From an uncultured Prevotellaceae bacterium (GTDB lineage: Bacteria; Bacteroidota; Bacteroidia; Bacteroidales; Bacteroidaceae), in NCBI GenBank assembly GCA_902784615.1, contig CACZVN010000016.1, forward strand, positions 1-64,000: DNA of 64,000 nt, read 5' to 3'. Below, piece after piece: positions 1-64,000 of this stretch (position 1 is its first letter; each line of letters starts with the position of its first letter). The position numbers and the translations under genes are program-made. The notes under the pieces were generated by a model. That model searched no databases. It saw nothing but the letters and a program-made list of their open reading frames with translations, and had not been told where the DNA came from.

Positions 1-1
1 T

Positions 2-115
2 CCAGTCAGAATCAGTTTCTTTACCACCTTCATGCCGTTGTCTGAAATGTCAGACGTCCAGCGTGAGGCTATCTTTGAAGAGTGCATGAAGGATCTTGAA
101 AACTTGGATCGTTGA
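2..115 (+). CDS. C-terminal end of a gene cut by the window edge
   Basis: An open frame enters from the left edge and stops at TGA 113-115, giving the last 37 residues of a protein. The tail is acidic and probably helical (it contains SDVQREAIFEE and ends KDLENLDR). Its stop directly abuts the stop of the convergent esterase gene. I do not recognise the family from so short a piece. Confidence 0.55.
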   Translation, partial: PVRISFFTTFMPLSEMSDVQREAIFEECMKDLENLDR

Positions 116-949
116 TTATTCTTCCCAGTCTATCTCCGTGAAGCGGGAGAAACGCTTCCCGTCACGTTCTATGGTCTCGAAGAACATCTTTTCCGGGCGT
201 ACCCAGTATTTGCGGTCGCCGTAAAGTGCCTGATAGACTACCATCCGCTGCTGAGTCTCTGAATCAAAGGCAATATGCTCCAGTCTGTACTTATTTCCCT
301 TGAAGTGCTGGAAGTATCTTACACGGTCTTCTGAAATGGGATATTCCAACAGAAGTTTCTCAATAAGTGGACAGTACCATGTCTTGAACTGGTCTGCCGT
401 TGGGGTATGGCCACCGGGGAAGTGAAAGGCGTTGTGATAATGTTCCAGGAACAAAGGCTCGAAATGCGCCAGCGTATCTTCCTCACCAAAGAGTCCCCAT
501 ACGCGAACCTTATTATATATATTACAGCAGTCAAATTGGTGGGCTTCCATTTCCTCGAACTCCTTAATCAGGTTTTCGTCGATGGTGAAGTCCTGCTTGC
601 CGTCTGCCCTTGGTGACTTGTACTGATGGTTTCCGATACGCTCGCGGAGGAAGTCTGACATCTTGAAATGTGGATTGCCGAGTAGGGCAGGGACACCGAT
701 AATCGGTGAGATCATCTGCGCATAGAACGAACCGCAACTGTTGCCGACAAGGATATCCGGTTTCTCCTGGTCACAGATGTCGCGGATAAGCCTGATGGCA
801 TCGGCAGGGTGGAGTGGGAGGTCGGGAGTCAGTATGGCAGCCCTCCCATCGAAAGCCTCCCGCAGTGCTAAGGCTGGCACACAACTGCCACTGGCATAGA
901 ATCCGTGAAGGAACAGTATCTTCTTTTGCTTTTGCATATGTCTTTTCAT
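116..949 (-). CDS. YqiA/UPF0227-type esterase fused to a DUF1653 domain
   Basis: Alpha/beta-hydrolase of the UPF0227 (YqiA/YcfP) kind, likely a cytoplasmic esterase, since no signal peptide is visible. Seen: the oxyanion-side FLHGF near the N-terminus, the nucleophile elbow GNSCGS near residue 70, and a histidine in FPGGHTP near residue 180. After about residue 200 the sequence switches to a DUF1653-like module (YFQHFKGNKYRLEHIA, ending WVRPEKMFFETI); that family is normally a free-standing small protein of about 70 residues, so this is a fusion. The start at 949 overlaps the TGA of the upstream lipoprotein as ATGA, so the two are probably translationally coupled; Met5 is an alternative start. 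A short remnant of a related gene lies at 6004-6081. Substrate unknown. Confidence 0.82.
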   Translation of the reverse strand: MKRHMQKQKKILFLHGFYASGSCVPALALREAFDGRAAILTPDLPLHPADAIRLIRDICDQEKPDILVGNSCGSFYAQMISPIIGVPALLGNPHFKMSDFLRERIGNHQYKSPRADGKQDFTIDENLIKEFEEMEAHQFDCCNIYNKVRVWGLFGEEDTLAHFEPLFLEHYHNAFHFPGGHTPTADQFKTWYCPLIEKLLLEYPISEDRVRYFQHFKGNKYRLEHIAFDSETQQRMVVYQALYGDRKYWVRPEKMFFETIERDGKRFSRFTEIDWEE

Positions 950-1503
950 TTTATATCAACAAATAGACGATGACGCAACAGATGGCTTCCACTCCAGTTC
1001 ACATCCTCGTCCTTGTCATGGAAAGGACAGGTGTCTGGCATGCGATCGGCCAAAATCACAGCCTTGGTACCACTGATTTTCAGGATGCGCCATTTGATGG
1101 GAGCGTATGCAAAGTAATGCCAGCTTTCTGTATCCGTCCATAGATAGTGCTGCTCGCGATTCGTAGAACAGGTGACAGCCCCTGCTCCGTTCAGTCTGTG
1201 ATAACGCTTGCCGCCAATCTCCGTGTCATAGTCCGTCCACTCTGCCTGTTCCAGTTGATGGTAGAGCGTGGCATCCGTAATCACGTCACCATCAGCCAGT
1301 GCATAGTCATCGACGGCATTGAAACTGCCGCTGACCACCTCGTTGGTGGGATACGAGCCAAACAGGATACACTCCCATCGTGTAACCTTCTGCGGTGGTT
1401 GTTCGTCATCCGCGTCGTCGTCCTTGCTGCACGATGTCAACAATGGTAGTCCACAAATGAGAGAGAAGGCAAGTATCCTAATTGATATATATCTTTTCTC
1501 CAT
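946..1503 (-). CDS. Lipoprotein with a DUF6273-like domain, apparently truncated
   Basis: The start chosen is ATG 1501-1503 (MEKRYISIR) because it puts a signal peptide with lipobox LLTSC directly after a basic N-region and lies about 20 nt below a TAACTTTG promoter box; the 18 codons upstream read through the promoter. An acidic linker (SKDDDADDEQ) follows, then a domain resembling DUF6273 (WRILKISGTKAVILADR). In that family a W-x-x-S-x-LR-x-WL segment is followed by more residues; here the frame ends just after a similar stretch (NWSGSHLLRHRLF), where it runs into the ATG of the esterase. I infer a C-terminal truncation. Surface-exposed or periplasmic; function unknown. Confidence 0.65.
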   Translation of the reverse strand: MEKRYISIRILAFSLICGLPLLTSCSKDDDADDEQPPQKVTRWECILFGSYPTNEVVSGSFNAVDDYALADGDVITDATLYHQLEQAEWTDYDTEIGGKRYHRLNGAGAVTCSTNREQHYLWTDTESWHYFAYAPIKWRILKISGTKAVILADRMPDTCPFHDKDEDVNWSGSHLLRHRLFVDIK

Positions 1504-1521
1504 AATCTTATGCTTTGGGTG

Positions 1522-1529
1522 CAAAGTTA
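1522..1529 (-). promoter_or_regulatory. -7 box for the truncated lipoprotein gene
   Basis: TAACTTTG on the minus strand matches the Bacteroidetes -7 consensus TAnnTTTG about 20 nt upstream of the ATG at 1503. I see no convincing TTTG at -33. Confidence 0.55.
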
Positions 1530-1712
1530 CGAAGAATAATCCATATATTGCACACATGGCGTATAAAAATGACTGGCAGCACCAATGTTGAGTTAATTTT
1601 TGGAGGTTACGGCAATCCCCTCGATTGGTTAGTTCAATCCCTGAGATTGCTCCGTTCTCCTTTCACGCTAAGACATTGTGTCTTTTCTTTCTCTGCATTT
1701 GCTGCTCAAAAA

Positions 1713-1744
1713 TTTGTTTTTTCGCTCAATTTGCAATATCTTTG
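1713..1744 (+). promoter_or_regulatory. Promoter of the gene at 1778
   Basis: TTTG (1713-1716) and TATCTTTG (1737-1744) are separated by 20 nt, the expected -33/-7 arrangement. The start codon follows 33 nt later without a Shine-Dalgarno sequence. Confidence 0.7.
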
Positions 1745-1752
1745 CACCCGTG

Positions 1753-1780
1753 AATAATAGCTATAAGCCAAATTGTTATG
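1753..1780 (+). repeat. Leader duplication, copy 1
   Basis: The 5' leader and ATG of the gene at 1778 (core ctataagccaaattgttatg) recur almost exactly at 2464-2492, with one substitution in the last 20 bases and one indel. It lies in the same orientation as copy 2. Confidence 0.7.
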
Positions 1781-2338
1781 GACAAGAAATTCCCATACGG
1801 TTACGATATGAATGCCTATATCGACAAGGCGTTCGAACAGTTGAAAGCTGACTTTCCCTGGGCAACAAGGGAGATGATAGCGGAGCATACTTTATATGGT
1901 ATCGCGAAAGTTGGTAGCAGATATCAGTATGTTGCTTTTTGGAGCAATGATGAGGGGAAGCCCGAACCATATCCCCAGAAAACTGACTACGAAGGATTTC
2001 TGAAGAAGCTCTACGAAGGCCATGAATGGGAACTTGAGCGTGCGAACCCCGTGAAGGAATACATTGACGTGCCAGCTACAAACACTTATAGTTGCGACTG
2101 GTATCTGGAGATTTACAGGATACGGAAACATGAATTGGGAGGCTATTCGGCCTATGTTCAGGCGGGTAACCGTTCGGCAGGCGGGTCAAGAACATTCTTC
2201 ATCCCTGTTTCTTATCTCAAGTTGCCTTGGGAGGAGTTTCTGGACAAGTACCTCGAACTGGTTTCCCCAGGCTCCTTCTACGTGGGCAGGAAAGACATGG
2301 AGAATTGTCCAGGCCTGAAAGAGTTCTTGGGCTTCTGA
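1778..2338 (+). CDS. Uncharacterised 186-residue protein
   Basis: A compact soluble protein rich in aromatic residues, with no signal peptide, membrane segment or cysteine cluster. It begins MDKKFPYGYDMNAYIDKAFE, and the middle has WSNDEGKPEPYPQKTDYEGF. I do not recognise the family. The gene has its own promoter (1713-1744), and its leader is duplicated immediately downstream, which suggests that a paralogue once followed. Monocistronic or followed only by the 43-residue lipoprotein ORF. Confidence 0.7.
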   Translation: MDKKFPYGYDMNAYIDKAFEQLKADFPWATREMIAEHTLYGIAKVGSRYQYVAFWSNDEGKPEPYPQKTDYEGFLKKLYEGHEWELERANPVKEYIDVPATNTYSCDWYLEIYRIRKHELGGYSAYVQAGNRSAGGSRTFFIPVSYLKLPWEEFLDKYLELVSPGSFYVGRKDMENCPGLKEFLGF

Positions 2339-2371
2339 GGATGATTGAAATTTTACACAAAACCCGAATAT

Positions 2372-2503
2372 ATGAAAAAGATAACATTCGTTACGTTAGT
2401 TGCAGTAGCTCTTCTTAATTGTACTTCAACGCATGATTTCACGGGAAGCAAGGACAGCGTGGGAATAATAAACTATAAGCCAAAATGTTATGAGAAGAAG
2501 TAG
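2372..2503 (+). CDS. Very small lipoprotein ORF, 43 residues
   Basis: ATG 2372 to TAG 2501-2503 encodes MKKITFVTLVAVALLNC, a good lipoprotein signal with Cys17, then about 26 residues ending NYKPKCYEKK. The last third is translated from the copy-2 leader repeat (2464-2492), so the natural C-terminus may have been replaced by that repeat. It could be a real small lipoprotein or the stump of a larger one. Confidence 0.5.
   Translation: MKKITFVTLVAVALLNCTSTHDFTGSKDSVGIINYKPKCYEKK
2464..2492 (+). repeat. Leader duplication, copy 2
   Basis: Near-identical to 1753-1780, including the terminal ATG. After that ATG the sequence is AGAAGAAGTAG and does not resemble the gene at 1778. It is probably the scar of a duplicated and then deleted gene. 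Confidence 0.65.
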
Positions 2504-2507
2504 TGCA

Positions 2508-3164
2508 TCAATCATACCTTACAATTCCTATAAGTTCCTCTATATTATCAATGATATAATCCGCTCCAACATTTTCAAGTTCATCTCTTGTACCGTTTCC
2601 CCATGTCACACCACAAGTCTTTGCGCCTGCATTAGCTCCCATTAAGACATCTACTGCCATATCGCCGACTACGAGTGTTTCCTCAGCATCAAAATGCATG
2701 TTTGCAAGGGTTTTCAGTACAGGCTCCGGCTTTGGCTTTGCCTCTTTTACATCATCAGCACCAAGTATATAGGAGATATAGTCGGCAATGCCCATGTTGC
2801 GAGTCAACTCTGTGAGAGAGTTGCGTGAACGGGAAGAGGCAATAGTAAGTGTAAAACCATTCTGATGCAGGATAGAAAGCGTTTCTACAACGCCAGGGAA
2901 TGCCTCTGGCTGGATGGTTTTCAGATTCTCATTGAAGAATCTTCTGTATGTCTCAGCACATCGGGGAATTAACTCTTCCTGAATATCTGGAAATAGCGTT
3001 CTGAAACACTCTGCCAGCGGCAGTCCTATAGTGGCTGCACATTCTTCTTCGCTACGGTTAGGTAAGTGCAGCCCTGCTATGGTCATCTGCATGGTCGTGA
3101 CGATATTCCGTCTGGTATCGCCCAACGTACCGTCAAAATCGAAGATAATCAGTCTTATGCTCAT
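2508..3164 (-). CDS. HAD hydrolase, phosphoglycolate-phosphatase-like
   Basis: Cytoplasmic phosphatase of HAD subfamily IA. All four motifs are visible: nucleophile and acid/base Asp9 and Asp11 in IIFDFDGTLGD; motif II in TIASSRSR; the motif III lysine in KEAKPKPEP; motif IV GDMAVDVLMG. The helical cap lies between motifs I and II, as in Gph/PGP-type enzymes, and 218 residues is normal. It is divergent to the PPC-domain gene from a 71-bp spacer carrying one promoter box on each strand. Natural substrate not deducible. Confidence 0.88.
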   Translation of the reverse strand: MSIRLIIFDFDGTLGDTRRNIVTTMQMTIAGLHLPNRSEEECAATIGLPLAECFRTLFPDIQEELIPRCAETYRRFFNENLKTIQPEAFPGVVETLSILHQNGFTLTIASSRSRNSLTELTRNMGIADYISYILGADDVKEAKPKPEPVLKTLANMHFDAEETLVVGDMAVDVLMGANAGAKTCGVTWGNGTRDELENVGADYIIDNIEELIGIVRYD

Positions 3165-3201
3165 CGAGCCTATTCTCTTAAACTATGTTGTAAAAACAGG
3201 G

Positions 3202-3209
3202 CAAAGTTA
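3202..3209 (-). promoter_or_regulatory. -7 box for the HAD phosphatase gene
   Basis: TAACTTTG on the minus strand, 37 nt upstream of the ATG at 3164. The -33 element is unclear. Confidence 0.55.
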
Positions 3210-3230
3210 GTGATTTTGCAGCATTTTTCG

Positions 3231-3238
3231 TATATTTG
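3231..3238 (+). promoter_or_regulatory. -7 box for the PPC-domain gene
   Basis: TATATTTG on the plus strand. It would start transcripts near 3243 and so favours ATG 3269 over ATG 3251 as the real start. Confidence 0.55.
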
Positions 3239-3268
3239 CACTTTAGATTTATGATAGTTTATGAAGTT

Positions 3269-3715
3269 ATGGAATATAAGAAGATAGGCGAAACATACTA
3301 TGCCAGGATGGATCGAGGTGACGAAATCATCAGCAATATCCTCGAAATCTGCCGTAAAGAGTCTGTTCCGTCAGCCATTTTCTCTGGCATAGGTGGTTGC
3401 AGTAGTGCTGAGTTACAGGTGTTCATCCCTGAGAGTGGCAGCTTTGAAACAGAGAAGATTGAAGGGATGCTGGAACTGGTGTCTGTCAACGGCAATGTTG
3501 TTTCTGGTGATGACGGCCAACTCTACCACCATACTCATGCATTGTTCTCTTTCAAGAAAGACGGTCAGCACGGAATGGCAGGAGGTCATCTTAAATCGAC
3601 TACGGTACTCTATACTGCCGAGATAGAACTGCGGCCAACTATTGGAGGGTCGATCGGGAGAAAGTTCGATCCTGAGACTGGTACTGGATTCTGGAATTTC
3701 AATACAGAAAGATGA
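3269..3715 (+). CDS. PPC/DUF296-domain protein
   Basis: A single PPC (plants and prokaryotes conserved, DUF296) domain. Bacterial members are free-standing trimers of about 140 residues that bind a metal through a histidine cluster; the cluster is visible as HHTHA and GGHL in the second half. The N-terminal signature YARMDRGDE is also typical. ATG 3269 (MEYKKIG) is chosen because the -7 box at 3231-3238 leaves it a leader of about 25 nt; ATG 3251 in the same frame would add six residues. The TGA overlaps the ATG of the following small membrane ORF (ATGA). Biochemical role unknown for the bacterial family. Confidence 0.82.
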   Translation: MEYKKIGETYYARMDRGDEIISNILEICRKESVPSAIFSGIGGCSSAELQVFIPESGSFETEKIEGMLELVSVNGNVVSGDDGQLYHHTHALFSFKKDGQHGMAGGHLKSTTVLYTAEIELRPTIGGSIGRKFDPETGTGFWNFNTER

Positions 3716-3978
3716 AACTAAAGAAACGAAAAATCAAGTATGCTGCGATATTCTGCCTCTGCTGGTTTGTCTTCTTGGTCATTCTGCCTACACTTGCATT
3801 ATACAGATTAACAAAAGAAGATAAAACGATGAGTCAGCGGGATTTTATTCTTTTGTTGGCTATCTGTTTTGCCTTTGCCTTGGATGCGTCTGACAGTTTA
3901 CCTTTCAGATATTGCTCAATGATTAGTCCTGCCATGGGTGCGGCCAGGTCGGCACCAAATCCGCCATGTTCCACATAA
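3712..3978 (+). CDS. Small membrane ORF overlapping a convergent gene
   Basis: 88 codons, starting in ATGA overlap with the PPC gene. A lysine-rich N-terminus (MKLKKRKIKY) precedes one strongly hydrophobic segment of about 22 residues (AAIFCLCWFVFLVILPTLAL). The last 145 bp run antisense through the 3' end of the transpeptidase gene, so only the first half is likely to be functional sequence. It may be a truncated gene whose original 3' part is lost. Confidence 0.4.
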   Translation: MKLKKRKIKYAAIFCLCWFVFLVILPTLALYRLTKEDKTMSQRDFILLLAICFAFALDASDSLPFRYCSMISPAMGAARSAPNPPCST

Positions 3979-4988
3979 ACACTGATGGCTATCTTCGGAT
4001 TATCCATCGGAGCGAAGGCGATAAAGGCGGAATGGTCTTCACCGGGGTTCTCTATGGTGCCCGTCTTGCCACAGATGGGATAGGTGGTCTTGATGCAGGT
4101 GGCTGTGCCTTTCTCTACAGCCAGCCGCATACCCTCTATCACTGGAGCGTAGGCCTCTGGCTTGACCTTGGTCTGACGTTTTTTCAGATAGCGCTCATTT
4201 TTTGTGTCCTGATGGATATGTGGTACATAGTACCAGCCTCGATTGGCAATGGTAACGGCCAAGTTGCACAGTTGGAGTGGGGTACAGGTCACGTCGCCCT
4301 GTCCCATACCAGCCCACCAGATGGTCTTGCCGTCCCAACCGTCCTTGTAACGGCGGTTCAGATAGTCGGCACCAGCCAATAGTCCGCCTTGCTCTCCCTC
4401 GATATCAATATGCATCGGCCCGCCAAGACCCATGCTCTGCATGTAGCTGCGCCAGGTGGTGATGGCTTCTTCTTTCGTCTCGTACATGAAGTCGTCGTTG
4501 ATCATCGAGGCAAAGGTCATCAAGAACCAAGTGTTGCATGACTGCGCCAGTGCATCCTTCAGAGCCAGTGGAGAGCGGTGTTTATGACAGCGAACCTTGA
4601 TGTTGCCGTCGGTAACGCCATCGACACATTCGACCGTAGTCTGTGGTGATATAACGCCTTCTGACAATAGCGTCAATGCCTGAGCGGTCTTGAAGGTGGA
4701 TCCTGGGGCCTGTGGCTTGCCGATGGCCTGACGCACATCACTGCCATTGGGCGTGTTTGTCGCCAAACACAGTATCTCACCATTTGCGGGGTTGATGGCT
4801 ACAATACTGCCAGTCTTCCCCTGTAGCAACTGCTCACCAAGTTGCTGCAACAAGGGACGTATGGTCAGTTTGCCGTCTGTAGGCAGTCCCTGCGCACTTA
4901 CTCGGCAAAACGCCGTCAACAGCGCAACATATAGTATAAATTTGATTTTCGAAACCAATATGGCAGAGTCTTTGGGCAGATAATCCAT
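3834..4988 (-). CDS. Penicillin-binding transpeptidase, catalytic domain only
   Basis: D,D-transpeptidase acting on peptidoglycan in the periplasm. Seen, counting from ATG 4988: an N-terminal hydrophobic segment (FILYVALLTAF), serine nucleophile motif STFK at about residue 97, SCN at 150-152, and KTGT at about 308. The sequence is closest to the C-terminal half of PBP2/MrdA-type class B proteins but lacks the N-terminal dimerisation domain, so at 384 residues it is far shorter than a classical class B PBP. ATG 4988 (MDYLPKD) sits 27 nt below a TACCTTTG box. ATG 5027 would add 13 residues and has its own possible box at 5056-5063. Confidence 0.82.
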   Translation of the reverse strand: MDYLPKDSAILVSKIKFILYVALLTAFCRVSAQGLPTDGKLTIRPLLQQLGEQLLQGKTGSIVAINPANGEILCLATNTPNGSDVRQAIGKPQAPGSTFKTAQALTLLSEGVISPQTTVECVDGVTDGNIKVRCHKHRSPLALKDALAQSCNTWFLMTFASMINDDFMYETKEEAITTWRSYMQSMGLGGPMHIDIEGEQGGLLAGADYLNRRYKDGWDGKTIWWAGMGQGDVTCTPLQLCNLAVTIANRGWYYVPHIHQDTKNERYLKKRQTKVKPEAYAPVIEGMRLAVEKGTATCIKTTYPICGKTGTIENPGEDHSAFIAFAPMDNPKIAISVYVEHGGFGADLAAPMAGLIIEQYLKGKLSDASKAKAKQIANKRIKSR

Positions 4989-5014
4989 TTCACAAATACT
5001 ATTAAATCCAAGGG

Positions 5015-5022
5015 CAAAGGTA
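5015..5022 (-). promoter_or_regulatory. -7 box for the transpeptidase gene
   Basis: TACCTTTG on the minus strand, inside the longest reading frame, which argues for the start at 4988. A second candidate, TAAATTTG, lies at 5056-5063. Confidence 0.5.
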
Positions 5023-5044
5023 CTCATAATTCCCCGTTTTTTCG

Positions 5045-5052
5045 TATATTTG
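5045..5052 (+). promoter_or_regulatory. -7 box for the DMT transporter gene
   Basis: TATATTTG on the plus strand, 20 nt before ATG 5073. It is interleaved with minus-strand boxes, so the divergent pair shares about 50 bp of promoter DNA. Confidence 0.55.
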
Positions 5053-5072
5053 CAGCAAATTTAACAAATCTA

Positions 5073-5993
5073 ATGGAACAATCCCGAATATCCATATTCC
5101 AAAGACCTGTATGGGTGGTTGTATTTGCCCTGACAGCCGCCATAGCATGGGGATGGGCATTCCCGCTCATCAAGGTAGGCTTCAGTGCCTTTGGAATTAC
5201 GGCGGACATGACAGGCAGCAAGATGCTCTTTGCTGGCATCCGCTTTGCTGCGGCAGGTCTGATTGTCCTGTCTGTTGCCCGTAGCAGCGGGAGATCGTTC
5301 AAGACGAGTAAGATGATTGACTGGCGTTTTATCCTTGCGTTTGCACTGATGAACACCACGCTTCATTATTTCTTTTTCTATGTCGGCATGTCTCACAGTG
5401 AAGGATCACGGGCCGCTATCCTCAACTCGTTGAGTACATTCCTCGTGGTATTGCTGGCCTGCGCCTGTTTCAAAAGTGACAAGCTGACCTCACGAAAGAT
5501 CCTCGGCTGCGCCGTCGGATTCGGAGGAATCCTATCATTGAACCTTGGTGGAGCCGAAAGCGGGCAATTCACATGGCTGGGTGACGGCATGATCATCCTC
5601 AATGCTATCTGTGGGGCATGTGCTAATCTGATGACTCGCGGACTGAGCCGACGGGTGGATGTCTTCGTAGGAACGGGCTATAGTCTCACCATCGGAGGCT
5701 TGTTGCTCATTATCCCGGGGCTTGCCTTTGGTGGTACGCTACCCAATGTCAATATGCTTGGCATCATCTGCCTATTGCTGCTTATCGCTATCTCTGCCGT
5801 TGGATTTGCACTATACAACAAACTTCTCAGCCTGAATCCTGTAGGTAAGGTTGCCATATATAATTCATTGATTCCTATTGTAGGTGCTGTCACGTCATGC
5901 CTCTGCCTTGGCGAGACGTTCCATCTGAAATACGCTCTTGCAGGAGGACTCGCTGCACTTGGCATATACATTATTAATAAAGGAAAGAACTGA
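5073..5993 (+). CDS. EamA/DMT-family transporter
   Basis: Inner-membrane drug/metabolite transporter with about ten hydrophobic segments in two EamA halves (first WVVVFALTAAIAWGWAFPLI, last near the C-terminus ending GIYIINKGKN). 306 residues is the standard length. Typical features are FAGIRFAAAGLIVL and the glutamate in LGETFHLKYALAGGL of the second half. It stands alone and is divergent from the transpeptidase. Substrate (metabolite or amino acid export) cannot be told from sequence. Confidence 0.88.
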   Translation: MEQSRISIFQRPVWVVVFALTAAIAWGWAFPLIKVGFSAFGITADMTGSKMLFAGIRFAAAGLIVLSVARSSGRSFKTSKMIDWRFILAFALMNTTLHYFFFYVGMSHSEGSRAAILNSLSTFLVVLLACACFKSDKLTSRKILGCAVGFGGILSLNLGGAESGQFTWLGDGMIILNAICGACANLMTRGLSRRVDVFVGTGYSLTIGGLLLIIPGLAFGGTLPNVNMLGIICLLLLIAISAVGFALYNKLLSLNPVGKVAIYNSLIPIVGAVTSCLCLGETFHLKYALAGGLAALGIYIINKGKN

Positions 5994-6003
5994 TGACAGA
6001 CTT

Positions 6004-6081
6004 TTAATCCAATAACAGCTTTTCAATAAGGGGGACATACCATGTCTTGAATTCGTTAATTTCTGTTGCAAAATTAGACAT
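6004..6081 (-). pseudogene. Remnant of a UPF0227 esterase gene
   Basis: The minus strand reads MSNFATEI then NEFKTWYVPLIEKLLLD and a TAA stop. The second stretch matches the esterase at 116-949, which has DQFKTWYCPLIEKLLLE at the end of its hydrolase domain. The nucleotide sequence is also similar over about 45 bp (compare 346-392 with 6010-6055). This fragment ends where the DUF1653 domain begins in the intact gene, so it derives from an unfused relative. Everything upstream of the fragment is gone. Confidence 0.6.
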
Positions 6082-6108
6082 TTCAGACGAATTCTAAGGA
6101 ATTATGCG

Positions 6109-6116
6109 TATATTTG
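6109..6116 (+). promoter_or_regulatory. -7 box for the rhodanese gene
   Basis: TATATTTG, 28 nt upstream of ATG 6144. The -33 element is weak. Confidence 0.5.
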
Positions 6117-6143
6117 TACCAAAATTTGAGAATTATTAGGGAT

Positions 6144-6521
6144 ATGAAGAAGTTATTGACTTGTTTGTTGGCTGTGCTGGGACTGAACTCGGCATGTGGC
6201 CAGAAGAACTTTGAGAATACGGATGTTCAGGGCTTTGCTGAATTGGTTGCTGATACCAATGTGCTAGTGCTCGACGTGAGAACCGCCAGTGAATTTGCCG
6301 AAGGGCATCTCGAACGAGCCATTAATATCGACTATCATCAGAGTGACTTTGTGGAAAAGGCAAAGGCAAATCTGCCTCTTGACAAAAAGATTGCCGTCTA
6401 TTGCCGTAGTGGACGCCGTTCTGCTGGCGCTGCTGGCAAACTGGCTGAGGAAGGATATAAACTGGTGAACCTGAAAGGTGGTATCATCGCATGGAAGGAG
6501 GCCAACATGCCTGTACAATAA
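6144..6521 (+). CDS. Exported rhodanese-domain protein
   Basis: Single rhodanese domain of the GlpE/PspE type with an N-terminal export signal (MKKLLTCLLAVLGLNSAC), so periplasmic or, if Cys18 is lipidated, membrane-anchored; the lipobox is imperfect. The active-site loop reads YCRSGRRSAG with the sulfur-accepting cysteine near residue 86, and the Asp of LDVRTASEF and the GGIIAW end are typical. Rhodaneses carry persulfide sulfur; the physiological acceptor is not deducible. ATG 6144 is chosen over an upstream in-frame codon because the latter lies inside the promoter. Confidence 0.83.
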   Translation: MKKLLTCLLAVLGLNSACGQKNFENTDVQGFAELVADTNVLVLDVRTASEFAEGHLERAINIDYHQSDFVEKAKANLPLDKKIAVYCRSGRRSAGAAGKLAEEGYKLVNLKGGIIAWKEANMPVQ

Positions 6522-6564
6522 TCAGTTATCTACCTCAAACAGATCGTTAATTATAGCGAATAAT

Positions 6565-6984
6565 ATGATTCAACAAGTAGAGATAACCCTAAAGCCCAAA
6601 TCTCGTGGCTTCCATTTGGTGACCCGTGAGATACTGGATCAGTTGCCCAAATTACCAGAGACGGGCATCATCAACATTTTCTGCAAGCATACAAGTTGTG
6701 GACTGAGCATTAATGAGAATGCGGATCCTGATGTTCGGGTAGATATGGAGACCATTTTCAATCGTCTTGTTCCTGAGAATCGCCCTGAATATGAGCATAC
6801 GTTGGAGGGTGCAGACGATATGCCAGCACATGCCAAGTCAACCCTGAGTGGTGTAAGCCTGACTATCCCCATCACGCATGGACGTTTGAACATGGGAACC
6901 TGGCAGGGCATCTATTTTTGTGAGTACAGGAATTATGGTGGGGCAAGAAGGTTGGTGGTAACAATTATAGGAGGACAAGAATGA
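6565..6984 (+). CDS. YjbQ/UPF0047 family protein
   Basis: Small cytoplasmic protein of the secondary thiamine-phosphate synthase (YjbQ) family. Conserved features are CKHTSCGLSINENADPD, the PAHAKSTLSG segment, and GTWQGIYFCEYR with its invariant Trp and Gln. 139 residues is normal. ATG 6565 (MIQQVEI) is used; the longer frame upstream overlaps the rhodanese gene out of frame and has no homology. It is probably cotranscribed with the rhodanese, 43 bp away. Thiamine phosphate synthase activity is reported only as a side activity for the family. Confidence 0.85.
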   Translation: MIQQVEITLKPKSRGFHLVTREILDQLPKLPETGIINIFCKHTSCGLSINENADPDVRVDMETIFNRLVPENRPEYEHTLEGADDMPAHAKSTLSGVSLTIPITHGRLNMGTWQGIYFCEYRNYGGARRLVVTIIGGQE

Positions 6985-7002
6985 AAATATTTTCCGTAAA
7001 TA

Positions 7003-7034
7003 TTTGGAGTTAATTGTCTTTTTCACTATCTTTG
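7003..7034 (+). promoter_or_regulatory. Promoter of the membrane regulator gene
   Basis: TTTG (7003-7006) and TATCTTTG (7027-7034) are spaced 20 nt apart. This places the start at ATG 7055, not at the upstream in-frame codon. Confidence 0.7.
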
Positions 7035-7054
7035 CAACGACAACAATAAAACCT

Positions 7055-9520
7055 ATGTCTGTAAAGAGGTATTTCGTCTGGCTCATCCTGTGTTTCCTGC
7101 TGGTATCGACAGGCTCGATCTCAGCCAGGGAAAACCGTTTTTACGTCTATAATGCAGCTAACGGACTGTCGGACAACAGTGCGCAGACCATTAATTGCAC
7201 GAAGACGGGCAGACTCGTCATTACGACGATGGGACAGATTAACTTCTTCGACGGACAGTCGTTTACCTATATTGATCCGAGCACTGAGAATATCTATCCG
7301 TTGTCGAACTATTCTGGTAATTATCACCTCTATTTTGACAGATATCATCACCTCTGGCTGAAGGACACGCATAGCGTCACTTGCGTGAATCTGACAACAG
7401 AGAGGTTCGTGGATTCCGTGGATGATGTGCTCGAGGAATTTGGAATAGAGGAAAAGGTGAAGGACCTGTTTGTGGATCACCAGAATGTGGTATGGGTGAT
7501 GACTAAAGATGGGCTCTTCAGCGTTGATTCGAAGCAGACATACGAACTGAGAAAGGGTCGGGAACTTCAGGATATGGATGTCCTTCAGGATAAATATCTC
7601 TTGTTGTTTTACGATAACGGTGTCATGGAAGTGCTTGATCTTAAGACTGGTAACAAACTGCGCGATACCAGGGCATACGGTCAGAACATGGCAAGTCACT
7701 TTAACCGTTCGTCTGTCTTATACAATGACGACAAGTCACTTTTCCAGTTGAGGAATGGTGGCGGCGAGGCGATTATGATGAAACTCGATCTCAACACTTG
7801 GGAGTGGAAGACCATCCTTCAGTTGCCCTATCACATGAACAACCTTGCCATGGAGGACAGTGTCCTGTATGTGCCTACCTCTTATGGTTACTGGACGTAC
7901 GATCTAAGGACGGAGGCATTGGAGCATGTTGAGATGTTGCAGATGGCTACTGGCGAAGAACTTCTGACGGATATTAATGCCATGGCTTTCGACAAACAAG
8001 GGGGTATGTGGGTAGGAACCCAGCGACGCGGACTACTCTATTCCCGTCCGTTTTCCTCGCCCTTCAAGGTCTATCTGTGGGATCAACCCAGAGCCATTGA
8101 ACTGACGAAGTTGATGGAGCCTTTGGATGGACGGTATTCCTATAAAGGCAAACCGTCGAACTGTGTGTTCCGTGATTCTAGAGGCTGGATATGGGTTGGC
8201 ACGACAACGGGACTGCAGGTGTATAAGAAATCCAGCGATAAGTTGCCTCAACTGATCACGCGTCAGGATGGTCTGTTGAACAATGTCATCCACACCATCA
8301 TTGAGGACGACTTGCATCATATATGGGTAGGCACCAGTTATGGCGTCAGTTGTCTGTTGATAGAGGACGAAAAGTTGCGCTTCATCAACAGTTATAACGA
8401 GTGGGAAGACATCCCTGGTGAGTCGTTTGTCAACGGCAAGGCCATGAAACTTCCTGATGGTTCGATTGCCATGCAGATGCTGGACCATGTGATCGAGTTT
8501 AATCCTAATAAGATGGTCACCCTCGGTGAAGGCGCCTTCACTGAAATCTATCCAAAACTGATCAGACTGATGGTGAACGGTAACGTGATCAGGACAGGGC
8601 AGGAACTCGATGGTAATGTGATTCTGGAGAAGGCCCTGACCAGGACAGCAGAGATCAATCTGAATTACAACCAGAACTCTGTGACGCTGACCTTCTCGGC
8701 TTTGAACTACTTCCGTCCGCAGCAAACCTGCTATCGGGTGAGGGTCAGGGGACTCGACGACACCTGGCATGTGTTGACTCGCTATAACTCGGGAGGTCTC
8801 GTTGACCGTCTGGGACAACTTCACCTGCCACTGGTATCGATGAAACCTGGGTCCTATACCATTGAGGTACAGTCCTCCATGTTGCCAGACAAGTGGGAAA
8901 CGGTACCTTACGAGTGGGTAGTCAACATCAACGAGCCGTGGTGGCGTACTACCGGTATGCTGGTGCTGATGTGTTCGATCCTCCTGTTGTTGATCTGTCT
9001 GAATGCATATTTCTATCTGCGGAATACCAAGATGCGCACGCTTAGAAACAGTCAGGAGCAAAACGTGATCAAGCGTATCAAAACCTTTGCTGAGCGCAGT
9101 GCCATGTTGGGTACAGATAAACTCGAGCCTATCCCAGAGGAAATCTATGGCTTCGGTGGTGATCCACAGAATGAACTGGCATCCGATTTTATGGACATGA
9201 TGGAAAAGCTTATACCGGTCGTGCTCTCGAAAGACACAGAGCGGATGACAATGCGCGAACTGAGTGGCATAGCGAACATGAATGTCCAGAAGTTCTATCG
9301 GATGATCATGGCCAATATCTATAAAAGTCCCAGAGCATTAGCCAGAAAGATGATGCTTTCAAAGGCTGCGACAATGCTTGAGAGTTCGGACAAGAGCATC
9401 CAGGAGATTGCTGATGCGTGTGGATTTGCAACGCCCAATTATTTCATAGCGATGTTCTATCATCAGATGAAAACTACACCAGAGCGCTACCGTAGCAGAC
9501 GTGGCAGACACTCAGCCTAA
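7055..9520 (+). CDS. SusR-like transmembrane regulator: Reg_prop sensor, Y_Y_Y, AraC HTH
   Basis: Membrane-spanning transcription factor of 821 residues. Order: signal peptide (VWLILCFLLVSTGSISA), a periplasmic propeller with Reg_prop blades (WVGTQRRGLLYS, WVGTTTGLQVYK, WVGTSYGVSCL), a Y_Y_Y domain (about residues 530-625), one membrane helix (about 634-655, MLVLMCSILLLLICLNAYFY), a linker, and a C-terminal AraC double HTH (about 728-815). The histidine kinase and receiver modules of the hybrid two-component systems common in this phylum are absent, so the ligand signal must pass straight to DNA, as in SusR. It is not next to a SusC/SusD pair; the convergent neighbour is a DUF5103 gene, so its regulon is not obvious. 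Confidence 0.85.
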   Translation: MSVKRYFVWLILCFLLVSTGSISARENRFYVYNAANGLSDNSAQTINCTKTGRLVITTMGQINFFDGQSFTYIDPSTENIYPLSNYSGNYHLYFDRYHHLWLKDTHSVTCVNLTTERFVDSVDDVLEEFGIEEKVKDLFVDHQNVVWVMTKDGLFSVDSKQTYELRKGRELQDMDVLQDKYLLLFYDNGVMEVLDLKTGNKLRDTRAYGQNMASHFNRSSVLYNDDKSLFQLRNGGGEAIMMKLDLNTWEWKTILQLPYHMNNLAMEDSVLYVPTSYGYWTYDLRTEALEHVEMLQMATGEELLTDINAMAFDKQGGMWVGTQRRGLLYSRPFSSPFKVYLWDQPRAIELTKLMEPLDGRYSYKGKPSNCVFRDSRGWIWVGTTTGLQVYKKSSDKLPQLITRQDGLLNNVIHTIIEDDLHHIWVGTSYGVSCLLIEDEKLRFINSYNEWEDIPGESFVNGKAMKLPDGSIAMQMLDHVIEFNPNKMVTLGEGAFTEIYPKLIRLMVNGNVIRTGQELDGNVILEKALTRTAEINLNYNQNSVTLTFSALNYFRPQQTCYRVRVRGLDDTWHVLTRYNSGGLVDRLGQLHLPLVSMKPGSYTIEVQSSMLPDKWETVPYEWVVNINEPWWRTTGMLVLMCSILLLLICLNAYFYLRNTKMRTLRNSQEQNVIKRIKTFAERSAMLGTDKLEPIPEEIYGFGGDPQNELASDFMDMMEKLIPVVLSKDTERMTMRELSGIANMNVQKFYRMIMANIYKSPRALARKMMLSKAATMLESSDKSIQEIADACGFATPNYFIAMFYHQMKTTPERYRSRRGRHSA

Positions 9521-10743
9521 CGAATAGTATTCTGGCTGAATGCCACCAGTCGCCATGTGCGTTCCCCAACACCTTTATAATATACAAGCACCTGATAACG
9601 GTTCTCCGTCTGGTAGAAATTGCCTTCGGAGGATAGGGGGTGAGTCATGCCGTCGTCTGTAACCCACAGATACTGATAAGAATAATACCCCAGTTTCTGA
9701 AGGATGCTGGTAGTGTATAGCTTGCTGGCTTCGTCGTATTCCATTACGTAGGTCTCAGGATCTTCCGTTGTCCATCGGCCATCGATGACAATACAGCCTT
9801 CCGTCATGTATGGGGACTTGAGCCTGTAGTTGACCCATACGTAATCACTGGTGATATCGTTTTCGCGATTGTCGCTGTTACGGATATAGAAACTGCCATC
9901 GGCATCCTCATCGTAGAGGTAGTTTGGACGAGGTTCACTGATAAAGGGGAAAGCCTGAAAATACTCCCCGTCCCACGAGATGCGATCAATACCCATGGTA
10001 GGATGCGAAGGATCGAGTACCTCAAATTTACGGTATTCGTTGCCTCCGTCGAAGATCAGTTCCTTGCGATGTTTCCACTCCAGTCCGTTCTGGCTTACAG
10101 CACTGGGACGGACATTCCAACGCCAGTTGTCCTCACGGTTGTTCTGCATGACCACTGTCTGTAACTGCTCTTGGGGATCTGTCACAGACAGACTGCCGTA
10201 TTTCAATCCGAAGGATACTTGCTGATGACTGAGATTGGTGTCGATATCCGTATTGGTGGAGATGGCCATCGAGAGGTTCATGGCCTGTTCTGTGATCATG
10301 AATTCCACCGTCAGGATCTCATTCCCCTGATCTTCATCGATGACATGGAGCCGATAATTGCCACTCATCTTCAGACGGCATCTGTCATTAGGGATTGTCA
10401 GTTGATAGTGGGTATAGGCAACAGTTGTATTGATGGAATGCTCAAAGTTTTCAATCACATTATCATTGAATCCCTCCAGCCAGTCTGTATCGAACAGTTC
10501 TTCTGAGGATGACCAGTCGGCCTCACAGTGCTCCAGACGGTAGATATACCTGTGGTAGTCATGTGAGAGTTCGTCGAAACTGACATGCAGATGGTCATTG
10601 CCATAGAGCCGCATGATGGTAGGTGACAGCCAGTCCTGGTTCACGACGGTTTGCAGCGACTTGATCTGAGAGTCATAGATCCTGTCCTCTGCAGATAGCG
10701 TCATCGGCAACAGGAAAAGTAGTATGGCAAGGGCTTTCTTCAT
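9517..10743 (-). CDS. DUF5103 protein, type IX secretion plug-like
   Basis: Exported protein (signal peptide MKKALAILLFLLPMTLSAED) of the DUF5103 family, whose N-terminal domain corresponds to the Plug protein that caps the SprA translocon in type IX secretion. The body has the expected features: a start at the mature N-terminus with YDSQIKSLQTVVN, a YIYRLEHCEADW stretch, and a C-terminal domain ending RTWRLVAFSQNT. No export-sorting C-terminal domain is visible. 408 residues is the usual size. It overlaps the regulator's stop by 4 bp tail to tail. fbp lies just upstream on the same strand with an 11-bp gap, so this may be the end of that transcript. Confidence 0.72.
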   Translation of the reverse strand: MKKALAILLFLLPMTLSAEDRIYDSQIKSLQTVVNQDWLSPTIMRLYGNDHLHVSFDELSHDYHRYIYRLEHCEADWSSSEELFDTDWLEGFNDNVIENFEHSINTTVAYTHYQLTIPNDRCRLKMSGNYRLHVIDEDQGNEILTVEFMITEQAMNLSMAISTNTDIDTNLSHQQVSFGLKYGSLSVTDPQEQLQTVVMQNNREDNWRWNVRPSAVSQNGLEWKHRKELIFDGGNEYRKFEVLDPSHPTMGIDRISWDGEYFQAFPFISEPRPNYLYDEDADGSFYIRNSDNRENDITSDYVWVNYRLKSPYMTEGCIVIDGRWTTEDPETYVMEYDEASKLYTTSILQKLGYYSYQYLWVTDDGMTHPLSSEGNFYQTENRYQVLVYYKGVGERTWRLVAFSQNTIR

Positions 10744-10754
10744 CGTGTGGATAG

Positions 10755-12737
10755 TTAGCGTTTCTCCTTGATGATACCTAAGCGATAGGCATAGAGCAGT
10801 TCTTTCAGATCGGCTACCTGTGCCCTGAGTTCTTCGCCCTTATCAGTGTCTGCTACCAGCATACGGTGGGTGGACATCTCCACAATCTGGGTGGTCGATT
10901 TGATGTCGATCTCACGTACGATAGCATCCTGTTGTGAGGTGAACGGTTCATGTTGCACCAGTTGGAAACCACGTGAGTGATAGACTAGCGTGTATCCAGC
11001 GATACCTGTCTCATGATGATAGGCTTCTGAGAAACCACCGTCGATCACCATGAGTCGTCCACCTGCCTTGATGGGGTTCTCGCCCTTGGAGGCATGGACA
11101 GGCACATGGCCGTTGATGATGTGGCGGTTCTCTCCTTTCACACCGAAGGCATCGAGGATACGGTCACAAATCTCTGCTGAGTCGCGCAATTTGAAGTAGT
11201 TGCCTTTCTCCTCCTTGTAAGTCTCCTTGTCTTTGAGGAAGTAGCGCTCAAAGGTGGCCATCTTTGACTTGTCGAAGAGGGGGGAATCCTTGCCGCACCA
11301 GAGGTAGAGGAAGAAATCGCGAGCATAGTCGCGCGGATATTCTTCGTTGGGGCCAGATATGGCGGAACGGATGATCATACCGATATGGTGCATCAGTTCC
11401 TTGCCACTGTATTTGACATGGGGATAGATCTCCACCTCTTTCAGTGTGCCGTCGTCATTCAGCGGACAACTGGCATGGAAGAGCAGATTAGAGTTGCTGA
11501 TGGTGTACATACAGCCGTGGGACAGTAGGGTGCGGATATGCTTGTGTAGTTTCTCGCAGATGCGGAAGGAGTGGTGGAGTTTCTGCATGAGCAGGGCTTC
11601 GTCTTCTGTCAGTGTGTTAGGACTGTTGGGATCGACAGTGGGGAAGTGACAACTCTTCATCTCGTATTCCTTACCGTCGATGGTGCAGATGCCTTTCTGG
11701 TAGTCGATATGCTCGAACAGACAACGATCCTCCATCTGCCATTCAGGACGACGTTTGATGATGGCAGCTTCCTCCTTGAACTGGATGACGGCAATGGCCT
11801 TGTGCATCTTGGCTGTCAGTTGGCGGGTCTTCTCATCCATCGTATTACCTGGCAGAACCTTGGGGAGGAACTCCTCACAGGGATCATCGCCGTAGGTCTC
11901 CAAAGCGAAGGTGGCCAGTGGCACGAGGTTAATGCCATATTCCTCGATGGTAGCCAGATTGGCATAGCGCAGGCAGAGACGTAACACGTTACAGATACAG
12001 GCATTGTTACCTGCTGAGGCACCCATCCAGAGAATATCGTGGTTGCCCCACTGGATATCCCAGGAATGGTATTGGCGGAGTGTGTCCATGATGATATGTG
12101 CACCAGGTCCTCTGTCGTAGATATCACCAAGGATATGCAACTGGTCGATAGCCAGACGCTGGATCACGTTGCAGATGGCACAGATGAAATCATCGGCACG
12201 TCCTGTGGAGATGATGGTGTCAACAATGACATTCACATAGGCCGTCTTGTCGCTGTCGGAAAGACTCTCATGCAACAATTCCTCGATGATATAGGCGAAA
12301 TCTACAGGCAGGGACTTGCGCACCTTTGAACGGGTGTATTTGGAGGATACGTCACGACAAACCTTCACCAACTGGTGGATGGTGATACGATACCAGTCTT
12401 CGATATCGGTCTCGCGAGCCTTGATGATCTCGAGTTTCTGTTCTGGATAATAGATCAGCGTGCAGAGTTCTTTCTTCTCTGCTTCACGAACGTTGTTTCC
12501 AAAGAGTTCGTTGACCTTTCGTTTGATATTTCCTGATGCATTCTTGAGCACATGACGGAAGGCCTCGCTCTCACCATGAATGTCTGCCAGAAAATGCTCC
12601 GTTCCCTTAGGCAATGCCAGGATCGCCTTCAGATTGATGATCTCTGTAGAAGCATCGGCAATGGTGGGAAACGACTGGGAGAGCAGTTGCAAGTAGTGCA
12701 TGTCTGTCTTTGGGGCGTTCGATGCATTAGTAGTCAT
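10755..12737 (-). CDS. fbp: Fructose-1,6-bisphosphatase class III
   Basis: Gluconeogenic phosphatase of the metallophosphoesterase-type class III, found in Firmicutes and Bacteroidetes, unrelated to the class I enzyme. Calcineurin-like motifs are in order: DIHGE near residue 54, GDIYDRGPG near 203, GNHDILWMG near 231, and a late histidine region INGHVPVHASKGENP. 660 residues is the standard length. The ATG overlaps the TGA of the upstream glycosyltransferase-like gene (ATGA at 12734-12737), so the two are translationally coupled, although no metabolic link is evident. Confidence 0.95.
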   Translation of the reverse strand: MTTNASNAPKTDMHYLQLLSQSFPTIADASTEIINLKAILALPKGTEHFLADIHGESEAFRHVLKNASGNIKRKVNELFGNNVREAEKKELCTLIYYPEQKLEIIKARETDIEDWYRITIHQLVKVCRDVSSKYTRSKVRKSLPVDFAYIIEELLHESLSDSDKTAYVNVIVDTIISTGRADDFICAICNVIQRLAIDQLHILGDIYDRGPGAHIIMDTLRQYHSWDIQWGNHDILWMGASAGNNACICNVLRLCLRYANLATIEEYGINLVPLATFALETYGDDPCEEFLPKVLPGNTMDEKTRQLTAKMHKAIAVIQFKEEAAIIKRRPEWQMEDRCLFEHIDYQKGICTIDGKEYEMKSCHFPTVDPNSPNTLTEDEALLMQKLHHSFRICEKLHKHIRTLLSHGCMYTISNSNLLFHASCPLNDDGTLKEVEIYPHVKYSGKELMHHIGMIIRSAISGPNEEYPRDYARDFFLYLWCGKDSPLFDKSKMATFERYFLKDKETYKEEKGNYFKLRDSAEICDRILDAFGVKGENRHIINGHVPVHASKGENPIKAGGRLMVIDGGFSEAYHHETGIAGYTLVYHSRGFQLVQHEPFTSQQDAIVREIDIKSTTQIVEMSTHRMLVADTDKGEELRAQVADLKELLYAYRLGIIKEKR

Positions 12738-13816
12738 ATCTTCAAATGGTTTGTTATTTGTTTGCGAATATTTGTAGTCAGTCTATTGTCTTTTGGATAC
12801 AGTGGCATGTAACCTTCATCGAGTTGCGTCTGCTCCTGAAGCACCTGCATCAGACTCTCTGCGTATTTCGTCAGATTCTTCTCCTCAAGGGCTGTTGCCA
12901 GCAGGTCATCATTGACAGTGTCCCGATATAGTTCGCGTGTGAATTCTATCAGATGGAGCAAAAGGGGTTGCTTGTTGATCTGACGTATCATTCTCAATAA
13001 GTAGTCTGTCTCGTCACCTTGATAATCGCCGATAATATCCTTGATGGGATGGGGACGTGTATAGTTGTCAGGGAAGTAGGCTACGATCTTTTCCGTGTCG
13101 ATAGCGGGGATGGGTAGCCCTAACACGCTGATGCCATAATCCACATAATTACGGATATTTTCATGTTCTGCGTAGATAAGCAGCCTTCGCCAATCGATGT
13201 CCTTTGGATAGTTGATGCTGTCGAGTGACTGGCACCAGCGTCGATCTCCCAAAATGCCTGCCTTGATGATTGTGGTCAGTGCCTTCAGACTCAGATCATC
13301 GAGTTGTTCCAAAGTGTTGGAATCCATGACTTTCTGATAGACGGAAAATGTCTCTGAACACATCCTTTCCTGTGTGATAGTGTTGGTGGTGACGGAATTG
13401 TGGATTTCTTCTACCCGCTGGTTCCAACCCAGTTTCTGGAAATTACTACGTTCCAACTTACCCAATGTGATGATAGCGTATGCATTAACGATGGCATCTT
13501 TCTGCCATAACAGGGCATTGACGACCTTGTCCTGTACACTCTTCTGGCTGACGATCCAGGGCTCAAGTTGTCCATGTGGAGTGATGACCACCCTTACACC
13601 ATTGTGTCTGGCTGTTCGTGTAGCGCGAGCCATCTTTTGATTCCAACACCCATGACAATGTAGGATGTCGGGTTCGTTTTCGATGATCTGCTGTCTGATA
13701 TTGGCTCCGCTGTCTGCCGTGAGGATATCGGCACTTTGCTGCATACCTTCTGCCAGCAACATGACGTGTTGCCGTATCAAATCATTGGACTTTGGATAAA
13801 TATGCAGTACTTTCAT
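12734..13816 (-). CDS. Protein with a GT4-like N-terminal half and unrelated C-terminal half
   Basis: The first ~150 residues resemble the acceptor domain of family 4 glycosyltransferases (MKVLHIYPKSNDLIRQHVML, PDILHCHGCW, VVITPHGQLEPW, ending KLGWNQRVEEIHNSV). The donor-binding half expected next, with the E-x7-E motif, is absent. It is replaced by about 200 helical residues (SLKALTTIIKAGILG, YAEHENIRNYVDYGI, ending KQITNHLKI) that I do not recognise. It may be a non-catalytic relative or act as a partner of the adjacent GT2 gene 20 bp upstream. 360 residues. Cytoplasmic or membrane-peripheral. Confidence 0.65.
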   Translation of the reverse strand: MKVLHIYPKSNDLIRQHVMLLAEGMQQSADILTADSGANIRQQIIENEPDILHCHGCWNQKMARATRTARHNGVRVVITPHGQLEPWIVSQKSVQDKVVNALLWQKDAIVNAYAIITLGKLERSNFQKLGWNQRVEEIHNSVTTNTITQERMCSETFSVYQKVMDSNTLEQLDDLSLKALTTIIKAGILGDRRWCQSLDSINYPKDIDWRRLLIYAEHENIRNYVDYGISVLGLPIPAIDTEKIVAYFPDNYTRPHPIKDIIGDYQGDETDYLLRMIRQINKQPLLLHLIEFTRELYRDTVNDDLLATALEEKNLTKYAESLMQVLQEQTQLDEGYMPLYPKDNRLTTNIRKQITNHLKI

Positions 13817-13836
13817 AGGCCGAGGTTTTCAAAGGT

Positions 13837-14502
13837 TTACTGAACGTATAATTGGGTGGTTGAGGAGCGTCCGAAGAGATTCTTCCAGAAAATACGAAGA
13901 CGGACACACAGCAAGGAAGAGTTGGGGATCTTCTCCTCAAAATATTTCAGTACATCGTGGGCCAGGTCTTTACGGATGATGATAAAGTCATAGCGCCCCC
14001 AAGTATAACCCATGCGTTTGCGATCACGAACAATGCGGAGTTTTCGTTCTGCCTTGAGAATGTGATATCGTGCATCCTGAAAGTCGGCGAACGGCTGCAG
14101 GCGGATACCCTTCTTGTTCATATAGCCCAATGTCAGTTGGGTATCATCGTCTGTGGCCTCAGCGATGGCTTTGAGGATATCGGACGCCATGGGCTTATTT
14201 CTGATTTTCGTCATGATAAGCCAGTCGTACTTGGCTGCCTTGATTCCGATACTGAAGGCCATCTTCTTGCGGACGATGAGCCTATTGGGTTTTGGCAGGA
14301 AGGTGTTATAAAGATTTGGATAGTCGTTCTTAAGCAGTTTTAATACGTCGGAGGTTTCGTCCGTAGAAGTCTCATCCACAACAATAACCTCATAGCCTGG
14401 CTCATATTCCTGTGTCAGGAACAGAGGCAGGTTCTCCTTCAGTTCTGGAGCCTGGTCGTAAACCGTCATGACGATCGAGAAACTGCGTTCTTTCTTGTTC
14501 AT
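13837..14502 (-). CDS. GT2-like glycosyltransferase lacking a clear DxD motif
   Basis: The N-terminus has the family 2 nucleotide-binding fold (FSIVMTVYDQAPELKENLP, EVIVVDETSTDET). At the place where active GT2 enzymes carry the metal-binding DxD after the hydrophobic strand, this protein reads WLIMTKIRNKPMASD, without paired aspartates. 221 residues is short for the family, and there is no C-terminal membrane segment. It may be inactive or use a different metal arrangement. Start at ATG 14502, 13 bp after lysA. Confidence 0.72.
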   Translation of the reverse strand: MNKKERSFSIVMTVYDQAPELKENLPLFLTQEYEPGYEVIVVDETSTDETSDVLKLLKNDYPNLYNTFLPKPNRLIVRKKMAFSIGIKAAKYDWLIMTKIRNKPMASDILKAIAEATDDDTQLTLGYMNKKGIRLQPFADFQDARYHILKAERKLRIVRDRKRMGYTWGRYDFIIIRKDLAHDVLKYFEEKIPNSSLLCVRLRIFWKNLFGRSSTTQLYVQ

Positions 14503-14515
14503 TGTTCTTTAGTCT

Positions 14516-15676
14516 TCAGATTTCATCACTCATATAGCCAAGGGGGAGCCTACGGCAGTTGTATTGGGAAGCCATAATTTCACCGTATGCACCTGCAGAG
14601 CGGATGGCCAACAGGTCGCCACGTTTGGTGCCATTCAGGTCTATCTGTTTGGCAAATACATCTGTTGATTCACAAATTGGTCCTACCACGTCGTATGCTT
14701 CTGTTGGTTCCTCACTGGTGATATTCTCGATTTTATGATAGGCCTGATAGAGTGCTGGACGGATCAGATCCGTAAAGCCGGCATCGACAATGGCAAACTT
14801 CTTCACGGCTCCTTTCTTGACATACAGAGTACGTGTGATGAGTGTGCCGCACTGTGCCACGACGGCACGTCCTAGTTCAAAGTGGAGCGTCTGTCCATTA
14901 CGAAGTTTCAGTTTTTTGGCGTAGGTGTCGAAGTAGGCCTTAAAGTCGGGGATGGGCAGACGGTTAGGATGGGCATAGTCAACACCCAGTCCACCGCCTA
15001 CATTGATGTGTTCCACGCGAATACGATGCTTCTCCAACAGGTCCTGAAGTTCGTTGACACGGTTACAAAGAGCCTCGAAGTCGCCCATGTCCAAAATCTG
15101 TGAACCGATATGGAAGTGCAGTCCTACGAACTTCACGTTCTTCAGTCTCTCAGTCTCAGCAATGACAGTCAGCATATCGTTCATGTCGATGCCAAACTTG
15201 TTCTCTGCCAGACCTGTGGTGATGTTGGCGTGTGTGTGGGCTCCTACATTGGGGTTCAGACGGAAGGCGATACGTGCCACCTTACCCTTATTGGCTGCCA
15301 GTTCATTGATGACTTCCAGTTCAGGGATACTCTCCACATTGAAGCAGAAGATATCGTTATCGAGTCCGATGTTGATTTCCCAGTCGCTCTTTCCCACACC
15401 AGCAAAGACAATCTTCGAGACAGGGAATCCTGCCTTGACAGATGCTTCGATCTCACCACCGCTCACACAGTCGGCTCCCAGTCCTGCCTCACGGATGATA
15501 CGGAGTACTTTTGGATTGGCATTGGCCTTGACGGCATAATGCACCACGAAACCTTCGTGGCGCGATGCCTCTTCATGGATAGCGCGCAGTGTCTGGCGCA
15601 ACAGTTCAGAGTCGTAGTAGTAGAAGGGCGTCTGGATAGACTGTAACTTTTCTACGGGAAATAATCCTTTTGCCAT
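14516..15676 (-). CDS. lysA: Diaminopimelate decarboxylase
   Basis: PLP enzyme converting meso-diaminopimelate to lysine. Seen: the PLP lysine in HYAVKANANP near residue 48, the phosphate-binding glycine stretch NVGGGLGVDY, the active-site cysteine in CESTDVFAKQ, and a tyrosine in SAGAYGEIMAS. 386 residues is typical. It follows the aspartokinase gene by 40 bp, so the first and last enzymes of lysine synthesis are together. Confidence 0.95.
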   Translation of the reverse strand: MAKGLFPVEKLQSIQTPFYYYDSELLRQTLRAIHEEASRHEGFVVHYAVKANANPKVLRIIREAGLGADCVSGGEIEASVKAGFPVSKIVFAGVGKSDWEINIGLDNDIFCFNVESIPELEVINELAANKGKVARIAFRLNPNVGAHTHANITTGLAENKFGIDMNDMLTVIAETERLKNVKFVGLHFHIGSQILDMGDFEALCNRVNELQDLLEKHRIRVEHINVGGGLGVDYAHPNRLPIPDFKAYFDTYAKKLKLRNGQTLHFELGRAVVAQCGTLITRTLYVKKGAVKKFAIVDAGFTDLIRPALYQAYHKIENITSEEPTEAYDVVGPICESTDVFAKQIDLNGTKRGDLLAIRSAGAYGEIMASQYNCRRLPLGYMSDEI

Positions 15677-15716
15677 AATCTTATATAATATGTGTTGTGT
15701 TGCTGTTACCTTTTTA

Positions 15717-17036
15717 TTATTTATTGAAAATCGTGTTGCTCAGACTCTGGAGTGCACGCTTCTTATCCTCTTCACGGATAAGGAAGGAGATATTGTAGTT
15801 GGAGCCGCCATAGCTGACCATACGTACAGGAATATCCTTCATGGCATCGAGCGCCAGGGTTTCGAAACCTATGTTTGACCAGTCGAGATCACCCACCACA
15901 CAGATAATGCACATATTAGTATCAACAGTAACGGTACCGTACTTCTTCAGTTCATCCACAATCTCACCAAGATGAGCAGAGTTGTCGATACTCATTGAGA
16001 CACCAACCTCTGACGTACAGATCATATCGATACTGGTCTGGTAACTCTCAAAGATCTCGAAGACCTTGCGCAGGAAACCTGTGGCCAAGAGCATACGGCT
16101 CGACTTGATCTTAATAGCCGTGATATTGTCCTTGGCTGCAATGGCCTTGATCTTACCATATTCTGTCTTGTTGCTGATGGTCGTTCCTTCTGCGTCGGGA
16201 TCCATCGTGTTCAGCAGACGGACGGGGATACCTGCATATTTGGCGGGTTGCACACAGGTGGGGTGGAGGATCTTTGCTCCGAAATAAGCCAACTCTGCTG
16301 CCTCCTCGAAGTGGAGTTGATGTACGGGCTCTGTCTTGTCAACGACACGTGGGTCGTTATTGTGCATACCGTCGATATCAGTCCAGATCTGGATTTCTTC
16401 AGCATTAATGGCAGCACCAATGAGTGAGGCCGTATAGTCACTGCCACCACGCTGCAGATTATCTATCTCACCATAAGCATTACGACAGATAAAGCCCTGT
16501 GTCAGATATATTTGCTGACCTTCGTTCTCCTGAAGGAGTACGTTCAGTTTTTCCTTAATATAGGTGGGATCCGGCTCAGAGTTTTTGTCTGTACGCATAA
16601 AGTCAAGGGCGTTGATAAGCACGGCTTTGATACCCTGCTCCTTCATATAGTTCACGACCATATTGGTGGATATGATTTCTCCTTGTGCCACGATACTCTT
16701 TTCTTCGAAACTGGTGAACAGTTCCTTGGTGAAGGAACGGAGGTAGTCGAACTCACCACGGAGGAACTCACGGGTAACTTCTTTGGTTTCTTCCTTATCG
16801 TAGAGTTCATCCACATGCTTGGCGTATTTCTGCTCCAGACGGTTGATGACCTCATTGGCGCCATCAGGATTCTTCTTGTAGAGGTAGTCGGAAATCTCAA
16901 CAAGAGAGTTCGTTGTTCCTGACATGGCGGAGAGTACTACGAATACGGGTTCTCCAGACTTTGTAACCAGATTGGTTACATCTTTCATTCTCTGTGGGGT
17001 GCCGACGGATGTTCCGCCGAATTTCATCACTTTCAT
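15717..17036 (-). CDS. lysC: Aspartokinase, monofunctional
   Basis: Phosphorylates aspartate at the head of the lysine, threonine and methionine pathways. N-terminal signature MKVMKFGGTSVG; the ATP/aspartate site includes TQGFICRNAYGEIDNLQRGGSDY. The C-terminal ~140 residues form ACT regulatory domains (ITAIKIKSSRMLL, TSEVGVSMSIDN). No homoserine dehydrogenase part is fused. 439 residues. Pairing with lysA suggests the lysine-sensitive isozyme, but the sequence does not prove which amino acid inhibits it. Confidence 0.93.
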   Translation of the reverse strand: MKVMKFGGTSVGTPQRMKDVTNLVTKSGEPVFVVLSAMSGTTNSLVEISDYLYKKNPDGANEVINRLEQKYAKHVDELYDKEETKEVTREFLRGEFDYLRSFTKELFTSFEEKSIVAQGEIISTNMVVNYMKEQGIKAVLINALDFMRTDKNSEPDPTYIKEKLNVLLQENEGQQIYLTQGFICRNAYGEIDNLQRGGSDYTASLIGAAINAEEIQIWTDIDGMHNNDPRVVDKTEPVHQLHFEEAAELAYFGAKILHPTCVQPAKYAGIPVRLLNTMDPDAEGTTISNKTEYGKIKAIAAKDNITAIKIKSSRMLLATGFLRKVFEIFESYQTSIDMICTSEVGVSMSIDNSAHLGEIVDELKKYGTVTVDTNMCIICVVGDLDWSNIGFETLALDAMKDIPVRMVSYGGSNYNISFLIREEDKKRALQSLSNTIFNK

Positions 17037-17058
17037 ATTCTTTATTTTATTGTTATTT

Positions 17059-17811
17059 TCAGATTTCTATTCTCTCAGAATAACTGACCTTGGTTTCGTC
17101 AGTATCTGGTGTGTCGTCAGTGATAATGAGATGATGGAAGTCGTTGGTGACATTCTCCAATCCAGCATTATGACAACGGAAGGTAATGCTGGGATGCTCC
17201 TTGATGAGGGGGAGGTTATGCGTACACATCACGACAGCCGTCCCTTCTTCTGCAATCTGAAAGAGCAGTTGGATAATCTCGTTGGAGGTCTCTGGATCCA
17301 GATTGCCTGTAGGCTCATCAGCAAGGATCAGTTTCGGACGGTTCAGAATTGCTCTGGCAATAGCGACACGTTGTTGCTCACCTCCTGAGAGTTCGAAGGG
17401 CATGCTACCAGGTCTGTCTTCCATGCCTACTGCTTTCAGAACCTTGTGGATGCGCTCGTCGATCTCATTCCTCTTCTTCCAACCTGTGGCCCTGAGCACG
17501 AACTCCAGATTCTTATAAACCGTACGGTCTGCCAGCAGTTGGAAATCCTGGAACACCACACCCATTTCCCTGCGAAGGGCTGGGATTTCCTTACGACGGA
17601 TGGTTAACAGGTCATAGCCGAGGACTGTAGCCTCCTCTGCCTCATCCACATCCAGTTCACAGTAGAGAGTCCTCATCAGTGTGGTCTTACCAGAACCTAC
17701 ACGGCCGATGATATAGATAAACTGTCCTTCCTCTACTTGGAAGGTGACATCCCGTAGTACACAGATCTTGTGTCGCTGGTAGATGTTGGCTTTTTTATAA
17801 CTGATCAGCAT
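17059..17811 (-). CDS. ftsE: Cell-division ABC ATPase FtsE
   Basis: ATPase of the FtsEX complex that activates septal peptidoglycan hydrolysis. Walker [11 protein letters not shown]-loop [17 protein letters not shown], signature [14 protein letters not shown], Walker [13 protein letters not shown]. The FQDFQLL stretch is characteristic of FtsE. The start is ATG 17811 (MLISYKKAN); the longer frame uses TTG. No ftsX is adjacent; it must lie elsewhere. The C-terminal ~30 residues ([14 protein letters not shown]) form an extra acidic tail. It sits between hisIE and lysC in one run of same-strand genes. Confidence 0.9.
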
Positions 17812-17835
17812 ATCTAACAATTTACTATTTTACCT

Positions 17836-18483
17836 TTATTTCATCTCTCCCTTGGCCTTGGCCTCGCGACGCTTCTTATCCCATTCAGGGTCATGGCGCT
17901 TGTGTAGTTCCTCTGCGATATCTTCGATACGCATACCTTTGCTGGCTAATAGCACAATCAGGTGATAGATCATGTCGGAAACTTCATAACTCAACTGCTC
18001 GTTGGTTCCTGTGCAGGCCTCAATGACAGCCTCCAATGATTCTTCGCCAACCTTTTGAGCGATACGCTTCACTCCGTCCTTGAAGAGTTTGGTGGTATAG
18101 CTGCCTTCTGGCATTTCTTCGTGACGCTTATTGATAAAGTCTTGAAGTTCCGTCAGGAAGAGTAGGGGATTCTGCTCGTTGTTCTCGCCCCAACAGGTAT
18201 CTGTGCCAGTGTGGCAGGTGGGACCGTCAGGATGAGCCTTCACCAACAGGGTATCGTTGTCGCAGTCCACTTTGATATCCACGAGGTGCAGGAAATTGCC
18301 ACTGGTCTCACCTTTTGTCCACAGACAGTTACGTGAACGACTCCAGAATGTTACCTTCTTCGTATCAAGCGTTTTCTGATAAGCCTCTTGGTTCATATAG
18401 CCAAGCATCAGCACATTCTTAGTCTCGGCATCCTGTATGATAGCGGGCACAAGCCCACCGCATTTCTCAAAATCTATCTTCAT
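17836..18483 (-). CDS. hisIE: Bifunctional phosphoribosyl-AMP cyclohydrolase / phosphoribosyl-ATP pyrophosphatase
   Basis: Performs histidine biosynthesis steps two and three. The N-terminal HisI domain (about 1-110) has [18 protein letters not shown] and the zinc-binding cysteines in CHTGTDTCW. The C-terminal HisE domain (about 115-205) has [18 protein letters not shown] and the metal-binding acidic helix. The Lys-rich tail is unremarkable. The ATG overlaps the hisF stop (ATGA at 18480-18483). Confidence 0.96.
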
Positions 18484-19238
18484 ATACGTACGTTTATTCC
18501 TTCTGATTTTAAATACTGTTTGAGTTCTGGGATAGGAATTTCCCCAAAGTGGAAGACACTAGCGGCCAGGGCAGCATCCGAATGTCCTTCGATGAAGGTG
18601 TCGCGGAAGTGTTCTTTCTTACCTGCACCTCCACTAGCGATGATAGGAATCGACAGATTGTCTGCCAGTTCGCGCAGGGCCTCATTGGCATAGCCTTCTT
18701 TCACGCCGTCGTGGTTCATGCTGGTGAAGAGGATCTCTCCTGCACCACGCTCCTGTGCCTCATGGGCCCATTCGAAGAGTCCTCTTTCCGTGCGTTCTCT
18801 TCCGCCTTTCAGATAACAGTGCCATCCGTCTTCATTCAAACGGGCATCGATGGCACAGACACAGACCTGAGAGCCGAAACGATTCGTGATCTCATCAATC
18901 AGTTCCGGACGACGGATAGCAGCACTGTTTACACTCACCTTGTCGGCACCGGCATAAAGCAGTCGCTCCACATCTGCCAGTTCGTTGACGCCTCCACCTA
19001 CGGTAAAGGGAATATTGATCTCCTGAGCCACGCGTGTCACCATCTCCGTGAACGTCTTACGACCTTCGAAAGAGGCGGTGATGTCGAGGAAACACAGTTC
19101 GTCTGCCCCCTGTTCACTATAGGCTTTGCCCAGTTCTACGGGGTCGCCCGCACTTCGCAGATTCACGAAGTTCGTGCCCTTGACGGTCTCGCCGTCCTTG
19201 ACATCCAGACAGGGTATTATGCGTTTTGCCAGTCCCAT
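18480..19238 (-). CDS. hisF: Imidazole glycerol phosphate synthase, cyclase subunit
   Basis: TIM-barrel cyclase that pairs with HisH to make IGP and AICAR. Catalytic aspartates are visible in [10 protein letters not shown] (residue 11) and in CAIDARL (about 130). The phosphate-binding loops [10 protein letters not shown] and [13 protein letters not shown] are intact. 252 residues. It overlaps the end of hisA by 22 bp. Confidence 0.97.
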
Positions 19239-19939
19239 AGCTCTTTCAGATTGATTTTACCTTCATATATAGCCTTACCAAAGACGACGGCAGGGATGCC
19301 TGCTGCGTCGAGGGCTATGATGTCTTCTTTCGACGATACACCTCCACTGGCTATCAAATGCAGTTCAGGGTAGGTGTCCATCACCTGCTTATACAGATCG
19401 ATGGCAGGCCCAGCAAGCGTACCATCCTTTGATATCTCCGTGCAGAGCACGTTCTTTACACCAGCCTTGATATACTTTTGTAAAAACGGCAGCAGGTCTT
19501 CGCTCGAATCTTCTTTCCAGCCGTTGATGCTGATCTTTCCATGGCGCACGTCAGCGCCTAATATCAAGCGCTCAGCCCCGTATTTCTCCAACCATCCCAT
19601 AAAGAGTTCTGGCTGGGTGACGGCGATAGAACCTATCGTAACCATCGAGGCTCCAGAGGCAAAGACCTTCTCAATATCCTCATCCGTCTTGATGCCACCA
19701 CCAAAATCTACAGTGAGATTTGTCTTTGTGGTAATCGCCTTCAACACGGCCTCGTTGACGATATGCTTTGACTTAGCGCCATCGAGATCTACCACATGCA
19801 GACGCTTAAACCCTATGTTTTCAAACTCATGAGCCATATCTAAAGGCTCACCATAGACCGTTTTCTGGTCATAATCGCCTTTTGTCAAGCGCACGCACTG
19901 ACCGTTGATGATATCTATGGCGGGAATCAGTTCTATCAT
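19217..19939 (-). CDS. hisA: ProFAR isomerase
   Basis: TIM-barrel isomerase for the fourth histidine step. Catalytic Asp8 in [14 protein letters not shown] and the second aspartate in [10 protein letters not shown]; phosphate loops [11 protein letters not shown] and [10 protein letters not shown]. 240 residues. It overlaps hisH by ATGA and hisF by 22 bp. Confidence 0.97.
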
Positions 19940-20523
19940 AGTTCGAGGAAGTTTTTGAGAATACGTTCACCCACCTTACCACTCTTCTCGGGGTGGAATT
20001 GGCAGGTATAGAAATTGTCTTTGTGCATTGAGGCCGAGTAGGGCAGGATATAGTCTGCCGTGGCAATGGTCTCTTGGCATAATGGAACATAGTAACTGTG
20101 TACGAAATAGACGTAGCCACCCTCAATACCCTCCATCAAGGGAGATTTTGTATCGAAGAGTTTGTTCCATCCCATGCAGGGTACCTTGTCCTCATGTTTC
20201 TCAGGCACAAAACGCTTGACCTCTGCGTCGAAGATTCCGATACAGTCGGCATCTCCTTCTTCAGAATGCTTGCAAAGCAACTGCTGTCCTACGCAGATGC
20301 CAAATACAGGCTGTTTCAGGTCACGGATCACCTCGTCGAGTCGCCTGGCCTTCAGGTATTCCATGGCTTCAGCGGCATGGCCCTGTCCAGGGAAGAGCAC
20401 ACGGTCTGCCTTTTTCAGCAATTCCGCATCATCCGTCAGCAATGGTTCAATACCCATCCGTCGGAGGGCATTTACCACGGAATAGATATTCCCTGCGTTA
20501 TATTTGACGATTGCTACCTGCAT
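19936..20523 (-). CDS. hisH: Imidazole glycerol phosphate synthase, glutaminase subunit
   Basis: Class I glutamine amidotransferase that feeds ammonia to HisF. The triad is visible: Cys in FGICVGQQLL, and His and Glu in CQFHPEKSG. 195 residues, normal. Its ATG shares one base with the purU stop (TAATG). The other histidine genes (hisG, hisD, hisC, hisB) are not in the window. Confidence 0.96.
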   Translation of the reverse strand: MQVAIVKYNAGNIYSVVNALRRMGIEPLLTDDAELLKKADRVLFPGQGHAAEAMEYLKARRLDEVIRDLKQPVFGICVGQQLLCKHSEEGDADCIGIFDAEVKRFVPEKHEDKVPCMGWNKLFDTKSPLMEGIEGGYVYFVHSYYVPLCQETIATADYILPYSASMHKDNFYTCQFHPEKSGKVGERILKNFLEL

Positions 20524-21386
20524 TATGAGAAGATGATCGTTTTGTTCTTATAAGTGAGAATCTTTCGCTGGATATGTTTTGATACGGCATGTGAAAGCAC
20601 GATCTTCTCGAGATCCTTGCCTTTCAGTACCAGACTCTCAGGGGTGTCCTTATGGGTAATACGCGTCACATCCTGTTCGATGATAGGACCTGCGTCGAGT
20701 TCTGCCGTCACATAGTGACTGGTGGCTCCGATAATCTTCACACCACGCTCGTAAGCCTGATGATAGGGCTTGGCACCAATAAAGGCGGGTAAGAAGGAGT
20801 GGTGGATATTGATGATATGATGCGGGTACTCGGCAATCATCTCGTCTGAGATAATCTGCATATAGCGGGCCAGCACGATAAACGAGATATCCTCCTTCTT
20901 CAGAAGATCCATCTCGGCCTGCTCTACCTCAGCCTTGTTCGAGTGGTCCTTCTTAATACTCCAGACGTAGTAGGGGATGCCAAACTGCTCGGCGACATAG
21001 CGCAGATCCTCGTGGTTAGAAACGATACAGGGAATATCGCAGTTGAACTCTCCAGCCTTCCATCGCGCCAGCAGGTCGTAGAGACAATGACTCATCTTTG
21101 ATACAAAGATAGCCATGCGGGGGCGCTTGTCACTGTAATAGAGACTGAACTTCATCTGGTAGCGCTGCGCATAAAGTGTCGTGAGGTAGTCGTATAGTTT
21201 GTCGCGTGGAATCAGGAATCCTTCAAGTTCCCATTCTATTCTCATAAAGAACATGCCATCTACTTTATCAACATACTGGTCCAGATAGACGATGTTCCCT
21301 TTATTATCCGTAATAAACTTCGTGACTTCCGAAATGATTCCCTGCTGATCAGGGCAGTGTAAGAGCAAAATTGCTGTTGTATCCAT
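20523..21386 (-). CDS. purU: Formyltetrahydrofolate deformylase
   Basis: Hydrolyses 10-formyl-THF to formate and THF. N-terminal ACT domain (about 1-80, TAILLLHCPDQQGIISEVTK), then a formyltransferase fold with NIHHSFLPAF, GATSHYVTAELDAGPI and catalytic Asn, His and Asp. 287 residues. It heads the his-ftsE-lys run behind a TACCTTTG box. The link to histidine may be one-carbon balance, since HisF releases AICAR, which consumes formyl-THF; that is inference. Confidence 0.94.
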   Translation of the reverse strand: MDTTAILLLHCPDQQGIISEVTKFITDNKGNIVYLDQYVDKVDGMFFMRIEWELEGFLIPRDKLYDYLTTLYAQRYQMKFSLYYSDKRPRMAIFVSKMSHCLYDLLARWKAGEFNCDIPCIVSNHEDLRYVAEQFGIPYYVWSIKKDHSNKAEVEQAEMDLLKKEDISFIVLARYMQIISDEMIAEYPHHIINIHHSFLPAFIGAKPYHQAYERGVKIIGATSHYVTAELDAGPIIEQDVTRITHKDTPESLVLKGKDLEKIVLSHAVSKHIQRKILTYKNKTIIFS

Positions 21387-21418
21387 CTTTTTTGTTATAA
21401 TCTTGAAATTTCAAGGCG

Positions 21419-21426
21419 CAAAGGTA
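21419..21426 (-). promoter_or_regulatory. -7 box for the purU-his-lys run
   Basis: TACCTTTG on the minus strand, 32 nt upstream of the purU ATG. No convincing -33. No leader peptide or attenuator hairpin rich in His codons is visible. Confidence 0.5.
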
Positions 21427-21480
21427 CAAAAAAGAATTGGTAATACGCGTGATATTTACGAGAAATCGCAAATATAACCT

Positions 21481-21498
21481 TAATTTCTTAAGAAATTA
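21481..21498. repeat. Perfect 18-bp palindrome
   Basis: taatttcttaagaaatta is its own reverse complement. It lies between the FHA gene's stop and the purU promoter. It is AT-rich with no T-run, so a weak terminator or an operator are both possible. Confidence 0.4.
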
Positions 21499-21505
21499 CG
21501 TATTT

Positions 21506-22039
21506 TTATTCGTCTTCGCCCTCTGCAGTGCGCAAAATGATACTTGTTGCACCAAGGGTGAAGAGGGTGCCATCGTTGATGACACGACGTTCTTTGGGGG
21601 AGAGTTCCACGTTATCGACAAAGGTTCCAGTATTGCTGTTATTGTCTTTCAGGGTGTAGCGAAGACCACCTTTTTTGTCACGGCTGACGGTAATCGTACA
21701 ATGGTTCAGATCGACACTGGGATCAACGGTCTCAAAGGTACAATTGGCAGGATTGCCTTTCTGGTATCTGCCGATGACGTTATCTCCCATACGGAGAGGG
21801 ATGACCTGTTTGAAGTGGAAGACGTTCTCAATGACTACAATGGATCCGCAACCCTCTTCGTTGGCCTGTTCGTTGGGATTCTCATCCTTCTGACGCTCAC
21901 GGAGTTTGCTGACACCTATACGGATGCCAAACTCCTTGCCACAGTCAGGACATTTGAAGACCAGCGACTGGCCTTCCGTATATTGTGTCTCATCAAAGGT
22001 GATGAATTGGTCACATTTAGGGCAACGTACTCTTTTCAT
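21506..22039 (-). CDS. Zinc-ribbon plus FHA-domain protein
   Basis: The N-terminal ~35 residues form a zinc ribbon of the MJ0042 type (Cys6, Cys9, Cys30, Cys33 in RCPKCD and FKCPDCGKEFG). The C-terminal half is a forkhead-associated domain (about 80-170) with the phospho-threonine-binding features VIGRYQKG, LNHCTITV and NSNTGTFVDN. FHA domains bind phosphothreonine, so a Ser/Thr kinase partner is expected. The only kinase-fold protein in the window (41336-42670) looks inactive. Coupled to the SPOR gene by ATGA. Confidence 0.85.
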   Translation of the reverse strand: MKRVRCPKCDQFITFDETQYTEGQSLVFKCPDCGKEFGIRIGVSKLRERQKDENPNEQANEEGCGSIVVIENVFHFKQVIPLRMGDNVIGRYQKGNPANCTFETVDPSVDLNHCTITVSRDKKGGLRYTLKDNNSNTGTFVDNVELSPKERRVINDGTLFTLGATSIILRTAEGEDE

Positions 22040-23052
22040 TGTTTGCTGAAGCGATAGACCCAGGCCTCTCCCAGTTCCTTGTGCTTGTGGATGCTCTGGA
22101 GGGCTATATAGGCATCATTGGGCGTCTGATAATTTCCATAGATGACTCGTCTGACGTCATTATGCATATAGATTTCCACACTGTCAAGTCCTTTCTGCTT
22201 AAGCATGTCGATAAACATCTGGGCGTTTTGCTTGCTGACATAACTGGCCAATACGATACAATAACCTTTTTTGATAGAGTCTGTCTCGACCTTTTTGACT
22301 ACCTGTGTCGTATCTTTCTTCAGGATGGTATCCACCTTGACTGGTGCCTTGACAATGTCTTCTTTTTTGATCTCAATCTTACTGGTGTTCGTATCCTTCG
22401 ACATCATACCAAACAGGATATTACTGTTAATATTACTGATGGTGCGTGTCATCAATTCCGTCTTACCCGTGGGGAGGGCCAGGATGAATATGGCCAACAG
22501 GATGGCTGCAATAGCAACGGTGTTACGAATCCATGAGAACTTGATCTTGACGACATCATCCTCTTCGTCTTCCTCCTGCTCGTCTTCAGGCATGTCCATG
22601 CCAAAGATCTTGGCAGTGGATTCCTCCTCCTCCTGCAAAGGACTCATCTCAAAGGAACCGAGTCCATAGAGACCAGGACTGAGAATACCGGCCTCGCATG
22701 GCGTGAACTGATAATTGCCTTCCTCGTTGAGTGCCAGAATGCCGATATCATTCAGTTCGTAGAATCCTTCTGTTTCCAGATGCATCTTCAACTCGTTCAC
22801 CTCGTCTTCAATGCGCTGGAGGGCTTCAGGATAACTGATGTCATAGGCCTCGACATACGACTGCGCCAACAGGGAGTCGTTGATCTTGAGTTGTGGATTG
22901 AAACCAAGCGTGCGCAATGGCGGCAGGAACAGTTGGTCGTCCTCGTCATAGCGCGCACTGACATGATGTGCCATAAAACCGCCCAGTTCTGGGACAATGA
23001 CACAGTCGTTGCTCAGCAGAAGTATCTCAATATGCCTTTCTAGTTCAATCAC
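22036..23052 (-). CDS. HU-CCDC81-like / transmembrane / SPOR-domain protein
   Basis: N-terminal HU-like domain of the bacterial CCDC81 type (about 1-60, HIEILLLSNDCVIVPELGGF), a second similar module to about 130, an acidic linker (EDEQEEDEEDDVVKIKF), one membrane helix (about 178-195), and a C-terminal periplasmic SPOR domain (about 262-338) that should bind denuded septal glycan. It therefore has a cytoplasmic DNA-binding-like fold tethered to the division site. The start is GTG 23050-23052, only 5 nt from a TACTTTTG box, which would give a leaderless mRNA. Confidence 0.82.
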   Translation of the reverse strand: MIELERHIEILLLSNDCVIVPELGGFMAHHVSARYDEDDQLFLPPLRTLGFNPQLKINDSLLAQSYVEAYDISYPEALQRIEDEVNELKMHLETEGFYELNDIGILALNEEGNYQFTPCEAGILSPGLYGLGSFEMSPLQEEEESTAKIFGMDMPEDEQEEDEEDDVVKIKFSWIRNTVAIAAILLAIFILALPTGKTELMTRTISNINSNILFGMMSKDTNTSKIEIKKEDIVKAPVKVDTILKKDTTQVVKKVETDSIKKGYCIVLASYVSKQNAQMFIDMLKQKGLDSVEIYMHNDVRRVIYGNYQTPNDAYIALQSIHKHKELGEAWVYRFSKQ

Positions 23053-23057
23053 GTGTG

Positions 23058-23065
23058 CAAAAGTA
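23058..23065 (-). promoter_or_regulatory. -7 box almost touching the SPOR gene start
   Basis: TACTTTTG on the minus strand ends 5 nt before the GTG start. Confidence 0.45.
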
Positions 23066-23130
23066 CGGCTTTTTTATGAAATAAACAAATAAAAGAAACT
23101 TAAAATGTCAATAAAATGATTTTTTTACCG

Positions 23131-23138
23131 TATCTTTG
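23131..23138 (+). promoter_or_regulatory. -7 box for rfbC
   Basis: TATCTTTG on the plus strand, 17 nt before the ATG. The -33 element is unclear. Confidence 0.55.
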
Positions 23139-23155
23139 CACCAAAATTCAGAACG

Positions 23156-23704
23156 ATGGAATATATCAAGACCGAGATAGATGGCGTCTATATCATAGAA
23201 CCAAAGGTTTTCAACGATGCCCGTGGCTATTTCATGGAAGCGTGGAAACAAGCAGAGTTCAATGACCACATTGGGAAGGTGGACTTCATTCAGGATAATG
23301 AGTCGAAGTCGTCTTATGGTGTGTTGCGCGGACTCCATTATCAGAAAGGGGATCTCTCACAAGCCAAACTGGTTCGCGTGATTAAAGGAAAGGTGTTGGA
23401 TGTGGCCGTGGATATCCGTAAGTCGAGTCCTACCTTTGGCAAACACGTGATGGTGGAACTGAGTGAGGAGAATAAGCGTCAGTTCTTTATTCCCCGAGGC
23501 TTTGCCCACGGTTTCCTGGTACTTAGCGAGGAGGCTGTCTTTACCTATAAGGTGGATAACCCATACGCACCGCAGGCAGAAACGGGTATCCGTTGGAATG
23601 ATCCCGACCTCGCCATCGAGTGGCCCATTGATTCCTCGGAGGTTCAGACAAGTGAGAAGGATTTGAAGCAACCCTTCTTTAAGAATGCAGAAGTGTTTGA
23701 TTAA
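23156..23704 (+). CDS. rfbC: dTDP-4-dehydrorhamnose 3,5-epimerase
   Basis: Cupin-fold epimerase in dTDP-L-rhamnose synthesis. Signature segments are GVLRGLHYQKG with the catalytic histidine, FIPRGFAHGFLVLSE, and the YKVDNPYAP loop with catalytic tyrosine. 182 residues, normal. rfbA, rfbB and rfbD are not adjacent. It is followed 18 bp later by ugd, so the pair supplies sugars for surface polysaccharide. Confidence 0.95.
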   Translation: MEYIKTEIDGVYIIEPKVFNDARGYFMEAWKQAEFNDHIGKVDFIQDNESKSSYGVLRGLHYQKGDLSQAKLVRVIKGKVLDVAVDIRKSSPTFGKHVMVELSEENKRQFFIPRGFAHGFLVLSEEAVFTYKVDNPYAPQAETGIRWNDPDLAIEWPIDSSEVQTSEKDLKQPFFKNAEVFD

Positions 23705-23722
23705 CAATTTATTATCACGTAT

Positions 23723-25042
23723 ATGAATATCGCAATTGTAGGAACTGGTTATGTCGGTTTAGTGTCAGGTACTTGTTTTGCTGACACGGGTGCTAATGTG
23801 ACATGTGTCGATGTCGATGAGAAGAAGATCGAGCGTCTGAAGAATGGTGAGATACCCATCTATGAGCCAGGTCTCGATGAACTCGTGAAGAAGAATGTGG
23901 CTGCTGGCCGTCTAAAGTTCACGACGGACTTGGCTTCTGTTCTTGACGATGTGGAGATTGTCTTCTCAGCCGTTGGTACACCTCCCGACGAGGATGGCAG
24001 TGCAGATCTGAAGTATGTGCTTCAGGTGGCCAAGACCATCGGCGAGAACCTGAAGAAATATGTGGTTGTCGTGACGAAATCGACCGTTCCCGTAGGCACA
24101 GCACGAAAAGTGCGTAAGGCCATCGAAGACGAGTTGGCTAAGCGTGGGGTTGATATTGAGTTCGATGTGGCTTCTAACCCAGAGTTCCTGAAGGAGGGTA
24201 ACGCCATCAAGGACTTCATGTCGCCAGACCGTGTGGTGGTCGGTGTGGAGAGCGAACATGCCAAGAAGGTGCTGACCAAACTTTACAAACCTTTTATGGT
24301 TAATAATTTCCGTGTGATCTTCATGGATATTCCCTCTGCTGAGATGACGAAATATGCTGCCAACTCCATGCTGGCCACGCGTATCTCGTTCATGAACGAT
24401 ATCGCCAATCTCTGTGAACGGGTGGGGGCAGATGTAAATATGGTACGCGCGGGAATTGGTTCCGACACCCGTATCGGACGTAAGTTCCTCTATGCTGGCT
24501 GTGGCTATGGTGGCTCGTGCTTCCCCAAGGATGTGAAGGCCCTCATCAAGACGGCAGACCAGAACGGCTATTCCATGGAGGTGCTGAAGGCTGTCGAGCG
24601 TGTCAATGAGAAGCAGAAGAGTGTACTCTATGAGAAACTCATCAAGGCCTTTGGCTCTGAAGAGGCGCTGAAAGGCAAGACGATTGCCATGTGGGGTCTC
24701 TCCTTTAAGCCTGAGACGGATGATATGCGCGAATCGACAGCGCTTGTGATGATCGAGAAACTGTTGGCTGCAGGCTGTATTGTCCGTGCCTACGACCCCA
24801 TTGCCATGGAAGAGTGCAAGCGTCGTATTGGTGATGCCGTGACCTACTGTCGTGATATGTACGATGCCGTGCTCGACGCTGACGCCCTGCTGTTGCTCAC
24901 GGAGTGGAAGGAGTTCCGTCTGCCTGGATGGGGTGTTATCAAGAAAGCCATGAAACAGCCGCTCGTCATCGACGGACGTAATATCTTTGATTCAGAGGAA
25001 CTGCAGGAGAATGGTTTCGACTATCGCTGCATTGGTAAGTGA
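23723..25042 (+). CDS. ugd: UDP-glucose 6-dehydrogenase
   Basis: NAD-dependent four-electron oxidation of UDP-glucose to UDP-glucuronate. Rossmann motif GTGYVGLVSGTCF at the N-terminus, catalytic cysteine in GYGGSCFPKDVKAL near residue 265, and the C-terminal UDP-binding domain (MWGLSFKPETDDMRES). 439 residues, normal. The stop is immediately followed by the ATG of a lipoprotein gene. Confidence 0.96.
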   Translation: MNIAIVGTGYVGLVSGTCFADTGANVTCVDVDEKKIERLKNGEIPIYEPGLDELVKKNVAAGRLKFTTDLASVLDDVEIVFSAVGTPPDEDGSADLKYVLQVAKTIGENLKKYVVVVTKSTVPVGTARKVRKAIEDELAKRGVDIEFDVASNPEFLKEGNAIKDFMSPDRVVVGVESEHAKKVLTKLYKPFMVNNFRVIFMDIPSAEMTKYAANSMLATRISFMNDIANLCERVGADVNMVRAGIGSDTRIGRKFLYAGCGYGGSCFPKDVKALIKTADQNGYSMEVLKAVERVNEKQKSVLYEKLIKAFGSEEALKGKTIAMWGLSFKPETDDMRESTALVMIEKLLAAGCIVRAYDPIAMEECKRRIGDAVTYCRDMYDAVLDADALLLLTEWKEFRLPGWGVIKKAMKQPLVIDGRNIFDSEELQENGFDYRCIGK

Positions 25043-25834
25043 ATGAGGAAACAGACTACTATATTATTGCTGACTGTTGTCCTGACGATATTCTGTGGTT
25101 GTCAGGGCAATAAGTCGGCTGTTCCTTCGGAAGACAAGGAGGCTAAGGCCCTGCTCCAGGGTATCTGGGTGGAAGAGGAGAGTGGTGATGTGTCTATGCG
25201 CATTGTTGGCGACTCGATCTTCTATACGGATTCCACGAGTATGCCGTCCTATTTCAGGATTGTCGCTGATTCCCTGGTGATGGGATCCGGCACTTCATAC
25301 GCTATCGTGAAGCAGACGGAGAACTTATTCTGGTTTGTGAATCAGAACGGTGATATAGTTAAGTTTCAGAAAAGCAACGATCCTGTGGATGAGACGGAGT
25401 TTGTGCATGATACGCCCAGTGTGATGACCTATACCCATCAGGTGAAAACGGATTCTGTGGTGATGTATAATGGAGAACGCTTTCACTGGTATATTGCCAT
25501 CAACCCTACGAAGTACAAGGTGGTGAAGCGCAACTATAATGATGATGGTCTGGAGGTGGAGAATGTCTATTACGACAATATCATGCATGTCAGCCTCTTC
25601 CAAGGCGCACAAAGACTTTATTCTTCTGATTTCAAGAAGCAGATGTTTGTCAAACAGGTACCAGAGAACTTCCTGGAGAATGCTGTCTTGGCCAATATGG
25701 AATACAGTCGTGTGGATGCGGAGGGTTTTCATTTCAATGCCACCCTGTGCATCCCTGATGAGGCCAGTTGTTATGTCGTTGAGACGCTCATCGACCACAA
25801 GGGTCAGATGAGGATGAAGACGGTGGAGTATTGA
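25043..25834 (+). CDS. Lipoprotein, DUF4738-like
   Basis: Lipoprotein signal with a Cys near residue 20 (ILLLTVVLTIFCGCQG), then beta-rich sequence beginning LLQGIWVEEESGDVSMRIVG, which resembles the DUF4738 family of Bacteroidales. The second half (about 130-263) reads like a second similar sheet. Function unknown. Zero spacing from ugd suggests coexpression. Confidence 0.72.
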   Translation: MRKQTTILLLTVVLTIFCGCQGNKSAVPSEDKEAKALLQGIWVEEESGDVSMRIVGDSIFYTDSTSMPSYFRIVADSLVMGSGTSYAIVKQTENLFWFVNQNGDIVKFQKSNDPVDETEFVHDTPSVMTYTHQVKTDSVVMYNGERFHWYIAINPTKYKVVKRNYNDDGLEVENVYYDNIMHVSLFQGAQRLYSSDFKKQMFVKQVPENFLENAVLANMEYSRVDAEGFHFNATLCIPDEASCYVVETLIDHKGQMRMKTVEY

Positions 25835-25837
25835 GTA

Positions 25838-26611
25838 TTAGTCGTTAAGCCACGCGTCCAACAGCATCCTGGCAATCGAGAGTTTTTCGGGAATATCAGG
25901 CAGGTTGTCCTTACGGAACCAGCCCCCTTTGGCGATCTCACTCGCCTGGAGATGGATGTCACCAGAGACGTAGTCGGCATTGAAGCCCACCATCAGACCA
26001 CAGGGATAGGGCCAGGGCTGGGAACCGAAATAACGGATGTTCGTGATCGTCACCCCCGTCTCTTCAAGCGCCTCACGGGCAACGGCTTCTTCCAGTGTCT
26101 CACCTGTCTCCACGAATCCTGCCACCAGTCCGAAGAAATCCCTCTTGAAATTCTTGGCCCGCACCAGCAGTACCTCATCACCCTTATGGATGAGCACGAT
26201 GACAGCCGTAGCCAACTGCGGCCAGATCTCCTTGCCACATTCTGTACATTTCTTGGAGATATCGGTGTCCATACGCATGGGTGCACCACAGACACCACAG
26301 TATTTCGTATTCTGATCCCAGTAGAGCAGTTCCTGACACTTGCCGCCCTTCAGATAGAGGGGACGCTCCAGTTTATAATAACTCTGGCGCAGCCCGCACA
26401 TCTCGTAGCGGGGATCATCGGTGACCGGGGCATCGATACGATAGGTCTTCACGGGTGTACCGTCGGCCATCGGGGTGATGTTCATCACATTTGTCCAGGG
26501 TTTCACCGTCGTGGGAGGCTCCTCCCCACAGGGGATGGTATAGCCACCGTCGGTAGTTTTCTCCAACAGCAGGTCTTCCTTGCAGAATACGAAGTGGTAA
26601 CTCTTTGCCAT
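25838..26611 (-). CDS. nudC: NADH pyrophosphatase / RNA-decapping Nudix hydrolase
   Basis: Cleaves NAD(H), and in other bacteria removes NAD caps from RNA. A zinc ribbon with CGVCGAP and CTECGKEIWP is followed by the Nudix box GFVETGETLEEAVAREALEE and the NudC-specific SQPWPYPCGLM. ATG 26611 (MAKSYHF) is used because the upstream extension overlaps the preceding gene. It begins 2 nt after the stop of the 5'-nucleotidase gene. That pairing is functionally sensible, since both act on nucleotides, but they act in different compartments. Confidence 0.95.
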   Translation of the reverse strand: MAKSYHFVFCKEDLLLEKTTDGGYTIPCGEEPPTTVKPWTNVMNITPMADGTPVKTYRIDAPVTDDPRYEMCGLRQSYYKLERPLYLKGGKCQELLYWDQNTKYCGVCGAPMRMDTDISKKCTECGKEIWPQLATAVIVLIHKGDEVLLVRAKNFKRDFFGLVAGFVETGETLEEAVAREALEETGVTITNIRYFGSQPWPYPCGLMVGFNADYVSGDIHLQASEIAKGGWFRKDNLPDIPEKLSIARMLLDAWLND

Positions 26612-26613
26612 CT

Positions 26614-28383
26614 TTAGTCTTTCTTTCCAAATAACAACTGACGGTCGCGCTCCAAGGCGGGCTTGGCCCAATCCTCTGGCACGAATTTCCAGTTTGAATT
26701 AGGCTTGGGATCCAAGGTTCCCATGCGACGGATCTCCTCCGTCAGGTAGTGGCGCTGGTCTCTGTCGGTGTGGAAGAGTACACGGCTGTCGAGCGAGTCC
26801 TGTGGGATGCCTGCACCAAGGGTCAGCAGTTCTCCGCCACCGTTGGCACGGTAACTGTTCATCGCCACCTTGTACCATTTCTGCTCGTCGAAAGGCTCTC
26901 CGTTCGACATCTGTAGGATCCTGACCTTCTCACCGTCGGGCTTCGTGAGATCCACCTCGTAGTCGATGCCACAGGCAGAGTCGAAGTTGAAGGTGTAATA
27001 CTGGAAGCCCGCGCGCTGCTGATCCTCCTTGTAGTTGGTGTTCAGGCGCAGGGCATGATCCTCGGGTGAGGTCATCGTGTTGGTCCACATGTCGTAACTG
27101 TATTCCAGGTGCTTGCGGATTTCCTCGCCCGTCATACGGAGCACGAAAAGCAGGTTCTCGAAGCGGTAGAGTTTGAACATATCGGCCATCGTCACGTCAC
27201 CAGCATTGATGGTGGTGTTGAACGACAGAGGTGCATTAAACGAGATGTCGGCCTTCGTGATCTGCAACTGCAGGTTATGGATGAGATCCGTGAAGGCGGC
27301 ATTACCGAAGAAACTCTCACGGGTGTGGATGGCAGTCTCAAAACGGCCGATCTTCTCACTGACGTAAGCCTTCACTGCGTCGATATCCTTCTGGAAGTGA
27401 CTCATCATCTGTTCGTCGATCTCCTCGTCCTTAACACTGACAATCTCGCCCTTGATGTCCTTCTTTGTCAGCTTGCCGTTTTCGTAGGTCAGTTCGATCT
27501 CCGCCTCGGCGATATTCTGTGCCCAACAGGAAGGGTCGATGATCAGCACCTGCTGGCCGTCATTGTTGGTGATCCACTCGTTGTGTACCTGATGGTCGTG
27601 ACCGAAGAAGATGATGTCGAAGCCGGGCACCTCCTTGGCGACGGCTGCCGTGGCGTTCTCCTCATAGTCGGGGGTGATGATGCCACCGTCCTTGCCGCTA
27701 TGGAAAAGACCGAGGATCAGGTCGGGCCGTTCCACCTCCTTCAGGTAGGCGATCCACTTCTTGGCACAGCTGGTCATCTCCTCAAACTCCATGCCTTTCC
27801 AGATCGACTTGTTCAGCCAGTTGGGGATGGCTGGGGTGAGCATGCCGATCACGGCAATCTTCACACCGTCGATATAGTGGATGGAGTAGGGCTGGAGTCC
27901 CTCGTAGATGTTTTTGGGATCGGCCTTGCCGTCGCTGCCTGCCTTCACAATATTGGCGCCCAGCAGTGGACAGCGCACCTCGCGGATCCACTTGTCATAC
28001 ACCTGATGACCGGGCTCGATGTCGTGGTTGCCGACGGTCTCCGCGTCGTATTGCATATAGTTGATCACGCGGGCGGCGAGGTTCTCGTCTTCGGGCATCA
28101 CGTAGTTCGACCAATACACACAGGGCTGTCCCTGCAGGATGTCACCGTTGTCGATGAGCAGCAGGTTCTCTTTACCGAACTTCTCGCGCTCCTTATTAAT
28201 ATGGGTATTCGCACGCACGAGAGTGCCCTTCAGGGGTTTCCTCTCCATGAAGTCGTAGGGGAAGAAGTGGCCGTGTACGTCACTGGTCTCGATGACCTTC
28301 ATACGGACGGTCTTCGATGTCTGGCCTGTCACGGCGAGGGTGGAACATAGCATGGCTACGGCAATGATTAATGTTTTTTTCAT
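26614..28383 (-). CDS. Periplasmic 5'-nucleotidase / cyclic phosphodiesterase
   Basis: UshA/CpdB-type enzyme that dephosphorylates exogenous nucleotides. Signal peptide MKKTLIIAVAMLCSTLAVTGQ; metallophosphoesterase motifs TSDVHGHFFPYDF, LIDNGDILQGQP, VGNHDIEPGH and FFGHDHQVH; C-terminal 5'-nucleotidase domain with the substrate loop NSYRANGGGELLTLG. 589 residues from ATG 28383, which lies below a TAACTTTG box; the upstream seven codons overlap the promoter region. Confidence 0.92.
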   Translation of the reverse strand: MKKTLIIAVAMLCSTLAVTGQTSKTVRMKVIETSDVHGHFFPYDFMERKPLKGTLVRANTHINKEREKFGKENLLLIDNGDILQGQPCVYWSNYVMPEDENLAARVINYMQYDAETVGNHDIEPGHQVYDKWIREVRCPLLGANIVKAGSDGKADPKNIYEGLQPYSIHYIDGVKIAVIGMLTPAIPNWLNKSIWKGMEFEEMTSCAKKWIAYLKEVERPDLILGLFHSGKDGGIITPDYEENATAAVAKEVPGFDIIFFGHDHQVHNEWITNNDGQQVLIIDPSCWAQNIAEAEIELTYENGKLTKKDIKGEIVSVKDEEIDEQMMSHFQKDIDAVKAYVSEKIGRFETAIHTRESFFGNAAFTDLIHNLQLQITKADISFNAPLSFNTTINAGDVTMADMFKLYRFENLLFVLRMTGEEIRKHLEYSYDMWTNTMTSPEDHALRLNTNYKEDQQRAGFQYYTFNFDSACGIDYEVDLTKPDGEKVRILQMSNGEPFDEQKWYKVAMNSYRANGGGELLTLGAGIPQDSLDSRVLFHTDRDQRHYLTEEIRRMGTLDPKPNSNWKFVPEDWAKPALERDRQLLFGKKD

Positions 28384-28401
28384 TGGTTTCTTATTTTTCT
28401 G

Positions 28402-28433
28402 CAAAGTTAGGAATAATTTTCCATATCACCAAA
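28402..28433 (-). promoter_or_regulatory. Promoter of the 5'-nucleotidase-nudC pair
   Basis: On the minus strand, TTTG (28430-28433) and TAACTTTG (28402-28409) are separated by 20 nt. Confidence 0.65.
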
Positions 28434-28510
28434 TATTTTTCAGTGTTTTAGGCACACTTTTTGCTGCTTTTTTCTTGAATTAACAATCAAACGAAAAGGA
28501 GGATTAAAAT

Positions 28511-29236
28511 ATGGCATTTATAGATTACTACAAGATTTTAGGCGTAGATAAATCGATACCGCAGAAGGATGTCAAGAAGGCCTATCTGAAGCGTGCCAAG
28601 CAGTTCCATCCCGACCTGCACCCCGATGATCCGAAGGCGCAGGCGAAGTTTCAGGCACTGCAGGAGGCCTACGATGTGATTGGTGATCCTGAGAAGCGCA
28701 AGAAGTACGACCAGTACGGTGAACAGTGGAAGCAGGCCGATGCATTCGGTGGCGCTGGCTTCGGTGGTGGTGCCGGTGGCGGCAATCCCTTTGGCGGTTT
28801 CGACTTTTCCAGTTTCTCTGGGGGAGGCGGCTTCAGTGACTTCTTCGAGAACCTCTTCGGCCGCAAGGGCCAACAGGGTGGGGGCTTCGGTGGTTTCCAG
28901 GGTTTCTCGTCGGGTGGCTCAGGCTTTGGTGGCTTCTCAGGTAGTACAGGCCGTCAGGCGCGTACGAACTCGGGCGAGATGAACGCTACCGTCAGCATCG
29001 ACCTCTATACGGCCCTGCTGGGTGGTGAGGTGATGATCACCCTGTCGAACGGCTCGAAGGTGAAGATGAAGATCAAGCCCGAGACACAGCCTGGCACGAA
29101 GGTGCGCCTGCGTGGTAAGGGCTACGATCGTGGCGATGGTACTTTCGGCGACCTGATTATCACGTACCAGGTGAAGTTGCCGCAGAACCTCTCGGAGCGT
29201 CAGAAAGACCTGCTCCGTCAGATGCGCGAGGGCTAG
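28511..29236 (+). CDS. DnaJ-like co-chaperone with a single C-terminal domain
   Basis: Order: J domain (about 1-68) with the Hsp70-activating HPD in FHPDLHPDD; a long Gly/Phe/Ser-rich linker (about 75-150); one DnaJ C-terminal beta domain (about 155-241: [36 protein letters not shown]). CbpA/DnaJ proteins usually have two such domains, and there is no zinc-finger region, so at 241 residues this is a short class B type. Unusually for the window, a strong Shine-Dalgarno (aaaggagg) precedes the ATG by 8 nt. Confidence 0.88.
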
Positions 29237-29291
29237 TTCCTGAAATCCCGTAGTCCTTATTGGGAAATAAGCAGTACTTATTTAAAATTCC

Positions 29292-29319
29292 GTGGCCCTT
29301 TTCGCGCGAAAAGGGCCAC
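29292..29319. repeat. 28-bp perfect palindrome preceded by TTTAAAATTCC
   Basis: 14-bp arms (gtggcccttttcgc) with no spacer. The same preceding 11-12 bases and a 28-bp GTGGC...GCCAC hairpin recur at 47623-47650. Both sit shortly after a plus-strand stop codon, so it may act as a terminator or be part of a dispersed element. Confidence 0.65.
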
Positions 29320-29341
29320 TTGTTTCCTAACAAACGCTACC

Positions 29342-29372
29342 GAACTCACTGAGAACCGTCCCCGCTGAGTTC
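29342..29372. repeat. Short REP-like hairpin with a GAACCGTCCCC loop
   Basis: Arms gaactca/tgagttc enclose gagaaccgtcccc. The loop core AACCGTCCC is shared with the hairpin at 48594-48614. Confidence 0.45.
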
Positions 29373-29383
29373 ACAAGATTTTC

Positions 29384-29555
29384 TGTTCAAATGTTCATTG
29401 TTCATTAAGTGGTTTATTTAATCTGTAAAAACCACTTTAAATTTAATATTATATAATAATATACATATTATTATATAATATTAAATTCTATTGAACAATC
29501 ATAGTTATCAAATAGTGGTTAATGAACAAATGAACAATGAACAATTGGACAATGT
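29384..29555. repeat. Bipartite palindromic element, copy A
   Basis: The 344 bp between the DnaJ-like gene and kdsB hold no gene. Inside is a large imperfect inverted repeat. Outer arms carry near-tandem TGTTCATT/AATGAACA units (29384-29405 and 29521-29551). A smaller hairpin (aagtggttt...aaaccactt) follows the left arm. The centre is a palindrome with 23-bp arms (29440-29462, 29465-29487) and a 2-nt spacer, made only of A and T apart from one C in that spacer. Compare copy B at 47761. Confidence 0.65.
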
Positions 29556-29580
29556 CACAGCGGGATACTGTGATACTGCG

Positions 29581-30339
29581 TCAAGGGCTCGAGATTTTCG
29601 TGGCTTGTGCCAAAAACTCTTCTGCTCGCTGAAGATCCTCGGGAGTATCGATGCCGACTGTCTCTACATCGGTGAGACCAACGCGGATGCGGTAGCCGTT
29701 CTGGAGCCAGCGCAGTTGTTCGAGGCTTTCGGCCTTCTCAAGGCTGCTCTGCGGCAGACGGGTTACCTCCGCCAGTACCTCACGGCGATAGGCGTAGATG
29801 CCCAGGTGTTTCAGGAAGGGATACTCACCGAACCACTCCCCGCGCTCCTTACCTCTTATATATGGTATGACGCTACGGCTGAAGTAGAGGGCGAAACCGC
29901 GGTTGTCGGTGACGATCTTCGGTGAATTGGGATTCTCCACGGCTTCCATCGACTCGAAAGGTTTTCCTAAGGTACCGATCTGTGTGGTGGAATCGTCGAA
30001 AAGGTGCATCAGCGTCTCGATCTGTGAGGGTTGGATGAAAGGTTCGTCGCCCTGTACGTTAATGATGACATCGGCATCGGTCCCGATTTTTGTGGCAGCC
30101 TCCTGGATGCGGTCAGTACCGCTCTTATGGTCTGTGCGGGTCATGACGGCCTTGCCGCCGAAGGCTTCGACGGCCTGGAAAATGCGCTCATCGTCGGTAG
30201 CCACATAGGCCTCGTCGAGCACGCGCGACACCTGCTCATATACTCTCTGTATGACAGTCTTTCCGCCGAGAACTGCCAGCGGCTTGCCCGGAAAGCGCGT
30301 CGAGGCGTAGCGGGCGGGGATAATGGCGACAAATTTCAT
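29581..30339 (-). CDS. kdsB: CMP-Kdo synthetase
   Basis: 3-deoxy-manno-octulosonate cytidylyltransferase, which activates Kdo for lipid A core. N-terminal CTP site FVAIIPARYASTRFPGKPLA; the substrate region NVQGDEPFIQPSQI with its acidic metal ligand; C-terminal VETVGIDTPEDLQRAEE. 252 residues, normal. Promoter box TACCTTTG at 30348-30355. Confidence 0.96.
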   Translation of the reverse strand: MKFVAIIPARYASTRFPGKPLAVLGGKTVIQRVYEQVSRVLDEAYVATDDERIFQAVEAFGGKAVMTRTDHKSGTDRIQEAATKIGTDADVIINVQGDEPFIQPSQIETLMHLFDDSTTQIGTLGKPFESMEAVENPNSPKIVTDNRGFALYFSRSVIPYIRGKERGEWFGEYPFLKHLGIYAYRREVLAEVTRLPQSSLEKAESLEQLRWLQNGYRIRVGLTDVETVGIDTPEDLQRAEEFLAQATKISSP

Positions 30340-30347
30340 AACGGTTG

Positions 30348-30355
30348 CAAAGGTA
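30348..30355 (-). promoter_or_regulatory. -7 box for kdsB
   Basis: TACCTTTG on the minus strand, 8 nt upstream of the ATG, leaving a leader of only a few bases. Confidence 0.5.
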
Positions 30356-30407
30356 ATAAAAAATTATAGGAAAAAGTCGTTTTTTATCGTTAATTTATGT
30401 GCAAGAG

Positions 30408-30439
30408 TTTGGCGGTCTCGGAAAATTTTAGTAAATTTG
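30408..30439 (+). promoter_or_regulatory. Promoter of the MORN gene and probably the run to 35260
   Basis: TTTG (30408-30411) and TAAATTTG (30432-30439), spacing 20 nt. Confidence 0.65.
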
Positions 30440-30464
30440 CAGAGTAATTAAGACAGACCAAACA

Positions 30465-31580
30465 ATGATAAAAAGATACATATATTTACTAATAATGATA
30501 CTGCTCCCTCTTTTGGCGGGAGCCCAGAAGATCACCCTCAGCTCGACGACGACAAAGGACGGGGGTGAATATAACGGAGAGATGTCGGCTGGCAAGCCCC
30601 ATGGCAAGGGAAAGACTACTTACAAGAACGGTAATATCTACGAAGGTGAGTACGACAAGGGCAAGCGTCAGGGCTATGGCATCTATACCTTCTTCGACGG
30701 GGAGAAATATGAGGGTGAGTGGTTCCAGGACCAGCAGCACGGCCAAGGTATCTATTACTTCTCGAACAACAACCGCTATGAGGGTCTCTGGTTCCGCGAC
30801 TACCAGCACGGTCACGGGGTGATGTACTACTATAACGGTGACAAGTACGACGGTGAATGGAAGCAGGACAAGCGTTCGGGCAAGGGTGTCTATCTCTTTG
30901 CCGGTGGTGCCTTCTATAAGGGTGACTGGTTGAACGACAAACGTCATGGCAAGGGCTTCTTCGACTGGGGTGACGGTTCCAGTTATGATGGTGAGTGGAA
31001 AGACAACCAGCGCTCAGGTACTGGCACCTACAAATATTCCGATGGTGATACCTATACGGGTCAGTGGTCGAACGACAAGATGCACGGACGGGGTATCTAT
31101 AAGTTCCAGAACGGTGATGTCTATGAGGGCGACTACGAGAACGGTGCCCGTACGGGTACTGGCATCTTCAAGTATGCCAACGGTGATAAATACACGGGAC
31201 AGTTTCATGAGGGTGACAAGCAAGGCCAGGGCACGTTCGTCTGGAAGAATGGTGATACCTATGTGGGACAGTGGAAGGCGGACAAGCAGCATGGTCGTGG
31301 TAAGTTGACGAAGAAAAATGGTGATACCGTGGAGGGCGCTTTCCAGAACGGACAGCCCAACGGGGAGTGCATCGTACGCTATGCCGACGGTACGAAGTTC
31401 AAGGGCATCTTCAAGAACGGCAAGCGCAATGGTGCCGCCATCGAGGAGGACAAGGACGGCAAGCGTTTCGAGGGCATCTACAAGGACAACGTGCGTGACG
31501 GCGAGTTCGTGGAGAAGGACCGTAATGGTACCGTAGTTGCCCGTGGCACCTACACCCGTGGTCACCGACAGGTGAGATAA
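30465..31580 (+). CDS. Exported MORN-repeat protein, 14 repeats
   Basis: Signal peptide (YLLIMILLPLLAGAQ), then an uninterrupted array of fourteen 23-residue MORN units (pattern YxGEWxxxxxHGxGxYxxxxGxx) from about residue 38 to 358. The first eleven are close to consensus; the last three drift (VEGAF, FKGIF, FEGIY). In bacteria MORN arrays form elongated beta sheets of uncertain role. Being exported, it is likely periplasmic. Weak linkage to YhcH, 27 bp downstream. High internal repetition produces a 394-codon antisense open frame that is an artefact. Confidence 0.9.
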   Translation: MIKRYIYLLIMILLPLLAGAQKITLSSTTTKDGGEYNGEMSAGKPHGKGKTTYKNGNIYEGEYDKGKRQGYGIYTFFDGEKYEGEWFQDQQHGQGIYYFSNNNRYEGLWFRDYQHGHGVMYYYNGDKYDGEWKQDKRSGKGVYLFAGGAFYKGDWLNDKRHGKGFFDWGDGSSYDGEWKDNQRSGTGTYKYSDGDTYTGQWSNDKMHGRGIYKFQNGDVYEGDYENGARTGTGIFKYANGDKYTGQFHEGDKQGQGTFVWKNGDTYVGQWKADKQHGRGKLTKKNGDTVEGAFQNGQPNGECIVRYADGTKFKGIFKNGKRNGAAIEEDKDGKRFEGIYKDNVRDGEFVEKDRNGTVVARGTYTRGHRQVR

Positions 31581-31607
31581 TTCTGACATTTCAATCATTT
31601 TCATAAT

Positions 31608-32057
31608 ATGATTATCGACAGTATAGAGAATTTGGCTAATTACGTGGAAATGAACCCGTTGTTTGCCGATGTAGTGGAATTCCTGAAAAGTCACGATCTG
31701 AGCACGATGGAGGAGGGGAAGCATCCCATCAAGGGTGACGACCTGTATGTGAATGTGCAGGTGGCGAAACAGCGCACGATGGAGACGTGCTTCATAGAGT
31801 CGCATCGGAAGATGATCGACATCCAGATACCCATCTCCTGTGAGGAGACCTATGGCTACTCGCCTCTGGAGGTGCTGCCCGATGCAGTGTATGACGCAGA
31901 CAAGGACATGACGATTTACGACGGTGTGAAGCCGCAGGAATACGTGACGCTGGCACCCGGTATGATGGTAATCTTCTTCCCGCAGGACGGTCATGCCCCC
32001 TGTATCATCGACGAACCAGAGATCAAGAAAGCAATTTTTAAAGTATATACGACATAA
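31608..32057 (+). CDS. YhcH/YjgK/YiaL (DUF386) family protein
   Basis: Cupin-like beta protein of the YhcH/EbgC family, often linked to sialic acid or sugar catabolism as an anomerase-type enzyme. Typical segments are KGDDLYVNVQ, TCFIESHRKMIDIQIP with conserved His, and MVIFFPQDGHAPCI with the second metal-site histidine. 149 residues. The neighbouring glgB begins 4 nt after its stop. Confidence 0.9.
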   Translation: MIIDSIENLANYVEMNPLFADVVEFLKSHDLSTMEEGKHPIKGDDLYVNVQVAKQRTMETCFIESHRKMIDIQIPISCEETYGYSPLEVLPDAVYDADKDMTIYDGVKPQEYVTLAPGMMVIFFPQDGHAPCIIDEPEIKKAIFKVYTT

Positions 32058-32061
32058 GACT

Positions 32062-34101
32062 ATGGCAACGAAGAAAGAAACTACTAAAAAGCCTGCAGCC
32101 AAGAAAGTGGCTGCTCCGAAGAAAGCCAAACAGGCCGAGCCACAGCATATCGGTCTTGTACGTAACGATTCATGGTTGGAACCCTTTGAGGGTGCCATCC
32201 GCGGCCGTCACGACCACGCCGTGTGGAAGTTGAACCAGTTGACCAACAATGGTAAGAAGAAACTCTCAGATTTCGCCTCGGGTCATCTCTATTTCGGACT
32301 CCACAAACTTGCCAAGGGCTGGGTGTTCCGTGAGTGGGCACCCAATGCGACGGATATCTACCTGATCGGTGACTTCAACAACTGGAAGGAAGACGAGAAA
32401 TACCGTTGCAAGCGCATCGCCGGTACGGACAACTGGGAGTTGAAACTCTCGGAGAAGGCCCTGAAGCATGGACAACTTTACAAGATGAAGGTGAAGTGGA
32501 ACGGTGGCGAGGGTGAGCGTATCCCAGCCTGGTGCCGTCGTGTGGTACAGGACGATAATACGAAGATATTCTCTGCTCAGGTATGGAACCCAGAGAAGAA
32601 ATATGAGTTCAAGAAAAAGAACTTCAAGCCCGAGAAGAACCCGTTGCTCATCTACGAGTGCCATGTGGGTATGGGACAGGATGCAGAGAAGGTGGGCACC
32701 TATACCGAGTTCAAGGACAACGTGCTGCCACGCGTCATCAAGGATGGTTATAACTGCATCCAGGTGATGGCCATCCAGGAGCATCCGTACTATGGAAGTT
32801 TTGGCTATCACGTGTCTTCATTCTTCGCGCCGAGTTCCCGCTTTGGCACACCCGAGGAACTGAAGGAACTTATTGACACAGCCCACAAGAACGGTATCGC
32901 AGTGATCATGGATATCGTTCATTCTCACGCTGTGAAGAACGAGGTGGAAGGTCTGGGTAACCTCTGTGGCGACCCGAACCAGTTCTTCTATCCAGGAGAC
33001 CGTCATGAGCATCCCGCCTGGGACTCGCTCTGCTTCGACTACGGCAAGGACGACGTCATCCATTTCCTGCTCTCCAACTGTAAGTACTGGTTAGAGGAGT
33101 TTAAGTTCGATGGCTTCCGCTTCGACGGTGTGACCTCGATGCTGTACTATTCGCACGGTCTGGGTGAGGCCTTCGGTGGCTATGGTGACTACTTCAACGG
33201 TCACGAGGATGATAATGCCATCTGTTACCTGACACTGGCTAACTGTCTGATCCATGAGGTGAATCCCAATGCCATCACTATTGCTGAGGAGGTGAGTGGT
33301 ATGCCCGGACTGGCAGCCAAGTTCGAGGACGGTGGCTATGGCTTCGACTACCGTATGGCCATGAATATCCCCGACTACTGGATCAAGACCATCAAGGAGG
33401 TGCGCGACGAGGATATCAACGTGACGAGTATCTTCTGGGAGGTCAAGAACCGTAGGCCTGACGAGAAGACCATCTCTTATTGTGAGAGCCATGATCAGGC
33501 ACTCGTGGGCGACAAGACCATCATCTTCCGTCTGATTGATGCCGATATGTACTGGCACTTCGCCAAGAAGGACGTGAACGACCTCGCCCAGCGCGGTATC
33601 GCCCTGCACAAGATGATCCGTCTGGTGACCTGTGCAGCGATCAACGGCGGCTACCTGAACTTCATGGGTAATGAGTTCGGTCATCCTGAGTGGATCGACT
33701 TCCCACGTGAGGGTAATGGCTGGTCGTATAAGTATGCCCGTCGTCAGTGGAACCTCGTGGATAACAAGGATCTCTGCTATCACTGGTTGGGTGACTTCGA
33801 CCGTGAGATGCTGAAGACCATCAATGAGGGCGACAAGGTGCTCTGCTTCATGCGAGGCGACCTCGTGTTTGTGTTCAACTTCTCACCCAACCGCAGTTAT
33901 ACGGACTACGGCTTCCTCGTGCCCACAGGCTCGTATGAGGTGGTGCTGAATACCGACTCGCCGGCCTTTGGCGGCAACGGCTTTACTGACGATACGATTA
34001 CACACCTGACGAACTATGACCCGCTCTATGTGAAGGATCACAAGGAGTGGCTGAAACTCTATATCCCGGCACGTTCTGCCGTCGTATTGAAGAAAGTATA
34101 G
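32062..34101 (+). CDS. glgB: 1,4-alpha-glucan branching enzyme
   Basis: Introduces alpha-1,6 branches in glycogen. N-terminal CBM48 (about 60-165, RGRHDHAVWKL then FGLHKLAKGWVFREWAPNA), GH13 barrel with the nucleophile region FKFDGFRFDGVTSML near residue 350, the acid/base in ITIAEEVSGMPG near 405, and CESHDQAL near 473. Eukaryote-like branching enzyme subfamily. The first 30 residues are a Lys/Ala/Pro tail (TKKPAAKKVAAPKKAKQAEP) not needed for catalysis. ATG 32062 is chosen; the longer frame overlaps yhcH out of frame. Confidence 0.95.
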   Translation: MATKKETTKKPAAKKVAAPKKAKQAEPQHIGLVRNDSWLEPFEGAIRGRHDHAVWKLNQLTNNGKKKLSDFASGHLYFGLHKLAKGWVFREWAPNATDIYLIGDFNNWKEDEKYRCKRIAGTDNWELKLSEKALKHGQLYKMKVKWNGGEGERIPAWCRRVVQDDNTKIFSAQVWNPEKKYEFKKKNFKPEKNPLLIYECHVGMGQDAEKVGTYTEFKDNVLPRVIKDGYNCIQVMAIQEHPYYGSFGYHVSSFFAPSSRFGTPEELKELIDTAHKNGIAVIMDIVHSHAVKNEVEGLGNLCGDPNQFFYPGDRHEHPAWDSLCFDYGKDDVIHFLLSNCKYWLEEFKFDGFRFDGVTSMLYYSHGLGEAFGGYGDYFNGHEDDNAICYLTLANCLIHEVNPNAITIAEEVSGMPGLAAKFEDGGYGFDYRMAMNIPDYWIKTIKEVRDEDINVTSIFWEVKNRRPDEKTISYCESHDQALVGDKTIIFRLIDADMYWHFAKKDVNDLAQRGIALHKMIRLVTCAAINGGYLNFMGNEFGHPEWIDFPREGNGWSYKYARRQWNLVDNKDLCYHWLGDFDREMLKTINEGDKVLCFMRGDLVFVFNFSPNRSYTDYGFLVPTGSYEVVLNTDSPAFGGNGFTDDTITHLTNYDPLYVKDHKEWLKLYIPARSAVVLKKV

Positions 34102-34102
34102 T

Positions 34103-35260
34103 ATGAACTATAACAGACAAAGGAAAAACAGTAGCACGCTCACCATCCATGTGATGTGTGCTATTGTTTTTGTGCTCTTCTCGTTGGCCTGGCTCTATTT
34201 CTTCCAATCAGACGTGATGGCCATGACACAATATGAGTTGAGTGGCGGACTGACACATTACAACTCAGCGTTAGGAGCCATCATCATTACGGTCCTGCTG
34301 TATCTCCTCCAGTTGGTGGTCTATGCCGTCACCCGTCTGAAGAAGCGTTCCCATGCGCTGACCTACGTGCCGTCGATGATGATCCTGGCGATGCTGACGG
34401 ATGTAAGCCAGCAGATAGCGGCCGACGGTGATATTGACCATCAGTTGTCGTGGTGGGTGGTGGTGCTCGTCGCCCTTGTCTGGGTAGGTCTCGTCTTCGT
34501 GGCTCGTCTGTTTCAGCAGGTGGAGGATGACGACTCCTATTCGCTCGTCTCTCCTGCGATGTGGATCAACATGCTGACGATGTGCTTGCTGATGATGGGT
34601 GTGGCATGGCTAGGGAATACGAATGCCGTGTTCCATTACCGGATGAAGACGGAGGCACTGATTGCCGAGGGTGAGTATGAAAAGGCTTTGGAGGTTGGCA
34701 AAGAGTCGCTGGAGAGTGACAACCACCTGATGATGCTCCGTATGTATGCGCTGGCACGTACCAACGGTCTGGGTGAACATCTGTTTGAGTATCCGATTTC
34801 TGCCACCAGTTCGGAGATGCTTCCCACCAATGGGAAAGTGCGGATGATGCTGTGTCCGGCGGATAGTCTGTATAGGTTCCTTGGGGCACGTCCTGGGGAG
34901 AAGATGGAGCCCGAGCGCTATCTGCTGATGCTTCTGCGACGTGACTCCGTACCTCGCCGTACGATAGGAGACTACCTGCTCTGTGGTTATCTGATCGACA
35001 AGGATATTGACCGTTTTGCGCAGGAAGTGGGCAAATATTACGTGGTGGATGACAGTCTGCCAAAGCACTACAAGGAGGCTTTGACGCTATACATCCATCA
35101 GCGTGCCAATCCCCTGTTTGTCAGCCATTTCACTGTGACGGAAGAGGATTTCGATAATTTCCGTGAGATGGAACAGGAATATCCGATAGCGTCGGAACGG
35201 AAAGGAAAGATAGGGGAACACTATCGTGGTACGTATTGGTACTATTACAAATACGAATAA
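34103..35260 (+). CDS. Membrane protein, DUF6057-like
   Basis: The N-terminal third has four to five hydrophobic segments (starting IHVMCAIVFVLFSLAWLYFF), followed by a soluble C-terminal domain of about 210 residues with helical, TPR-like pairs (EALIAEGEYEKALEVGKESL). It resembles multi-span proteins of the DUF6057 type seen in Prevotella and Bacteroides, but I am not certain of the family. Only 1 bp separates it from glgB. Function unknown. Confidence 0.65.
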   Translation: MNYNRQRKNSSTLTIHVMCAIVFVLFSLAWLYFFQSDVMAMTQYELSGGLTHYNSALGAIIITVLLYLLQLVVYAVTRLKKRSHALTYVPSMMILAMLTDVSQQIAADGDIDHQLSWWVVVLVALVWVGLVFVARLFQQVEDDDSYSLVSPAMWINMLTMCLLMMGVAWLGNTNAVFHYRMKTEALIAEGEYEKALEVGKESLESDNHLMMLRMYALARTNGLGEHLFEYPISATSSEMLPTNGKVRMMLCPADSLYRFLGARPGEKMEPERYLLMLLRRDSVPRRTIGDYLLCGYLIDKDIDRFAQEVGKYYVVDDSLPKHYKEALTLYIHQRANPLFVSHFTVTEEDFDNFREMEQEYPIASERKGKIGEHYRGTYWYYYKYE

Positions 35261-35263
35261 AAG

Positions 35264-35287
35264 AAAGCTCTCCAGTTGGAGAGCTTT
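35264..35287. terminator. Bidirectional terminator
   Basis: aaagctctcc-agtt-ggagagcttt: a 10-bp perfect stem and 4-nt loop, with T-rich flanks on both strands. It sits in the 29 bp between two convergent genes. Confidence 0.85.
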
Positions 35288-35289
35288 TC

Positions 35290-36957
35290 TTATTGATAGA
35301 GATAGCGTTTGATGGATTTCTTTGGCGTCTTCTCAAACTCTTCCTCATAGATTTCTATTTCGGAGATCTTCTCGTAGGCGGGAATCATCTCGTTCAGTCC
35401 GTTGCGGTTCTGCTCCATGATGTTCCTCAGGTCTTCGTCTGAGAAGCCCATGTTCTTCGCCTCATCCATGTCAGGATGTACGAGTGCCACGAGTTTGGTG
35501 TCTCTCTGTACGACAATGCTTTCCATCACCATCGTCATGGAGTTCAGTTTGTCCTCGATCTCCTCAGGATAGATATTCTGACCGTTGGGACCTAAGAGCA
35601 TGTTCTTTGAACGTCCGTTGATGAAGACATTACCATCGGCATCCATGGTGCCAAGGTCTCCCGTGTGGTACCAGCCGTTACGGTCGATGGTCTCTGCCGT
35701 GGCCTCTGGATTCTTATAGTAGCCCAGCATGACATTGAGACCCTTTGTCAGGATCTCACCAGGGATATGACGGGGATCCGGAGAGTCGATCTCTACCTGC
35801 TGATGCAAGGCTGCCCGTCCGCAGGAACCTGGTGCGAAGGTGTGCCAGTCGCTGTAGCAGATGATCGGGGCACATTCCGTAGCACCATAGCCAACGGTAT
35901 AGGGGAAGTCGATACGCTTCAGGAAGTGTTCTACCTCCTGATTCAGGGCAGCACCACCGATGATGACCTCGTACATCTCGCCACCGAAGGCCTTCAGCAC
36001 CTCCTGACAGATCATCTCGCGCACTTTCTTATTGATCACAGGCATCTGAAGCAACAGACGCATGCGGTTGTTCTGGATCTTCGGGAATACCTTCTTGCGG
36101 ATGATCTTCTCGATGATCAGCGGAACGGCGATCACGATGACGGGTTTGATCTCTGCCAGAGCCTGGGCAATGATGGCAGGCGAGGGTACACGGTTCAGGT
36201 AATACACATGACAGCCGTGCAGGAACTCGAAGATAAACTCGAAGGCCATGCCGTACATGTGGGCCATCGGCAGCATGGAGATCACACGGTCGCCAGCCTT
36301 GATCTTCTTACCTAACACATGGCAGGCAAAATCGTAGTTCGACCACAAGGCACGATAGGGCAGCATCACACCTTTCGAGAAACCAGTCGTCCCAGAGGTG
36401 TAGTTGATGACAGCCAGTTCGTCAGGACTCTTCTCCAAGTAGTAGTTGACGTGCTGCTTGCGGAAGTACTTGGGGAACTTCTTGCCATAGAGTTCGTTCA
36501 GGTGCTCACGGGCATAGGTCAGTTTATCCGTACGCGATATCATCAGCGAGTAGTCAGGGTTATTGATGATACCCTCCAGCGTCGGCATGGCCTGTGGGTC
36601 GATGATCGTGGCCACATGGTCTCCTACGAAGAGCAGACGGGCCTCAGAGTGGTTGACGATATTATGTATCTGTTCGGCATTGAACTCATGCAGGATGGGT
36701 ACGGCGATGGCTCCGTAGGTGAGGGTGGCGATGAAGGCCACAGCCCATTGGGAGGAGTTACGTCCGCAGAGGGCTATCTTGTCACCCTGCTGAATCCCGC
36801 TGTTCTCAAAAAGGATGTGTAGTTTCTCTATCTTTCTGGCTACATCATGGAACTGTAGGGTCTGTCCCTTGAAATCAGTCAGCGCATCCTTATCCCAATT
36901 ATTGATAATGCTCTCCTGGATAAGCGCATTAAAGCTCGGTATTTGTTCCATAGGCAA
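35290..36957 (-). CDS. Long-chain acyl-CoA synthetase-like, copy 2
   Basis: AMP-forming acyl ligase. P-loop NYTSGTTGFSKGV near residue 190, the adenine-binding VGYGATECAPIICYS, YHTGDLG near 420, and a C-terminal lysine region. It shares most of its sequence with the next gene upstream (both start FNALIQ/FNAYIQ and end KTPKKSIKRYLYQ), a tandem duplication. No membrane segment. It probably activates fatty acids as CoA or ACP thioesters; substrate not deducible. One base separates it from copy 1. Confidence 0.9.
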   Translation of the reverse strand: MPMEQIPSFNALIQESIINNWDKDALTDFKGQTLQFHDVARKIEKLHILFENSGIQQGDKIALCGRNSSQWAVAFIATLTYGAIAVPILHEFNAEQIHNIVNHSEARLLFVGDHVATIIDPQAMPTLEGIINNPDYSLMISRTDKLTYAREHLNELYGKKFPKYFRKQHVNYYLEKSPDELAVINYTSGTTGFSKGVMLPYRALWSNYDFACHVLGKKIKAGDRVISMLPMAHMYGMAFEFIFEFLHGCHVYYLNRVPSPAIIAQALAEIKPVIVIAVPLIIEKIIRKKVFPKIQNNRMRLLLQMPVINKKVREMICQEVLKAFGGEMYEVIIGGAALNQEVEHFLKRIDFPYTVGYGATECAPIICYSDWHTFAPGSCGRAALHQQVEIDSPDPRHIPGEILTKGLNVMLGYYKNPEATAETIDRNGWYHTGDLGTMDADGNVFINGRSKNMLLGPNGQNIYPEEIEDKLNSMTMVMESIVVQRDTKLVALVHPDMDEAKNMGFSDEDLRNIMEQNRNGLNEMIPAYEKISEIEIYEEEFEKTPKKSIKRYLYQ

Positions 36958-38616
36958 TTAGTTATTCTGATATAGGTAGCGTTTGATACTCTTCTTTGGT
37001 GTCTTGGCAAACTCTTCGTCATGGAGTTCGATAGCGGAGATGCGGCTATAGACGGGCAGTTGGTTGTTCAGTTCCTGACGGTTTTGCTCCATGATCTTCT
37101 CCAACTCTTCCTGGGTGAAGTTAACCACCTCGTCCTTATCAGGATGTACGAGTGCCACAAGTTTGTCTCCCCGCTGTATGACGATGCTCTCCGAGACCAT
37201 CGCCATCGTGTTGAGTTTGTCTTCTATCTCCTCTGGATAGACATTCTGTCCGTTGGCACCAAGTAGCATGTTCTTGATGCGTCCGCGGATAAAGATATGT
37301 CCGCTGGGAGCCATTGTAGCTAAGTCACCCGTATGATACCAGCCGTCTTCATCGATCACGGCCTTCGTGGCCTCGTCGTTATTGTAATAGCCCAGCATCA
37401 GGTTGGTACCCTTGGTGATGATCTCACCAGGGATATGCTCAGGATCACTGGAAGCGATACGAACCTCCATACGATCCACGGGAATACCACAAGATCCACC
37501 TTTGAATATCTTGTGATCACAATAAGAGATCAATGGTGCACACTCCGTCGTACCATATCCCACCGTAATGGGGAAGTTGATGGATAGCAAGAACTCCTCG
37601 ACCTCTTTCGAGAGGGCTGCACCACCGACAATGACCTCGTAGGCACGTCCGCCGAAAGCCTGATAGACCTGTTGGCAGATACGCTCCCTCACCTTTTTGG
37701 AGATGACGGGCATCTGTAACAACAGACGGATGCGGTTGTCCTGTATCTTGGGGAATACTTTCTTGCGGATAATCTTCTCGATGATCAGGGGCACGGTGAC
37801 AACCAGTGTGGGTCTGATATCTGCAAAAGCCTGGGCGATGATGGCGGGCGACGGCAGACGGGTGAGGAAGAACAGATGGCAACCATGACAGAAGCCGAAA
37901 AGGAATTCCACAGCCATTCCGTACATGTGAGCCATCGGAAGGATACTCAGCAGGTTGTCGCCAGGCTTCACCTTATTACCCAGACGACTGATGATAAACT
38001 CCACGTTACCCCAGATGGCACGGTAGGGCAGCATCACACCTTTCGAGAATCCTGTCGTTCCACTGGTATAATTGATTAGTGCCAGTTCCTCGGCCTCGTC
38101 CTTGTAGTAGTTTACATGCTCCTTGCGGAAGGCTCTTGGGAACTTGCTGCCAAACAACATATTTAAATGTTCGCGCGCGTACGTTACCTTTTCTGAGCGT
38201 GAGATCAACAGCGAGAAATCAGGAATGTTGATGATAGCCTCCAGATCAGGCATGGCCTCGGGATCAATGGTCTTGACGGCATAGTCACCAATAAACAATA
38301 ACTTGGCGCCTGAGTGGTTGACAATATTCTGGATCTGCTCACCATTGAATTCATGGAGGATGGGAACAGCCACGGCTCCGTAGGTGAGGGTGGCGATGAA
38401 GGCTACGGCCCAGTGGGCTGAGTTTCGTCCACAGATGGCAATCTTGTCGCCTTTCACAACACCACTGTTCTCAAAGAGGATGTGAACCTTTTCTATTTTT
38501 CGTGCTACATCATGAAACTGTAACGTGATGCCTTGATAGTCGGTTAGTGCATCTTTGTCCCAGTTTTCGATGATAGCCCTTTGAATATACGCATTAAAAC
38601 TGCTGAATGTTTCCAT
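36958..38616 (-). CDS. Long-chain acyl-CoA synthetase-like, copy 1
   Basis: Paralogue of the preceding enzyme with the same motifs (NYTSGTTGFSKGV, VGYGTTECAPLISYC, YHTGDLA, EEIEDKLNTM). It is the first gene of the pair and has the only promoter, which is framed by two inverted repeats (38623-38647, 38664-38688). 552 residues. The two copies differ most in the substrate-binding middle and near the C-terminus, which suggests different acyl preferences. Confidence 0.9.
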   Translation of the reverse strand: METFSSFNAYIQRAIIENWDKDALTDYQGITLQFHDVARKIEKVHILFENSGVVKGDKIAICGRNSAHWAVAFIATLTYGAVAVPILHEFNGEQIQNIVNHSGAKLLFIGDYAVKTIDPEAMPDLEAIINIPDFSLLISRSEKVTYAREHLNMLFGSKFPRAFRKEHVNYYKDEAEELALINYTSGTTGFSKGVMLPYRAIWGNVEFIISRLGNKVKPGDNLLSILPMAHMYGMAVEFLFGFCHGCHLFFLTRLPSPAIIAQAFADIRPTLVVTVPLIIEKIIRKKVFPKIQDNRIRLLLQMPVISKKVRERICQQVYQAFGGRAYEVIVGGAALSKEVEEFLLSINFPITVGYGTTECAPLISYCDHKIFKGGSCGIPVDRMEVRIASSDPEHIPGEIITKGTNLMLGYYNNDEATKAVIDEDGWYHTGDLATMAPSGHIFIRGRIKNMLLGANGQNVYPEEIEDKLNTMAMVSESIVIQRGDKLVALVHPDKDEVVNFTQEELEKIMEQNRQELNNQLPVYSRISAIELHDEEFAKTPKKSIKRYLYQNN

Positions 38617-38622
38617 TGAAAC

Positions 38623-38647
38623 TGCACAATTTTTGAAATTTTGTGCA
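38623..38647. promoter_or_regulatory. Inverted repeat over the transcription start, site 1
   Basis: TGCACAA...TTGTGCA, 25 bp overall with 7-bp arms. It covers the expected start of transcription. Centre at 38635, 41 bp from the centre of site 2. Confidence 0.6.
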
Positions 38648-38676
38648 AAGGTATATCATTTCCTGCACATTTCAAA
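38646..38676 (-). promoter_or_regulatory. Promoter of the acyl-CoA synthetase pair
   Basis: On the minus strand, TTTG (38673-38676) and TACCTTTG (38646-38653) are 19 nt apart. The -33 box is inside inverted repeat site 2. Confidence 0.65.
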
Positions 38677-38688
38677 AAAAAATGTGCA
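38664..38688. promoter_or_regulatory. Inverted repeat over the -33 box, site 2
   Basis: TGCACATTT...AAATGTGCA, 25 bp overall with 9-bp perfect arms. The half-site TGCACA matches site 1. Confidence 0.6.
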
Positions 38689-38742
38689 ATATTTTAGTGT
38701 AGTTAGTAAAAAATAAGAGTTTATTGGAAAAAACGAACAGAT

Positions 38743-39987
38743 TTATTCGTATCTCATAGACTTTGCGGGGTGAATATGAGAGATCAGATAACTCGGAGCA
38801 ATCAGGACGAAGATACAGATGAAAAGCGTGACGGCATCGAGTAATAGAATCAGCGGTATATTCAGTTCCATAGGTGCCTCACTGACGTAATACGTCTGTG
38901 GATCCAGTGAGATAATACCCGTATATTGCTGGATTAGTACAATGCCGATACCGATGATATTGCCCCAGAGCATACCTTGACCGATGATAAAGACGGAAAA
39001 CCAGAGGAATGTGTGACGGACGGTTTTGTTACGGGCTCCGAGCGCTTTCATAATACCGATCATCTGGGTACGTTCAAGGATGATGATGAGCAGTCCGCTG
39101 ATCATTGTAAACCCTGCCACGCAGACCATCAGGGCAAGGATGATCCAGACATTGATGTCCAACAGTTCCAGCCACATAAACACCTGGGGATAGGTTTCGT
39201 AGATGGTACGCGACGTCATCATGTTACCTTTCCCGTCGTGGCTGTGGTTGATGTTGTTGATGAAGGCCTCCTCCGTCTGTGGGAGCAAGTCCAGGTTTTC
39301 TACCGTCGCACCAATGCCGGTACAACTCTCCTTATCCCAACCATTCAGACGGTTAACGGCATATAAATCCGTGAAGCACAGACTCTCGTCGAAACGTGTC
39401 ATATTCGTCTGGTAGATGCCGCTGATCGTAAATTTTCGTGTCTTTACATCATCGGCGATGAAATAGGCAAACACCTTGTCGCCGGCTTTCAACTGCAGTT
39501 TGTCGGCAATCATCTTCGACATCAGCAACTGATAGTGACTGGTAGAGTCACTGAACTGGGGCATCTCACCCTCCACCAGATGTTCCTTCAGGAAAGTGGT
39601 ATTGAACTCAGGACCAACCCCCTTGAAGGCTACACCCAGAAAGTCATCATCTGTCTTCAGTAGCCCTTGTGTGATAGAATAGCGCTCCACATGGTTCACT
39701 CCCTGTATCTGACTGATGGCATCCATCAGACTATCGGTGACGCAGATTGTATAGGGATCGGCATCATTGAAGAGTAGGACATTATGGACCTGGATATGTC
39801 CGCCGAAACCAACTACTTTGTCGCGGATCGTATGCTTGAAGCCTAAGACAACGCTGACGGTTACGATCATCACAGCCAGACCGATGGCCACGCCAATGGT
39901 GGCTATACGGATAGCAGGACGACTTACCATACGCTTGTCGCCCTTGTCACTATAGATTCTTTTTGCTATGAATAGAGGAAAATTCAC
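38743..39987 (-). CDS. LolC/LolE-type lipoprotein-release permease
   Basis: Inner-membrane FtsX-like permease with one N-terminal helix (ATIGVAIGLAVMIVTVSVVL), a large periplasmic MacB-like domain (about 60-265), then three helices (about 275-405) in the usual FtsX arrangement. The N-terminal FIAKRIYSDKGDKRMVSRPA is typical of Bacteroidetes LolC/E. 414 residues. No LolD ATPase is adjacent. The ATG overlaps the aminotransferase stop (39984-39987). Confidence 0.85.
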   Translation of the reverse strand: MNFPLFIAKRIYSDKGDKRMVSRPAIRIATIGVAIGLAVMIVTVSVVLGFKHTIRDKVVGFGGHIQVHNVLLFNDADPYTICVTDSLMDAISQIQGVNHVERYSITQGLLKTDDDFLGVAFKGVGPEFNTTFLKEHLVEGEMPQFSDSTSHYQLLMSKMIADKLQLKAGDKVFAYFIADDVKTRKFTISGIYQTNMTRFDESLCFTDLYAVNRLNGWDKESCTGIGATVENLDLLPQTEEAFINNINHSHDGKGNMMTSRTIYETYPQVFMWLELLDINVWIILALMVCVAGFTMISGLLIIILERTQMIGIMKALGARNKTVRHTFLWFSVFIIGQGMLWGNIIGIGIVLIQQYTGIISLDPQTYYVSEAPMELNIPLILLLDAVTLFICIFVLIAPSYLISHIHPAKSMRYE

Positions 39988-41192
39988 TTTTCTTCGTCAA
40001 CTCTTCCCGGATAGGCCTCCAGTGCTTTTCTCAGCACGACGAGTGCGCGCTCAAGATCTTTCTTCTTCAGCACATAGGCAATACGCACTTGATTGATGCC
40101 TGCACCAGGAGTCGTATAGAAACCAGCGGCGGGTGCCATCATCACCGTCTCGCCCTCATACTCGAACTCAGAAAGACACCAGCGGCAGAATTTCTCCGCG
40201 TCATCCACAGGCAGTTTGGCTACGGTATAGAAAGCACCCATCGGGATGGGGGAATAGACACCGGGAATACGGTTCAGACCGTCGATCAGACACTTACGGC
40301 GCTCCACATACTCGTCATAAACATCGCGATAGTATTCCTCAGGCGCATCCAAAGAAGCTTCTGCCACAATCTGTCCGATGAGGGGTGGTGAGAGTCGGGC
40401 CTGACAGAACTTCATCACGGCCTTTCTTACTTCAACGTTCTTAGTGATGAGGGCACCAATACGGATACCACACTCGGAATAACGCTTCGACACGGAGTCG
40501 ATGAGGATCACGTTCTGCTCGATACCTTCCAGATGACAGGCCGAGATGTAGGGTGAGCCTGTGTAGATATACTCACGATAGACCTCGTCTGAGAAGAGAT
40601 ACAGATCGTATTTCTTCACCAGGTCACGGATCTGGTTCATCTCACGACGCGTATAGAGGTAGCCCGTCGGGTTGTTGGGGTTACAGATCATGATAGCCCG
40701 TGTGCGCTCATTGATCAGCTCCTCAAACTTCTCTACCTTTGGCAGGGAGAAACCTTCCTCGATAGTGGTGGCAATGGTACGGATCTTCGCACCAGCGGAG
40801 ATGGCAAAGGCCATATAGTTGGCGTAGGCAGGCTCCGGAACGATGATTTCGTCGCCAGGATTCAGACAACTGAGGAAGGCGAAGAGCACCGCCTCACTAC
40901 CACCTGATGTGATGATGATATCCTCGGCAGTGACGTTGATATTGTATTTCGCGTAATAATCTACCAGTTTCTCGCGATAGCTCAGGTATCCCTGGGAAGG
41001 TGAATACTCCAGGATATCTCGGTCTATCTGCTTCAGGGCGTCAAGACCCACCTGTGGTGTGGGCAGGTCTGGCTGTCCAATATTCAGGTGATACACCTTT
41101 GTCCCTCTTTTCTTAGCGGCTGCGGCCAGAGGTGCGAGTTTCCTAATCGGAGACTCGGGCATTTCCAGGCCACGGACTGATATTTCAGGCAT
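39984..41192 (-). CDS. Class I/II aminotransferase
   Basis: PLP-dependent aminotransferase of the aspartate type. Seen: MICNPNNPTGYLYTRREM, SDEVYREYIY, and the PLP lysine in DSVSKRYSECGIRIG. ATG 41192 (MPEISVRGLEMPES) is chosen because it sits 30 nt below a TACCTTTG box; the upstream 14 codons overlap the promoter. 402 residues. Amino donor not deducible. Confidence 0.92.
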   Translation of the reverse strand: MPEISVRGLEMPESPIRKLAPLAAAAKKRGTKVYHLNIGQPDLPTPQVGLDALKQIDRDILEYSPSQGYLSYREKLVDYYAKYNINVTAEDIIITSGGSEAVLFAFLSCLNPGDEIIVPEPAYANYMAFAISAGAKIRTIATTIEEGFSLPKVEKFEELINERTRAIMICNPNNPTGYLYTRREMNQIRDLVKKYDLYLFSDEVYREYIYTGSPYISACHLEGIEQNVILIDSVSKRYSECGIRIGALITKNVEVRKAVMKFCQARLSPPLIGQIVAEASLDAPEEYYRDVYDEYVERRKCLIDGLNRIPGVYSPIPMGAFYTVAKLPVDDAEKFCRWCLSEFEYEGETVMMAPAAGFYTTPGAGINQVRIAYVLKKKDLERALVVLRKALEAYPGRVDEEK

Positions 41193-41222
41193 CTTTCTGT
41201 ACTTTATATAAAAAAATCGGTG

Positions 41223-41230
41223 CAAAGGTA
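41223..41230 (-). promoter_or_regulatory. -7 box for the aminotransferase-permease pair
   Basis: TACCTTTG on the minus strand. Confidence 0.55.
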
Positions 41231-41270
41231 ACACAAATTATCGTAAATCTGTGCAATCTCTGCCCAAAAA

Positions 41271-41302
41271 TTTGTGTTTCTCAGAATTTATGTGTACTTT
41301 TG
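41271..41302 (+). promoter_or_regulatory. Promoter of the pseudokinase operon
   Basis: TTTG (41271-41274) and TACTTTTG (41295-41302), spacing 20 nt. It is divergent from the aminotransferase promoter. Confidence 0.65.
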
Positions 41303-41335
41303 CCCAACAAAATCAATCAAAATACAAACGTAACG

Positions 41336-42670
41336 ATGAATTTTGAGGAACTGATAGAGACACGTGATGCCCGTAAGACGACTAAGGTTCGCCTGCCGTA
41401 TGGTTATTTCTACAAGAGACTGATAGACGGAAAGTACTCCAATTTCGTGGAGTTTCACGACGAGGTGGCTGATAATATCTTCTTTCAGAAGAGCGTGAAG
41501 GAGGAGTACGAAGCCCTTGCTGGTATCGATCAAAAGGAACAACTCCATTTCATGCCCAACGAGGGGGATGACGGTATTTATGCCATAGCCGTTGAGGTAG
41601 GCCACTATATTACCGTGGAACAACTATTGCATGATGATCCCGCTATCGTGGCCAGAGGTGAATTCATCAAGACCACATTGAGGGATCTGATGGCTTTCAC
41701 GAGTTATCTGAACGAACAAGGGATTTATCATGTGTGCTTTGCCCCTTCCAACATCCTGCTTCGTAAGAATGACCAGGCGGTCAGACTCCTATGCCACGGA
41801 TCTTTCTACACGAAACTGGATCAGGATGTGCTGTACGACGGTGTGGAGGAATTTGTGGCTCCAGAGGTGTTCAACGGCGGTACTATTGACAGTCGTACTG
41901 ATGTCTATTCCCTTGGAAAGTTCATCTCCTATATCTACGAATCCTCTGGTCTGCCCCTCGAGTTGAAGAGGGTGGTGGAGAAAGCGACGGCAGAAAATCC
42001 CGAAGACCGCTATGATTCTGTGGAGACCATGAGGAAGATGATCGCCAATCTCACAAAAGCACGTCGTACAGGTGTGACGGTTGTTGCGGCCATAGCCATT
42101 GCTTTGGCCGTCGTAGGTCTCTTCTTCTACCTGCTTCCCAGTCCAGAGGTGGTGGAGTATGTAAAACCTGTCGATGAACCGATTCCTGATGAGATGGTAG
42201 AGGAGGACCCGGATATGTTGTTGGGCATCGGAGCAGATGCCGACTCTGCTACGATTGCCCATATCGTGGAACTTCAAAAGAGGAGAAAGGACTCGTTGGG
42301 TATGAGTCCGGGTAAGATGCGTGAATACAATGCCAAGGCCGAGGCGATCTTCCGTAAACAGTTCACGAAAGCAGCCGATGCCATTATATCCGATGTCTAT
42401 AATACCAACCAGATGAATGCGTCGGAGCAGAGTTTTAACGCCAAGAGCAGAACAATGACTGAACGACTGTCTAAACTTCAGGACGAATTGTGCAAATCGA
42501 CGACACTCAGTCGTGATCGTGCCTCTGGCATCGCCTCCCAGGTGATTGAGCAATTGACGGAGAAAAAGAAGGCCGAGATGGATAAGGACTATTATGGTGT
42601 CAAGAAGCAAAAAGAAGAACAGGAGGCTGAAGCCAAGAAAAGTCAGGAAGAAGCCAAGAAAAATGAATAA
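41336..42670 (+). CDS. Membrane-anchored Ser/Thr pseudokinase
   Basis: Protein-kinase fold (about 1-240), one membrane helix (about 247-267, VVAAIAIALAVVGLFFYLL), then a ~175-residue periplasmic, charged, coiled-coil-prone tail ending EAEAKKSQEEAKKNE. The C-lobe is recognisable: HVCFAPSNILL (132-142) aligns with HRDLKPSNILL, LLCHGSF with the DFG strand, VAPEVF with APE, and DVYSLGKFISY with subdomain IX. The catalytic Asp, the following Lys and the Asp of DFG are all replaced, and no glycine-rich loop is visible. I infer no phosphotransfer. ATG 41336 fits the promoter. 444 residues. Confidence 0.8.
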   Translation: MNFEELIETRDARKTTKVRLPYGYFYKRLIDGKYSNFVEFHDEVADNIFFQKSVKEEYEALAGIDQKEQLHFMPNEGDDGIYAIAVEVGHYITVEQLLHDDPAIVARGEFIKTTLRDLMAFTSYLNEQGIYHVCFAPSNILLRKNDQAVRLLCHGSFYTKLDQDVLYDGVEEFVAPEVFNGGTIDSRTDVYSLGKFISYIYESSGLPLELKRVVEKATAENPEDRYDSVETMRKMIANLTKARRTGVTVVAAIAIALAVVGLFFYLLPSPEVVEYVKPVDEPIPDEMVEEDPDMLLGIGADADSATIAHIVELQKRRKDSLGMSPGKMREYNAKAEAIFRKQFTKAADAIISDVYNTNQMNASEQSFNAKSRTMTERLSKLQDELCKSTTLSRDRASGIASQVIEQLTEKKKAEMDKDYYGVKKQKEEQEAEAKKSQEEAKKNE

Positions 42671-42687
42671 TAACAATTAATACACAC

Positions 42688-43170
42688 ATGAGAAGCAGAA
42701 CAGCTATTTGGTTTGAGTGCAAGATCCGCTATGAGAAGGTCATGGAGGATGGCTTGCAGAAGAAAGTAAACGAGAGTTATGTGGTCGATGCCCTCAGTTT
42801 CAGTGAGGCCGAGGAGCGCATCATCGAGGAGATGTCCTCATACATCAGTGGTGAGTTCGATGTGGCCGATATCAAGAAGGCCGCCTATAAGGAGATATTC
42901 TTCTCCGACGATGAGATGGCCGATAAGTGGTATAAGGCTAAGCTCCAGTTTATCACCATCGATGAAAAGACCGCGAAGGAGAAACGCAACACCGTAACCT
43001 ATCTGGTGCAGGCAGGTTCTTTCAATGGTGCCGTGAAGAACATCGAGGAGGTGATGGGTGGCACGATGATCGACTATGTCATCGCCTCTGTTGCTGAGAC
43101 GGCGCTGATGGATGTCTTCGAGTACGCGAAGACGAAAAAAGACGACAAACAAGAATACGAGCAACAGTGA
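42688..43170 (+). CDS. DUF4494 protein
   Basis: Small soluble protein of the Bacteroidetes DUF4494 family. The N-terminal stretch RTAIWFECKIRYEK followed by VNESYVVDALSFSEAEERI is characteristic. 160 residues, function unknown. It is 17 bp after the pseudokinase gene, and its TGA overlaps the ATG of the YggS gene. Confidence 0.82.
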   Translation: MRSRTAIWFECKIRYEKVMEDGLQKKVNESYVVDALSFSEAEERIIEEMSSYISGEFDVADIKKAAYKEIFFSDDEMADKWYKAKLQFITIDEKTAKEKRNTVTYLVQAGSFNGAVKNIEEVMGGTMIDYVIASVAETALMDVFEYAKTKKDDKQEYEQQ

Positions 43171-43844
43171 TGGACTACGACGTTAAAGGTCATTTACATC
43201 AGATACTCGACACATTGCCACAGGGCGTCCGCCTTGTGGCAATTTCCAAGTATCACCCTAATGAGTATATTGAGGCTGCCTACGAAGAAGGGCATCGCGT
43301 CTTCGGTGAGAGCCACGAACAGGAACTGCGCCTGAAACACGAATCATTGCCCAAGGATATCGAGTGGCATTTTATTGGCCACTTACAGACGAACAAGGTG
43401 AAGTATATTGCACCGTATGTATCTATGATCGAGGCCGTTGATTCGCTGAAGCTCCTGAAAGAGATTAATCGTCAGGCGGAGAAATGCGGACGCGTTATCA
43501 AGGTGTTGTTGGAACTCCATATAGCAGAGGAAGCCACGAAGTACGGTCTGACGCTTGACGCCTGTCGTGAACTCCTTGAGGGGGATGAATGGCGCGAGAT
43601 GAAGCATGTGCAGATCTGTGGTCTGATGATGATGGCCTCCTTTGTGGATGACAAAGAACAGATTCGTCGCGAGATGCAGACGGCTGCCGATTTCTTCGAT
43701 GAAGTGAAAGGAAAATACTTTACTGATAACGAGGCTTTCTGCGAACGTTCCTGGGGTATGAGCGACGACTATCCTATCGCTCTGGAGACCCGTTCAACGA
43801 TGGTTCGCATTGGCACATCTATTTTCGGTCCGCGCGTCTATTGA
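43170..43844 (+). CDS. YggS/PROSC PLP-homeostasis protein
   Basis: Single-domain PLP-binding barrel that buffers pyridoxal phosphate. PLP lysine in RLVAISKYHPNEY near residue 25, HFIGHLQTNKVKYI, and the C-terminal TMVRIGTSIFG. 224 residues. ATG 43170 shares its A with the upstream TGA. The 3' end overlaps the convergent ferredoxin gene by 26 bp. Confidence 0.93.
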   Translation: MDYDVKGHLHQILDTLPQGVRLVAISKYHPNEYIEAAYEEGHRVFGESHEQELRLKHESLPKDIEWHFIGHLQTNKVKYIAPYVSMIEAVDSLKLLKEINRQAEKCGRVIKVLLELHIAEEATKYGLTLDACRELLEGDEWREMKHVQICGLMMMASFVDDKEQIRREMQTAADFFDEVKGKYFTDNEAFCERSWGMSDDYPIALETRSTMVRIGTSIFGPRVY

Positions 43845-44631
43845 AGTAATACTGATCCCGTTTCCTGGTAATCTTACCGTAGTTCACGGCATGAACGGGA
43901 CAGTAATGATAACAGGCCAGGCAACAGGTACACTTTCCGTTATGAAGCCATACGGGAGGTGTACCTTTGATGTTATCCACAGGACAGACCTTCGCGCACT
44001 TGCCGCAATGGATGCAGACGTCCGCATCCACTGTGAACTTCTTGTCGGTGATCATCCGCTTGTTGAAGTAGCCACCGATCACGTAGGAATAGAGGCGGGG
44101 AGTGGCACCTTTTTCCAGTTCCTCGATGCCCCGCTTGCGATCTTTCAGGATACTGATAATATGGTGCAGTTGTCGCTGGGCGTTTTCTATCTTCCAGCGT
44201 TCCTTATCCTCAGGATCAGTCTTCATAAACGGCAGACAGACGTACGATTCTGGCATAATCACTGAGAACAGCGTCTCTGCCTGTAGGGGCTGGCCGTCCT
44301 CTTTACGCAGTGTCGTGTTGGCAGCCAGTTCCTTATTCAGAATGGTCATCGCTTCGCCCATATTGTCGCCACAGGTGGTCAGTGCCCAGCAGAATGTCTG
44401 GTTGCTGAGTTTGTCGAAGCATAACCGCTCAATAAACTCTCGAACGATCCTTGGTGGTTGCCAGCCATGCGTGGGAAAACAGAAGCCAAGCCGCTCGTCG
44501 TCTTTCAGAGCGAACTCATAGCGTCCCTCCCTGATGAGGTTAGGGATATAGAGCAGTTCCTCGCCGAGGGCTTTGGCGATTTCCGTTGCCACCCAGCGGG
44601 TGTTACCTGTGCCTGAGAAATAGAATATCAT
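43819..44631 (-). CDS. EFR1-family flavodoxin-ferredoxin protein
   Basis: N-terminal flavodoxin-like domain (MIFYFSGTGNTRWVATEI for FMN phosphate) of about 165 residues and a C-terminal 2[4Fe-4S] ferredoxin domain (CIHCGKCAKVCP and CTCCLACYHYCP). Cytoplasmic electron carrier. 270 residues, family-typical. Its reductase and acceptor are unknown. Confidence 0.92.
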   Translation of the reverse strand: MIFYFSGTGNTRWVATEIAKALGEELLYIPNLIREGRYEFALKDDERLGFCFPTHGWQPPRIVREFIERLCFDKLSNQTFCWALTTCGDNMGEAMTILNKELAANTTLRKEDGQPLQAETLFSVIMPESYVCLPFMKTDPEDKERWKIENAQRQLHHIISILKDRKRGIEELEKGATPRLYSYVIGGYFNKRMITDKKFTVDADVCIHCGKCAKVCPVDNIKGTPPVWLHNGKCTCCLACYHYCPVHAVNYGKITRKRDQYYFNRRADRK

Positions 44632-44644
44632 GCTGTATGCTCTT

Positions 44645-46090
44645 TTATGATTGCCGCTCTAAATAGATAGAGTGGTCGATACATTGGGGCAGTTCCTCCT
44701 GATAGTGCGTGACGTAGATCAGTGTGACGGCCGGATCCTGACAATACTCATCTACCAGATCCTTCACCATCCGACGGTTATAATCGTCGAGTCCGTGCAG
44801 TGGTTCATCAAGGATCAGCAGGTCTGGCTCTTTCACGAAAGCGCGGGCCAAGAGCACGAGTCGTTGCTCACCGCTCGACATCTCCATGAAATTCCGCTCA
44901 GCGAGATGTCCTACGCCCAATTCCCGTAGCCACTTACGACATTGCTCCTTCTCCTCGTCGTTGGCTCTGACATAGAGTCCGACGGTATCTTTCAGACCGC
45001 TGGCTACGATCTGAATGGCGGGGATGTTTTGTTTATAGCTGCGGTGCATCTCAGGCGATACGTAGCCGATATGACGCTTGATATCCCAGATGCTCTCGCC
45101 GCTGCCCCGTTTATGTCCGAAGAGCGAGATATCACAGGCATAGCCCTGTGGATTGTCAGCACATACCAGCGAGAGCAGTGTGGATTTCCCAGAACCGTTC
45201 TGTCCTGATAGTGCCCAGTGCTCACCCTGTCGCACCGTCCAATCAAGATCCCTCAGTATCGTTCTTTCGCCATATCGGATTGTGACGCTGTTGAAACTAA
45301 TTACCTCCGCACACAGGGGACAGTCCCTCTGTAATCCAGTCGCTGACGCTCCTTTCTCACAGCAGGGACAGTCCCCGTGTGCTCTCCACGCGCCCAGTTC
45401 CACCTTTGGCATGACAACCATATCCCTGACCTCTACGACATGAGTGATAAACTCTGGTATTTCGTCCGTCTTTGCCAGCACCAATATAATTTGTAGTCCC
45501 TGCTCTTTAGCCAGCATCGCCAATAGTGCTTTCAACTGATCCCTCGTCTCAGCATCGAGCCCGATAAATGGATTCTCCATAATCAGCACCTTCGGCTTAG
45601 TGAACAGCGACGCTGCGAGTTTATACTTCCTCAACTCTCCGCTCGACAGCAGAATAATATACTTATCCAACAGCCCTTCCAGATGAAACAGCTCGTAGAT
45701 ATGCTTTTGAAGATCGCGTCGCTCTGGCGTATCCTCGCCCGCCAACTGATACGCCTCTTCGAGTTTGCTGCCCACGGTGGGTGTCTCCTCGTCGATCTCC
45801 ATCTGGTTCCAGCGCTGCTGCAGGAAATAAGTCTTGTCATTATCGCCGCCGTAGGTATCGCGGAATGAGATATGCTTCAGATTATTATACGGCTCGTCGA
45901 ACGCATATTTCACCATATCTGGGAAGGCCGGATGACGTCCCGTGATCATATCCACGAACATCGACTTACCCGCACCATTCCTGCCTACGATGGCGATATG
46001 CTCGCACTCATCCAACGAGAAGTTCACAGGCTCCGCCATCGACCACTCGGGCTTACGGGCTCGCGCCCCCATCATCTCAATCGTCTTCAT
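44645..46090 (-). CDS. Twin-ATPase ABC protein, ModF-like
   Basis: Two ABC ATPase domains in one chain without membrane segments, as in ModF/PhrA. Domain 1: Walker [11 protein letters not shown], signature [13 protein letters not shown], Walker B region [12 protein letters not shown], where the usual Asp-Glu pair reads Glu-Asn. Domain 2: [37 protein letters not shown], intact. The inter-domain linker (about residues 235-262) carries six cysteines (two CP-type pairs) that are encoded by a palindromic repeat at 45309-45382. No modABC is nearby. It overlaps the ruvC stop by 14 bp. Confidence 0.85.
45309..45382. repeat. 74-bp palindromic REP-like repeat inside a coding sequence
   Basis: Outer arms gcacacaggggacagtccct and, read in reverse complement, gcacacggggactgtccctg are nearly identical. 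The centre is unpaired. On the minus strand it is translated in frame as the Cys-rich linker of the twin ATPase, with residues [10 protein letters not shown] and RDCPLCAE. Confidence 0.7.
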
Positions 46091-46655
46091 CCTTGGTTTT
46101 GCGTTTCGACACCTTGTCCTTATTTTTATTCACGAAGTCTTTCCAGCCGCGATATTTCACGTCGCTCTCGGGCCGTCCCATCTGCAGGTAGTGACAATAG
46201 GCGGCCGCCAGCGCATCGGTGGCATCCATAAACTTTCCCATCTCCTCGTTGGGAATCTTCAGGAGCCGCTGGAGCATCCCCGCCACCTGTTCCTTCGAGG
46301 CATTACCGTTGCCCGTCAGTGCCATCTTGATCTTCATCGGCGCATATTCGTGAATAGGCACGCCGTGATGGATGGCCGCTGCGATGGCCGTACCCTGCGC
46401 CCGTCCGAGCTTCAGCATCGACTGAACGTTCTTGCCAAAGAACGGTGCTTCGATGGCCATCTCGTCTGGCAGGTAGCCGTCGATGATGCCCGTCACACGT
46501 TCGAAGATATGGCCGAGTTTCAGGTAGGCATCAGGGAACTTCCGCAGGTCGATCACGCCCATGGTTATCATCTGCGCCTTGCCGTCTTTTACCTTCAGCA
46601 AGCCGTATCCCATCAAGTTCGTGCCAGGGTCGATACCCAGAATGATCTTCTCCAT
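46077..46655 (-). CDS. ruvC: Holliday junction resolvase RuvC
   Basis: Endonuclease that cleaves four-way junctions with RuvAB. Catalytic acids are visible: Asp in [15 protein letters not shown], Glu in [14 protein letters not shown], and the Asp pair in [15 protein letters not shown] basic tail ([16 protein letters not shown]) extends past the usual end. ATG 46655 (MEKIILG) is used; it lies only 8 nt from a TACCTTTG box, so the mRNA leader would be very short. Confidence 0.95.
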
Positions 46656-46663
46656 ATCTGCTG

Positions 46664-46671
46664 CAAAGGTA
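46664..46671 (-). promoter_or_regulatory. -7 box for ruvC and the twin ATPase
   Basis: TACCTTTG on the minus strand ends 8 nt before the ruvC ATG. Confidence 0.45.
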
Positions 46672-46722
46672 ATGCAAATCGGGCGAAATACCAAATATCT
46701 TTAGGAAATAACGGTCGAAAGA

Positions 46723-46754
46723 TTTGGAAGTTTGCAGATTATTCCCTATTTTTG
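46723..46754 (+). promoter_or_regulatory. Promoter of the potassium channel gene
   Basis: TTTG (46723-46726) and TATTTTTG (46747-46754), spacing 20 nt. Confidence 0.65.
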
Positions 46755-46783
46755 CGACAGAAATTGAAAAAAGTTTGAAGCGT

Positions 46784-47599
46784 ATGAAGAAACCACAATG
46801 GCTTGAGAAAGAAAAACTCTATAGCATCATGTTCGAGTCGGAGCACCCGATAGGACGTATTTTTGACCTCACCCTGATCATAGCCATCTCGCTGAGTATC
46901 ATCATTTCGTTTGTCGAGACAGTTCCCTCACTGGCGCACACCTTTAAGTTGGTACTGGAGATACTGGAATATCTGCTGACGTTCTTCTTTACGGTGGAGT
47001 ACATTGCCCGAGTCTATTGCTCACCCCGGCCTCGTGACTATGTACTGAGTTTCTTTGGCGTTATCGACTTATTGTCTATCCTGCCGCCTTATCTTTCCTA
47101 TTTCCTGCCCCATGCGCGGTATATGATCCTGTTGCGCTCGTTCCGCTTCATCCGTATCTTCCGCATTTTCAAGTTGTTCAGTTTTATCAACGAGGGATAT
47201 ATGCTGATGCACTCGCTCCAGAAGAGTCTCACAAAGATTGCTGTCTATTTCTTGTTTGTGCTGATACTGGACATCTGCCTGGGCACACTGATGTTTATGG
47301 TTGAGAACGGTCAGCCTGATACACAATTCACCGATTTGGCCACATCGGTCTATTGGGCCATTGTCACAATGACCACTGTCGGATATGGCGACATCACGCC
47401 TGTCACCGCCATAGGGCGTTTGCTTTCGGCGTTCGTTATGCTGCTGGGTTATACCATCATTGCCGTACCCACAGGTATTGTGACGGCCAACATTATTGAT
47501 GAGACGAAAGAAAAGCCGAAAGACGGGCATTGCCCCCGTTGTGATGCCATGGTGCGTGACGAAGACCGCTATTGCTCACATTGCGGAGAAAAGTTGTAG
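46784..47599 (+). CDS. Voltage-gated potassium channel with a C-terminal zinc ribbon
   Basis: Six-helix Kv-type subunit. S1-S3 lie within about residues 20-100. S4 carries regularly spaced arginines (RSFRFIRIFRIFKLF, about 104-118). The pore loop has the selectivity filter TTVGYGD near 196-202, followed by S6 (LLGYTIIAVPTGIVTANII). The C-terminus after S6 is a short zinc ribbon (CPRCDAM and YCSHCGEK, about 249-268). ATG 46784 is chosen from promoter position. 271 residues, shorter than animal Kv and lacking a T1 domain. It stands alone. Confidence 0.92.
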   Translation: MKKPQWLEKEKLYSIMFESEHPIGRIFDLTLIIAISLSIIISFVETVPSLAHTFKLVLEILEYLLTFFFTVEYIARVYCSPRPRDYVLSFFGVIDLLSILPPYLSYFLPHARYMILLRSFRFIRIFRIFKLFSFINEGYMLMHSLQKSLTKIAVYFLFVLILDICLGTLMFMVENGQPDTQFTDLATSVYWAIVTMTTVGYGDITPVTAIGRLLSAFVMLLGYTIIAVPTGIVTANIIDETKEKPKDGHCPRCDAMVRDEDRYCSHCGEKL

Positions 47600-47622
47600 T
47601 ATGGGCTCTCTTTAAAAATTCC

Positions 47623-47650
47623 GTGGCGCTTATTTCCAAATAAGTGCCAC
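47623..47650. repeat. 28-bp hairpin, second copy of the TTTAAAATTCC-GTGGC element
   Basis: GTGGC...GCCAC hairpin (13-bp stem including one G-T pair, 2-nt loop) after tttaaaaattcc, matching the arrangement at 29281-29319. It lies 23 nt after the channel gene's stop. Confidence 0.6.
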
Positions 47651-47760
47651 CTTTTATTATGTTTAGAGCCACTTTAGAGAGAATAAGAGCCACGTATCGT
47701 AGAATATGTAGTAAGTCAACCATACCAGTAAAAGAGTCAACAGTTATTAGGTGACACAGA

Positions 47761-47992
47761 GTGTCTAGAAGTACACAGTACAGAGTTTGGACATTTGGAC
47801 ATTTTGTATATTTCAATTTTTTATTTTTTTGAAATATCTAATTTATAATTATATATATTATAATATATATATAATTATATAATAATTTTGATGCATCTTA
47901 TATAATTCAATCAATCAAATTGTCCAATTGTCCAAATGTCCACCAAAAAACATTGTTAATTATATCAAGGTGTGTACCGACTTCTAGTACAC
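47761..47992. repeat. Bipartite palindromic element, copy B
   Basis: The ~580-bp gap after the channel gene (47600-48178) holds no convincing CDS. It contains a 232-bp imperfect inverted repeat. Ends are gtgtctagaagtacac and, reversed, gtgtactagaagtcgg. Next inside are TGGACATTTGGACA on the left and TGTCCAATTGTCCAAATGTCC on the right. At the centre is an A/T-only palindrome with 14-bp arms (47845-47858, 47865-47878). The layout matches copy A at 29384-29555. Confidence 0.65.
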
Positions 47993-48112
47993 CCCTCCTC
48001 TATATTTGCACTCGTCAAAACAATAATAGCAATGGAAAGAATACCGCCATGAGGCTTTATCCCAACCCCACAACGAGGTGGAGGGACATTATTAAATTAG
48101 AATAGAAAATGT

Positions 48113-48143
48113 TTGGTGGTTTAGTTGAAATTGCCTATCTTTG
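48113..48143 (+). promoter_or_regulatory. Promoter upstream of two small ORFs
   Basis: TTTG (48113-48116) and TATCTTTG (48136-48143), spacing 19 nt. One of the best matches in the window. Confidence 0.65.
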
Positions 48144-48178
48144 CAGGCGATATACTTTTTTATTCACTTAAATATAAT

Positions 48179-48238
48179 ATGTTTATGGAGAACAAAACTC
48201 TAAAAAATTTGTGTAAAATCGGGCAAAAAGCTTGGTAG
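48179..48238 (+). CDS. Possible 19-residue leader peptide
   Basis: ATG 48179 to TAG 48236-48238 encodes MFMENKTLKNLCKIGQKAW. It is placed about 30 nt below a strong promoter and 27 bp before the next small gene, as a leader peptide would be. No database-type support is possible at this length. Confidence 0.3.
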   Translation: MFMENKTLKNLCKIGQKAW

Positions 48239-48254
48239 TGTCGAACTTTTTATC

Positions 48255-48262
48255 TACTTTTG
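48255..48262 (+). promoter_or_regulatory. -7 box touching a start codon
   Basis: TACTTTTG ends 3 nt before ATG 48266, which would make a leaderless transcript. Confidence 0.4.
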
Positions 48263-48265
48263 CCG

Positions 48266-48487
48266 ATGAGTAAGCGACGTGAACGGGCTAAAGCCCCCGC
48301 AGTGAAACTGAGCAAGCAGCTGGCTGCAGCAGAGATCGTTAAAAGAAACCATGTAGAAAACCAGAAAAAGAACTTGCGGTATGCAGACATCCTTACGGAT
48401 TTGGCAACAGTATTATTTATGGCTACAGTTGGAATCTGTGTTATTGCTTTCTACCTCTATGATCGTAAGAGATTGGAGAGCGAATAG
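48266..48487 (+). CDS. Small single-span membrane protein, 73 residues
   Basis: A basic N-terminal half (MSKRRERAKAPAVKLSKQLA and a KRNHVENQKKN stretch) precedes one membrane helix (ILTDLATVLFMATVGICVIAFYLY) and a short charged tail, DRKRLESE. A cytoplasmic basic tail with a C-terminal anchor is the likely topology. I do not recognise the family. It is followed by a terminator at 48518-48554. ATG 48266 is chosen over an upstream in-frame codon. Confidence 0.6.
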   Translation: MSKRRERAKAPAVKLSKQLAAAEIVKRNHVENQKKNLRYADILTDLATVLFMATVGICVIAFYLYDRKRLESE

Positions 48488-48517
48488 GCAACGTACAGTT
48501 ATCTTTTTGAGACTTAC

Positions 48518-48554
48518 AAGCGTTCTGGGGATTGATCTCTGGAACGCTTTTTTT
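48518..48554 (+). terminator. Rho-independent terminator
   Basis: Arms aagcgttc and gaacgctt with partial pairing inside, followed by five more T residues. It ends the small-ORF transcript. Confidence 0.75.
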
Positions 48555-48593
48555 GAACTAACAAATGCGCTCGGCTTTGCCGCTTGCTACCGA

Positions 48594-48614
48594 AGGGACG
48601 CAAGAACCGTCCCT
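48594..48614. repeat. Short REP-like hairpin AGGGAC...GTCCCT
   Basis: Arms agggac and gtccct with loop gcaagaacc. It shares AACCGTCCC with 29355-29363 and the GGGAC/GTCCC theme with the repeat at 45309. Confidence 0.45.
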
Positions 48615-48763
48615 CTGATAGACTTGTGACATGACTCTTCAGCTGTGACAAAGGTAGGAGAATGAGGATTTTGGCATTTATGCAATACTCACCATCAAAG
48701 ATGGTTAGGATTAATTTCACCACGCATTTCTGTTAGTGGAATCCTATTCTCCTGAGTCAAATT

Positions 48764-51172
48764 TTATATCAACAGACTTCCTATCTGATAGACGAGGGCA
48801 GAGGCCACCCAGGCGACGACGGTGGTGTAGCAGGCGGCGAAGGTAGCCCAACGCCAGGAGCCCGTCTCGTTCTTGATGGCTGCGATGGTAGCCACGCAGG
48901 GGAAGTAGAGCAATATAAATATAAGGTACGCGTAGGCAGCGAGCGGTGTGATGCCCTCGGAGAGCATCAGTTGGCGCAGACGGGTGTAACGTTCGTTGTC
49001 GTCGCTGAATGAATCTTCATCGGCAAACGAGTCGTCGCCTGAGTAGAGCACGCCGATGGTGGAAGCCACAATCTCCTTGGCACCTACGCCAGCCAAGAGC
49101 GACACGTCGAGCTTCCAGTTGAAGCCCTGAGGCGTGAAGACGGGCTCGATGGTCTTGCCCATGCGGCCCAGATAGCTCTGCTCCTGTTGCTGCTGTTGGG
49201 TGAGTGCCTCGTTGTGGGGGAAGTACTCCAGTGCCCAGACGATGATCGAGGCCACAAGGATGATGCCACCCATCTTTTTCAGGTACTCCTTACCTTTCTC
49301 CCACGTATGGCGCCAGATGGCCTTAGGCGTCGGCCAGCGGTAGGGCGGCAGTTCCATCACGAACGGTGTGTCCTCGCCCTTGATGACTAACGACGAGAAT
49401 ATCTTGCTGATGATAACAGACATGGCGATACCTATCGCATAGAGCGACAGCAGCACCCATGAGCGGTATTGCAGTGAGAAGAACGTGCCTGCGATCATAA
49501 TATAGATAGGTAATCGGGCGGAACACGACATGAACGGCAGGATCATCATCGTGATGATGCGCGAACGGCGGCTCTCGATGGTGCGCGTGGCCATGACGGC
49601 TGGCACGTTGCAGCCGAAGCCCATGATCAGCGGGATGAACGACTTGCCATGGAGCCCCATCTTATGCATCAGTTTATCCATGATGAAGGCGGCACGCGCC
49701 ATATAGCCCGAATCCTCCATCAGCGAGATGAAGAAGTAAAGGATGAGGATCTGTGGCAGGAAAACGATGACGCTGCCCACACCACCGATGACACCATCGA
49801 CGAGCATGGCCTTCAAGGGACCTTCGGGCATATTCATGCTGACCTTATCACCTAACCAGCCGACAAGCCATTCGATCCAGTCCATTGGGTATTGGCCTAA
49901 TGAGAACGTGGTCTCGAACATCACGTAGAGCAGCAGGAAGAAGATGGGAAAACCGAAATACTTATGCGACAGCACGCGGTCTATCAGATGCGTCACCTTA
50001 TAGGTGTCCTCCTTCGAGCCCGTCTTGAACTTCGCCTCCTTCAGGGCACCGTGGATGAAACCGTATTTGGCATCCATGATGGCCGTCTCGGAATCGCTGC
50101 CCGTCTCCTCCATCACACGGGCAGAGGCCTTATCGCGGGCATGTGTCAGATTATGGAAGTCGTGCATGCGGTTCTCGCCCGCCATGTGTTTGCCTAAGTA
50201 GTCGAGCACTTGAGAGTCGTGCTCCAGCAGTTTCAGTGAGAGGTAGCGGGTGGAGTAGTGCTGGGTGATATGCTCATCGGCCTTCAGGTATTTCTGGATA
50301 TGGCTGATGCCGTCCTCGATCTCGTGGCCGTAGTTGATATGCAGGTGGCGGGAGTGTTTGCTGGCACCCTCATACACCTGGATGACGGCTTTGAACAGTT
50401 CTTTGACACCCATACCGTTCTTAAACGATGTGGGAATCATCGGCATTCCGAAGAGGTGGCTCAGCGTCTCGATATCGACACTGTCACCGCGACGCTCAAA
50501 CTCGTCGTACATATTCAGGGCGCACACCATACGGATGTTCATATCCACCAGTTGGGTGGTGAGGTAGAGGTTGCGCTCAAGGTTGGAGGAGTCAATGACG
50601 TTGATTACCACGTCGGGCATCTTCTCCGTCAGGTGCTCACGGACGTAGAGTTCTTCAGGTGAGTAACAGGAGAGGGAGTAGGTGCCAGGCAGGTCGGTGA
50701 GGTTGAACTCGTAGCCGAACATGGAGGCGTGGGCCTCGGTGGCATCGACGGTGACGCCTGAGTAGTTGCCCACATGGCCGTGGGCGCCAGAGGCATAGTT
50801 GAAGAGTGAGGTCTTTCCGCAGTTGGGATTTCCTACGAGCGCTACGTTGATCGTACGGCGCTCCTTCATGGCCTCGTGGTGGATATAGTCGTCCTCGTGA
50901 CGGTTGTCGTCGGGGGATAGTCTGAAGGTTGTCGCCTCTAAGGGCGTGTCGGTGGAAACCACCTCTATATTATCGGCCTCCTGATGGCGGAGTGATACCT
51001 CATAACCCATCAGTTTGTACTTTACCGGATCCTGCAGGGGTGCATTGAGAAGCACTTCCACTTTCTTGCCCTTGATGAATCCCATCTCGATGATGCGCTT
51101 ACGGAAACCACCGTGACCCTGTACCTTCACGATCACGCCGCTTTCGCCTGTCTTCAGTTCTGAGAGTTTCAT
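48764..51172 (-). CDS. feoB: FeoA-FeoB fusion ferrous iron transporter
   Basis: Inner-membrane Fe(II) uptake protein with FeoA fused at the N-terminus (about 1-75, SH3-like, MKLSELKTGESGVIVKV). The G-protein domain follows with G1 GNPNCGKTSLFN, G2 GVTVDATEA, G3 DLPGTYSL and G4 ALNMYDEFE. Then a GDI-like helical region and the membrane core with Gate motifs (FGCNVPAVMATRTIES and a LLAGVGAKEIVASTIGVLY segment). 802 residues. The fusion is common in Bacteroidetes. It has its own promoter, TATCTTTG at 51191-51198, so it is probably independent of the acyl-transfer operon upstream. Confidence 0.95.
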   Translation of the reverse strand: MKLSELKTGESGVIVKVQGHGGFRKRIIEMGFIKGKKVEVLLNAPLQDPVKYKLMGYEVSLRHQEADNIEVVSTDTPLEATTFRLSPDDNRHEDDYIHHEAMKERRTINVALVGNPNCGKTSLFNYASGAHGHVGNYSGVTVDATEAHASMFGYEFNLTDLPGTYSLSCYSPEELYVREHLTEKMPDVVINVIDSSNLERNLYLTTQLVDMNIRMVCALNMYDEFERRGDSVDIETLSHLFGMPMIPTSFKNGMGVKELFKAVIQVYEGASKHSRHLHINYGHEIEDGISHIQKYLKADEHITQHYSTRYLSLKLLEHDSQVLDYLGKHMAGENRMHDFHNLTHARDKASARVMEETGSDSETAIMDAKYGFIHGALKEAKFKTGSKEDTYKVTHLIDRVLSHKYFGFPIFFLLLYVMFETTFSLGQYPMDWIEWLVGWLGDKVSMNMPEGPLKAMLVDGVIGGVGSVIVFLPQILILYFFISLMEDSGYMARAAFIMDKLMHKMGLHGKSFIPLIMGFGCNVPAVMATRTIESRRSRIITMMILPFMSCSARLPIYIMIAGTFFSLQYRSWVLLSLYAIGIAMSVIISKIFSSLVIKGEDTPFVMELPPYRWPTPKAIWRHTWEKGKEYLKKMGGIILVASIIVWALEYFPHNEALTQQQQQEQSYLGRMGKTIEPVFTPQGFNWKLDVSLLAGVGAKEIVASTIGVLYSGDDSFADEDSFSDDNERYTRLRQLMLSEGITPLAAYAYLIFILLYFPCVATIAAIKNETGSWRWATFAACYTTVVAWVASALVYQIGSLLI

Positions 51173-51190
51173 GTCATTTTAATTTTTGGG

Positions 51191-51198
51191 CAAAGATA
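51191..51198 (-). promoter_or_regulatory. -7 box for feoAB
   Basis: TATCTTTG on the minus strand, 18 nt before the ATG. I see no obvious Fur box. Confidence 0.5.
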
Positions 51199-51251
51199 CA
51201 ATAAAAAGGCGTGCAACCCAGTTGCAATGAGCCGTTGATGCCGTAAAATAC

Positions 51252-52187
51252 CTACTTTTGGGGATAGATCACATCGTAGAGCATCCGTGAGAATTTGTCC
51301 GCACCTGTGGATGTCAGGTGGCTGGAGTCGTTGAAGTCCTCGGGAAGGAAACCCTCAGCAAAGAGGAAACTATGGTATTCCACATTCGGATATTTCTGCT
51401 GCAGTTTCTGGACGAAACTCTCAATGTCGCGCAGGGCTTCGGGATGGATGGCATCCTGATAGGTCTTATAGACAGGTGTATGTACCAAGATCAGTCTGGC
51501 TCCCTGCTGTTGGGTCACTCGGGCAATGGTCTCATACACATTCCACAGCTTATCATACGTCTCCTCATCAATAGGTTCGGAAGGATCAAACTCATCAGCC
51601 AGGTTACGGTATTCCCAGTCAGCCAGTCGCTCGTTAACGTCGAGTCCGCAATATCCCAAAGAGTCGCACTCCAGTATCTTTTCGGCCTTATTCCAGAAAC
51701 GGGACATGTAGTTCAGTTTGGAGTTCAGGATTTCCGACCAGTACCAGAAGGGCTTCAGGTGTATGCCCATATATTTCGTATGCATACAGTGACAGGTGCC
51801 CATAAGACTGAATGCCCCAGTGTTGACCTCCTGTTCGTTATGCTTCAGGCGTCCAAACAGGAAGGTGGAGTAGTCCATGTGCATGATGACAGCCTCGAGG
51901 CTGTCCATGCCCGGTACGTATTTCTCTGCTAAGGCGGCATCGTATTCGTTCAGACGGGCAGAGATGGCCATATTGAAAGCGCCTTCTCCCAATAGGGCAG
52001 GATTGATACCCTCCTCAACGTGTGAGCTGCCTAAGAGCAGTACTTTAATATCCTTCTGGTGGTCTTCCACATACTGCCGCTTATAGGAATAAACATTCGG
52101 GCGGTACAGTAGTCCGACCTCAATGGCAATCAGCATCACGAGGAGCAGGGCGCCGAATTTGGAAAGGGTGATAAGAAACTGCTTCAT
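51252..52187 (-). CDS. Membrane-anchored SGNH/DltD-like protein
   Basis: N-terminal membrane anchor (FGALLLVMLIAIEVGLLY) and a periplasmic SGNH-hydrolase-like domain. Block I serine is in VLLLGSSHVEEGINP (about 53-56), and the C-terminal Asp/His pair is in DSSHLTSTGADKF (Asp287, His290). This arrangement is that of DltD, AlgJ/AlgX and PatB partners, which receive acyl groups from an MBOAT protein and pass them to a polymer. It is the last gene of the secA operon, 6 bp after the MBOAT gene. 311 residues. Transfer partner and acceptor unknown. Confidence 0.78.
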   Translation of the reverse strand: MKQFLITLSKFGALLLVMLIAIEVGLLYRPNVYSYKRQYVEDHQKDIKVLLLGSSHVEEGINPALLGEGAFNMAISARLNEYDAALAEKYVPGMDSLEAVIMHMDYSTFLFGRLKHNEQEVNTGAFSLMGTCHCMHTKYMGIHLKPFWYWSEILNSKLNYMSRFWNKAEKILECDSLGYCGLDVNERLADWEYRNLADEFDPSEPIDEETYDKLWNVYETIARVTQQQGARLILVHTPVYKTYQDAIHPEALRDIESFVQKLQQKYPNVEYHSFLFAEGFLPEDFNDSSHLTSTGADKFSRMLYDVIYPQK

Positions 52188-52193
52188 GTGGTG

Positions 52194-53660
52194 TCAGAAT
52201 TGGAAGTAAATAAATGCCTGGCTCTTGCCCGTGAAGGTGATGATGAGCAGGATGATCAACAGATAGAAGGCAAAGCGGCAGACCCTCGTGCTGAACAGTC
52301 GGAAGTCCTGCAGTTGGAGCGCATGCTCCTGCTTGCGTTGAATCCACTCGACAACCAGTAGCATAAGAGCCATGAGGATATACAGTTTGCAGTAATTGTC
52401 GATAACCAAGGGGGCTGCGAAGCCATTAGTACATGTGGCCATGAGGAAGTCAACGGCCTGACTGATGTTGTCAGCCCTGAAGAATACCAACGACAATGCC
52501 CAGAGACAGAAAGTGAGCACCATCTTTCCGACATCTTTCAGGAAGGGCAGACCGTGGTCGTTGGCTTTGAGTTTCTTGTTCTTGCCGAAAGCGCCCGACA
52601 GGATGAGGGGGATGAAGAGCAGACCATGATATAGGCCGAAGACGCCAAAGGTCCAGTTGGCTCCATGCCACAGACCAATGAGTACCAAGTTGATGATGGC
52701 TGCCAGCATAATACCGAGATTCCCGAGATCTCTGAAAGCGATGTTCAGGGGCATGAAGACATAATCCGTGATCCATCCCGTGAGTGACATGTGCCACCTG
52801 CGCCAGAACTCCGCCATGTTACGGGCCAGGAAAGGATGGTTGAAGTTCCTGTTCACCTGGAAGCCCAACAACTTTCCGACGCCAATGGCCATGTTGGAAT
52901 AGCCGTCGAAGTCGGCATAGAGTTGGATGGGGTAGAGCAGGATGGCTATCAGGAGCATAGCCGATGACTGACTGTCGTATGCTGTCCAGGCATTGCCCGT
53001 CATGATGGCCAGGTTGTCGGCAATGACCATCTTTGTGAACATACCCCACAGGATCTGCCGGCAACCGTCTGCCGCCTGCAGATAGTCTAATGTATGTACG
53101 CGCTGCAGTTGTGGCAGGAACTTGTCAGGACGGTCAATGGGACCAGAGAGGATCGTCGGAAAGAATGCGATGTAAGCAGCAAATTCCGTCAGTTCCCTAC
53201 TGGGCATGATATGCTCACGATGGATCTCAATGATGTAACTGATAAGCTTGAACGTAAAGAAACTGACACCGATGGGTAGGATGATGTGAAGCGTGTTCCA
53301 CGATACCTGTAGGCCGATGGCATTCAATAAGTCTGCCAGTGACTCGGCGAAGAAGTTCAGGTATTTGAAATACAACAGGACGGCAATGCCTATCACCACA
53401 CTCAATGTCGTGATATGGGAGGCCCTGCGCGTACGGTGGTTGTCCATCTCGTGGCGGAGCCACAGTCCCAGTCCCCAGAATACGGCGGTGGCTCCCAACA
53501 AAATGGGAATCATCCGCCAGTCGGCAATGCCATAGAAGACATAACTGGCCAGCAGCAGCCAAGTGTTCTGAAAACGTGGGGACTTCCTGCAAACTGGTAG
53601 ATAATAGACAGAGAAGACTATTACAAAGAAGAGCAGGAAGCTGTATGAATTGACAACCAT
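52194..53660 (-). CDS. MBOAT-family O-acyltransferase
   Basis: Polytopic membrane acyltransferase of the DltB/AlgI type, 488 residues with about eleven hydrophobic segments. Conserved features are LPIGVSFFTFKLISYIIE (about 128-145), DFDGYSNMAIGVGKLLG (250-265), EFWRRWHMSLTGWI (284-296), and the invariant histidine in WHGANWTFGVFGLYHG (His332). MBOAT proteins of this kind take an acyl group from a carrier on the cytoplasmic side and deliver it across the membrane. Located between a dedicated ACP and an SGNH partner. Confidence 0.92.
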   Translation of the reverse strand: MVVNSYSFLLFFVIVFSVYYLPVCRKSPRFQNTWLLLASYVFYGIADWRMIPILLGATAVFWGLGLWLRHEMDNHRTRRASHITTLSVVIGIAVLLYFKYLNFFAESLADLLNAIGLQVSWNTLHIILPIGVSFFTFKLISYIIEIHREHIMPSRELTEFAAYIAFFPTILSGPIDRPDKFLPQLQRVHTLDYLQAADGCRQILWGMFTKMVIADNLAIMTGNAWTAYDSQSSAMLLIAILLYPIQLYADFDGYSNMAIGVGKLLGFQVNRNFNHPFLARNMAEFWRRWHMSLTGWITDYVFMPLNIAFRDLGNLGIMLAAIINLVLIGLWHGANWTFGVFGLYHGLLFIPLILSGAFGKNKKLKANDHGLPFLKDVGKMVLTFCLWALSLVFFRADNISQAVDFLMATCTNGFAAPLVIDNYCKLYILMALMLLVVEWIQRKQEHALQLQDFRLFSTRVCRFAFYLLIILLIITFTGKSQAFIYFQF

Positions 53661-53664
53661 GTGC

Positions 53665-53907
53665 TTACTTCAGTTTCTCCAGCATCGAGGTGACCATCTC
53701 GCCGACGTTCCTCCACTTCATGATCTCTAAGGAGGTGAACTTAATGCCAAATGCCTTCTCGATGGCCACAATGAGCTGAATATGACTCAGGGAGTCCCAT
53801 TCCTCAATGTCGTTGGCACTGGTCTCGTCTGTCAATTCCAGTTCGTCGAGGTCGAATACATCCAAGAAAATCTCATGTAACTTGCTAAAAATCTCTGCTT
53901 TTTCCAT
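53665..53907 (-). CDS. Dedicated acyl carrier protein
   Basis: 80-residue four-helix carrier with the phosphopantetheine serine in EEWDSLSHIQLI (Ser39). It is acidic in helices 1-2. The sequence is not that of the housekeeping AcpP, whose motif is GADSLD; the WDSL form is typical of pathway-specific carriers such as those working with FkbH or DltA-like enzymes. It sits 4 bp before the MBOAT gene, so is the likely acyl donor. Confidence 0.9.
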   Translation of the reverse strand: MEKAEIFSKLHEIFLDVFDLDELELTDETSANDIEEWDSLSHIQLIVAIEKAFGIKFTSLEIMKWRNVGEMVTSMLEKLK

Positions 53908-53926
53908 ATCTTTTACTTTTTTACCT

Positions 53927-54646
53927 TTATATTATATGTTGTGCGGCGTTGACAGGAATCTCCACGCCATTTAACTGTTGACTGGCCTCTAACAGACTGA
54001 CGATGATGCCAGCCACCTCTTCCGGCTGTAGGAGTTTCTTCAGAGGATGCGCCTCTTTCATCTGTTCCAATTGGAAGTCCTCAACCTTTCCAAAGTCAGT
54101 CTGCATATAGTCTGGGAGGATGCAGTTGCTGGTGATATTAAACCGTCCCAGTTCCTTGCTCCAACTCTTGGACAGCTGTCGGATATAGGCTTTGGTTGCC
54201 GTATAGACGGAGAATCCTGTTGGGGGTACGTCCATCACGTAGGAGGTGATGATATTGATGATCTTTCCGAACTTACGTTTCCGCATACCTTGGGCACAGG
54301 CCTGTGTAATCCTGATGACGGGCATCACGTTGTCATGGAAAGCCTTGGAAAAGTCATCTGGGGCTGTCTTGTGGAAATGGACACCTTGTGCGGTACCGGC
54401 ATAGGCATTGTTGATGAGCACATCAACCTGCTCGTTTGACAGGATCTGTATAAATTGGTCCACACTCGCTTCATCGGTAAAATCTACCTGGACTGCCCTG
54501 ACATTGGCGTATTGGCCAGCCAGTGCCTGGGCTTCATCCTCATGACGGCAATAGGTAAATAATACCTGATGCCCTGCCGATGCTGCACATGCTTCTACCA
54601 ATGCCTTTCCCAAACCAGAGGATCCTCCTGTGATGATAATGTTCAT
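53927..54646 (-). CDS. Short-chain dehydrogenase/reductase
   Basis: NAD(P)-dependent SDR of about 239 residues. Cofactor loop TGGSSGLGKALVEA near residue 6, LINNAYAGTAQG where most family members have NNAG, and catalytic YTATKAYIRQLSKS with the Tyr-x3-Lys pair. It resembles 3-oxoacyl-ACP reductases. With a hotdog dehydratase and an ACP next to it, reduction of a carrier-bound keto group is the simplest reading. Confidence 0.86.
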   Translation of the reverse strand: MNIIITGGSSGLGKALVEACAASAGHQVLFTYCRHEDEAQALAGQYANVRAVQVDFTDEASVDQFIQILSNEQVDVLINNAYAGTAQGVHFHKTAPDDFSKAFHDNVMPVIRITQACAQGMRKRKFGKIINIITSYVMDVPPTGFSVYTATKAYIRQLSKSWSKELGRFNITSNCILPDYMQTDFGKVEDFQLEQMKEAHPLKKLLQPEEVAGIIVSLLEASQQLNGVEIPVNAAQHII

Positions 54647-54649
54647 GCG

Positions 54650-55072
54650 TTATTCGTTTAAGAGTCCTATCTGCACATGCCCTTTGGCCACCAGTTGACG
54701 ACCAGTGTCAGTTGTCTTATAGAACTTGAGTTTATAATTGATGATGTTGACTGCCTCAGAAACAGTGTGGATACCAGCCTCAAGTGTAATCTCGTCGTTC
54801 AGGAACACTGGCTTGTGGAAGTTGATGTCCTGTGACTGGATCATGACGTGTGGGGTAGGGAGACACATGCCTACGAAGTGAGAGATAAAGGCATTGAGGA
54901 TGTTGCCATACATGACACAGCCTCTGAACCCCTTTGATTTGGCAAAGGCTTCATCTGTATGCAGGGGATTCATATCCTGACTGCAATGCTGGAAACTCTC
55001 GTAAACCTCAGGTGTCACTTGATAGACATGTGACAACGATGCCGTCTTCTCAGCCAGTTCTGTAATAGTCAT
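54650..55072 (-). CDS. MaoC-like hotdog-fold hydratase/dehydratase
   Basis: Single hotdog domain of 140 residues with the (R)-hydratase signature: catalytic Asp and His in CSQDMNPLHTDEAFA (about 30-44), followed by GFRGCVMYGNIL. Such enzymes interconvert 3-hydroxyacyl and enoyl thioesters. Its ATG overlaps the FkbH stop (55069-55072), and the SDR follows after 3 bp. Confidence 0.85.
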   Translation of the reverse strand: MTITELAEKTASLSHVYQVTPEVYESFQHCSQDMNPLHTDEAFAKSKGFRGCVMYGNILNAFISHFVGMCLPTPHVMIQSQDINFHKPVFLNDEITLEAGIHTVSEAVNIINYKLKFYKTTDTGRQLVAKGHVQIGLLNE

Positions 55073-56811
55073 GCTGTTTCCGATTTAGTAATATAACATT
55101 CTCTTGGTTGATAGGCTACCACATCCAGTTCATACTGGGCAGTGGCTGCATCTTCGATTTTCGTAAAGCCAAGACCAGGATAGTGCTGTTCCACCATCTT
55201 GTTCTTGGGGGTAGGAAGATACTCGCCGATAATGCGCTTGTAGCCTGCTGCCTTGGCACGCTCCACCATCGTGTTGAGGGTGAAATTTTCCATGCCACGC
55301 TTCAGCACACGGCAACTCATGAACCAGGTATCAACAAATAATGTCTCTGCATCCTGGGGCTTCATGATGATGACGGCAATCAGACCGTTGTCACCGAATT
55401 TATCCTCCAACGTAAAGCTCAGGTCAATGACTTTAGGATCCTGTGCCAGAGCCTCGATATCGGCCTCTGTATAGCGAATTGTTCTGAGGTTGAACTGGTT
55501 GCTGCGCTGGGATAGTTGGGCAACGCGTGGGGTATTGAACTTCGTGAATCCGCTGACGACGGACACCATGTCAAGTGACTTCAGGAAGTCTGCCTCGTTG
55601 CTGAAGGTCTTCTGGAGGGAGACACGTTTGGCTTCTACCTGATACTGTTTGGTACGGTCTTTGTCAGCGTTGCTATAAGATGCCGTCTCAAAGAGGTTCA
55701 AACTATAGAGGTACTCCAGATAATCCCCTGGATCAACAGGGAGTTCAGGCACTGTAATACCAGGAATATTCTCCCTGACCATGTTACGCTCGAAGGGGTT
55801 GTCATCGAGGAATACCATCGAGTCGAAACCGATGTTCAGGATGCTCTGGATGGTGCGGATATTATCTACTTTTGTCTCCCAGTTGGCTTGGAATACAGCA
55901 ATGTCTTCGAGTTTCAGCACCATGTCAGGGTGCTTCTCGAAAGGCTCCTTGGCCGTCTCCTCATTGTTCTTTGAGGCCACACAGATGATAATCCCTCGCT
56001 GTTTTAGTTTCTTCACCCACATCTGGAACTCTGTGAATGCCTTACCGATACCCAGACCATGTCCCAGTTGTATGCCTTCCAGTCCGTCATCGCCGATGAC
56101 GCCTCCCCAGACCGTATTGTCAAGATCCAGGATCAGGCATTTCTTGAACTGTCCCTTGATAGCGCAGATGATATCCATCACCCGGCTGGCCACATAGGGC
56201 AGGGCATCAATGCTGAGCACCATCTCCGTACTGACATATACATTCGGTGCAAACATGAAGTCACGACCTAACTTGTTCTGCAGTCCGGCAATGTCACAGA
56301 TAAACAGGTTGGCATATTGCTGGGAGAGATCCATCAGTCCCATATTGAGCTTGCGTACCTGATATGTCAGCGAGGAAGTCACCTTCGTAGCATAACTGCC
56401 AAAGACGGTATCCTCAATCTCCGGATAGTCGAAATAGATAATCTTCTTGTTGGTCAAAGCTGGGTTCTCACAGAGCGAAGATACAAAGGCGAGACGGTCG
56501 TCTGCCAAGGTACTCTGCTGTTCCTGGTTCAGGGCACTGTGCTGCTCACCCAACTTATGCGTTGACTGGAATACGACGATGAAATCCGCATCAAACTCGT
56601 AGAGTTCACTCGTGGGATCCAGAAACTGGCGTTCCACCTGATTGTACTCTGCCTCGAAGAGGTCGGTCTGATAGCCGCGCTCGATGCTGATGCCTTTGAT
56701 GGCTGTAGCCAGGAACTGTGTGGCCGTATCACCTACCAGAGCCACTTTGGTCTGTGGCAGTCCGGCCGGCATGTGCTTCACAGATTTCTTGAGTTCTTGA
56801 AAAGAAAGCAT
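55069..56811 (-). CDS. FkbH-like HAD-IIIC protein with GNAT-like C-terminus
   Basis: Three parts: an N-terminal SGNH-like region (about 20-215, VALVGDTATQFLATAI); a HAD-IIIC phosphatase core with nucleophile DLDNT (229-233) in LILDLDNTVWGGVIGDDG, the FkbH signature; and a C-terminal GNAT-like domain (about 420-565, DNGLIAVIIMKP and CRVLKRGMENFTLNTM). Characterised FkbH enzymes take 1,3-bisphosphoglycerate and load a glyceryl group onto a carrier protein. Here the carrier would be the ACP three genes on. 580 residues. The start is one base after the ATPase stop. Confidence 0.88.
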   Translation of the reverse strand: MLSFQELKKSVKHMPAGLPQTKVALVGDTATQFLATAIKGISIERGYQTDLFEAEYNQVERQFLDPTSELYEFDADFIVVFQSTHKLGEQHSALNQEQQSTLADDRLAFVSSLCENPALTNKKIIYFDYPEIEDTVFGSYATKVTSSLTYQVRKLNMGLMDLSQQYANLFICDIAGLQNKLGRDFMFAPNVYVSTEMVLSIDALPYVASRVMDIICAIKGQFKKCLILDLDNTVWGGVIGDDGLEGIQLGHGLGIGKAFTEFQMWVKKLKQRGIIICVASKNNEETAKEPFEKHPDMVLKLEDIAVFQANWETKVDNIRTIQSILNIGFDSMVFLDDNPFERNMVRENIPGITVPELPVDPGDYLEYLYSLNLFETASYSNADKDRTKQYQVEAKRVSLQKTFSNEADFLKSLDMVSVVSGFTKFNTPRVAQLSQRSNQFNLRTIRYTEADIEALAQDPKVIDLSFTLEDKFGDNGLIAVIIMKPQDAETLFVDTWFMSCRVLKRGMENFTLNTMVERAKAAGYKRIIGEYLPTPKNKMVEQHYPGLGFTKIEDAATAQYELDVVAYQPRECYITKSETA

Positions 56812-56812
56812 A

Positions 56813-57514
56813 TTATTCAGTTTCGAAATAATTCTCTAATTCACTGCGGGCGCTTCCCTGTTCGTTCTGCATGTCACGGATGATCTGACCTTTCTCAAGC
56901 AGCGCAATGCGTGTGGAGATATCGATGGTGTGAGCCAGATTGTGACTGGATACGAGAATGGTGGCTCCCGTCTCCTTGTTGTATTCCGTTAGTACATGCT
57001 TCAGTACATTCTGACTAGAGGGATCCAGGAAGTTAAAGGGTTCGTCGAGGATTACCAGTTTTGGACGGTTAAAGAGGGCGGAGATGATGCCCACCTTCTG
57101 TTTGTTACCTGCCGAGAGGTTACGGATCAGTTTCTTCTGCCCGAAGATTTCTCCATTGGCCAGACGCTCAAAATCCTTAAGGCGTTCGTTCACCTGTTCC
57201 TGAGTCATATTCGTGATCTTGCCGATGAAGGCGAAATATTCCTCAGGAGTGAGGAAGTCAATGAGGAAGCCTTCGTCGATATAGGCACCTGTGGAGGCTT
57301 TCCATTCCTCAGACTGGGCAGGGTTGATGCCGTCGAGACCGACCTGGCCTTCATCGGGCTTCAGCAGATCAAGGAGCATGCGGAACAAGGTGGTCTTTCC
57401 TGCACCGTTATTTCCTACCAGACCGAGGATGTCCCCGTCGTTGACAGTAAACGTTCCAATATTACAGGCGAGGGTTTCGCCGAAAGATTTCTTGAGGTTT
57501 TCTATTGTAATCAT
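56813..57514 (-). CDS. ABC transporter ATPase subunit without adjacent permease
   Basis: Walker [12 protein letters not shown] near residue 38, signature [16 protein letters not shown], Walker [13 protein letters not shown], and the H-loop SSHNLAH. Sequence type is that of multidrug/ABC-2-type ATPases. No membrane subunit is nearby, so it may couple to one encoded elsewhere. ATG 57514 is used; it overlaps the secA stop as ATGA, so its translation is tied to secA. 233 residues. Confidence 0.88.
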
Positions 57515-60500
57515 ACTACACCCTTTCCATGACAATTCTTAAACTTCTTACCTGAGCCGCAGGGACATGGATCATTACGTCCGGGCAGTTTGTCCTTGAT
57601 GATTGGCGTGCGATTCTGTTGAGCACGGGTGTCGTGCGCAGCTGCAGCCGCCTGGTTGGGATCTGTGAGCTGTTCCTCGCCGATGTTCTGCTTCGACTCC
57701 GTATATTGCTGGCGCTGCGTGCGTTGTTCGGGAGCAGCCTCGCGAACCTGCTGTTGGGTAGCCTCTGGAATCTGAGCACGCGTGAGAATAGAGCAGATAC
57801 GGTTATACATCTCGTTGATCATGTCATCCCAAACCTTCGCTGATTCAAGTTTGAAGATCAGCAACGGGTCTTTTTGCTCGTACGAGGCATTCTGTACGGA
57901 GTGCTTCAACTCATCGAGCTGACGCAGGTTCTCTTTCCATGAGTCGTCAATGATATGCAGGAGAATAGACTTCTCAAACTCCTTCACAATCGACTTGCTT
58001 TCAGATTCGTATGCCTCTTTCAGGTTACAGGGAATGTTGTACATCTTACGGCCGTCGGTCATAGGCACCAGAATACGCTCATACATCTGTCCCTGGTTCT
58101 CATAGACTTGCTTGATGATGGGCTGAGCCACGGTCTGGATTCGTTCCGTACGACGGTTGAAATTCTCGATGGCAGCCTGGAAGGCGTTCTCTGTCAGTGC
58201 CTCACGGGGCTGGTTGATATAGTCTTCACTGGTAAACGGAACCTCCATCGACAGCACGTGGAGGAACTCCTCCTTACAGCCCTGGTAGTCACCAGAGTTC
58301 TCGATGATGTTCACCACACGATCCCAGATGATATTGGCGATATCCATACCGATGCGCTCACCCATAAGGGCGTGACGACGCTTCTCGTAGATCACAGTAC
58401 GCTGCTTGTTCATCACATCATCATACTCGATCAGACGTTTACGAATACCGAAGTTGTTTTCCTCGACCTTCTTCTGGGCACGCTCGATACTCCTTGAGAT
58501 CATTGGACTCTCGATCATCTCTCCGTCCTTGAAGCCCAGACGGTCCATTACAGAAGCAATACGCTCAGAAGCGAACAGTCGCATCAGTTTATCCTCGAGA
58601 GAGACGAAGAATACCGAAGAACCCGGGTCACCCTGACGACCTGCACGACCACGCAACTGACGATCGACACGACGGCTTTCGTGGCGCTCCGTACCGATGA
58701 TGGCAAGACCACCAGCGGCCTTCACTTCCGGTGAAAGCTTAATATCGGTACCACGACCTGCCATGTTGGTGGCGATGGTAACGGCACCGAGTCCGTTGGT
58801 CGATTGTCCGGCCTGTGCCACAATGTCTGCCTCCTTCTGGTGGAGCTTGGCATTCAGCACCTGATGGGGGATCTTACGCATGGAGAGCATCTTTGAGAGC
58901 AACTCAGAGATCTCGACCGAGGTGGTACCTACCAAGGTAGGACGCCCAGATTCGCGCATCTTGACAATCTCGTCAATCACGGCGTTATACTTCTCACGGG
59001 CGGTCTTATAGACACGGTCATCCTGATCATTACGGATCACAGGACGGTTGGTAGGAATCTCCACCACGTCGAGTTTGTAGATATCCCAGAACTCACCAGC
59101 CTCTGTAGAAGCCGTACCTGTCATACCGGCTAATTTGTGGTACATGCGGAAGTAGTTCTGCAGGGTGATGGTGGCGAAGGTCTGTGTGGCAGCTTCTACC
59201 TTGACGTGCTCCTTGGCCTCGACAGCCTGATGCAGACCGTCGCTCCAACGGCGGCCTTCCATGATACGGCCTGTCTGCTCATCCACGATTTTCACCTCAC
59301 CATCGATGACCACATATTCGTCATCCTTATTAAACATACAGTAGGCCTTCAGCAACTGCTGGAGGGTATGTACGCGCTCACTCTGTATGGCATAATGGTT
59401 CAGGAGTTCGTCCTTCTTGTCCAAACGCTCCTGATCACTGAGACCAGCCTCAGCCTCCAAGGCAGAGAGTTCGGAAGTGATATCGGGAAGCACGAAGAGT
59501 TCTGTGTCGTTCACCTGTTTGGCGAGCCAGGCTGTACCCTTATCCGTCAGGTCGCAGGAGTTCAATTTCTCATCGACGACGAAATACAGAGGCTCCACGC
59601 ATTCTGGCATACGACGGTTGTTATTCTCCATGTAGATATTCTCAGTATTCTGCATACCAGCCTTGATACCCTCTTCGGAGAGGAACTTGATCAAGGGCTT
59701 GTTCTTTGGCATGGCCTTATGAGAGCGGTATAGTGACAGGAAACCTGCGTCGAGTTTTTCCTGACCTTCCTTTTTGTTGCCTGCTTCTACGAGGCGGTTA
59801 CCTTCGCCGATCAAAGTCTTGGCATCTGCCAGATACTGAGTCGCCAACTGACGCTGAACACCCACAAGGCGCTCCACCAGGGGTTGATATTCCTCGAACA
59901 TCTGATCATCGCCCTTGGGCACAGGACCGGAGATAATCAGCGGTGTACGGGCATCATCAATCAACACAGAGTCCACCTCATCGACGATAGCGTAGTTATG
60001 TGAGCGCTGCACAAGGTCAGCAGGTGAGATAGCCATGTTATCACGCAGATAGTCAAAACCGAATTCATTGTTTGTACCAAAGGTGATATCTGCCTGATAG
60101 GCTCTGCGACGAGCCTCTGAGTTAGGCTGGTGCTTGTCGATACAATCAACGCTCAGTCCATGGAACATATAAAGCGGTCCCATCCACTCGGAGTCACGCT
60201 TGGCCAGGTAGTCGTTCACGGTCACAACGTGAACACCATTACCAGTCAGTGCATTCAGGAAGACGGGTAGGGTAGCCACGAGGGTCTTACCTTCACCCGT
60301 TGCCATTTCTGCGATCTTACCCTGATGCAAAACAACACCACCGAACAACTGTACGTCGTAGTGGATCATCTCCCATTTCAGGTCATTACCACCTGCTGTC
60401 CAGTGGTTATGGTAGATGGCCTTATCACCGTCGATGGTGATAAAGTCCTTCTTGGGATCACCGGCCAGTTCACGGTCGAAGTCTGTAGCCGTGACGATGG

Positions 60501-60879
60501 TCTCTTCGTTCTCAGCGAAACGCTTGGCTGTCTCTTTTACGATGGCGAAAACCTCAGGCATCACCTCATCGAGCGCTTTCTCATAGATATCGAGCACTTC
60601 CTTCTCTATCTTGTCGATCTGCTCGAAAATGCTGGCACGTTCGTCAATGGGGGTGTTCTCGATAGTTGCCTTCAGTTCTGCAATTTTGGCCTTTTGCTCT
60701 TTAGCAGAGTCCTGTACCTGCTTTTGGAGTTCTTTGGTACGCTGGCGGAGCGCATCGTTATCTAAGGATGCCACTTTCTCCGTAGCGGCCTTGGCCTGTT
60801 CTACAAATGGTTGGATTAATTTCATGTCGCGGGTGGATTTGTCACCAAACAACGACTTGAGGAACTTGTTGAAATTCAT
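57511..60879 (-). CDS. secA: Protein translocase ATPase SecA
   Basis: Motor of the Sec pathway, 1122 residues; the Bacteroidetes type with insertions is longer than the ~900 of E. coli. Walker [44 protein letters not shown], and a C-terminal SEC-C zinc motif [19 protein letters not shown]. The first gene of the operon, with a good promoter and a leader of about 50 nt. Its 3' end is coupled to the ABC ATPase gene, which ties an essential gene to the acyl-transfer genes. Confidence 0.97.
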
Positions 60880-60933
60880 ATTGTTATCTTACTGTTTTTT
60901 CAATTTAATAATCTGTTTTCTGAAAATCGGCTG

Positions 60934-60965
60934 CAAAGTTACATAAAAAAAATGTAACTGCCAAA
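60934..60965 (-). promoter_or_regulatory. Promoter of the secA-acyl transfer operon
   Basis: On the minus strand, TTTG (60962-60965) and TAACTTTG (60934-60941), spacing 20 nt. Confidence 0.7.
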
Positions 60966-61007
60966 GAAATCATACAGAACATAGTTCTGAAAGGTTCAAT
61001 TTACCAT

Positions 61008-62537
61008 TCAGAACAATGGTTCTGCAGTACAGGCATTAGGAGCTCTTATACGGATGGACTTGGCAATAGTCGGAGCTATCCTATCAGTAGTAACTGGTAT
61101 TTGTACATGTCCTGCAGGGATTCCCACACCATAAAAGATGATAGGGAAAGCAGGGACAGCCGCCTGTGAAAGTCTGTCATCATTAGTGTCTTCATTTTGC
61201 AAATGCCAACCAGAAGCAACCTCAATCAGAATGTCGCCACTGTGCTGAGAATGGAAGCTGTTGCGCACCTTTGAGAAAAGGCCTTCGTAACTGTTCAGAA
61301 GTTGTTGGGCAGTGAATACATTCTTAACCCCAGACATCTGCAAGATAAACTCTTGAGCTCGCTGAGAGGCATCTTCCAGACTGATACGCTTAGATTCCAG
61401 TAATTTGTGATTGAGATAGAGTTGGTCGTCGTAGCAGGTATTAACATAGCGTCCCTGTCCCCAGAGGGCTCCAAAATACATATTCAGCAGGTTAGCAGCC
61501 CGATTTATATAAAATGTGCCTGTGGGAATGCGGTATTTCGAGTAGTCTGTGCTTTCTGGGTCACTATAGCCTGTACTGGTAATGCAGAAGAGTACCTGTT
61601 CCTTGCCAAGTTTGTTCTCCAATGCTGTTATCAGACTGTCTAACGACTGATCAAGACGAATATAAGTATCTTTGAGTTCTTTCTGACATTCTGTCACAGG
61701 CTTGTGGTCAAAAGGTCCGGCATAATAGGAAAGACATAGTAGGTCGGTGATGGAATCAGTACCCATTTCCTGTTCATCGACACAGGCTAGTGCCAATGCC
61801 GTTATGTCAGCATTTATCAAACCAGATGTCTGATATTCCTGATATTTCCTGTTGCTCTTAAGATGATGTTTGAAATCAGGCTTTTGCTTGACGATAAAAG
61901 GCTGCCATTCTATCCGCCTTTTCTTTTTATTTGTTTTGTTTAACTCATTGTAAGAGAGTGCCCATACAGGTATTCCATTTGAGTAATACTGAGATGTGAT
62001 CCATTGCCCAGTATTCCCACTCATCCATACAGCTCCATCAGCTGCATGACCAGCAGACAGAATGGCCATATCCTGAAAAGGTGAAATAGCAAATATTTTC
62101 GCATTGCCATTTGTGGAGATCTTCAGTTCATCGCCTATACAAGAGACTGCCAATTGGGCAGGTGAAGGTATGTCTGGTTGATGTGTGTCTTCTGTACAAG
62201 ATACTGGTCGCAAACTATTTTTGTCGATCCATTGATCCCCGGTAATACCATGATAGAATGGGGTTGTACCCGTGACAATGGTCGAAATGGCAGAAGCTTG
62301 ATCCGGATTGATGAAGGGGTAAGAAACATTCTCGTAAACAAGACCCTGCGACAATAACTTTTTAAAACCATTATCTCCATAGTTAGCAGCGAAGGATTCA
62401 AGAAAGTCGCTGCGTAACTGGTCGATGGTGATATTGACGACCAGTCTTGGCACCTGCCTGTTTACATATTGTGCCTGAGCATCAATATGCCATCCTAATA
62501 CGGCCAGCAGGGTAATGGAGAGATAATGGTTCCTCAC
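61008..62537 (-). CDS. Exported alkaline-phosphatase-fold protein, probable pseudoenzyme
   Basis: Signal peptide (YLSITLLAVLGWHIDAQAQ) and a PafA/NPP-like phosphatase fold: VVNITIDQLRSDFL with the first metal Asp, YENVSYPFINPDQAS, TGTTPFYHGITGDQW, IIFYGVGI. Aligned by eye with PafA, the nucleophile motif T-x-x-x-H-x-S reads QASAIST, the metal pair DH in TADHG reads TG in TSTGYSD, the D-x-x-G-H site reads AGPFDH, and the late His of THVP is missing (PAFP). I infer loss of metal binding and catalysis. GTG start, overlapping the Lnb stop by 4 bp. 509 residues. Confidence 0.75.
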   Translation of the reverse strand: MRNHYLSITLLAVLGWHIDAQAQYVNRQVPRLVVNITIDQLRSDFLESFAANYGDNGFKKLLSQGLVYENVSYPFINPDQASAISTIVTGTTPFYHGITGDQWIDKNSLRPVSCTEDTHQPDIPSPAQLAVSCIGDELKISTNGNAKIFAISPFQDMAILSAGHAADGAVWMSGNTGQWITSQYYSNGIPVWALSYNELNKTNKKKRRIEWQPFIVKQKPDFKHHLKSNRKYQEYQTSGLINADITALALACVDEQEMGTDSITDLLCLSYYAGPFDHKPVTECQKELKDTYIRLDQSLDSLITALENKLGKEQVLFCITSTGYSDPESTDYSKYRIPTGTFYINRAANLLNMYFGALWGQGRYVNTCYDDQLYLNHKLLESKRISLEDASQRAQEFILQMSGVKNVFTAQQLLNSYEGLFSKVRNSFHSQHSGDILIEVASGWHLQNEDTNDDRLSQAAVPAFPIIFYGVGIPAGHVQIPVTTDRIAPTIAKSIRIRAPNACTAEPLF

Positions 62538-63772
62538 GCTTTATATTTCAAATTAATATGTACTCGTAACAGCAAACATAGTGCCACAATCAACATCCCT
62601 TCAGCATACTGTTGGAAGAAACTGCCTAACAGGAAGAGTGTGGCCATTGTGAGAAGTACTTTCCACCAGCGATTGGAGCGCCTTCTGGTGACAGCAGGTA
62701 TAAAGAACAATGCGATGGGATTCAGCAGCAATATCTGTAAATTAGTACTGGTAGTGGGATGCTGAGAGAACAGCATGACAAACAGCACGCAGCCTGCCAA
62801 TCCCTGAAGGAGCATGAGTAGTGCGTCCCAGTATTTAAATGTTCTTTTGCGTTTCCATTCTAATGCCAGAATGATCAGTGAACATATCAGGAACAAACAG
62901 GCACATGCCATCGGTGAAAGGGGAAAATCTTGTTCAATGATCTGTACACCTGGAGGTACCAGTATCCTGCGTTCTTTAACCAAAGGTCGATATTCTCCGC
63001 TGGAATAAATCTGTGCCCTGTCAAAATCATACATCAGGTTCTCTGGCAAAAACTCTTGTTCCCGGAGGGTTGTCTTCATATCGGCTTTTACACCTAACAG
63101 CATATCATTGCCAAAAGCGGCCCATGGATGATTCCTGACACAAGAGTGAACCATGTCCCTATATGACGGGGAATAATCCTCACGCTGTGCATATTTGATA
63201 TTGCCGTTAATACATTTTTCAATAACATCCCTTGGACGGGTGGAACAGTTATCGTAAAAATAGTTGTAACGATATACTTTATTCTCTGGCTTTAAATTAT
63301 CTTCAAGAATATCTTTTAAATGACGTTTCTCTTCATTGGTCAGGTTGAATACCTGTTCCATGACAGAACTACCGTATTCCTTGTAGTATGGCCAAAAATA
63401 ATCATAGGGAAATACCCCCAGTTCATAGTCTGTCAAACCAAAGACGAAACGGAGAACAAAATAAGGTTTCCTGAAATCAAATAGTCCCCAATTGAAAACC
63501 CAGTCTTCAGCATTGGCACCAGGTTTAATTTGGCCTAGGTAGTGCCATCTGATAGCAGAATGTCCATAGAGACTGTATATCTCCTCATGTGGTGAGCAGG
63601 TGAGCAGACTGACTTCTACAGAGTCCATTGGGTCATAATTCAGTCCAACAGTGTCGTTAACTGCATTGAAGGAGAAGGCTTCGTATTGAGCCTTGATGGG
63701 GATTATGCCTCTGAATATCAGTAGGATAAGTATAATCAGAAGCGTCTTTGATTCTTTTTCTAAATGTTTCAC
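62534..63772 (-). CDS. lnb: DUF4105 protein, lipoprotein N-acyltransferase Lnb-like
   Basis: Signal or anchor helix, a periplasmic DUF4105 domain (about 45-260) and four to five C-terminal membrane helices (about 285-405). The papain-like pair expected for this family is visible: His in SLYGHSAIRWHY and Cys in FYDNCSTRPRDVIEK. DUF4105 proteins of Bacteroides include Lnb, which N-acylates mature lipoproteins in place of Lnt. Several lipoproteins in this window would be substrates. GTG start, 4 nt below a TATTTTTG box. 412 residues. Confidence 0.82.
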   Translation of the reverse strand: MKHLEKESKTLLIILILLIFRGIIPIKAQYEAFSFNAVNDTVGLNYDPMDSVEVSLLTCSPHEEIYSLYGHSAIRWHYLGQIKPGANAEDWVFNWGLFDFRKPYFVLRFVFGLTDYELGVFPYDYFWPYYKEYGSSVMEQVFNLTNEEKRHLKDILEDNLKPENKVYRYNYFYDNCSTRPRDVIEKCINGNIKYAQREDYSPSYRDMVHSCVRNHPWAAFGNDMLLGVKADMKTTLREQEFLPENLMYDFDRAQIYSSGEYRPLVKERRILVPPGVQIIEQDFPLSPMACACLFLICSLIILALEWKRKRTFKYWDALLMLLQGLAGCVLFVMLFSQHPTTSTNLQILLLNPIALFFIPAVTRRRSNRWWKVLLTMATLFLLGSFFQQYAEGMLIVALCLLLRVHINLKYKA

Positions 63773-63776
63773 GATG

Positions 63777-63784
63777 CAAAAATA
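63777..63784 (-). promoter_or_regulatory. -7 box touching the Lnb start
   Basis: TATTTTTG on the minus strand ends 4 nt before GTG 63770-63772. Confidence 0.45.
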
Positions 63785-63828
63785 ACTTATATTTTTGAGG
63801 AAAAGGCCATTATTTCGAATTTTTTCAA

Positions 63829-63836
63829 TAATTTTG
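63829..63836 (+). promoter_or_regulatory. -7 box for the outer membrane protein gene
   Basis: TAATTTTG, 39 nt before ATG 63876. This argues against the upstream in-frame ATG 63846. Confidence 0.45.
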
Positions 63837-63875
63837 CACGCTGAAATGAATTTCGATAGAAATAAATTGCAAAAG

Positions 63876-64000
63876 ATGAATAGAATTCTCTGTTGTCTTG
63901 CTTTGATGGCAATGTCAGCGATGGGTGCCTATGCACAGAATGGCACCAATTCTCCTTATAGTCAGTATGGCCTTGGCGATATGGCAGACCAGGGGGTTGG
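63876..64000 (+). CDS. Start of an outer membrane protein, cut by the window edge
   Basis: Signal peptide MNRILCCLALMAMSAMGAYA followed by QNGTNSPYSQYGLGDMADQG. The NSPYSxYGLGD opening is common to a family of Bacteroidetes outer membrane beta-barrel proteins. Divergent from the Lnb gene. ATG 63846 in the same frame would add ten residues. Only 41 codons are present, so the family call is tentative. Confidence 0.6.
   Translation, partial: MNRILCCLALMAMSAMGAYAQNGTNSPYSQYGLGDMADQGV

Follow-up and report, generated by a model that had tools for sequence, protein, structure and literature searches.

The window, by which we mean the whole stretch of 64,000 nucleotides that was analysed, carries at 51252..60879 eight minus-strand open reading frames, and the ORF coordinates confirm the order and spacing given for them in the initial annotation. 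The genes from fkbH to sgnh are called the cassette below, and the features of the region are as follows.

48764..51172, minus strand: feoA-feoB fusion, bordering the insertion site on the right (profile searches)
51173..51251, minus strand: feoB leader, which directly follows abc at the uninterrupted site of relative G041
51252..52187, minus strand: sgnh, SGNH-fold protein with an N-terminal helix (predicted fold, conserved residues)
52194..53660, minus strand: mboat, DltB-like membrane O-acyltransferase (MBOAT profile)
53665..53907, minus strand: acp, stand-alone carrier protein (PP-binding profile; phosphopantetheine serine S39)
53908..55072, minus strand: tailoring slot, from the fkbH stop to the acp start; in relatives it has other contents or none
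53927..54646, minus strand: sdr, FabG-like reductase, tailoring slot gene 2 (SDR profile)
54650..55072, minus strand: maoC, hotdog dehydratase/hydratase, tailoring slot gene 1 (MaoC profile)
55069..56811, minus strand: fkbH, with FkbH_N, HAD-IIIC and C-terminal domains (profiles), putative loader of a glycerate-derived acyl unit
56813..57514, minus strand: abc, ABC-type ATPase, conserved companion of secA (ABC_tran; the ATG start overlaps the secA stop)
57511..60879, minus strand: secA, a housekeeping gene outside the cassette (SecA profile NF009536, 1911 bits, cut-off 1493)
60934..60965, minus strand: promoter-like site TTTG-N20-TAnnTTTG ahead of secA (pattern scan)

One base separates abc from fkbH, fkbH and maoC overlap by 4 bases, and the gaps that follow are 3 (maoC-sdr), 19 (sdr-acp), 4 (acp-mboat) and 6 bases (mboat-sgnh). 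The mechanical abc ORF begins at a TTG at 57535 and overlaps secA by 25 bases; if it begins instead at the in-frame ATG at 57514, the overlap is just the 4 bases ATGA and takes in the secA stop.

Profile matches bore out the gene identities assigned initially, with the SGNH protein recognised by its predicted fold. FkbH scored 301 bits against TIGR01686, over the curated cut-off of 146.65, and its residues D229, D231, K281, D336, D337 and C500, which include the HAD catalytic residues, are conserved in 83/83, as expected of the FkbH family. MaoC has a hotdog domain, aligns with the (R)-hydratase 1iq6 and keeps the catalytic Asp and His of an (R)-hydratase/dehydratase (D33, N35 and H38 in 25/25), while the SDR retains Y148 and K152 (23/23); the nearest PDB matches of the two are an (R)-hydratase and FabG, respectively. 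S39 of the ACP is conserved in 77/77, and H290 and H332 of the MBOAT in 69/69. The sgnh product gave no Pfam match at E 0.01 and its profile found nothing meaningful among PDB sequences; its predicted structure (mean pLDDT 86) shows an SGNH fold, and S55 and H290 are invariant in a 19-row alignment. The MBOAT with its conserved histidines and the adjoining protein with its Ser and His thus have the features of an MBOAT/SGNH pair.

The recurrence of these genes was followed in the loci of the best 80 of the 157 FkbH relatives found. Many are metagenome-assembled, in 59 of the 80 the contig reaches at least 6 kb to either side of fkbH, and several genomes are shared with a second set of relatives, so the two sets are not independent; Fisher values computed on these neighbourhoods take no account of relatedness. 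Within 6.5 kb of fkbH, an ACP occurs in 76 of these 80 loci, an MBOAT in 68 and an SGNH protein in 64; the 12 without an MBOAT at that distance include some cut by a contig end. Relatives of the cassette are also found on Alphaproteobacterial plasmids; pSymB of S. meliloti, for example, has one of the VOC type. On this comparison fkbH-maoC-sdr-acp-mboat-sgnh is a recurrent accessory system, and the earlier suggestion that FkbH, MaoC, SDR and ACP make a carrier-bound acyl group for the MBOAT/SGNH pair agrees with the conserved catalytic residues and the joint recurrence of the genes.

We propose that the cassette carries out accessory, carrier-protein-dependent O-acylation, a mechanism to which, taken as a whole, we give a probability of roughly 0.6. 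FkbH would dephosphorylate a phosphoglycerate-derived glyceryl unit and load it on the cassette's own ACP; in known FkbH pathways the donor is 1,3-bisphosphoglycerate. Tailoring genes beside fkbH, mostly in the fkbH-acp slot, would determine which acyl group results. For the window this means that MaoC would strip the 3-hydroxyl to give enol-pyruvyl/pyruvyl-ACP, which the SDR would reduce to lactyl-ACP; lactyl as the product here is a tentative assignment, at somewhat less than even odds. A D-lactate starter is reportedly used by the loading module of BryA in bryostatin synthesis. In relatives with a VOC epimerase-like protein, D-glyceryl would perhaps be turned into L-glyceryl. At the inner face the MBOAT would then accept the acyl group from the ACP. 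Together with the SGNH protein in the periplasm, it would attach the group to a surface molecule, most probably a glycan, at a hydroxyl. Of these steps, the delivery of a glycerate-derived acyl-ACP to the MBOAT/SGNH pair is one we regard as quite probable.

By glycosyltransferase/Wzx/Wzy HMMs built here from the FkbH loci, glycan genes surround 32 of the best 80 of 157 relatives, and a glycan is the likely acceptor. The same HMMs matched nothing in the 8 secA-linked loci and gave a single weak match (39 bits) across the 64 kb window, so the site in the window itself offers no hint of the acceptor. Acylation of peptidoglycan or a lipid, in the manner of PatA/PatB, rather than of a capsular or O-linked glycan, has perhaps one chance in five by our estimate; against it stand the glycan genes around the relatives, and a cassette that is accessory and swapped would be more in keeping with a surface structure that varies than with peptidoglycan, which is conserved.

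The MaoC-SDR pair is an exchangeable insert, which the initial annotation did not foresee. The slot usually lies between fkbH and acp and holds nothing, a VOC epimerase-like gene, MaoC and SDR, or MaoC and a split transketolase; in one pair of loci the exchanged segment begins at the final base of fkbH and stops 5 bases short of acp. At least 22 switches of slot type are needed on a quick FkbH tree, whose strongly supported branches by themselves require at least 8 for MaoC+SDR and at least 5 for VOC. As judged from these alignments and trees, the genes that would shape the acid are exchanged among relatives as one block. Of the best 80 of 157 loci, 30 have FkbH and ACP but no recognised tailoring gene, either between the two or beyond them. 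Relative G331 combines an empty slot at secA with a stand-alone MaoC-SDR pair elsewhere, so an 'empty' slot need not mean an unmodified acyl group. An MBOAT that recognised the acyl group might have a tree that tracks slot type more closely than that of FkbH; this was not so, with 16 slot-type changes on the FkbH tree, 16 on the MBOAT tree and 17 on the ACP tree (68 rows each), and no sign of MBOAT co-evolution with slot type in these trees.

Two other chemistries have to be weighed for the genes in the slot. The SDR might oxidise glyceryl-ACP, as for methoxymalonyl-ACP, so that the acyl group becomes a semialdehyde or a dicarboxylic one and MaoC serves some other purpose; glyceryl-ACP is indeed oxidised by two dehydrogenases in known FkbH pathways, according to PMC7489565, but here a single SDR stands beside a dehydratase with intact catalytic residues, and we consider this reading improbable. 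Slightly less credit still goes to a small fatty-acid or hydroxyacyl module (e.g. 3-hydroxybutyryl) of MaoC, SDR and ACP, with its carbon not from FkbH. The PDB relatives of MaoC and SDR named above favour such a module, whereas the eight genes include no ketosynthase or malonyl transferase and the tailoring-free loci show MaoC and SDR to be dispensable.

As to the position beside secA, secA adjoins abc at 29 of 30 ABC loci, and fkbH follows abc in only 2 of the 30, one being the window. The order secA-abc-feoB without the cassette is present in G041. The secA/feoB site holds 9 of the best 80 of 157 FkbH loci, eight of them with secA, the ninth (L088) on a contig that begins at fkbH and has feoB. 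Cultured strains with the secA-linked cassette include Prevotella aff. ruminicola Tc2-24 and Prevotella sp. khp7. By this survey of gene order, secA and the orphan ABC ATPase are an old pair to which the ATPase belongs rather than to the cassette, and the eight-gene unit is a composite of that pair and an accessory cassette that one subclade of rumen Prevotella has acquired between abc and feoB. Gene order downstream of secA is not kept among these relatives. Export of the cassette product by the ATPase was also considered and ruled out, since the ATPase accompanies secA. No permease was found among the six ORFs scanned downstream of the ATPase in other genomes; in one 529-aa fusion (L072) the N-terminal portion matches no Pfam family.

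The pattern TTTG-N20-TAnnTTTG, a Bacteroidetes-type promoter consensus, has a single full match on both strands of 48701-62800, starting at 60965 ahead of secA (1 observed vs 0.04 per mononucleotide shuffle); a -7-like element alone also lies upstream of feoB (51198). Since the sole full match precedes secA, the single promoter claimed initially for all eight genes is plausible. Transcription of the cassette may start from the secA promoter, and its place beside secA would be due solely to insertion there; the linkage looks accidental.

A functional tie to SecA, with the cassette acylating SecA-exported proteins or coupling envelope growth to export, could draw on the adjacency, the plausible co-transcription, the nine loci at the site and two loci with secA within ~10 kb of the cassette, not adjacent (Pedobacter L142 and Sphingobacteriales MAG L159), but is rejected as very improbable on the survey of relatives, which corrects the link to secA first proposed: abc homologues keep to secA and seldom meet fkbH, the site occurs without the cassette, and 71 of the best 80 of 157 FkbH loci, some on short contigs, lie elsewhere.

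The preferred reading, O-acylation from a carrier protein, joins features of several known systems. With the Dlt system (DltA/DltB/DltC/DltD, D-alanylation of teichoic acids) the cassette has in common a carrier protein, an SGNH partner, passage of the acyl group across the membrane and a DltB-like MBOAT with both histidine motifs. It differs in its Gram-negative host, in having a tailoring slot and in the lack of a DltA ligase (no AMP-binding match at E 0.01 in the eight genes), in place of which FkbH would load the carrier. The MBOAT reaches 197 bits on the DltB equivalog TIGR04091 (cut-off 375) and the ACP 16.6 bits on the DltC carrier model NF003464 (cut-off 68). The DltB score was dropped as proof of ACP use, since the genome's four other MBOATs, which have no nearby ACP match, score 146-184 bits. 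In a Foldseek search with the SGNH model, DltD was among the matches, though not the best, and PatB was a top one; Pfam ALGX matches the SGNH protein of one relative. The O-acetylation pairs AlgI/AlgJ-AlgX and PatA/PatB likewise combine an MBOAT with an SGNH protein, but are not known to come with a dedicated FkbH or carrier protein.

An FkbH-type protein with a stand-alone ACP is shared with polyketide pathways (tetronates, methoxymalonyl-ACP), which feed a polyketide synthase, whereas the partner here is the MBOAT/SGNH pair; further enzymes act on glyceryl-ACP in those pathways, as described in PMC7489565. The papers found on FkbH, glyceryl units and acyl carrier proteins (among them PMC7489565, PMC8949500 and PMC4552970) mostly concern polyketides. 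BF1531 of Bacteroides fragilis (PDB 3slr), closely related to residues 2-382 of FkbH (E 6.6e-178), is deposited as an uncharacterised protein and is named in no paper of the literature searched. There, FkbH with MBOAT and acyl carrier protein brought up only a cyanobacterial peptide review, gellan with glyceryl brought up food, materials and drug-delivery papers, and no papers were found for FkbH-glyceryl with exopolysaccharide, HAD-IIIC with MBOAT, or MBOAT, SGNH and carrier protein on polysaccharide. Within this literature and these terms, the combined system is not described.

If the proposed reading is right, glycerate loading of the polyketide type and membrane transfer of the Dlt/PatAB type would form one envelope-modification system, spanning gut and rumen Bacteroidota and rhizobia. 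It would predict lactyl and glyceryl esters, possibly overlooked in glycan analyses since ester groups are easily lost, and the slot swaps would be a natural series for testing the role of the acyl group. More speculatively, and with the odds against it, envelope acylation may be programmable, a constant FkbH-ACP-MBOAT-SGNH chassis having one swappable slot that chooses the glycerate-derived acid. The slot would then pick D-glyceryl, L-glyceryl, lactyl or a transketolase-built branched acid as the surface decoration, and relatives would alter their surface chemistry by swapping an insert of 0.4 to 2.9 kb with borders at gene edges.

The window lies in a draft genome of 2.74 Mb (84% complete, 53 contigs). 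The ORF check located the eight genes of the initial annotation in their reported place, all on the minus strand, and the tight spacing attributed to them was borne out, with −4 to 19 bases between genes; with the in-frame ATG at 57514 taken as the abc start, this gene forms an ATGA overlap with secA. Pfam and NCBIfam backed the identities of SecA, the ABC ATPase, FkbH, MaoC, SDR, the carrier protein and MBOAT. The product of the last gene, which had been called SGNH/DltD-like, gave no match in the Pfam search. Modelled from 19 related sequences (mean pLDDT 86), this protein exhibits the SGNH fold, and the top fold matches include PatB, thioesterase and acetylhydrolase structures, below which DltD ranks. 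Using a consensus that we take to be that of Bacteroidetes-type promoters, a single match was found ahead of secA, and no second full match in 48701-62800. Before feoB, a palindrome-like string, TTGCAACTGGGTTGCA (51212-51227), with like strings in relatives, may serve the iron gene as an operator.

The ABC ATPase was then searched in 60 genomes of the genus, with a match at 1e-60 in 46, and the best 30 matches were examined as loci with 1.5 kb flanks. secA adjoins abc in 29/30 of these, feoB in 7/30 and fkbH in 2/30, the window being one of the latter two. The ABC ATPase (56813-57514, minus strand) is thus a conserved companion of secA in the genus; no permease was found in the six downstream ORFs scanned. 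The genome G041 presents the uninterrupted order: its three genes secA, abc and feoB can be aligned to those of the window (74-80%), and AAAAGTAGGTATT stands shortly past the abc stop; in the window the same string spans the sgnh stop and runs into the feoB leader. The fkbH-to-sgnh cassette is thus located between abc and feoB, a position at which G041 is without one.

A scan of named genomes gave 157 FkbH relatives, of which the best 80 were kept. Nine of these 80 loci occupy the secA/feoB site, 8 of them with secA and the ninth, L088, on a contig that begins at fkbH; these nine together with the window carry MaoC+SDR in 7 cases and neither gene in 3. The proposed coupling to secA is not supported by this gene order, by the 2/30 abc loci adjoining fkbH or by the uninterrupted site of G041: secA is a mere parking place of the cassette. 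In L142 (Pedobacter) and L159 (a Sphingobacteriales MAG), secA is about 10 kb or less from the cassette, non-adjacent and on different sides, by chance or through a shared insertion region.

The cassette recurs as a system. Of 398 genomes of the genus, 42 gave an FkbH match with an E value no higher than 1e-3, and 23, the window's own included, a full-length one (identity 66-67% or more); of 20 loci fetched from these 23, 3 are at the secA site. In the phylum, 19/395 genomes match at 1e-60. The nearest named locus, from a water-buffalo Prevotella MAG (L087), has an FkbH 97% identical and the gene order of the window, and Prevotella aff. ruminicola Tc2-24 (L089) and Prevotella sp. khp7 (L101) are among the further carriers linked to secA. 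Of the best 80 loci, 76 have ACP, 68 MBOAT and 64 SGNH no farther than 6.5 kb from FkbH. Two or more glycosyltransferases, or a Wzx/Wzy, accompany 32 of the best 80 loci and none of the 8 secA-linked ones.

The new element of this analysis is a swappable tailoring slot. Within 6.5 kb of FkbH, the best 80 loci contain no tailoring gene (33), VOC (22), MaoC+SDR (17), MaoC+transketolase (3), MaoC+SDR+transketolase (3), MaoC+SDR+VOC (1) or VOC with SDR (1). The same-strand interval from fkbH to acp, taken strictly, contains MaoC+SDR in 11 of these loci, VOC in 9, the transketolase set in 5, VOC+MaoC+SDR in 1 and a CotH gene in 1. Eight Flavobacterium- or Sphingobacteria-type loci have the tailoring genes directly after acp (VOC 3, MaoC+SDR 5), and 30 have no recognised gene between or after, including L147 with its 0.9 kb gap; acp is on the opposite strand in 11, with VOC beside fkbH in 9 of those, and no ACP was found in 4 by this strict-position count. 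In the best 80 set MaoC has SDR or transketolase as companion in 24/24 loci, transketolase comes with MaoC in 6/6, and VOC and MaoC occur together in one. Split transketolase genes are beside FkbH in L111, L112, L113, L115, L135 and L148.

On the FkbH tree the slot labels require at least 22 changes, compared with 40 for shuffled labels. The DNA of L092 (MaoC+SDR) and L094 (VOC) is 94% identical through the last base of fkbH, and the alignment resumes 5 bases upstream of acp, at 71%; in both, the start ATG of the slot gene overlaps the fkbH TGA. Similarly, L098 (MaoC+SDR) and the empty L097, two loci at secA, share 84% identity to the fkbH end, and their alignment resumes no more than about 16 bases from acp (81-88%). 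L139 (MaoC+SDR), L140 (empty) and L148 (transketolase type) have fkbH (91-92%) and part of acp in common, with no alignment of the outer flanks. Over 68 rows, the changes of slot type number 16 on the FkbH tree, 16 on the MBOAT tree and 17 on the ACP tree, the latter two fitting no closer than the first. The genome G331 has an empty slot at secA and a MaoC-SDR pair elsewhere; G020 and G369, also with empty slots (92% and 87% complete), gave no MaoC match. CotH-kinase-like genes lie near this stand-alone pair (L193, 10536-16001), and less than 7 kb from fkbH in 5 of the best 80 loci (L096, L097, L117, L122, L132).

Outside Bacteroidota, a Rhodobacteraceae plasmid carries a similar set in the order ACP-FkbH-MBOAT-hypothetical-VOC, and another is on pSymB of S. 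meliloti, a replicon of a genetically easy organism:

1856-7737, CP140934.1 (L190): VOC-MBOAT-unassigned-ACP-FkbH (HAD)

The unassigned gene is annotated as 'TonB-dependent receptor', a doubtful label; neither it nor the Rhodobacteraceae hypothetical had a match in the Pfam search, and both read as SGNH-like from their sequences.

The HAD aspartates and the C-terminal C500 of FkbH are kept in 83/83 sequences, including two from Alphaproteobacteria. Since C277 is found in only 58/83, C500 would be the better acyl-enzyme candidate. According to two reports (PMC7489565, PMC8949500), FkbH proteins transfer glyceryl from 1,3-bisphosphoglycerate to carrier domains, and the glyceryl-ACP may then be acted on by dehydrogenases. 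The Asp, Asn and His of MaoC (25/25) and the Tyr and Lys of the FabG-like SDR (23/23) are conserved. MaoC could remove the beta-hydroxyl of glyceryl-ACP, giving enol-pyruvyl- and then pyruvyl-ACP, which the SDR could reduce to lactyl-ACP. The same ketone might receive a two-carbon unit from the transketolase halves, and this would account for the pairing of transketolase with MaoC. The VOC proteins match Glyoxalase_4 and may epimerise the alpha carbon.

The window MBOAT aligns with DltB across both histidine motifs, and the DltB-model score does not separate it from other MBOATs of the genome. The acyl-transfer reading of the initial annotation is retained as the best mechanism, with chemistry that we infer; the absence of MBOAT near FkbH in 12 of the best 80 loci, the change counts on the MBOAT and ACP trees, the MaoC-SDR pair of G331 and this unselective score count against it. 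A contig of genome G000 (C2; L184, 6492-11479) carries two MBOAT genes with an SGNH-like gene behind each, one of these SGNH-like genes a strong HMM hit (259 bits) and the other a weak one (15 bits). The MBOATs are 63% and 40% identical to that of the window; against the MBOATs of the FkbH cassettes L100 and L092, the identities are 66% and 61%. No FkbH or ACP match was found in 18 kb of this locus, and its MBOATs may draw in trans on the acyl-ACP of the window. As closely related FkbH genes adjoin any slot content, the FkbH product is probably common to all slot types and then modified by the slot.
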